Positions 1 to 24,870 of a stretch of DNA of 24,870 nucleotides are shown piece by piece (position 1 is the stretch's first letter; each line of letters starts with the position of its first letter). The DNA lies in IMG/VR virus record IMGVR_UViG_3300010392_001237, positions 1-24,870 of that record. One strand, 5' to 3'. Both the position numbers and the translations under genes were made by a program. The notes beneath the pieces are model-generated. The model was not told the DNA's origin and did not search any database. It saw only the letters and a list, made by a program, of their open reading frames with translations. Source of the DNA: a virus.

Positions 1-188
1 AATGCGGCGGTTCCGCCCGCGACGATCCCGTTGGCGTTCACGCCTTCATAATCCGAGTCGAGATCGCGCGTTCTGCGAGTCTCAACAGTGGACTGCGGAC
101 ACTGGATCCGCTCGACCTGGGCAACGTCCGTCAGGACGGTTGCTATCTCAAGCTGAAACGTTGTTGACTTCGCGCCGACGATTGCCAT
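1..188 (-). CDS. Major tail (tail tube) protein, N-terminal fragment
   Basis: Start codon ATG at 188, reading leftward and open to the window edge, so only about 62 N-terminal residues are present (beginning MAIVGAKSTTFQLEI). A GGGGAG Shine-Dalgarno element lies about 9 bases upstream. The gene starts 18 bases after the tail-completion gene, which is the usual place of the tail tube gene in HK97-like late operons. The pattern of a hydrophobic start, a T/F-rich strand, then 'LTDVAQVERIQCPQSTVETRRTRDLDSD' in pieces resembles the N-termini of phage tail tube proteins that pack into hexameric rings. The family call rests on position and this short stretch; the rest of the gene is needed to be sure. 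Confidence 0.6.
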   Translation of the reverse strand, partial: MAIVGAKSTTFQLEIATVLTDVAQVERIQCPQSTVETRRTRDLDSDYEGVNANGIVAGGTAA

Positions 189-206
189 GTGTGCCGTTCT
201 CCCCGG

Positions 207-644
207 TCAGACTTCGTAGTGAATCGAATAAACCGCCCACGATTCGAACACGCCAGAATCGTCGCCGTCGTCGTCCTGCAATTCAGTTGTGCCGAACTGC
301 GTTCGCTCGCATTGAATCACGGCCGCATTCCCGGCCGTCCCTCGGAAACAATCCAGACCGGTCGACGGGTCCGTGTTGTTGGTCCGGACGGTTTCCGCCA
401 TTGCGTCCGCTTCGACGATGTCAGTTGAGCGGCAACGCACGACCAGGTCCGCAAAGCAAAATCCGCCGTCCGCCAGCGTGTTGATCTGTTCGCCGTCCGG
501 CAGTTCGAGAATTACAACCGGGTCGTTTTCGTCGGCCGCTTCCGGTCCCTCGCGGCGGATCCGTGATCCGACAACGTCCGTAAGATCGGACATCAGCAGC
601 AGAAGCGACCGGATGTCCGTCAGGATGTCGTGTCCGTTTGCCAT
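207..644 (-). CDS. Tail completion / tail terminator protein (DUF3168-like)
   Basis: 145 residues, starting MANGHDILTDIRSLLLLMSDL. An N-terminal helix followed by 'DVVGSRI' and then beta-rich sequence is typical of the gp17/DUF3168 tail-terminator group, which caps the tail tube and joins it to the head. Length is normal for the family. It lies between the HK97 gp10-like gene (10 bases away) and the tail tube gene, exactly the expected order. The C-terminal half is acidic (ELQDDDGDDSG). Assignment combines sequence pattern and gene order; no catalytic motif exists to confirm it. Confidence 0.6.
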   Translation of the reverse strand: MANGHDILTDIRSLLLLMSDLTDVVGSRIRREGPEAADENDPVVILELPDGEQINTLADGGFCFADLVVRCRSTDIVEADAMAETVRTNNTDPSTGLDCFRGTAGNAAVIQCERTQFGTTELQDDDGDDSGVFESWAVYSIHYEV

Positions 645-653
645 GCTGCCACG

Positions 654-1196
654 TCAGAAGGGAACGCCGTCCGGACTTGGTCCCGTGTCCGTCGGAATGG
701 TCGGTTGATTGGTTCCGGTCGCATACTTCTTCGCGACCTGCTGAATCACGGACGGCAACCGTTGTCGGATGCGATACAACATTGCCTGCTGTACTCGCGG
801 CCGCGCTTCCTTCGTTGCTCGCACGACGAAGTTGTCGCCGAGCATTCGGCCGCGGTTCTGTCCCTTCTTCGTCGTTCGGTCGGCCGTCCCGGCGGCGAAC
901 CACGCGCCGTGCGGTGCCTTCCCGGCTTTCGATCCGACGTTGATTCCGGCTTTCGCTTCGTGGATCCCCTTCCGGCGGTTCCGCTTGTTCCGTTTGCCGA
1001 TCGCCTTGCGGATCCGAGTTCGCGGCGGTGCGCCTTTGCGGATCCGCTGCGCCAGCGGCGTCAGTCCCGCGCCGAGTGCCAGGCGAGCGAGTCGCCTTTC
1101 GACTGATTTTCCGTGCGTCGCGCCGAGTTCGCGGAGAACCTTTGCGACTTCCTTGTCGCCGGTCACCGTGATTTCGGCAGCGTGTTTGCTCGTCAT
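654..1196 (-). CDS. HK97 gp10-family head-tail/tail morphogenesis protein
   Basis: 180 residues from the ATG at 1196 (MTSKHAAEITVTGDKEV). This ATG overlaps the TGA of the upstream adaptor gene as ATGA, so it is chosen over the longer open frame that runs upstream into that gene. The core 'VAKVLRELGATHGKSVERRLARLALGAGLTPLAQRIRKGAP' followed by a very basic segment and an 'HGAWFAAGTADR' stretch is the layout of HK97 gp10-like proteins, which act at the head-tail junction. The basic middle (about residues 60-110) and an aromatic/Gly segment are family-typical. The C-terminus is Pro/Thr-rich and probably disordered. Confidence 0.75.
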   Translation of the reverse strand: MTSKHAAEITVTGDKEVAKVLRELGATHGKSVERRLARLALGAGLTPLAQRIRKGAPPRTRIRKAIGKRNKRNRRKGIHEAKAGINVGSKAGKAPHGAWFAAGTADRTTKKGQNRGRMLGDNFVVRATKEARPRVQQAMLYRIRQRLPSVIQQVAKKYATGTNQPTIPTDTGPSPDGVPF

Positions 1197-1537
1197 CGAT
1201 CGAGCTTCGCGGACATCACCAGTTCGCGACGGCGGCCGAACGACGTTCCGTTGACGTTCACCAGATTCAGGACAACGTCGCCGCTGGTTGACTTCCAGAC
1301 GATCCGCCAGTCGCGTTCCGTGATCGCGGCCGCGACTCGGGAGAACGGAATATTGATCATGTAGTCGGCGTCGGTTTGATTCTGCCCGTGTCGGTTCGAC
1401 TGTCCGCCGCCGGTTTGAGTCACCTTGCCACGCCGCGGAAACTTGGTCGTCCAGGTCTCGGCGTCCTGCCCGGCCGCGTTCGTCGTCGTCGTGCGTTTCT
1501 GGAACTGAATCAAGTCCGGATAATTGCGCGACGTCAT
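1193..1537 (-). CDS. Phage head-tail adaptor (joining) protein
   Basis: 114 residues, starting MTSRNYPDLIQFQKRTTTTNAAGQDAETW. The opening with a strand, 'QKRTTTTNAAGQ' and 'W' and a later 'RDWRIVWKS' beta segment match the phage head-tail joining family (SPP1 gp16 / HK97 gp9-like), small beta-barrel proteins that form a ring under the connector. Length is normal. Start overlaps the stop of the upstream zinc-ribbon gene (ATGA) and its own stop overlaps the start of the gp10-like gene, showing translational coupling in the late operon. Confidence 0.75.
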   Translation of the reverse strand: MTSRNYPDLIQFQKRTTTTNAAGQDAETWTTKFPRRGKVTQTGGGQSNRHGQNQTDADYMINIPFSRVAAAITERDWRIVWKSTSGDVVLNLVNVNGTSFGRRRELVMSAKLDR

Positions 1538-1797
1538 CGGCGTTCGACTTCCAGAACGTAGGTTCCCGGCGGCAACAGTTGTGCCGCTTCATGCAGATGC
1601 AGCAGTAACGCCGCGCGTTCGGTGTCCGGAGCTGGTCCCGACGGACCGACGGCCGCGTGCAGTGGTTGCGGCGGCGGATCGTCGCGGAACAGTCGGCCGC
1701 ACGTCCGGCAACGGGGCACGCCGCCGAGAATCCGCGAACCGTCGGAGCGGTGCCCGATGCGTTGACAAATCGCGTTCGTTGTCGGGTTGGTCATCAT
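1534..1797 (-). CDS. Small CxxC zinc-ribbon-like protein of unknown role
   Basis: 87 residues from ATG 1797, which overlaps the stop of the connector gene; a second ATG follows directly at 1794, so either may be used. Two cysteines in 'CRTCGRLF' (residues near 29-32) plus an earlier Cys and His ('ICQRIGH') could bind zinc. The C-terminal part ('ERAALLLHLHEAAQLLPPGTYVLEVERR') looks like a helix followed by a strand. It is squeezed between the connector and adaptor genes with overlaps on both sides, so it is almost certainly translated. I recognise no named family. A structural cofactor or chaperone of the connector is possible but unproven. Confidence 0.6.
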   Translation of the reverse strand: MMTNPTTNAICQRIGHRSDGSRILGGVPRCRTCGRLFRDDPPPQPLHAAVGPSGPAPDTERAALLLHLHEAAQLLPPGTYVLEVERR

Positions 1798-2381
1798 GCG
1801 ACACTGATTCCGTTCAGCCGCGTGTCGGTCAGTTTGAACTGATCGCAAATCGATTCCATTCGCGACCGGATCCGTTCAGCCTGTTGCGGCGACTGTTCGT
1901 GATATTCCAGGTCGCAGAACAACCGGACCGCATTCACCAGCATTTTCGGAACGTCGGCCGCGGTCGCGTATCCCGCGGACCAGGTCACAACAACCGCCCC
2001 GGGAATGTCCTGAGTGTCAGTCGGCCAGGTGTCGTCCGCGGCCGGTTGCAGTTCGGCTGGAACCGAATCCAGCGACAACGCGCCCGCGTAGGTTTGCCCC
2101 GCTCCGTCGTCGTCGGTGTAGGCGATCGACGTGAGCGACACGAACGGCGGCCGCGGAAGAACGATCGGTTCCCGTCCGGACGGGAATTCCTGCATCTTCA
2201 GAACGCACGTTCCCGGACGGAGTAAACGCCCGGTTGTTCGCTCGACGTAGTCGACGGCCGATTCCAGGATCGCCGAAATCGAGTCGTTTTCTTCGTCGTC
2301 GTAAACGCGCAAGTGTTCTTTGATTTCCGGCAACGTGACCGGCAGAGAACCGAGCGACGACAGTGTGAGCGACTTTGCCAT
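1794..2381 (-). CDS. Phage head-tail connector protein (gp6-like)
   Basis: 195 residues. The N-terminal 'SLPVTLPEIKEHLRVYDDEENDSISAILESAVDYVERTTGRLL' is the classic start of HK97 gp6 / DUF-type connector proteins: 'L.eiK.hLRv..d..D..i..li.aA...ve..tgR'. The C-terminal part has 'DVPKMLVNAVRLFCDLEYHEQS', the second helical half of the fold. These proteins form the ring that bridges portal and tail. Slightly longer than HK97 gp6 because of a central beta insert with low-complexity acidic/Pro parts. It lies two genes after the capsid gene, as expected. Confidence 0.85.
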   Translation of the reverse strand: MAKSLTLSSLGSLPVTLPEIKEHLRVYDDEENDSISAILESAVDYVERTTGRLLRPGTCVLKMQEFPSGREPIVLPRPPFVSLTSIAYTDDDGAGQTYAGALSLDSVPAELQPAADDTWPTDTQDIPGAVVVTWSAGYATAADVPKMLVNAVRLFCDLEYHEQSPQQAERIRSRMESICDQFKLTDTRLNGISVA

Positions 2382-2463
2382 GCGTTGCGGATTGTGTCAG
2401 CGGCCGGACGCGGTCCGATCAGTGGTTAAGTTGCCTCGGGACTGCGGGTCGCGGCCGCGTGAA

Positions 2464-2913
2464 TCATTCAAGTTCGGACCGGTCGCCGTCGAGTTCGGCC
2501 AGTTTCAAACCGATGTCGGCGGCGGTCGCCTTGCCGATACCTTTCACCTGCTTCGGCCATCCGTCGCCGTGTTCGGCGATCAGTCCGCGGAGCTGGTCGA
2601 CGGTTTCAATCCCGGCGGATCGCAACGCGTTGTCGCCCGGCCATCCGTCCAGTTCGCCCGGAGTCGATCCGGCGTCGTCGTCGGTTGGCGGCGAGTCCTC
2701 GGCCGGTGCGGTCGTCGGTCGTTTCCTCGGCGGCGGCGGTTCGATCGTTTCCCCGGTCGGCGGTCCGAGAATCTTGACGTGTGGTTCGGGCTTCGTTCCG
2801 GACAGCGTTTCCGCCCGGAATTTGTCCATGTCGCATTCCGTCCCGGCTTTCAGCCAGTGCCCGCAATACAACAGATCCAGAAGGATTCGAACGGCGACCA
2901 GTGTTGCGGACAT
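2464..2913 (-). CDS. Late-operon protein with C-terminal helix-hairpin-helix-like region
   Basis: 149 residues from ATG 2913 (MSATLVAVRILLDLLYCGHWLKAG), preceded by a weak GGAACG ribosome site. Three parts can be seen: an N-terminal hydrophobic/helical piece (1-30), a Pro/Glu/Asp-rich linker (about 50-90), and a C-terminal segment with 'LRSAGIETVDQLRGLI' and 'VKGIGKATAADIGLKLAEL'. The last part resembles helix-hairpin-helix or SAP-like modules found between capsid and connector genes in many phages, where they may be head fibre or decoration proteins. The role is unknown; the location implies a virion or head-assembly protein. Confidence 0.65.
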   Translation of the reverse strand: MSATLVAVRILLDLLYCGHWLKAGTECDMDKFRAETLSGTKPEPHVKILGPPTGETIEPPPPRKRPTTAPAEDSPPTDDDAGSTPGELDGWPGDNALRSAGIETVDQLRGLIAEHGDGWPKQVKGIGKATAADIGLKLAELDGDRSELE

Positions 2914-2992
2914 TGAACGTTCCGTGTGTTGAAAGTGTGGCGGCGTCCGGCGCGGTAGTCCGACGGCCGGATCGCCGCAAAGGGTGTACGAT

Positions 2993-3028
2993 GGATCCGG
3001 GCGACGATCGAAACCGCCGCCCGGATCC
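2993..3028 (-). terminator. Perfect 11-bp inverted repeat just downstream of the capsid gene
   Basis: GGATCCGGGCG (2993-3003) and CGCCCGGATCC (3018-3028) form a perfect 11-bp stem with a 14-base loop, 14 bases after the capsid stop codon in the direction of transcription. There is no T-tract, so this is not a standard intrinsic terminator. A stem here may stabilise the abundant capsid mRNA or reduce read-through into the downstream genes; that role is inferred. Confidence 0.45.
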
Positions 3029-3041
3029 CTCAGCAATGGGT

Positions 3042-4370
3042 TTAAGTCACGATGTCGACACAACGGGCGAACGCCTCGTCGTGCCGGTTCTGAATGTCAC
3101 AATCCTGGTGAATGATCAGCCGCATATCGCCAGCGGTGCCGCCGGTATACGGGTCGGCGAGAACGTCCGCCCCGCCCCACAACGCCATGACGAGCTGAGA
3201 GAAATCACCGAAGACAGCGGCCGAAAGATTCGTCCCGGATCCCTTCGTGAGATTCGACGGCAACTGGTTTGAAACCGTCGCCGCGTATCCGTTGACCTCG
3301 TTCCCTTCCCAAAGGAAACGAGCGGTTCCGCTGGCCTTCTCGATGGTTTTCATGGAACCGCGGGTGACCGCGTTTGCCAGATATCCCATCGTTCCGAAAT
3401 CGGCGTTGTCGGCAGCGACGGACGATTCGAACTCGACCACCTTTGCCCACGTCAACGCGCCGCCGTTGGTTCCGATTGAAACCAGATTTGTCGACGTGTT
3501 GTTGATCAGACCGGTGACGTTGTTTGCCGTGCCCGGTCCGGCGATCCCGCCATAGTCCAGAGCGACCGCCAGTCCCTTCATCAGTTGCATTCGCGCGAAG
3601 TTCTCCGCGTCGATACTGGTCTGCAATCGGAATCGGCGACTGAGAACAGTCCACGCCGTGACGGTCTTTTGCGTGAACGTCACCTTCCCGATTGAACCGT
3701 CGGCCTGCGAACCGGCCGCCGATTCGGCAACCCACGAGAACGTTGGTTCGCCGGTTTCCTTCGGAATGTCGAACGTCCCGACCATGTCGGCCAGAACGGT
3801 CGCGCCGAGTTGTCGCAGGACAACGCGGTTTCGCAGGAGTTCGATCATCGACGGCGACTGGACGGTCGGCAGCGCACCAGCGCCCGCGGTCGTGTCCAGG
3901 TCACGGCGTTCGGTCCCGCCCATTCGCAACCCGGCGTCCATGCGCAGATTGTACGGAACGCAAAAACCGTTCGCTTTCTTGCCGAACCGCTGTTCGAGTT
4001 CCTGCGAGATTTCGCCCTCGTATCCGTCGACCTTCCGGCCTTCTGCAACGCAACTGACCGCCCGCAGCAGCGAATACTTGTTTGAATCCAGATTCGCGAT
4101 CGGGTCGTCGTCCTCGGTCTTGCCGTTGAACGTCCGGGTTTCGTTTCCGGGTCCGTCGTCGGTCGCGTCCTGCAGCGCTTCGACCTGCGCAAATCGTTTG
4201 ATATCGCCGTCGAGCGAATCAATCTCGGACATCCGTTCGTTGAACTCTGCGTTCAGCTTGGCGCGTTCCTCGCCGGACACGTCGCCGGACAGCTTTTCGT
4301 GAATCTCGTTCACGCGCTTCACAGCGACGCCGCGTCGTTCCCTCAGATCCTTTACCGTGTTCTTCGGCAT
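3042..4370 (-). CDS. HK97-fold major capsid protein with N-terminal scaffold domain
   Basis: 442 residues from ATG 4370 (MPKNTVKDLRERRG). AGGGG lies about 7 bases upstream of the start; the frame stays open further upstream but is not capsid-like there. Residues 1-70 are a charged coiled coil, the delta-domain scaffold removed by the protease. From about residue 100 comes the HK97 fold: 'TTAGAGALPTVQSPSMIELLRNRVVLRQLGA', 'PKETGEPTFSWVAE', 'TFTQKTVTAWTVLSRR', and the C-terminal 'GDFSQLVMALWGGADVLADPYT' that closes the axial domain. It shapes the icosahedral head together with portal and protease genes upstream. Length is normal for a capsid with fused scaffold. Confidence 0.93.
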   Translation of the reverse strand: MPKNTVKDLRERRGVAVKRVNEIHEKLSGDVSGEERAKLNAEFNERMSEIDSLDGDIKRFAQVEALQDATDDGPGNETRTFNGKTEDDDPIANLDSNKYSLLRAVSCVAEGRKVDGYEGEISQELEQRFGKKANGFCVPYNLRMDAGLRMGGTERRDLDTTAGAGALPTVQSPSMIELLRNRVVLRQLGATVLADMVGTFDIPKETGEPTFSWVAESAAGSQADGSIGKVTFTQKTVTAWTVLSRRFRLQTSIDAENFARMQLMKGLAVALDYGGIAGPGTANNVTGLINNTSTNLVSIGTNGGALTWAKVVEFESSVAADNADFGTMGYLANAVTRGSMKTIEKASGTARFLWEGNEVNGYAATVSNQLPSNLTKGSGTNLSAAVFGDFSQLVMALWGGADVLADPYTGGTAGDMRLIIHQDCDIQNRHDEAFARCVDIVT

Positions 4371-4627
4371 TCCTTCGCCCCTATTCGAGTGTGAAAACCG
4401 CAACGCGACGGCGGCGGTTCGTGGTCGCCTTGCAGCGACGGTACAGCAGAGACACGCACGGAACCGGCCGAACTGGGCAGCCCGGATACAGTGGAGCGGC
4501 CGCACAACGGCGGCCGTCAGACGATCGTTTCAGCGGCGCGGACATTGGATCCGCGAACGTCGCGTGCGGTTGATCGTCGAGCGGTCGGAAAACTGGTCGC
4601 AGCGCCGGACGTTGTCAACCTTAGTTT
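4371..4627 (-). other. Intergenic leader between protease and capsid genes
   Basis: The only sizeable gap in the head part of the late operon (257 bases). On the minus strand it carries a TTGACA hexamer at 4618-4613 without a convincing -10 box, and a perfect 7-bp stem (CGGCCGC 4497-4503 with GCGGCCG 4510-4516). It may hold a capsid promoter or a leader/RNA-processing signal that raises capsid output over the protease. Open frames crossing it look like shadows, with no family pattern. Confidence 0.3.
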
Positions 4628-5341
4628 TCAGAGTGCCAGCATTCGCAACCGGCGTTCGCGTTCCTCGGCCGCCGGTTCGTGGTAGTTCCGCCGGATGAAC
4701 TCGGACAGTTCCGTGCGGAGCTGGACGACTTCCGCGCAGTCCTCGGACCGCTGGTCCGTCAGGAACAGACACGGCGACCGCTTGCCGCGAACGCCCGCGT
4801 TCGTCCCGGTGTACGCGGGGAACGTGACCGGTCCGACGTCGAACAGTTCAACGGCGGTGACGTTCCGAATATAGATCGTGACGCCGTCGTCGGTCGTTTC
4901 TTCCGTCCATTCGACGCCGCCGGTCATCGCCCGGAACTGAAAACTCGAACCGGTCATGTCGCCGCGGTTGAGTGCGACGACAGTGTCGCGCCCGGCCTGC
5001 GTGTCCGGCGTGTCGATTTCGTAGTCGAGTCCGTGCGACTCCAGGCGAAGCGACAGCGTGTTCGCGTTCGATCGACCGAGCAACAACCGCGGGTCGTGAT
5101 TCTGCAGCGCCCGGACGTCGTCGCGGGTGACCGCCTCGTCGAACGCTCCCGGCTGGATCCGTTCGAATACGTCGTTCCACAACTGGTATTGAGTCCCGGC
5201 GCGGTCGGCCGTGTCGAAGTAGACGGCCGCGGTTCCTGCGATCTTCGGCAACTGGTCGCCGCCGTCGTCGTTACGGCGTTCGATCGTGCGAAGTCCGCGG
5301 AGTTCACGCGGGACAAATCGGCGGTTCAGTTGTGGCATCAT
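4628..5341 (-). CDS. HK97-family prohead maturation protease
   Basis: 237 residues. It cleaves the capsid scaffold domain inside the procapsid. The family hallmarks are present: 'RIQPGAFDEAV' (about 61-71), 'ALQNHDPRLLLGRSNANTLSL' in pieces with the catalytic His at about residue 82, and 'MTGSSFQF' with the catalytic Ser near 132-133. The Ser/His arrangement is that of the herpesvirus-assemblin-like U35 peptidases. The first ATG (5341) overlaps the stop of the upstream gene as ATGA; a second ATG follows directly. The C-terminus after about residue 190 is charged and helical, a likely self-scaffolding or capsid-contact tail. Confidence 0.92.
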   Translation of the reverse strand: MMPQLNRRFVPRELRGLRTIERRNDDGGDQLPKIAGTAAVYFDTADRAGTQYQLWNDVFERIQPGAFDEAVTRDDVRALQNHDPRLLLGRSNANTLSLRLESHGLDYEIDTPDTQAGRDTVVALNRGDMTGSSFQFRAMTGGVEWTEETTDDGVTIYIRNVTAVELFDVGPVTFPAYTGTNAGVRGKRSPCLFLTDQRSEDCAEVVQLRTELSEFIRRNYHEPAAEERERRLRMLAL

Positions 5342-5976
5342 TCTTCCCTGTCGTGATGGTGGAACAGACCGGCAATTCCCTTCAACCGGCCGACGATGAT
5401 TTGACAGCGCGTGATTTCCGCGTCCGTCAGTCCTTCAGGATCGTGCGTCGCGAAACTGCAATACGTCACCGCTCGCGCGGAACTGCCCGGCAGTTTCAAC
5501 GATTCCAGGTGAAACCACGCGGACGCGGTCACCTGTTCATTCTCGTAAACCGCTTTGATTGCGGATTCGGGGATATCGTCGACGCGGAACACGAGCGGCC
5601 GCCCGGCCTTGATGTGCTGCAACCGCGACACGTAGTCGGCGTCGAGTTCGAAATGGACGTATGAAACCGGCTGATGTTCTCCGCGGCGTTGCTGGTAGAT
5701 CGCCGTTGCCCATTTCGGCGAGTGCTGCCCGTTCCAGGCCTTCAGAATCAGGAATCGGTCGACCGCGGTTTGTGTCATCAGCGATTCGAGTTCGCGTTGT
5801 GTGTCGTGCCATTCTCCGAGCACGTCCGTGAAATCGAGTGCCGCTTGTCGGAACGACAGTTCCGTGGCCGCCAGTTCCGCGCGGATCCTCTGTCGATGCG
5901 TCGCCAGATATCCCGACGCCGCGGTCACCGCGACGCCTGCAAACCCGATCAATGCGACAACGATTTCGCTTCCCAT
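5338..5976 (-). CDS. Membrane-anchored protein with GAF-like domain, between portal and protease
   Basis: 212 residues. An N-terminal hydrophobic segment (MGSEIVVALIGFAGVAVTAASGYL, 1-24) is followed by a coiled-coil helix (about 25-65, including a basic HRQRIR after the membrane part). Then comes a globular domain with 'VDRFLILKAWNGQHSPKW', 'VSYVHFELDADYVSRL', 'PESAIKAVYENEQVTASAWFHLESL' and 'AVTYCSFATHDPEGLTDAE'. That pattern of strands and helices looks like a degenerate GAF fold; this is a fold guess, not a certain family match. A host-membrane sensor-like protein is not part of the standard head cassette, so it is probably a moron or a lysogeny/defence factor. The gene is tightly packed between portal (1-base gap) and protease (ATGA overlap). 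Confidence 0.6.
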   Translation of the reverse strand: MGSEIVVALIGFAGVAVTAASGYLATHRQRIRAELAATELSFRQAALDFTDVLGEWHDTQRELESLMTQTAVDRFLILKAWNGQHSPKWATAIYQQRRGEHQPVSYVHFELDADYVSRLQHIKAGRPLVFRVDDIPESAIKAVYENEQVTASAWFHLESLKLPGSSARAVTYCSFATHDPEGLTDAEITRCQIIVGRLKGIAGLFHHHDREE

Positions 5977-5977
5977 A

Positions 5978-7585
5978 TCACGCCGCCAGTTGATTCAGTG
6001 CGAACGTTGCCAGGGCATCGGCCGACCAGTTGTCGACGGCGGCCGCGACCGCTCCCGGGAACTCTCCCGGCGTCCTGATCGAATACAGATCCGACAGTTC
6101 GTCGCGGACCGACCGGCAGAACTCGGCGGCGATCTGTTCGGCCGCTTCCGCGGATCCGCCGCACAACGCCAGAACCGGACCGACCGCGGACCGGACAGTT
6201 TCCGCGTTGCGCGGTTCGATCTGTTCCAGCCAGTCCGGGAACGTGTCGGACTTGGCGGCCGCTTTCGTCGCCTGAACGGCAACGCGTTTGACCATCCGGC
6301 GGAACACGTCCGACAGTGCGTTCAACTGGTCCGCCCGACTCGGCGAGCGTGAACGGCCGGCGGCGTCGGTGTCGTCGTCATCCTCGGACGTGCCGTCGCC
6401 GTCGTTCTTCGGTGTCATGTTCAGCGGTTTTAGCAGTTCGTCCGCTCCGTCGATCGGCGGCAACGAATCGACTTCGCGTCCCTCCGCTGGTGTCATCCAC
6501 GGACCGCCGATTGCGTCCTTGAGATACTTTGCCCGGTCCGCCATGTTGGTACGTGTGAGCGACTCGCGGACCGCTTCGACTTCATGCGAACCGGATTCCT
6601 GTTCCGCTTCGGTCAGTAGCTTTTCGTACTCGTTCTCGAACTGGCATAGGTACGGGTCAAGGGTGTCATCCCGGAACGCTCGGTTTTCTTCCTCCAGACT
6701 CTTGTAACTCGATTTCCCGTCGCCGTTCAGCTTGTGGACCGACATCCCGAGCGCGTTCGCAATGTCCTTCAGACTGAATTCGCGGCTACCGATGAGCTGC
6801 GTCTGTTCGGCCGTCAGTCCGAGCGAATCAAGTTTGAGCGTATCAAGGAACGGGATTCGGTGCGGGTCGTCGATCGCGCCGCGGAGTGGTCCGTTTTCCG
6901 ACGTGAGCTGGTTGAACCGGTCTTCGGAGACGGACGTTTCCGACCGCGCGTAGACCGTTGGGTGTCCGCCGTTCTCGTAGTACCTCGCCGCATAGTCCTG
7001 CTCGGCGATCGCCAGTCCGAGCACGTCGCGAGCGTAACCGCGGAGCGGATCGATTCCGCAGAACCCATCCAGCGAAAACCCGCGAATGTGAATGATATCC
7101 GACGCCGACACGGTCCGTTCGTGTCCGTCGAACCGATAGCGGAGTTGCCCGTTGATCAGAACCGGTTGAACCTTGCCCGGATCCAGAACGCGGAGTTCGA
7201 CCGGGAACCCGTTCCGGCGACTGATGAAACCGTATCCGTTGCCGCGCATCAGTGCCGACACGGTCAACGCGTTGCGAAACGCCATCGCCGAAACGGCGTG
7301 ATACCGGGACCACTTCCGGACCAGCGGCCAGGCGGCGTGCGACTTGTCTTTCGCGTTCCCGGCCTTCACGTGAAACGGAGTTTTCCCGACGTAGTCCGAG
7401 ATCAGTTGAACGCCGCGTTTGTAGGCGGCAACGCGCATTGCGGTCTGTTCGCTGACCTGCTTTCCGGATGTCGCAACCGCCAGCGTTCGGCCGCCGATCG
7501 CCGCGAACAGTTCCGGCGAATATCCGAGTTTGACGGCCGCGCGGAACGCCACGTTTCCGGCCGCCAGTTTCAGCGCTTGCAGCAT
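5978..7585 (-). CDS. Portal protein (HK97 / phage_portal family)
   Basis: 535 residues. It forms the dodecameric ring through which DNA enters and leaves the head. Visible family blocks are 'RGVQLISDYVGKTPFHV' (about 57-73), 'NALTVSALMRGNGYGFISR', 'ELRVLDPGKVQPVL', 'DIIHIRGFSLDGFCGIDPLRGYA' and 'SREFSLKDIANALGMSVHKL'. The C-terminal region after about residue 385 has an acidic linker (DGDGTSEDDDDTD) followed by a helical domain of about 130 residues that is longer than in HK97 itself and might contact protease or scaffold. The start lies 4 bases after the terminase stop. Confidence 0.93.
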   Translation of the reverse strand: MLQALKLAAGNVAFRAAVKLGYSPELFAAIGGRTLAVATSGKQVSEQTAMRVAAYKRGVQLISDYVGKTPFHVKAGNAKDKSHAAWPLVRKWSRYHAVSAMAFRNALTVSALMRGNGYGFISRRNGFPVELRVLDPGKVQPVLINGQLRYRFDGHERTVSASDIIHIRGFSLDGFCGIDPLRGYARDVLGLAIAEQDYAARYYENGGHPTVYARSETSVSEDRFNQLTSENGPLRGAIDDPHRIPFLDTLKLDSLGLTAEQTQLIGSREFSLKDIANALGMSVHKLNGDGKSSYKSLEEENRAFRDDTLDPYLCQFENEYEKLLTEAEQESGSHEVEAVRESLTRTNMADRAKYLKDAIGGPWMTPAEGREVDSLPPIDGADELLKPLNMTPKNDGDGTSEDDDDTDAAGRSRSPSRADQLNALSDVFRRMVKRVAVQATKAAAKSDTFPDWLEQIEPRNAETVRSAVGPVLALCGGSAEAAEQIAAEFCRSVRDELSDLYSIRTPGEFPGAVAAAVDNWSADALATFALNQLAA

Positions 7586-7589
7586 GGGT

Positions 7590-9266
7590 TTACATCATCC
7601 GGATTTGTGGTCGTTGTCCGTCCTTCGTTTCGCGGACTTCGTGAAACAACGCCTCAGCGAATGCGAAGAACACGGCGACGAGTGGGTCGATTTTCTCGCG
7701 GCTCGATTGCTTCGACGGTTTGATCAGTCCGTCGCCGCTGGTGTGAGTGACAAGGTTTGTTGCGCACCAGGACAACACGGGGTCGTCGCCGTGAATCACC
7801 TGGCGTTCAGCGAACAGTCGCAGGATTTCCCGGAACGGTTCGTTCCACGTCCGCGCCCATTGCGAGAACTCGTAAACGTGACAACCGCGGGCGACGAGTT
7901 CCGAACCCAAAATCCGCGCGTTGTTCGGATCGATCGCAATCGACTTCAAGTTGTAGAGTTCCCGCGCTTCGGCAACGGCCGAATAGATCGCGTCCGCGTC
8001 CGTCGTGTTGCCTGGCGTGATCGTCAACAGTCCGTCGCTGATCCACGTTCGGAACGGTTCGGCCGTCAGATCCCGGCGACAGTCCGCCGGAAGGAACGAC
8101 CGACATTTGATCGCCCACGGTTCCCCCTCGCGGAGCGGTGGGAACACGAGTCCGAACGCCGCCAGGTCATCACGGAAACCGATGTCGATTCCGCCGTATG
8201 CGATCCGGCCGGACAGAACCGGAAGCGGTTTCGCCCCGGCCTTCCAGAGTCTGTCCGGAATCGCCCGCGACAGTGATTCGACGCGCTGGTTGCAGTGGTA
8301 GCGCCGGAACGCGTTCAGAGCTTCCGGCAGTTCCGCCGCTTTGCGTGCCAGTTCTTCCAGATAGTCCCATCGAACCGAAACGCCGAGATTCGGATTGGCT
8401 TTGATCCAGTTGTCGCGGTCGAACGGGTCGTCGTCGTCATCAATGCAGCAAATGAAACTGAAGTGCGAATCGTCGACAACCTCGCCGAGAACAACGCGAA
8501 CGGAGTACGACCGCTCCCGTTTCCAGAGTTCGGACTGATCATCGCCCGCCGTCGTGATCACGACAAACAGTGGTTGCGGCCGGATCCCGGATCCCGTCGT
8601 GAGCTTCTCCCATAGTTTGAGATGCTTTGCCGCTTTCCATTCGTGGAGTTCGTCGAAGAACACGCCGTGCGGCGACAGTCCGTCGGCCGACTTCCCTTCG
8701 GATCCGAGCGGCCGCAACACGCCGCCGTCCGGCCGTTTCAATCGCGCTTTCGATTCCAGATACTTGCAACGACGCGACAGGAACGGCCGCGCCTGCGTCA
8801 TCGCTACCGCCTTATCGAAAACGATTCCGGCTTGTTCCTGTTTCGTCGCCGCGCAGTAACAGTCCGGTTTTGCCTCGCCGTCCGCGTGGAACAGCAAGCA
8901 CGATATTGCGGCGGCGAATTCGGACTTTCCGTTCTTCCTCGCTATTTCAATCCACGCCTGCCGGAACCGTCGGTGTCCGTCGACCGTCCGTCGCCATCCC
9001 CACAAATTCCAGACAATGAACACCTGCCACGGCGACAGGATGAACGGTTTCCCGTTGAATTCGGATTCGGTCAGCGGCAACAGTTGAATGAACGCGACCG
9101 CGAATTCGGCCTTTTGCTGGTCGAAGTAGAAACCGCACGTGCCGGACTTCGCGCGTTTCAGATCATCGACGTACCGTCGGACCGCCGCGCGTTGAAGTTC
9201 CCCGGCGACCAGTTTTCCCGACAACACGTCGTCGCAGTATTGCGCAACGATGTTTGCCGCGTTCAC
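7590..9266 (-). CDS. terL: Terminase large subunit (ATPase and nuclease)
   Basis: 558 residues; powers DNA packaging and cuts the concatemer. ATPase part: the adenine-binding region with 'LSPWQVFIVWNLWGWRR' (about 78-93), a Walker A variant ARKNGKSE at 109-116, Walker B with catalytic Glu in GVFFDELHEW (201-210), and the coupling motif ITTAG (about 237-241). Nuclease part: the first metal-binding Asp in GGIDIGFRDD (Asp361), a second acidic site in SIAIDPNNA (Asp446), and a third in EKIDPLVA (Asp527). This is the Terminase_1 family, of normal length. It overlaps the small subunit gene by 4 bases. All catalytic residues are intact. Confidence 0.95.
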   Translation of the reverse strand: MNAANIVAQYCDDVLSGKLVAGELQRAAVRRYVDDLKRAKSGTCGFYFDQQKAEFAVAFIQLLPLTESEFNGKPFILSPWQVFIVWNLWGWRRTVDGHRRFRQAWIEIARKNGKSEFAAAISCLLFHADGEAKPDCYCAATKQEQAGIVFDKAVAMTQARPFLSRRCKYLESKARLKRPDGGVLRPLGSEGKSADGLSPHGVFFDELHEWKAAKHLKLWEKLTTGSGIRPQPLFVVITTAGDDQSELWKRERSYSVRVVLGEVVDDSHFSFICCIDDDDDPFDRDNWIKANPNLGVSVRWDYLEELARKAAELPEALNAFRRYHCNQRVESLSRAIPDRLWKAGAKPLPVLSGRIAYGGIDIGFRDDLAAFGLVFPPLREGEPWAIKCRSFLPADCRRDLTAEPFRTWISDGLLTITPGNTTDADAIYSAVAEARELYNLKSIAIDPNNARILGSELVARGCHVYEFSQWARTWNEPFREILRLFAERQVIHGDDPVLSWCATNLVTHTSGDGLIKPSKQSSREKIDPLVAVFFAFAEALFHEVRETKDGQRPQIRMM

Positions 9267-9802
9267 GTTGTCCGCCGTTTACCTTTATTGGATCGTTTCG
9301 CCGGTCGTTTCCGACTGGCGGTTCGTGTGGTTCGTTTCTTTGGTTTCGGTCCGCCGTTGAACTGGTCGCCGTATTGTTTCAGCAGCAACTCGAACGGATC
9401 CTGTTCCGCATCGATCGGCGTTGCCGATGTCGATCCGGTCAACGCGGTTCGACTCTGCGGTGTCATTCCGAATTCAGCGAGCAATTCCCGAACGCCTTTC
9501 GCCTGTTGCCGAATGATCGAAACGAGCGGGTTTTGTTGCTGGGCTCCGTTCTTGCCGACCGTCTGAACCAGTTCCGACGCGACAAGTTGTTCTGACGCGT
9601 CGAGGTACGCGACAACGCCGTCGCAGAGCATCGCGAACGCGGTTGCGTCGAGATTCTCAAGCAATCCCAGCGCGTTCAGTTGCAACGCGTATCGGTTCCA
9701 GAACTCCAGCGACCGCGGATCCGTCAGCCAGTCCGGCGGATCCGGAACCGGTCCCGGCGTCGCCGTTGTCTTCGGTTGGGTCTTTGGTCCGCGTCTGGTC
9801 AC
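9263..9802 (-). CDS. terS: Terminase small subunit, P27 family
   Basis: 179 residues; recognises phage DNA and hands it to the large subunit. The P27-type pattern is clear: 'PPDWLTDPRSLEFWNRYALQLNALGLLENLDATAFAMLCDGVVAYLDA' in pieces, then 'NPLVSIIRQQAKGVRELLAEFGMTPQSRTAL'. After this core comes an extra linker and a very basic tail (about 150-179, KPKKRTTRTASRKRPAKRSNKGKRR) that could hold DNA non-specifically. The gene lies 3 bases after the HNH gene and overlaps terL. Confidence 0.92.
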   Translation of the reverse strand: MTRRGPKTQPKTTATPGPVPDPPDWLTDPRSLEFWNRYALQLNALGLLENLDATAFAMLCDGVVAYLDASEQLVASELVQTVGKNGAQQQNPLVSIIRQQAKGVRELLAEFGMTPQSRTALTGSTSATPIDAEQDPFELLLKQYGDQFNGGPKPKKRTTRTASRKRPAKRSNKGKRRTT

Positions 9803-9805
9803 GTC

Positions 9806-10111
9806 TCACCGTTGGTTTTCCGTCGCGGTCTTTCTTGAATGACAGGACCAGCACAACGCCTGGTGATTCGATTCCGGCCAGAACAACGGATCGTCCGGAC
9901 CGGTCACGGGTTTGATGTGGTCGGTTGCCTCCGACGCGCGAGTGATTCCGTTCCGAGCGCAGATCACGCACAACGGATTCCGGGCGAGGTATCCGCGTGA
10001 GTACGTTTGCCAGCGGCGACCATAACCGCGGCGGCCGGACGACGGCCGCCGGTCGTGTTTGCGGGTGACGCGGCGTTTTCCCCTGTCGCCGCGTTGCGGC
10101 GCGACCGGCAT
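9806..10111 (-). CDS. HNH endonuclease of the packaging cassette
   Basis: 101 residues from ATG 10111 (MPVAPQRGDRGKRR), one base after the stop of the lipoprotein gene; a longer open frame upstream overlaps that gene and is not used. It has a basic, Arg-rich first third, then the HNH core: CVIC (48-51), 'EATDHIKPVTG' with the DH pair at about 64-65, 'NHQALCWSCHSRKT' with the second zinc pair (87-90) and the last His at 91. HNH proteins next to terS/terL in HK97-like phages assist terminase cleavage at packaging, and this gene has that exact position. Confidence 0.9.
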   Translation of the reverse strand: MPVAPQRGDRGKRRVTRKHDRRPSSGRRGYGRRWQTYSRGYLARNPLCVICARNGITRASEATDHIKPVTGPDDPLFWPESNHQALCWSCHSRKTATENQR

Positions 10112-10112
10112 G

Positions 10113-10589
10113 TCAGCGGTTCGCCGCCTTCGAATTCGGATGGATCCGAACGAGTGCGAGCAACGCCGCCCGGCGTGCAGCTGCGTTCCGTTCTGTTGAG
10201 TATCCGAACGACTCGTCGAACATGGTTCCGTTGCGGTAGAACTCAACGTGCGGCGTTCGCTGGTGGTCGGCGTCCGGCGGTAGAATCAACCAGTCGGCGT
10301 CCGCGTCCGGATCACGCGACAATGACCACCCGGCGTGCGCGTTCACAAGCCAGTGAAGATCCGCCTCAAGACACTGGCAAGGAATGCAGAAGGCGGACGA
10401 ATAGACTTTCGCGCCTGTGAATCCGGCTGGTTCGTCCGGTTCAATGAACGGATCGACCGGCCGCGGAGCTGGCGGAGTGTCGACGATTTCGCCGAACTGC
10501 GGTTCGTTGTCGACGTCCGGAACCTCCGGTTTGTCTTCGACGCAACCGGCCAGGAACAGAACGAGCGTCAGCCAGAATAGAACGCGCAT
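10113..10589 (-). CDS. Lipoprotein with thioredoxin-like domain
   Basis: 158 residues from ATG 10589 (MRVLFWLTLVLFLAGC), with AGGGG 6 bases upstream. The first 16 residues are a lipoprotein signal peptide ending in a lipobox LAGC, so the mature protein would be lipid-anchored outside the cytoplasmic membrane. A Pro/Asp/Glu-rich spacer follows, then 'AKVYSSAFCIPCQCLEADLHWL' with a CxxC motif after a strand, and later 'TPHVEFYRNGTMFDESFGY', which matches the cis-Pro strand of thioredoxin folds. A redox or cysteine-holding role in the envelope is likely, but the substrate is unknown. It is unusual for a gene just upstream of packaging genes. Confidence 0.75.
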   Translation of the reverse strand: MRVLFWLTLVLFLAGCVEDKPEVPDVDNEPQFGEIVDTPPAPRPVDPFIEPDEPAGFTGAKVYSSAFCIPCQCLEADLHWLVNAHAGWSLSRDPDADADWLILPPDADHQRTPHVEFYRNGTMFDESFGYSTERNAAARRAALLALVRIHPNSKAANR

Positions 10590-10600
10590 CGCAACCCCTG

Positions 10601-10909
10601 TCAGACGGACGACACGGAAACCGAACGCGACGGCTTCGCCTTGTCGATGAGTTCCTGAGCGGTCGCCGGTCCGGCGATGGTGATAAACTCGTCGCGCCAT
10701 TTCACCCGCCCCGGTTTTTCGACGATCGCCACGCGGAACGATCCGCGCTTCGCGTTGGTTTTCCCGGCCGCGTCCAGTGCGGCGATCAGTTCCGCGTCGA
10801 TCCGGCGGACTTCGGCCGCGTACGGTCGCGCCTGAGATTCGAGTTCGCGGCGTTTCGCGTCAGCTTCTGCGCGTTTCTGCAACAGTGCGGCGGTGAGTTT
10901 TACAGACAT
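10601..10909 (-). CDS. Small coiled-coil protein of unknown function
   Basis: 102 residues from ATG 10909 (MSVKLTAALLQKRAEADAKRRELESQ), with GGAA about 7 bases upstream. Residues 8-50 form a charged helix suited to a coiled coil. The C-terminal half has 'GSFRVAIVEKPGRVKWRDEFITIAGPATAQELIDKAK', which looks like two strands and a helix. It is cytoplasmic, with no signal peptide. It lies between two lipoprotein genes in the first part of the late operon. I do not recognise a family; a small DNA- or nuclease-interacting protein is possible but not shown. Confidence 0.6.
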   Translation of the reverse strand: MSVKLTAALLQKRAEADAKRRELESQARPYAAEVRRIDAELIAALDAAGKTNAKRGSFRVAIVEKPGRVKWRDEFITIAGPATAQELIDKAKPSRSVSVSSV

Positions 10910-10920
10910 AGCTGGTTCCG

Positions 10921-11088
10921 TCAGGGACGCGACCAGTCGTCGCTGTCTTCGACTGGTGGCAGTGGTTCGTATTCGTGAGGGTCGATTTCGTGCGCCCACG
11001 GGTCGCGCGAAATGCAGCAGCAGCAACCCACGACAACATGCAACAGAACAATGGCGACGATTCCGAACAGTGCGGCGGTGCGGTTCAT
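10921..11088 (-). CDS. Very small Cys-rich lipoprotein
   Basis: 55 residues, ATG at 11088 overlapping the stop of the preceding gene as ATGA. The sequence starts MNRTAALFGIVAIVLLHVVVGCCCC: a short basic n-region, a long hydrophobic core and a lipobox VVGC at about residues 19-22, followed by three more cysteines. The mature part is acidic and Pro-rich (HEIDPHEYEPLPPVEDSDDW). By size and anchor it could act as an outer-membrane spanin partner or a superinfection-exclusion lipoprotein; the sequence alone does not decide. The gene is easy to miss because of its size. Confidence 0.6.
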   Translation of the reverse strand: MNRTAALFGIVAIVLLHVVVGCCCCISRDPWAHEIDPHEYEPLPPVEDSDDWSRP

Positions 11089-11423
11089 GTTCTGCGGCTC
11101 CGGCGTTTCCGTGTGGTTTCCAGTTTGGCGACGCGGCGTTCGAGTTCTGCGATTCGCTGGTCGGCCGTCTGTTCGAGTTGTTCGACGCGTTTGTCGTTCG
11201 TCAGCGAACGGCCGATCGTCTTCACGATTCCGGACGCCGCGGCGACCTGCGGAAAGAACACGCCCGCCAGCGCCAGTCCTGCGGACGCAACGTCGCGAAT
11301 CAATCCGGCGTCGATGCCTGCGGAAGTGGGAACGCCGTGTTCGTATCCGGCCGCCGAGAGTCCACCGAAAGCAACGGCGGAAAGCGTGCCGAGCACACCG
11401 CGAACGCCTTTTGCGTTCTTCAT
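11085..11423 (-). CDS. Membrane protein with C-terminal coiled coil; holin candidate
   Basis: 112 residues, first gene of the late operon. Two hydrophobic stretches (about residues 8-26, 'VLGTLSAVAFGGLSAAGY', and 42-66, 'IRDVASAGLALAGVFFPQVAAASGI') are followed by a coiled coil ('VEQLEQTADQRIAELERRVAKLET') and a basic tail KRRSRR. Two membrane segments, small size and a charged C-terminus fit holin-like proteins, and it is followed by two lipoprotein genes as in some lysis cassettes. No endolysin is visible in the window, so the lysis role stays a guess. GGTGA lies close upstream of the start. Confidence 0.6.
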   Translation of the reverse strand: MKNAKGVRGVLGTLSAVAFGGLSAAGYEHGVPTSAGIDAGLIRDVASAGLALAGVFFPQVAAASGIVKTIGRSLTNDKRVEQLEQTADQRIAELERRVAKLETTRKRRSRRT

Positions 11424-11651
11424 GTTTCACCCGACCGCGTGTCGGTGTCCGGCGGTGCAACGCGTGTTGCGGTCGTCGCCGTTGAGCAGATAAAAAGCGG
11501 GGTGAACGGTTCCGTCCGTCCATCTCCCGCCTTTTCGGCATCCATGCCGAACGCGTGGTTTCGTCGCAGCGCCCTGGATTGTCAAGGGCATTCGGCGCCG
11601 CCGCGTCTCTCCTCTCCTGTCTCTCTCTTCTCAATCCGCCAGGAAAACGCC
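11424..11651. promoter_or_regulatory. Divergent intergenic region between late operon and plus-strand gene
   Basis: 228 bases between two genes pointing away from each other, so promoters for both must lie here or be read through. I see no strong sigma-70-like pair. Visible elements are a hairpin at about 11492-11534 (AAAAAGCGGG with CCCGCCTTTT, long loop), which could act as an attenuator, and a pyrimidine-only tract at 11608-11632 just before the plus-strand ribosome site AGGA. Candidate control point for late expression. Confidence 0.4.
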
Positions 11652-11921
11652 ATGTCAAACGGGTACAATCTGCCCGCGCACGGTCGGCGTGCGCGAACGA
11701 CTCCCGCATTCATCCGCGACCGGAACCGCATCACCTTGCAATTTACTTCAGAGGAAAAACGCGCGCTGGAATGGTTGTCGCGTTGCCCCGATTCCGCCTC
11801 GTTGCCGCGACCGTTCAACGCGTTGCGACGCGCACCAGTTCGCCAGATCGCAAAAACGATCAGCGCGAAACAACTGTCGCGACTGGTCGAGATTCACACC
11901 CGGCGCGACACTGAGGACTGA
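11652..11921 (+). CDS. Small basic protein ending inside the attachment core
   Basis: 89 residues from ATG 11652 (MSNGYNLPAHGRRARTT), with AGGA 7 bases upstream. The protein is basic and contains 'ITLQFTSEEKRALEWLSRC', a strand-helix start like that of small ribbon-helix-helix or helix-turn-helix regulators, and 'VRQIAKTISAKQLSRLVEIHTRR'. Its TGA stop (11919-11921) lies within the anticodon loop sequence of the tRNA-Phe-like fragment. Position next to the attachment core makes an accessory recombination protein (excisionase-like) or regulator possible; no family is recognised. Confidence 0.55.
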   Translation: MSNGYNLPAHGRRARTTPAFIRDRNRITLQFTSEEKRALEWLSRCPDSASLPRPFNALRRAPVRQIAKTISAKQLSRLVEIHTRRDTED

Positions 11922-11959
11922 AAATCCTGGTGTCGGCGGTTCGATCCCGCCTCTGCCCA
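11914..11959 (+). other. attP: Candidate phage attachment core: 3' half of tRNA-Phe(GAA)
   Basis: From 11914 the sequence folds as the 3' half of a tRNA: anticodon arm AGGA-CTGAAAA-TCCT (loop with T33 and anticodon GAA), variable loop GTGTC as in many tRNA-Phe, T arm GGCGG-TTCGATC-CCGCC, acceptor strand TCTGCCC and discriminator A. No matching 5' acceptor strand (GGGCAGA), D arm or fifth anticodon pair is present upstream, so it is not a tRNA gene. Such 3' fragments are the identity blocks by which tyrosine integrases insert into tRNA genes while restoring the gene. An integrase gene lies 2 kb away. Confidence 0.75.
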
Positions 11960-12073
11960 TTGGTCAAAATCGACTCGGCCGCCGTGATCGGCTGGCCGCG
12001 TCGACTCCCCCCCCTTCGAAATGCGCGCGAAAAACTGGGTAACGCCTGGCGTGGTTTCCAGTTTTTTCACCCG

Positions 12074-12103
12074 GAGAAAAACGACCGCCCCTGGTTGGCG
12101 GTC
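12074..12103 (-). terminator. Intrinsic terminator for leftward transcripts
   Basis: On the minus strand a 7-bp perfect stem (12103-12097 with 12089-12083, GACCGCC/GGCGGTC) with a 7-base loop is followed by GTTTTTC. It would stop transcripts of the minus-strand membrane protein gene before they enter the attachment core. Confidence 0.65.
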
Positions 12104-12200
12104 CTGAATCGTGGCAGTGTCGGCCGTCGGCGACGGCGGCCGGAGTTTCCAGCGGACGGCGGTTCGCGTCAGGTTCACTCGTTACCCGCTGCCACCCGCG

Positions 12201-12238
12201 CCGCCGCGGTCGTTCATTCGGCCGCGGCGGTTCTTTTT
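12201..12238 (+). terminator. Intrinsic terminator for rightward transcripts
   Basis: CCGCCGCGG (12201-12209) and CCGCGGCGG (12222-12230) form a perfect 9-bp stem with a 12-base loop, followed by TTCTTTTTG. It would end a transcript that starts at the small plus-strand gene and crosses the attachment core. Confidence 0.75.
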
Positions 12239-12241
12239 GCG

Positions 12242-12550
12242 CGTCCGGTTCGTGTCCGTGAATGTCCGGACATTTTCCGGACATTTGTCCGGCGACTGTC
12301 CGGACGTGTCCGACGGATGTCCGGCCGAGTGTGTCGGGCCCGCATCTTCTGGCGTGGCGCCCGTGACCGAGTTCCGGCCTGTCCATGGACTGGAATCAGC
12401 GAAACGGCTGTTTTTCCGCTGTTTTCGACGCCGCGTCCGGTTTGTGTCCGGATTTTGTCCGTGAACGCCCGGACAAATGTCCGGCGAATGTCCGCCTACA
12501 GAACAGAACAGAACAATCACCGGTCCGGTAGGCGGTCCGGTCCGGTCCGG
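12242..12550. repeat. Field of TGTCCGG-type direct and inverted repeats
   Basis: Two clusters (about 12250-12335 and 12434-12493) contain many copies of TGTCCGG/TGTCCG and their inverse CCGGACA, some fused as palindromes such as ATGTCCGGACAT near 12262. They are followed by a GAACA triplet repeat (about 12500-12516) and a GGTCC-rich run (12520-12550). Dense short repeats beside an attachment core and upstream of an integrase resemble arm-type recombinase sites or replication iterons. The consensus spacing is irregular, so the binding protein cannot be named. Confidence 0.6.
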
Positions 12551-12588
12551 CCGGTGGTTGGAAGTGAATGAATGACATCCAATCGCAT

Positions 12589-13071
12589 TCAGCGGCGTTC
12601 GATTGGTGCATTCAGCAACTGCGGGACTTGATGTCGCAGCGACTGGTCGCGGTACCTGGCCGACAATCGCTGGTCGTCACGGATGGATCGCAGCAGTCCG
12701 GACTGAACGGCGGCGGCCGTCAGTTGTGAGGCGGACGCGTCGGCAACGGTGCTTCCGAGATACAGCACGGCGGCAACAACGGCCAGTCCCGACGACAGGA
12801 ACGCGACAGATCCGACCGCGGCGGCGGCCGCCAGAGCGAACAGACACCACGAATTGACGGTCGCGCGGGTAGCGGCGGCGCTGGTGCCGTTGTGCGAATC
12901 GGCGGACGTCCAGTCCATGGACAACGGCTCCGAAGTGTGAGCGCTCGAGCTTGTTTCCTTCGAGGATTTCGCCGCCGCGGTCGTCTGCGGTTTGCGCTTG
13001 TGGTCCGGCCTGGTCTTCAGTCCGAGCGCCTGGGCGGCGATGTCTTCGGCGGTTGGTTGTTTTTCTGTCAT
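12589..13071 (-). CDS. Two-helix membrane protein with disordered N-terminus
   Basis: 160 residues from ATG 13071 (MTEKQPTAEDIAAQALGLK). No good ribosome site is visible, and the frame is open further upstream. Residues 1-75 are polar, Ser/Thr/Lys-rich and likely disordered. Then come two hydrophobic segments in 'SWCLFALAAAAAVGSVAFLSSGLAVVAAVLYLGSTVADA' (in pieces, about residues 80-118), separated by a short turn, and a C-terminal charged helix ('LLRSIRDDQRLSARYRDQSL'). As the only leftward gene between attachment core and integrase, it may be expressed in the lysogen, for example in superinfection exclusion. This is inference from position; no family is recognised. Confidence 0.55.
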   Translation of the reverse strand: MTEKQPTAEDIAAQALGLKTRPDHKRKPQTTAAAKSSKETSSSAHTSEPLSMDWTSADSHNGTSAAATRATVNSWCLFALAAAAAVGSVAFLSSGLAVVAAVLYLGSTVADASASQLTAAAVQSGLLRSIRDDQRLSARYRDQSLRHQVPQLLNAPIERR

Positions 13072-13399
13072 TGGAAAGTGTGTCCCGTGTGTGACTTGTG
13101 GATTCAGCAACATTTTGTCGACGGGTCGCGTTGACATCAACAACGCGCCGACTTTACCTTGCGTGTCGTAACGTTGAACCTGAGCCACGGACGCGGATTC
13201 GCAACCCGCATAAATCGAACCAAATGAATTCAACGGCTTCGGCCGTTTTCAAACCGGTCGGTTTGCTGTGACTCAGACACAATCGAAAGTGTGTCGCAGA
13301 GTCGGGACCATCAGTCCCAACGGCAGCGAACGACCGGTTTTCCGTGCGCGGATCACTGGTTGATCGTTGATGGCGACACTTTGTCCGGAGTCGCAACCA
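13072..13399. other. Gene-free leader with four consecutive hairpins
   Basis: 328 bases with no supported gene. On the plus strand 13232-13318 holds a run of stems: AACGGC-ttcg-GCCGTT (13232-13247) followed by TTC, AAACC-ggtc-GGTTT (13251-13264), a two-part stem GACTC/GACACA with TGTGTC/GAGTC (13270-13303), and directly abutting it GGGAC-catca-GTCCC (13304-13318). A TTGACA hexamer lies at 13131-13136, with a poor -10 17 bases on. The cluster could be a structured leader of the next gene, a small RNA or an origin element. Confidence 0.4.
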
Positions 13400-13846
13400 A
13401 TGATCGCGCCGAATCATCCCGGCCTTTGTTTTCGTGGAGCGTCCGACGGCCGCGTGTTCGTTCACGACGGCGTCGCCTGGAACCGCCTCAATGTGCGTGG
13501 TTCCGAGTTTCGTTATTGCTGGGGCATTTGTTCCGGCCGACGCGACCGCGAATTGCTCGCCTTCGATCTGCTTGAACGTGTGGTCGGTCCCGACGATGCG
13601 TTCGTGTTCGCTCCGCTGTTCGCTCGGCGAGTCGTTCAGACCTGGCAAGCTCCGACGTTCCGCGCGACTGAGTCGCGGATTCGTGCATTCGTCCGCGACT
13701 GGAAAGCGCGGACGGATCGTTCCGCCGGACTGGCGACGTTGCAGCGCAAGCTGAACGCCACCAAAAGCGGCCGCCTGCGGAATCCCTTCAGTGTGCAGAT
13801 GCGGACCGCCTCCCCGGTAGCAATTTCCCGACACGCGGGTGAATGA
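13400..13846 (+). CDS. Hypothetical protein upstream of the integrase
   Basis: 148 residues from ATG 13400 (MIAPNHPGLCFRG), chosen because GGAG lies 9 bases upstream; an ATG at 13370 and a TTG at 13367 are in frame but have no ribosome site. It is a mixed alpha/beta sequence with 'DGRVFVHDGVAWNRLNV', 'ELLAFDLLERVVGPDDAFVF' and a basic helical C-terminal part ('RIRAFVRDWKARTDRSAGLATLQRKL'). A long minus-strand frame covers the same bases but looks like a shadow. No family recognised; a DNA-associated early protein is possible from the basic C-terminus. Confidence 0.5.
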   Translation: MIAPNHPGLCFRGASDGRVFVHDGVAWNRLNVRGSEFRYCWGICSGRRDRELLAFDLLERVVGPDDAFVFAPLFARRVVQTWQAPTFRATESRIRAFVRDWKARTDRSAGLATLQRKLNATKSGRLRNPFSVQMRTASPVAISRHAGE

Positions 13847-13906
13847 ATACCCGACCGCCTCAAGTTCCGTCCGTGATTGCCGATGTTTGAAGCGATCACG
13901 CAATGA

Positions 13907-15313
13907 TTGCCGAACGGACTCAGATCAATGGTTGATTTTATCCGCCGAATCGAAAATGGATTGTTGAACGGACTCCCCGGCAACCTCGAACCGGGAGCTT
14001 TCGACTTGTTCAAGCATCCATGCCGACCATCATCCGCAGCTGCAACCGTCACACCTTCCACGAACCGAATTGCCGCCGTGATCGAATTCCGCGGCGATAT
14101 CGGAACACCTCACACAACCGGCGTTTCGGTGTTTGACTCCAGGATCTCTAGTCCTGGCGTCAAACGTCCTGGCGTCGGATTCGATCGTTCGGGCGACACT
14201 GATGTCGCCAGATTTCCGAAGGGCGGACGCGGCGCAAGCGAAGGGCGCAGCAACGGCGACACGGATGTCGCCGCCGTCTCTCTTCGGCAGCTTCTTGACG
14301 AACTGTATTTGCGCCGAGCGGCCGACAAGTGCGATTCGACGTGGTCCGGATATCGAACACTCGTCGATCGGTGGGAGCGGTTTCACGATGGCCCCGGTCC
14401 GGACTGTCGGAAACTCGACGCGCATCAGCTGCGACGATTCTTCGAAGGTGTCGACGAATGGCGATCGCCTCGCAGCTGGCAGAAAAACGCGAACTGGTTG
14501 TCGGCGTTGCTGAAGTCCGGTTGCCCGCAGACGATGAGCAATCGCAACGGCGTTCCGCCTGGGGAACCGGTTCGGCTGGATTTCGATCGGTTGCCGGTGT
14601 TCGAGTTGCCGCGGGACAGATGGTTCCGTGATCGCCTGAACCGATTGCCGCCGACGACCGAACGCGGCGGACATCGTCGACGACGGTTGCCGCTGATCAG
14701 CGTTGACGAGTTCGGCCGCGTCCTGGACGCCTGCGACGGTGTCGAGTTTCTGACGCCGGAATTCTGGCGGTGTCTGCTGTCGTGGATCTGGTTTGCGGGA
14801 ACGCGGTTCACCGATATCTGGTCGTATCGTTGGGACAGTGGCGTTTCTCATGTGTCCATCGTGCAGCGCCTGCATTCGTTCACCGAAACGAAAACGGGCG
14901 GAACGTCAGACGTTCCGTTGCCGTCGTGGTTGCTCAGTCAGCTGGAAACCCTGCGGACGTTGCAGGGTGGCGACCGTGCTGGTTTGCCGGTGTTCAGTTC
15001 GTCACGGCAGGAACGTGACGACCGCGGCGGCTACGTCTGCCCGCGGGGCGACTGGACGAACCGCGGCCGCCGGTTTTCTCCGGCGTGGTCCGGCATCTTC
15101 GAGCGTGCCGACGTGCCGTTGCGGAAACCACACGAACTGCGGGCGGCTTGCGTTTCCTATTGGTTCAAACACGCGCCGAACTACCGATTTGCGGCGACCG
15201 GACACGCGCCGCCGTCCGGCGATGTTCAGCTGCGGAATTATGTCATCCTGGACGACCAGTTCCGCGACGTTGCCGAATCGTTTCCGTTTCCTGACGCGTT
15301 CAAGGGTGCCTGA
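13907..15313 (+). CDS. int: Tyrosine recombinase (phage integrase)
   Basis: Open frame of 468 codons from TTG 13907. A more usual start is ATG 13928, or GTG codons near 14080 and 14128, since the first ~120 residues match no integrase part. From about residue 124 ('VSLRQLLDELYL') comes the SAM-like core-binding domain, with 'STWSGYRTLVDRWERF'. The catalytic domain has all six key residues: Arg300 in FAGTRFTDI, Lys329 in TETKTGGT, His409 and Arg412 in HELRAA, His433 in ATGHAP, and Tyr445 in QLRNYVI. It should join the tRNA-Phe-like attachment core to the host chromosome. The 5' part of the frame is full of palindromes and may be regulatory rather than coding. The next gene starts directly after its stop. 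Confidence 0.9.
   Translation: MPNGLRSMVDFIRRIENGLLNGLPGNLEPGAFDLFKHPCRPSSAAATVTPSTNRIAAVIEFRGDIGTPHTTGVSVFDSRISSPGVKRPGVGFDRSGDTDVARFPKGGRGASEGRSNGDTDVAAVSLRQLLDELYLRRAADKCDSTWSGYRTLVDRWERFHDGPGPDCRKLDAHQLRRFFEGVDEWRSPRSWQKNANWLSALLKSGCPQTMSNRNGVPPGEPVRLDFDRLPVFELPRDRWFRDRLNRLPPTTERGGHRRRRLPLISVDEFGRVLDACDGVEFLTPEFWRCLLSWIWFAGTRFTDIWSYRWDSGVSHVSIVQRLHSFTETKTGGTSDVPLPSWLLSQLETLRTLQGGDRAGLPVFSSSRQERDDRGGYVCPRGDWTNRGRRFSPAWSGIFERADVPLRKPHELRAACVSYWFKHAPNYRFAATGHAPPSGDVQLRNYVILDDQFRDVAESFPFPDAFKGA
14131..14165. repeat. 35-bp imperfect palindrome in the integrase 5' region
   Basis: GTTTGAC-T-CCAGGA (14131-14144) pairs with TCCTGG-C-GTCAAAC (14152-14165), with 13 of 14 bases matching, across a 7-base loop. 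The right arm's GTCCTGGCGTC (14151-14161) is repeated directly at 14166-14176. It could be an operator, a recombinase arm site or an RNA hairpin controlling the integrase start. Confidence 0.6.
14192..14272. promoter_or_regulatory. Twin 18-bp palindromes 63 bp apart
   Basis: GGCGACACTGATGTCGCC (14192-14209) and GGCGACACGGATGTCGCC (14255-14272) are perfect inverted repeats (GGCGACA/TGTCGCC) that differ in one loop base. Their spacing of 63 bp equals about six helical turns, which would suit a cooperatively binding repressor. Because 63 is also 21 codons, they encode the same peptide GDTDVA twice if the long integrase frame is translated. Confidence 0.5.
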
Positions 15314-15469
15314 ATGTCAATCGTCGATCTGATTGTGTGGTCGTTTTTGCTTGTGTCTGCGGTCGGGTTCAGTTTCGTGATGGCGTCGCTGGTGAGTGAT
15401 CCGGACGACATCGACGACGGGTTGCCGCACGGCGACGACGAAATCGACGAGTTGATTTCAAGACTGTGA
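15314..15469 (+). CDS. 51-residue single-pass membrane protein
   Basis: ATG 15314 follows the integrase stop directly (TGAATG), so translation is probably coupled. The protein begins MSIVDLIVWSFLLVSAVGFSF, one membrane helix (about residues 4-26), and ends in a strongly acidic tail (DPDDIDDGLPHGDDEIDEL). Codon choice matches the neighbours. Function is unknown; small membrane proteins next to the integrase often modify the lysogen, but nothing here proves that. Confidence 0.5.
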   Translation: MSIVDLIVWSFLLVSAVGFSFVMASLVSDPDDIDDGLPHGDDEIDELISRL

Positions 15470-15481
15470 GGAATGGAAGCC

Positions 15482-15925
15482 ATGAAGCGAATCGAAGTCC
15501 TGATTGCCTGCATTCTTTCCGGATGTCTGGTCGCCGTTGTGATCATTAACGCGAACGACGACACGCACGGGACTTTCGCAGCTGTCGTGGTTTCCTGTGC
15601 GTTGCTGGTCTCCGTCGGTTGGTTGCGTCAACTGATCGCCGACGGCGACCAGCGGACGCGACACGTTCGACAGGATGCAAGCGCGGCGTTGCGGTCAACG
15701 TGGGACATTCACAACGACCTGAAGAGACTCCGGAACGATCTGCAATCGCTGCGCGACGATGTCGACGCCTTCAAAGTCGCGGACCACATAGCTCCGTTGC
15801 CTGATGTTCCGTTGCCTGATGTTCCGCCGCCGTGTGATTTCGGGCGGCCGCTGGGAGTGCTGCGCGGCGCCCAGAGCGCCGAACATGTCAGCGTTCCCCC
15901 TTCTGAATGGATTGTCGCGAAATGA
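15482..15925 (+). CDS. Two-helix membrane protein with cytoplasmic coiled coil
   Basis: 147 residues from ATG 15482 (MKRIEVLIACILSGC); GAGGA lies 9 bases upstream, better than for the ATG at 15473. Two membrane helices (about residues 5-24 and 33-50) are followed by a coiled coil ('LRSTWDIHNDLKRLRNDLQSLRDDVDAF'), a short repeat PLPDVPLPDVPPP and a variable end. It overlaps the next gene by ATGA. It might tether a protein to the membrane; no family is recognised. Confidence 0.6.
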   Translation: MKRIEVLIACILSGCLVAVVIINANDDTHGTFAAVVVSCALLVSVGWLRQLIADGDQRTRHVRQDASAALRSTWDIHNDLKRLRNDLQSLRDDVDAFKVADHIAPLPDVPLPDVPPPCDFGRPLGVLRGAQSAEHVSVPPSEWIVAK

Positions 15926-16260
15926 ACTCACACCGAATTCACGCTGTTCGATTGTCGTTGCCGCATCAGTGCGAATTGCTGCGGTTGTTGCGGCCGATTG
16001 TGGCGGCGTCCGCGTCGGAACTGGATGTCCGGTTGTTTGCCCTGGTGTCGGCGGAACCGGACCAGTCGGCCGACGCGTGCGTTGTCGACCTCCCGGCCGA
16101 CCAGTTCGACCGGTTGCAGTATCTGGCCGAACGCGAGTTGTTGAACGCGACGGACCAGAACGACACGGCGCGGCAACGCCGGGCGCATGACCTGTTGTTC
16201 GACGTCATCGAACCAGCACGAATCAACACGTTGAACGCGGGAACGGTTTCCGCGGTCTGA
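15922..16260 (+). CDS. Hypothetical early protein
   Basis: 112 residues from ATG 15922, overlapping the previous stop. The sequence (MNSHRIHAVRLSLPHQCELLRLLRPIVAASASEL) is mostly helical and rich in Leu, with 'LPADQFDRLQYLAERELLNATDQNDTARQRRAHDLLFDVIEPARI' in the second half. It is soluble and mildly acidic. It precedes csrA by 32 bases. No recognisable family. Confidence 0.55.
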   Translation: MNSHRIHAVRLSLPHQCELLRLLRPIVAASASELDVRLFALVSAEPDQSADACVVDLPADQFDRLQYLAERELLNATDQNDTARQRRAHDLLFDVIEPARINTLNAGTVSAV

Positions 16261-16292
16261 TCTGTTCTTTTCACGGATGTAAGGAACGCACG

Positions 16293-16496
16293 ATGTTAGT
16301 GGTGAATCGAAAACCAGCGACCAGCGCCGAACGGGAACCGGAATCGGTCGTGATGATTGGGAACGAAATCGAAGTCCAGATCTTGAAATCGAGCGGCGGC
16401 AATGTGACCGTCGGTATTCGTGCTCCGGAATCCTATCGGATTCTGCGGGCGGAACTCGTGCCGGATCCCGGTCCGGCGGAACTGGTCGCGGCGTGA
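16293..16496 (+). CDS. csrA: CsrA-like RNA-binding regulator
   Basis: 67 residues; AAGGA 8 bases upstream of ATG. The CsrA pattern is clear: MLVVNRK at the start, then 'VVMIGNEIEVQILKSSGGNVTVGIRAPESYRILRAEL'. CsrA dimers bind GGA motifs in mRNA leaders and change translation or stability. The RNA-contact residues corresponding to Arg6 and Arg44 of E. coli CsrA are kept (Arg6, Arg52). The loop between strands 1 and 2 is about eight residues longer than in E. coli CsrA. In a phage early operon it could redirect host translation or time phage genes. The stop overlaps the start of the next gene. Confidence 0.9.
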   Translation: MLVVNRKPATSAEREPESVVMIGNEIEVQILKSSGGNVTVGIRAPESYRILRAELVPDPGPAELVAA

Positions 16497-16810
16497 TGAG
16501 CGCCACGCCGTTCGAACTGTGGTCGCGTCGACTCGGCGAATCCGACGGTTCGGTCGTTGTGATCGACAACCGGAAGTCCGGAGCGGCGCGAGTGCTGAAA
16601 CAGTTCCGCGGCAAGTCCGCCGCCAGTCGGGCGCGGGTGTATCTGGAAGCATTGCGAACCGGATGGTTCGCCGGTCGAGCGTATGAGCAACAACAACACG
16701 ACACCAGACCGGCGAACCGTCCGACCTCGCAACGGCGGTTGTTTGATGCCAGCGACGGAAGTTGCGGCGACGTTGGGAATTCCGCTCCGAGTCCTGAACG
16801 TGTGGTTTGA
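16496..16810 (+). CDS. Hypothetical protein coupled to csrA
   Basis: 104 residues from ATG 16496, overlapping the csrA stop (TGATG). The first 65 residues look like a real protein (MSATPFELWSRRLGESDGSVVVIDNRKSGAARVLKQ, in pieces a strand then a basic helix). The last 40 are low in pattern and overlap the following gene by 128 bases in another frame. This long overlap is odd: the C-terminal part may be mere read-on, or a frameshift may have extended it. No family recognised. Confidence 0.45.
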   Translation: MSATPFELWSRRLGESDGSVVVIDNRKSGAARVLKQFRGKSAASRARVYLEALRTGWFAGRAYEQQQHDTRPANRPTSQRRLFDASDGSCGDVGNSAPSPERVV

Positions 16811-16919
16811 TGCGGAGCGAATCCAGGGACATCGACGCCCCGGCAGCGCCGAACGAATGATCGACCTTGAGTCCGCCCGTGAGTTTCAGAAGGAAAGAGA
16901 ACGCCCCGATGAGTGTTGA
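16683..16919 (+). CDS. MerR/excisionase-like helix-turn-helix protein
   Basis: 78 residues from ATG 16683; an internal ATG at 16746 begins exactly at the DNA-binding part. 'PATEVAATLGIPLRVLNVWFDAERIQGHRRPGSAERMIDLESAREFQKE' is a winged helix-turn-helix of the MerR/AlpA/excisionase type: helix, turn, recognition helix with W, then 'R.PGS..R.I'. Such proteins direct excision by bending attachment DNA or regulate early promoters. It lies away from the integrase, so regulation is as likely as excision. It overlaps both neighbours. Confidence 0.65.
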   Translation: MSNNNTTPDRRTVRPRNGGCLMPATEVAATLGIPLRVLNVWFDAERIQGHRRPGSAERMIDLESAREFQKERERPDEC

Positions 16920-17298
16920 TTGCAGCGCGTGCAATCATTGCCGGACGATTCGCAATCCGTCCGGAACGGTGCTGGCGGAATGCGGCCGAGCGTCCGGCGG
17001 TCTGTTCTGCGATTCGTGCCGCTGCTTTTCGACGTTGCTGGAATGGACGGAGTCCGGCCGCCAGGCGAACCCGTCGCGGTTCGTGCCGACGTGTCCGAAC
17101 TGCGGGAAGCAAACGCCGTCGAGTGCGTTCCACGAAACCGACTGGCGTTCCGGCCACCTTGGAGCGTTTCAGCCTGCGGACATCATTCCGCGGCCTGCGT
17201 GGTGTCCGGCCGACTGGTTTGAACCAGCGCCGGAACCAGTTCCGGAAGTGAAACCAAAACCGAAACGTCGCCGCGACTCCGCGCCGACTCTCTTTTGA
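16909..17298 (+). CDS. Multi-cysteine zinc-binding protein
   Basis: 129 residues from ATG 16909 (MSVDCSACNHC), overlapping the previous gene by 11 bases. Cysteines in groups: CSACNHC (5-11), one at 25, CDSCRC (34-39) and CPNC (62-65), enough for two or three zinc sites. The C-terminus is Pro/Lys-rich and basic (PEVKPKPKRRR). The central 'WRSGHLGAFQPADIIPRPAWCPADWF' is aromatic. It resembles small phage proteins that bind nucleic acid, but I cannot name a family. Confidence 0.65.
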   Translation: MSVDCSACNHCRTIRNPSGTVLAECGRASGGLFCDSCRCFSTLLEWTESGRQANPSRFVPTCPNCGKQTPSSAFHETDWRSGHLGAFQPADIIPRPAWCPADWFEPAPEPVPEVKPKPKRRRDSAPTLF

Positions 17299-17308
17299 AA
17301 GTGAACCG

Positions 17309-17548
17309 ATGGACGACTATTCGAACCGATGCCAGGACGTTTCCGAACTGGTCAAACTCGGCGTTCAGGAACTCGGCCGGTTGCCGGAATCCGCGATCGA
17401 CGAGTTTGTCGAGCTGGTCGGGAACGACAGCACGTTGATTGAACCGTCGGACGTGAAACGGTTCCGTGCGTTGTGTGCGACGATCGGGTTTCGGATGGTC
17501 GGGATTGCTGCCCGGCAAATGCGCGAACAACTCGCCGCTTCGAACTGA
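17309..17548 (+). CDS. Small helical hypothetical protein
   Basis: 79 residues (MDDYSNRCQDVSELVKLGVQEL), starting 10 bases after the zinc protein. It is nearly all helical, acidic in the first half ('ESAIDEFVELVGNDSTLIEPSDVKRF'), then more hydrophobic ('ALCATIGFRMVGIAARQM'). No motif or family recognised. Codon use and its fit between two genes support that it is translated. Confidence 0.55.
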   Translation: MDDYSNRCQDVSELVKLGVQELGRLPESAIDEFVELVGNDSTLIEPSDVKRFRALCATIGFRMVGIAARQMREQLAASN

Positions 17549-17591
17549 CGCGGTCGGCTGACATCACCAGTTCCCGGAAGGATTAGGAACC

Positions 17592-18521
17592 ATGGCGCAA
17601 CGTTGGATCCCTGTTGATTCGGAGACGCCGCGAAAACCGGAAATCAAGCGAATGGCGCGAGCGCTTGGAATCTGCGACGACGCGGTGTTCGGGAAGTGTG
17701 TCCGCACCTGGCAGCTGTTCGACGAACAGACAACCGACGGTCTGCTGATCGGGTACACCGCCGACGATCTGGATTTCGAAATGCGTTGCGACGGGTTCGC
17801 GGAAGCAATGGCGGACGTTGCCTGGCTGGTCATCCGGCCGGATGGTCTGGAATGTCCGAAGTTCCAGGAACGCAACGGCGAATCGGCCAAACAACGCGCG
17901 GTCGATGCGAAGCGGAAGCGAGCGGCGCGGCGACGTGCTGAACGCGAACGGACCGAACAACGAGAACGACCGGAAACGTCGGAACCGGATCCGTCGTCGC
18001 AGACTCCCGCGTCGCGGGTCACTTTACTGCATGACGCGGCGGCGGCCGGTTCCGCGTTTGCTGACTGGTGCCAGTCCCGGGCGATCGACAATCCCGGCGG
18101 TGCGATGTCGCGGTTGTGCGCGTTGTCGGTGGATCCGGCCGACGATGCGCCGACGGCGGCGCATCGATGTCAGACGGAGCCAGTCTGGCGCGACGAGTGG
18201 TTCGCGATGTTTGCCAGAGCCAGTCCGGACGACCGCGAAGCGGCGCGCGTCCGTGTGTTGTGGTGGTATCGTCGGCAGCTGGGCGCGACGGATCCGCTGG
18301 TGTCGTCGACGTCGGCCGCGGTCGCGGCCTGCGTCGTCGCGCTGGCCGAAACGGTCGCACGGTCAAAGAACACGACGCCGGGTCTTTTCTTCTCTCTGCT
18401 GAAACGCGGCGACGTCCGGCGACTGGATGTGAAATCGCGGGCGATGGTCGCCGCCGCGAAACTGGTGGAACAACTGATCGACAACGCAAGCAAGCGCGAG
18501 GCGCTGGAGCTGGTCGCATGA
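17592..18521 (+). CDS. Probable phage replication initiator (winged-helix N-terminus)
   Basis: 309 residues; AAGGA lies about 8 bases before the ATG. The start 'RWIPVDSETPRKPEIKRMARALGICDDAVFGKCVRTWQLFDEQTTDG' and then 'DGFAEAMADVAWLVIRPDGLECPKFQERNGESAKQRA' (residues 5-102) follow the pattern of phage replisome-organiser / DnaD-like N-domains, a winged helix that binds the origin. A very basic stretch follows (105-125, KRKRAARRRAERER), then a Pro/Ser linker and a helical C-terminal domain (about 150-309), probably for partner contacts or oligomers. It should recruit host helicase; no helicase or polymerase gene is in the window. Family level is reasonably sure, exact role inferred. Confidence 0.7.
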   Translation: MAQRWIPVDSETPRKPEIKRMARALGICDDAVFGKCVRTWQLFDEQTTDGLLIGYTADDLDFEMRCDGFAEAMADVAWLVIRPDGLECPKFQERNGESAKQRAVDAKRKRAARRRAERERTEQRERPETSEPDPSSQTPASRVTLLHDAAAAGSAFADWCQSRAIDNPGGAMSRLCALSVDPADDAPTAAHRCQTEPVWRDEWFAMFARASPDDREAARVRVLWWYRRQLGATDPLVSSTSAAVAACVVALAETVARSKNTTPGLFFSLLKRGDVRRLDVKSRAMVAAAKLVEQLIDNASKREALELVA

Positions 18522-18652
18522 AAACCGACGAACCGAAACGAACTGTCAAACGGCCTGGTCACTACGATTGGATTTTGTGCCGACACTGCGGAGCGAAACA
18601 CGGCTACAAGCCCGCGAAGTGTCAGCGTTGCGGACGGGAGTTGAGTCGATGA
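18518..18652 (+). CDS. 44-residue zinc-ribbon protein
   Basis: Starts at ATG 18518 overlapping the previous stop (ATGA) and ends overlapping the next start. The sequence has 'ILCRHCGAKHGYKPAKCQRCGREL', two CxxCG knuckles (Cys21/24 and Cys35/38), a minimal zinc ribbon, after a basic N-terminus (MKTDEPKRTVKRPGHYDW). Likely to bind nucleic acid or a protein partner in replication; no closer name. Confidence 0.65.
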   Translation: MKTDEPKRTVKRPGHYDWILCRHCGAKHGYKPAKCQRCGRELSR

Positions 18653-19170
18653 GTTTGATTCGGAGCACAGCCGCCGCGCTATCGTTTCCGGCGGACGGCG
18701 CGGTTTTCTCCGTCGGCCGTGTCTATCGGTGGTCGTTGTGGCGGCGACTGAACGAACGCACGTCCGGCCGGATTGTTGCGTTTGTGGGTTTGAATCCGTC
18801 CACGGCCGACGAAACAACCAACGATCCAACGGTTCGGCGTTGCATCGACTTTGCGCGGCGTTGGGGTTTCGATCTGTTCTACATGCTGAACGCGTACGGA
18901 TTCCGCGCGACGGATCCGGCGGAAATGAAACGGTCCAGCGATCCGGTCGGGAGCGACAACGACACGACGATTTCGGCGGTGAGTCGTGATTGCGAACTGA
19001 TCGTCGCGGCCTGGGGTGTCCACATCACGGACGAACGCGAACGCGACGTGTTGCGGGCGATTGACCGGCCGGTGCATTGTCTCGGCCGGACCAAACACGG
19101 CCGCCCGCGGCATCCGTTGTACCTTCGGAAAGACACGAAAACGGAATTGTTCTGGAGTCCTGAGGAATGA
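18649..19170 (+). CDS. DUF1643 family protein
   Basis: 173 residues from ATG 18649 (MSLIRSTAAALSF). The family signature 'IVAFVGLNPSTADETTNDPTVRRCIDFARRWGFD' (about 42-75) is very clear, followed by 'LNAYGFRATDP' and 'GSDNDTTI', then 'CELIVAAWGVH' and the C-terminal 'CLGRTKHGRPRHPLYL'. DUF1643 proteins are common in phages and bacterial accessory DNA; their biochemical role is not established and is often guessed to concern nucleic acids. It overlaps both neighbours by four bases. Confidence 0.92.
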   Translation: MSLIRSTAAALSFPADGAVFSVGRVYRWSLWRRLNERTSGRIVAFVGLNPSTADETTNDPTVRRCIDFARRWGFDLFYMLNAYGFRATDPAEMKRSSDPVGSDNDTTISAVSRDCELIVAAWGVHITDERERDVLRAIDRPVHCLGRTKHGRPRHPLYLRKDTKTELFWSPEE

Positions 19171-19547
19171 GCGACTTCAACGAATATCGATTGACGCGGT
19201 GGCGGCGGTTGTTGTTGCTGCGTGAAGTTCGCGACGTCGTCGCGGCCGACGGGTCTGTGCGGCGGATGTCGTTCTGTCCGATGTGCTCGACGACGTTTCC
19301 GACGTATCGATTGCAGGCGCATCACATTCGGCCGAAATCAGTCTATCCCGATCGTGCCTACGAACTCGCAAACGGGATTTGTTTGTGTCTGCGGTGTCAT
19401 ATGGGCATCGTCCACGGTGGGAACTCGTTCCGCGACCTGTCGGACGTTCAACAGTGGCGTTTCTTCGTTCCGGCCTTCGACCGTTATGTCGAGCTGGCGG
19501 CCGTCCGCCGGTTCAACGAGTCGAATCAGTACCGATTGAACGCATGA
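19167..19547 (+). CDS. HNH endonuclease, second copy in the window
   Basis: 126 residues, ATG overlapping the DUF1643 stop. Core: CPMC (37-40), 'RLQAHHIRPKSVYPDRAYELANGICLCLRCHMG', with the catalytic His pair at 52-53, the Asn of HNH at 69 and a second Cys pair (74, 77) followed by His78. It is not closely similar to the terminase-linked HNH protein. It may be a free nuclease or homing type. It is the last gene before the integron-like insert. Confidence 0.88.
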   Translation: MSDFNEYRLTRWRRLLLLREVRDVVAADGSVRRMSFCPMCSTTFPTYRLQAHHIRPKSVYPDRAYELANGICLCLRCHMGIVHGGNSFRDLSDVQQWRFFVPAFDRYVELAAVRRFNESNQYRLNA

Positions 19548-19580
19548 ACGACCGCCATAAACGGTCGGCAGGAGAAAAAC

Positions 19581-19910
19581 ATGAGTACAGAGAAAAACGA
19601 CAACCGTGCTCCCGTGCATGCGATTGTTGTCGGGCTACCACGTTCAGCCCGTGATGCTATCGAAAAGCTGCATTGGGCGATGGAGCACTTTGGAGCGTTG
19701 ACAACCAACCGATGTGTGACAAGGCGAACCGTGATGAAGTTAGTGGATCGTGGTATCGCAGAATCGGCAGGGCAGTGTGCGATGTGCGACGACGATGGTT
19801 TCACGATCGAACCGGAACGCTACCGCGAAGGATTCCGGTTGACCGAGTTTGGCATGAAGTGCCACACAGAATTGATGGACCACTACGAAAAGCTAATGTG
19901 TGCCGAGTAG
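19581..19910 (+). CDS. Cassette gene 1: hypothetical protein
   Basis: 109 residues with a good ribosome site (CAGGAG, 6 bases). The codon mix differs from the phage genes around it: CTA, TTA, CGT, GCT and CCA are used, while neighbours prefer G/C endings. The protein is soluble: 'SARDAIEKLHWAMEHFGALTTNRCVTRRTVMKLVDRGIAESAGQCAMCDDDGFTIEPERYREGFRLTEFGMKCHTELMDHY', with helices like a winged-helix and a CxxC. No family recognised. The attC-like site begins 4 bases after its stop, as is usual for integron cassettes. Confidence 0.6.
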   Translation: MSTEKNDNRAPVHAIVVGLPRSARDAIEKLHWAMEHFGALTTNRCVTRRTVMKLVDRGIAESAGQCAMCDDDGFTIEPERYREGFRLTEFGMKCHTELMDHYEKLMCAE

Positions 19911-19913
19911 TCC

Positions 19914-20003
19914 CGATAACGCCCGCAATCAGGCGGTTGCGGCGAGCGACTGGCCATTGGCAAAACGACATTTCCGCAACTCGCCTGCAACATTTTGTTA
20001 GCC
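19914..20003 (+). other. attC: attC-like integron recombination site 1
   Basis: About 90 bp: GATAAC at the 5' end (19915-19920), GTTAGCC at the 3' end (19997-20003), and inner arms AGGCGGTTGCGG (19931-19942) and CCGCAACTCGCCT (19975-19987) that pair as 12 bp with a single unpaired T. This architecture (outer AAC...GTT boxes, inner arms with an extrahelical base, variable centre) is that of attC. Strand exchange would lie between G19997 and T19998. Confidence 0.75.
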
Positions 20004-20014
20004 TGGATTTTGCA

Positions 20015-20251
20015 ATGGACGACAACGAATTGATCGAATTGGTGGAAAAGAACAGTCAAACCCTTGAGCAGTGGTTTGCATTGATGTTGTTTGGTGTCGA
20101 AACGTTTAAGAAAAAGCCTTTGCTCGCGGTGGAATTGATCGTTCGCGAGGCTGAACGCCGCCGCGTTAATTGCCCACAACACTGGACGACAGCGGATGTG
20201 GTTATGGAGTTAATGCGTCGGCTTGAGTGGTCGTTTTCAATCTCAGGATAA
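20015..20251 (+). CDS. Cassette gene 2: small helical protein
   Basis: 78 residues from ATG 20015, 18 bases after the exchange point of attC 1. The sequence (MDDNELIELVEKNSQTLEQWFALMLFGVETFKKKPLLAVELIVREAERRR) is helical with an amphipathic or semi-hydrophobic middle. Its TAA stop lies inside the 5' box of attC 2, a very typical cassette arrangement. No family recognised; codon use again differs from the phage genes. No ribosome site is obvious. Confidence 0.6.
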   Translation: MDDNELIELVEKNSQTLEQWFALMLFGVETFKKKPLLAVELIVREAERRRVNCPQHWTTADVVMELMRRLEWSFSISG

Positions 20252-20337
20252 CGTCAGCAATCACCGGGCCGCGACGGTTGATTGTCCATTTTGAAACAGC
20301 ACGGCTTCGCGGCTCCGTGTGCATTGCATTGTTATCA
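20246..20337 (+). other. attC: attC-like integron recombination site 2
   Basis: About 92 bp: GGATAAC (20246-20252) and GTTATCA (20331-20337) as outer boxes. Inner arms are CACCGGGCCGCG (20262-20273) and CGCGGCTCCGTG (20308-20319), pairing with one unpaired T and one bulged C. It shares the GCAATC spacer and unpaired T with site 1. Exchange would lie between G20331 and T20332, giving a 334-bp cassette 2 (19998-20331). Confidence 0.75.
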
Positions 20338-20338
20338 T

Positions 20339-20452
20339 GCTTGGTCGTCCAATGGCAGGACGCTGGAAGTTGCAACAGTTGGTCACGAGGGTAGCTCCCG
20401 AAAGGTCAACGACGGAAACCAGAAATCTTCGGTTCGATTCCGGGGCCAAGCT
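20339..20452 (+). ncRNA. tRNA-like structure with oversized anticodon-arm region
   Basis: Starts one base after attC 2. Acceptor strands GCTTGGT (20339-20345) and GCCAAGC (20445-20451) pair over 7 bp (one G-U). A D arm GTCC-AATGGCA-GGAC (20347-20361) and a T arm TTCGG-TTCGATT-CCGGG (20428-20444) are in the right places. Between them the anticodon stem could be CTGG (20363-20366) with CCAG (20419-20422), but the loop would be 52 bases instead of 7. It might be an interrupted, decayed or atypical tRNA, or another tRNA-mimicking RNA. No anticodon can be assigned. Confidence 0.4.
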
Positions 20453-20526
20453 CTTTGATGTTTACGCTGAATCACGGGACGCCGTGACGATGCCAACCGG
20501 TCGTCTACTGGATAGGACGCTGATCG
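20453..20526. other. Short leader with a second D-arm-like sequence
   Basis: GTCGTCTACTGGATAGGACG (20500-20519) repeats the form of the D arm of the preceding tRNA-like element, including the following GCTG, but no T arm follows. Its AGGA also serves as ribosome site of the next gene. It may be a remnant of a second tRNA. Confidence 0.3.
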
Positions 20527-20715
20527 GTGGCGGTCCTGACAGCGTCGCCAGCGGCCGCGGACGATTGTCCGTGCGGTTGTGGTCGCGTGCTGCAATCGAG
20601 GCGGCAGAAGTCCGCGACGGCCGCGTGTCGCAAGCGGTTGCAGTTGCAGCGCGACGAACCGCGGGAAGTGTTTCACGGATCCGCGGACGCCGTCCGTGAT
20701 TTCGCTGCGGCGTGA
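20527..20715 (+). CDS. Small zinc-ribbon protein with GTG start
   Basis: 62 residues; an in-frame TGA at 20521 leaves GTG 20527 as the best start, with AGGA 9 bases upstream. 'DDCPCGCGRVLQSRRQKSATAACRKRLQLQRDE' has the pattern of short zinc ribbons with CxCxC followed by a later 'C' and a basic helix (Cys14, 16, 18, 34). Codon use is phage-like again, so the foreign insert ends before it. Likely nucleic-acid-binding; role unknown. Last rightward gene before the terminator. Confidence 0.6.
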   Translation: MAVLTASPAAADDCPCGCGRVLQSRRQKSATAACRKRLQLQRDEPREVFHGSADAVRDFAAA

Positions 20716-20793
20716 TTCTCCGATCGCAAGGTGACCGAATGGACTGTCGATCGACCGCCGCCGATTGCCGCGACGCATCCCGGAAGCGCAACG

Positions 20794-20828
20794 AAAAACG
20801 GCCGCAACCAGAAGTTGCGGCCGTTTTC
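20794..20828. terminator. Bidirectional intrinsic terminator
   Basis: GGCCGCAAC (20800-20808) and GTTGCGGCC (20814-20822) form a perfect 9-bp stem with a 5-base loop, flanked by AAAAAC on the left and GTTTTC on the right. It can stop the rightward early operon and the leftward tail operon, which converge here. Confidence 0.85.
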
Positions 20829-20906
20829 ACGGATGCGGCGCGGCTTTCGGGAGAATCGCAACGCCTTGCGGTGTCGGCCGGATTGTCTCCCGTCAGGGTG
20901 TCCAGG

Positions 20907-21386
20907 TCAATGGCGACAGTAGTTCGCCGCCACGTTGACACGGTCCGACCATCCGACGCGGAACGCAATTCCTCGGAAGCGTTGCCCCTGAATCGCGGAA
21001 TGTCCCGGCGGAATCCATGCAGATCGACACGGCATCGCGCACGGCGGTTGATAGCAGATCGGCGGGGAACACGACGTCGAATACATCGGTGGACACGCGG
21101 ACGGCTGGCATTGATGGACGTTCGACAACACGACGCGTTGTCCGGCCAGTGGGTGTCCGGACATCGTCTGCGGAAGTCTGACCGGCGAGAACTGTGGATC
21201 GGGAATCGGCCGGATGGCAGTGAAACCGGCGGCCGTGTGATTCGCCGGCTGAATCGCATACTGAGAACACTGCCCGTTGATGCATGTTTGCGCGTGTACG
21301 TTGGTCGGAATCACCATGACGGCGACGGCCGCCAGAACGGCCAGAACGGCCATTGTCTTCGATGTGTGGAATGTGTCGCGTTTCAA
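20907..21386 (-). CDS. Secreted Cys/Pro-rich protein
   Basis: 159 residues from TTG 21386, chosen because a GGAGGG ribosome site lies 8 bases upstream; a later ATG would cut the signal peptide short. N-terminal LKRDTFHTSKT is followed by a hydrophobic core 'MAVLAVLAAVAVMVIP' and a cleavage-like 'NVHAQT' (Ala-x-Ala-like at about residues 28-31). The mature part has about ten cysteines ('CINGQC', 'CQPSACPPMYSTSCSPPICYQPPCAMPC'), suggesting disulfides outside the cytoplasm. It is last in the tail operon but preceded by its own 121-bp gap, so it may be an independently expressed moron acting in the host envelope. Confidence 0.6.
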   Translation of the reverse strand: MKRDTFHTSKTMAVLAVLAAVAVMVIPTNVHAQTCINGQCSQYAIQPANHTAAGFTAIRPIPDPQFSPVRLPQTMSGHPLAGQRVVLSNVHQCQPSACPPMYSTSCSPPICYQPPCAMPCRSAWIPPGHSAIQGQRFRGIAFRVGWSDRVNVAANYCRH

Positions 21387-21507
21387 GTTCCTGTCCCTCC
21401 GTGCATGTGTGCGGCCGCTGTACGGCCTGAAAACTGGATGTGGTTCAGTTTGTGGAATGGACTCGCAGCGCCGCCGCTGGTCAATGTCAGATCTGACAGT
21501 GGCGCGG
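21387..21507 (-). promoter_or_regulatory. Gap with 14-bp palindrome before the secreted-protein gene
   Basis: The gap holds the perfect palindrome TGTCAGATCTGACA (21485-21498) directly after the stop of the upstream tail gene. It could be an operator or short hairpin. No clear promoter boxes are visible. Confidence 0.35.
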
Positions 21508-22089
21508 TCACCGCGAAATCGTGATCGATTCCGGCAGCGTCGCATCGGTTCCGACGCGGGCGAACACGTTGTCGCCGTCGCAAGCGAATTCCGCTCGGCG
21601 GAACGTCGAGAACGAATCGCGGAGCGTCCAGACCTGCCACACGAACGCGGATCCGGTCGCGGCCGAACCGAGTTTCAACCCCTTGTCGGCCGTCAACCAG
21701 TCGTCGTCGATGACGTCATAGACGTTCAGACCGTCGACGATTTGAACGGTCGCCGGATCGTAGGCCACGCCGCCCGGCGGCGGATCGTTCGACCAGGTCC
21801 CGGAACCGGACAACGAGTATTCGAGAACCGACGCCGTCGCCAGGCAGTTCGCTTGCGGGTCCAGCGTGATCGGATCCGACCGGAACCGCACCAGATATTG
21901 AGCGGTTGTCGTGCCGCCGGTCGCCTCGAACGTCACGGTTCCGGCGTCCGTGTCTTCGACCGCGTTGAACGCGTAGTCGATCGTCCGCGAGCTGGCGGCC
22001 GCCGCAAGCCACGTCCACGGATGCAGTTCCCAGTTCGAACCCGGGCAACCGAAGCAAACCGGGTCGAATCCCTCACAACAAGCGGTCAC
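21508..22089 (-). CDS. Distal tail protein, hypothetical
   Basis: 193 residues from GTG 22089, which overlaps the preceding stop as GTGA; the longer ATG start would overlap that gene by 34 bases. It begins MTACCEGFDPVCFGCPGSNWELHPWTWLAA and continues as beta-rich sequence ('IDYAFNAVEDTDAGTVTFEATGG', 'YLVRFRSDPITLDPQ', 'SAFVWQVWTLRDSFSTF'). It shares the CC...C start with the preceding protein. Probably a tail-tip or receptor-contact component judged from neighbours and beta content; no family recognised. Confidence 0.55.
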   Translation of the reverse strand: MTACCEGFDPVCFGCPGSNWELHPWTWLAAAASSRTIDYAFNAVEDTDAGTVTFEATGGTTTAQYLVRFRSDPITLDPQANCLATASVLEYSLSGSGTWSNDPPPGGVAYDPATVQIVDGLNVYDVIDDDWLTADKGLKLGSAATGSAFVWQVWTLRDSFSTFRRAEFACDGDNVFARVGTDATLPESITISR

Positions 22090-22703
22090 GGTTTCCGCTC
22101 CAGAGTGACGCGCAACCATTCCGGGAACAACGGGTCCGGAGTGTCACGCGTGAACAAGTTCGAACCGTTGCAGTCGAACCGGTCGAAGTCCGGCGAGTAT
22201 TCCAGAAGTTCCGCCCATGATGTGATGTTTCGCGTATGTCCCATCGACCGGCGTTTCCCGGCATCTTCCAGAGCGTAGAGCGGCATCTTTTCCAGTCCGA
22301 CGACCGCGGACCAGTAGTCGCTTAACCATGGATTCTGCCAGTTGCCGTCGACTTTCAACGACGTTGACGAATACCACCCCGAAAGCGGGTGCCAGTCGAA
22401 CAACTCCGGTTCGACCGAACCGGATAAAACGCGAGCTTCCCGTGGTGCGACAGCAAACCAGCGACACGGATTAATCGCGTCGAGACTCATTAACTCGGAC
22501 AACGCCCTATACCGTGTTTCAAACACGACCGGCGAGAACGTTCCGGGACTGTCCGGATTCGGATAGTAACCGGTTGCGGTCACCGATTCGGCGGCCTGCG
22601 GTTGCGCGAGTCGCCAGGTGAATTCGTTCCAGTCGACGGTCGGACACGCCGAACACTGGTCGGCGCAACACGGTTCCGTCGGATTGAATCGAGCAATGCA
22701 CAT
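22086..22703 (-). CDS. Distal tail protein, hypothetical
   Basis: 205 residues from ATG 22703, overlapping the upstream TAA (TAATG). It starts MCIARFNPTEPCCADQCSACPTVDWNEFTWRLAQP, with cysteines that may bind metal, then a beta-rich domain ('GYYPNPDSPGTFSPVVFETRYRALSELMSL', 'HPLSGWYSSTSLKVDGNWQNPWLSDYWSAVVGL'). The aromatic content fits surface-exposed tail proteins. Role is inferred from position in the leftward tail cluster. Confidence 0.6.
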   Translation of the reverse strand: MCIARFNPTEPCCADQCSACPTVDWNEFTWRLAQPQAAESVTATGYYPNPDSPGTFSPVVFETRYRALSELMSLDAINPCRWFAVAPREARVLSGSVEPELFDWHPLSGWYSSTSLKVDGNWQNPWLSDYWSAVVGLEKMPLYALEDAGKRRSMGHTRNITSWAELLEYSPDFDRFDCNGSNLFTRDTPDPLFPEWLRVTLERKP

Positions 22704-23485
22704 TATTCCGGCGGTTCCTCCGTTTCGCCTGGTCCGCCGCCTCCCCCGCCCGTCGGTTCCTCCTCCTCGCCGTCCGATCCGCCGCCGTTGGTGACAATGT
22801 CGTCGGTCGGCGGTTCCGCGAAACTGAACGACCGGCATTGCCACGCCGAAACCACATAGGCGGCCGAGTACGTTGGGACCGCAATTCCGATTGCGCCGTT
22901 GGGAATGTTGCCAGTCGGAAACGGCAACGCATCGACAACCGGAACGGTTTCGACGGTTTCGCCGTCATAGCTGAGAACTCGCCAGGCCTCCTGACGGACG
23001 ATCGTTCCGCCCGTGAACGCGGATTCGTCCAGCGGATCCGCCGGTTCGTATGGTTCCGCTGTGAATGTCGGGAACCCGGTCCGGTCGATCCACGCGAATT
23101 CCCAGCGGCCAGGCAGCGACGTGACACGCACGGTTCGTGAACCGATCCAGTCATAGACGGCGGTTCGCAACGCCTCGTTGGTTGCGTTGCAGGGAACACG
23201 GAGTGTTTCGCCGCTGAACGTCAGTTCGATGTCGCCGGACAATTCGCGGCCGACCATTTCGACCGTATGCGTGAACTGATCCGGTCGCCATTCGAAACAC
23301 GCGACGGACCGCGCGGCGGTCGGGTCGTATGCGATCGCATCGAATCCCAGCAGACACACACGAGTCGCCAGCGGCGGCCGTTTCTGTGATCGGCCGGCGG
23401 ATTCCACTTTGGAAATTCCCGCGGCGTCGATCAATCGGCCGACGTTGTAATGTTGCCGCGCTGTCAGTCCGTAAACGTCTGCCAT
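22703..23485 (-). CDS. Tail-associated protein with acidic Gly-rich end
   Basis: 260 residues (MADVYGLTARQHYNVGRLIDAA). After an N-terminal helix comes 'KRPPLATRVCLLGFDAIAYDPTAARSVACFEW', then repeated beta segments ('GDIELTFSGETLRVPCNATNEALRTAVYDWI', 'RVLSYDGETVETVPVV') and a C-terminal low-complexity tail (GGGSDGEEEEPTGGGGGG). Proteins starting 'YGLTARQHYNVGRL' occur as minor tail proteins in phage tail clusters. The Gly/Glu tail may be a flexible connector to fibres. The gene starts one base after the stop of the fibre gene. Confidence 0.6.
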   Translation of the reverse strand: MADVYGLTARQHYNVGRLIDAAGISKVESAGRSQKRPPLATRVCLLGFDAIAYDPTAARSVACFEWRPDQFTHTVEMVGRELSGDIELTFSGETLRVPCNATNEALRTAVYDWIGSRTVRVTSLPGRWEFAWIDRTGFPTFTAEPYEPADPLDESAFTGGTIVRQEAWRVLSYDGETVETVPVVDALPFPTGNIPNGAIGIAVPTYSAAYVVSAWQCRSFSFAEPPTDDIVTNGGGSDGEEEEPTGGGGGGPGETEEPPE

Positions 23486-23486
23486 G

Positions 23487-24870
23487 TCACAACGCCATAT
23501 CGGCGGCGAATGAAAGCGGACCAGTCAGAACGGTGCGTTTCTTTCCGCTCGAATAGGTCGCCTGAATCTGCCAGGTGTATTCCCGCAGATGGTCGGCATT
23601 GGCGAGATTCGCCGCGGGGATTTCAATCGGAATGGTTGTCTCTCCGGCCGCGTGCGTGATGTCGCCCTGTGTCACGGTGCCCGTGATCACGTCGCCTGTC
23701 GATCCGTATCCGGCCGCGAATTTGATGGATGACACCGAAACGTCGGTCAGAATATCATAGATTGTCTGCCCGGCGTCGGCGACGTCCCGGTCGATCGTGG
23801 TTGCGTTGTCGTCGTGGTAGTCGTCGCCGACGACCAGCGAGATTTCGCCGCCCGGCAGCACCGGACCGACAATCGACAGACCGTCGGTAGAGATCGCGGA
23901 CGTCTGGTTGTTGATCGATTCCAGCAACGTCGCGACGACGTTTCCGGCCTGCGTTCCGCTGTACGAACCAGGAATGTTCGTTATCCACGGATCGCCCGCG
24001 GATCCGGCGGCCGCCAGTGCTTCGGCGGTCGAACCCGACGTTCCGGTGTGGTCCGTGAGTGCTTCTGTCCAGACCGCGTCCGCGATGTCGGCGGCCGATG
24101 CTCCCCCGCCGCCGCCCGCGTTCGCGAGTGCTTCGGCGGTCGAACCGGCCGTTCCGCTGTGGTCGCCGATGGTTTCCGTCCAGACGGCGTCGGCAACCGT
24201 CGCCGCCGTCGGTGCTGCGGTGTACGAGCTGGCGGCCAGTCGCGTTGAAACGGCCGCGTCCATGTTCGCCAGTGCGGCCGCGATTGTTGGGTCTGCATTG
24301 ACCGCCGCGACGATCGCCGTTCGTTCCCCGGTCGTGAGTGTCTTCGCGGCCGAAACGTTCTCGTCGATGCGTCCGAGTTCGACTGTCAGTTCCGTGCGAA
24401 CCTGAGTCGCAACGGCCGCGGCCGACGGTGCCACGGTGTAGGAGCTGGTCGGGAGTCGCGTTGAAACGGCCGCGTCCATGTTCGCCAGTGCGGCCGCAAT
24501 CGTGGCGTCGGCATTGATCGCGGAGACAATCGCCAGCGGCGACGCGTCGCCCGCAACCCAATCGGCCGCGATCTGGTCGGCGATCGCCTGCAACACGGCC
24601 GAACCGTCCGAGTCGTTCAGAATGTCCGCCGCGACGGAAACCGCGATCGCCGTTCGTTCCCCGGCCGTGAGTGTCTTCGCGGCGGAAACGTTCTCGTCGA
24701 TCCGGCCGAGTTCCGTTGTCAGGTTTGTGCGGACAGCGGCCGCGACGGACGAACGTTCGCCGGCCGTGAGTGTCTTCGCGGCGGAAACGTTCTCGTCGAT
24801 CCGGCCGAGTTCCGTTGTCAGGTTTGTGCGGACAGCGGCCGCGACGGACGAACGTTCGCCGGTTGTGAGT
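23487..24870 (-). CDS. Repeat-containing tail fibre protein, N-terminus cut by window edge
   Basis: The frame is open from the right edge (codons begin at 24869) to TGA at 23487, so at least 460 residues are present and the N-terminus is missing; the internal ATG at 24596 is not the start. The right part consists of 33-residue units of the type 'LTAGERSSVAAAVRTNLTTELGRIDENVSAAKT'. Then come two 'NADxTIAAALANMDAAVSTRL' units and two 'ADAVWTE...DHxGTxGSTAEALA' units typical of phage fibre and tail-tip proteins. The C-terminal 120 residues are beta-rich and end 'KKRTVLTGPLSFAADMAL'. The helical repeats would form a shaft; receptor binding is not placed. Confidence 0.8.
   Translation of the reverse strand, partial: LTTGERSSVAAAVRTNLTTELGRIDENVSAAKTLTAGERSSVAAAVRTNLTTELGRIDENVSAAKTLTAGERTAIAVSVAADILNDSDGSAVLQAIADQIAADWVAGDASPLAIVSAINADATIAAALANMDAAVSTRLPTSSYTVAPSAAAVATQVRTELTVELGRIDENVSAAKTLTTGERTAIVAAVNADPTIAAALANMDAAVSTRLAASSYTAAPTAATVADAVWTETIGDHSGTAGSTAEALANAGGGGGASAADIADAVWTEALTDHTGTSGSTAEALAAAGSAGDPWITNIPGSYSGTQAGNVVATLLESINNQTSAISTDGLSIVGPVLPGGEISLVVGDDYHDDNATTIDRDVADAGQTIYDILTDVSVSSIKFAAGYGSTGDVITGTVTQGDITHAAGETTIPIEIPAANLANADHLREYTWQIQATYSSGKKRTVLTGPLSFAADMAL
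24667..24870. repeat. 99-bp tandem repeats in the tail fibre gene
   Basis: Units start at 24667, 24766 and 24865, nearly identical over 99 bp (33 codons), with the third cut by the edge. A diverged relative lies near 24332-24430. Near identity at DNA level suggests recent expansion by unequal recombination. Confidence 0.85.

Follow-up and report, generated by a model that had tools for sequence, protein, structure and literature searches.

The window, the whole stretch of 24,870 bases analyzed here, is an entire IMG/VR virus record. Its minus strand carries the genes for the terminase, the portal and the major head protein, and the last members of its plus-strand early region encode a replication-initiation protein, a DUF1643 protein and an HNH endonuclease. 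The minus-strand late genes (1–12600 and 20900–24870) continue past both ends of the record, which makes a circular or circularly permuted phage genome, almost complete at ~25 kb, probable. The segment under study lies after the HNH gene and before both the converging late genes and a hairpin at 20795–20827, and comprises gene 1, a first palindrome (E1), gene 2, a second palindrome (E2) and a tRNA-like sequence. The hairpin at 20795–20827, located between the converging early and late operons, is near-perfect, is flanked by A- and T-runs that give T-runs on both strands, and is a candidate bidirectional terminator; it also gave a weak Thr_leader match in Rfam. The interval 19548–19580, which separates the HNH gene from gene 1 on the left border of the low-GC segment, has a small hairpin (CGACCG...CGGTCG) that does not resemble attC.

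Genes and tRNA-like sequence of the segment

Gene 1 (19581..19910, plus strand) is a 109-amino-acid open reading frame (ORF) with an AGGAG ribosome-binding sequence and an unassigned function; its structure model was of too low quality to be informative (pLDDT 44.6). Gene 2 (20015..20251, plus strand) encodes 78 amino acids, and its TAA stop codon lies at the edge of the predicted cassette unit. An AlphaFold model built from the single sequence was all-helical and fairly confident (pLDDT 80.7), which supports gene 2 as a real protein. Searches returned no family or sequence relatives of gene 2 and no significant fold matches. With pattern scans, which reach close relatives only, no relatives were found for gene 1 among viral contigs and plasmids, or for gene 2 among viral contigs, GTDB genomes and plasmids. 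A minus-strand ORF at 19883–20182 with a codon-position GC pattern like that of gene 2 was also considered. Because this ORF passes straight through E1, gene 2 was preferred, a choice that its single-sequence fold supports.

To the right of E2, a tRNA-like sequence (20339..20451, plus strand) was identified by reading the sequence: the acceptor, D and T arms are recognizable, the acceptor (GCTTGGT/GCCAAGC) looks intact, and the anticodon region holds ~30–45 extra nucleotides that can form hairpins of their own. ARAGORN called it only with a halved score threshold and an intron allowed, and not at default settings. A pattern scan of viral contigs returned nothing for it, distant blastn gave just one short, weak match, to a phage tRNA-Thr, and the segment had no match in Rfam.

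E1 and E2 score as attC sites

Two covariance models of attC were built. The reference set consisted of 80 genome loci with integron integrases, together with class 1 integrons and phage integrons, in which attC sites were located through box and arm matching. Model R1 was built from 23 sites and model R2 from 141 R1 hits in integron loci; R2 was trained partly on R1 hits, and its E-values are rough owing to a shortened calibration. With either model, the top two hits in the window were exactly E1 and E2. E2 (20246..20337, minus strand) scored 38.9 bits with R2 (E = 4e-7) and 29.4 bits with R1, and E1 (19914..20003, minus strand) scored 25.7 bits with R2 (E = 4.5e-4) and 15.2 bits with R1, while the next-best R2 hit reached only E = 0.43. 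An initial annotation made from the sequence had described two ~90-bp elements of attC architecture, one after each small gene, and had suggested a covariance-model search; both elements are present there, and both lie above the noise of R2.

Tetrasphaera phage TJE1 served as a positive control: R2 recovered three of its attC sites, with 40.0, 31.9 and 28.8 bits, and the scores of the two window sites are of the same order. The sites of phage P12002L were not recovered with R2 at E ≤ 1, showing that the model overlooks some attC sites. None of 43 distantly related phage records was matched by R1 at E ≤ 0.5. We also ran an independent architecture scan based on boxes, spacers and one-sided extra bases. 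In its strict form, E2 scored 14.5 on the minus strand versus 5.0 on the plus strand, and E1 scored 11.9 versus 6.6; no score of 11.5 or more was obtained in 400 simulated windows and 4000 local simulations of 911 nt, one strand each.

Both elements have the outer boxes (AAC...GTT) and the long inner arms described in the initial annotation, and both contain unpaired bases. Read on the minus strand, E2 has the boxes R″ TGATAAC (20331–20337) and R′ GTTATCC (20246–20252), and E1 has R″ GGCTAAC (19997–20003) and R′ GTTATCG (19914–19920). The outer boxes thus take the form TAAC...GTTA in both sites, in keeping with the YAAC / GTTR pattern of R″ and R′, are paired and contain the G^TT cut point, and the outer half of each R′ box departs from GTTRRRY. 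The right end of E2 falls at 20337, which corrects the earlier limit, and the TAA of gene 2 was confirmed to lie within an outer box of E2, as previously proposed. The inner L″/L′ arms, the 5- and 6-nt spacers found in each site and the one-sided extrahelical bases follow the same plan as the reference sites. In E1, the R″-L″ arm has an extrahelical G and A, that is, T-N6-C on the bottom strand, the spacing of good IntI1 substrates: IntI1 excises T-N6-G and T-N6-C sites most efficiently (PMC3053210). In E2, the same arm has an extrahelical G, A and A, corresponding to T-N7-C and one further bulged T on the bottom strand. On this evidence, both palindromes are attC sites as judged from sequence.

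The two sites differ in how well they are predicted to fold. E2 folded better than nearly all of its shuffles (z = -2.9), and the ensemble ratio for its paired-box attC form was 0.93 on the plus strand, which is the bottom strand expected from the orientation of the sites, versus 0.86 on the minus strand. The folding of E1 was not outstanding against shuffles (z = -1.05), the attC form is not its structure of lowest free energy, and the corresponding ratios were 0.06 and 0.004. Given these differences in fold ratio and z-score, E1 is the weaker site of the two.

The sites are oriented against the genes

The covariance model, the extrahelical bases, the 5- and 6-nt spacers and the G beside the AAC of R′ on the bottom strand agree in assigning E1 and E2 to the minus strand, whereas the plus strand carries genes 1 and 2. 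At intI loci, the extra bases in the R″-L″ arm pointed to the expected strand in 43 of 47 candidate sites. In the reference loci, all but one of 141 R1 hits lay on the strand expected from intI or the cassette genes, and the lone wrong-strand hit was weak, a 60-bit site read in reverse. When the extrahelical bases are transferred to the opposite arm, the other strand is recombined and cutting occurs in R″ instead of R′, and the established cut is G^TTRRRY in R′ (PMC2727003).

From the orientation of the sites and this known cut, we infer a bounded unit at 19920..20251 (minus strand, 332 nt), with cuts at the G^TT in the R′ boxes of E2 and E1. This unit, which holds gene 2 in antisense together with E1, is the only one predicted to have attC cut points at both ends; its best ORF in the attC direction is 27 aa long, versus 78 aa in antisense. 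E2 would close a cassette to its right, at the tRNA-like sequence, and gene 1 would lie outside any bounded cassette. Two claims of the initial annotation are revised accordingly by the strand assignment. It had placed each attC site downstream of its own plus-strand gene, whereas the model, spacers and extrahelical bases point to the minus strand. It had also described a second cassette exactly bounded at 19998–20331; with the sites on the minus strand, this interval is not bounded where preferred recombination would cut, and it would require cutting at the disfavoured boxes.

Of the 77 cassettes examined in the reference arrays, 68 had their longest ORF in line with attC and 9 had it in antisense; several of these nine exceptions are ambiguous, since they have ORFs of similar length on both strands. 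A gene-opposed attC site is therefore uncommon, with precedent. In a canonical cassette, the gene lies 5′ of its attC and both share one direction, and here attC is on the minus strand and the genes are on the plus strand. A CALIN, an attC cluster without an integrase, has at least two attC sites on the same strand within about 3–4 kb and no integron integrase nearby; here the two minus-strand sites are 332 nt apart and no integrase gene is nearby. No TIGR02249 match, the signature sought for an integron integrase, was found anywhere in the record, in agreement with the earlier observation that the window lacks one. The absence of attI or attC to the left of gene 1 was likewise upheld: R2 detected no attC there in the window, and no attI or further attC was detected on either side.

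The segment has the lowest GC content in the phage record

The GC content of gene 1 is 0.53 and that of gene 2 is 0.48, compared with 0.58–0.65 in the other early genes tested, a difference in composition that agrees with the earlier remark on codon use unlike that of the genes on both sides. Among all 900-nt windows of the record, GC content is lowest in the one beginning at 19571 (19571–20470; 0.519 versus 0.612 ± 0.022). This dip suggests acquired DNA that takes in gene 1, E1, gene 2, E2 and the tRNA-like sequence, and entry at a secondary site in the phage genome is possible. The replication protein had no match that could identify close phage relatives. For the terminase, the best match had ~42% identity with no comparable locus, and no phage with an empty site was found. 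Three relatives of the HNH gene came from unrelated phages with other genes downstream and were set aside.

Interpretation of the segment

We propose that the segment is a small CALIN on a small tailed phage, a reading that its sequence makes very likely. One or more cassettes would have reached the phage in an earlier host, through the trans action of an integron integrase or because a piece of an array recombined illegitimately. When single-stranded, the plus strand would fold into attC hairpins, and a host integrase could then excise the 332-nt unit at 19920–20251 or insert it at an attI or attC site; such mobility is predicted. Gene 2 runs along the phage early operon and against the attC sites, so phage promoters, and not an integron promoter, probably drive its transcription, and this is plausibly why the orientation may have been kept. 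Counting against a CALIN are the weak R1 score of E1, the off-consensus R′ boxes and the uncommon gene-opposed arrangement, as well as the searches for cassette relatives, an empty site and an integrase gene in the record, all of which came back negative.

The layout of two forward cassettes, gene 1 with E1 and gene 2 with E2, would have the attC sites running along the genes, with cleavage at GTTAGCC (E1) and GTTATCA (E2). Gene 2 starts 17 nt past GTTAGCC, a stop codon within an outer box such as that of E2 is typical of cassettes, the shared direction of gene and attC is the majority state in reference cassettes (68/77), and top-strand recombination is known at a low rate (PMC9892861). We nevertheless consider this layout very unlikely, as both sites score with R2 on the minus strand only, the architecture scores are lower on the plus strand (6.6 and 5.0 versus 11.9 and 14.5), and every extra base lies in the arm that marks the opposite strand. 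Chance resemblance to attC, in transcription terminators or other phage hairpins, is extremely improbable. Both palindromes directly follow stop codons and attC sites can act as weak terminators (PMC9892861), but neither palindrome is followed by a T-run. Their arm sequences differ, yet they share one plan of spacers and extrahelical bases and one strand; nothing comparable arose in the simulations or in the 43 other phages, and the combined significance of the two R2 hits also speaks against chance.

A somewhat unlikely alternative is that the sites are attC by descent, in a piece of an array that arrived via illegitimate recombination and is now immobile. The absence of integrase and attI, outer ends that are not recognizable attC cut points and the imperfect E1 would fit such inert relics; on the other hand, both sites retain paired boxes, extrahelical bases and spacers, and comparable sites of phage TJE1 are active with IntI1 (PMC9892861). 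Beyond the CALIN itself, the whole ~900-bp segment might be a run of cassettes that came into the phage in reverse, consisting of the tRNA-like sequence with E2, gene 2 with E1, and gene 1 with its attC lost, whose antisense genes, the tRNA-like one among them, would owe their expression to the phage early operon. We regard this extension as unlikely; if true, it would give phages a means of domesticating antisense cassettes.

For the preferred CALIN reading, the predicted consequence is that a phage could ferry integron gene cassettes from cell to cell, and phage-borne attC clusters make cassette transfer by infection testable. The opposed polarity alters which piece would be mobile and would make expression of the cargo depend on the phage instead of an integron.

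Comparison with known systems

In a screen of 10,705 phage genomes, Qi et al. (2023) reported 17 CALINs, and IntI1 recombined five of the six phage attC sites tested (PMC9892861). Phage-borne cassettes are therefore a known kind: integrase-less attC clusters on phages were already published in 2023, and the novelty of the present locus is lower than the initial annotation implied.

Integron-type integrases were also encountered in two other records. Virus Rctr41k, from a methane- and ammonium-oxidizing enrichment, encodes one (4680–5678) with 45% identity to IntI1 and has at most one weak attC-like hit (8686–8813, 18.9 bits with R1), unconfirmed by R2. A contig binned as a Chloroflexi MAG carries an integrase that shares 68% identity with IntI1, along with at least 11 attC sites; this may reflect a binning error or a transferred integron.

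Among established cases, the integrons of the temperate phages Shewanella phage M16-3 and Vibrio phage Va_90-11-286_p16 resemble the locus in the window, as small genes accompany phage-borne attC sites; unlike the present record, they include an integron integrase gene. The aadB cassette in RSF1010, as cited in PMC10127599, lies at a secondary site. Recombination between attC and a G^TT-type secondary site, with the integrase supplied in trans, is a candidate entry route here too; in that account the insertion is exact and the empty site known, whereas no empty site was found for the phage segment.

The closest parallels are the CALINs of Tetrasphaera phage TJE1, Pseudoalteromonas phage PH101 and Polaribacter phage P12002L (PMC9892861), which share with the window at least two attC sites, no integrase, small unassigned genes between the sites and a tailed phage as carrier. 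In P12002L the site directions are divergent (PMC9892861), whereas both window sites are on the minus strand. In the TJE1 cluster, two sites of which were assayed with IntI1 (PMC9892861), sites and genes run in the same direction, whereas the window sites oppose their genes. This opposition of both sites to the genes is what differs here, and the locus extends phage-borne attC clusters to an uncultivated small tailed phage and to an attC polarity opposite to that of the cargo genes.
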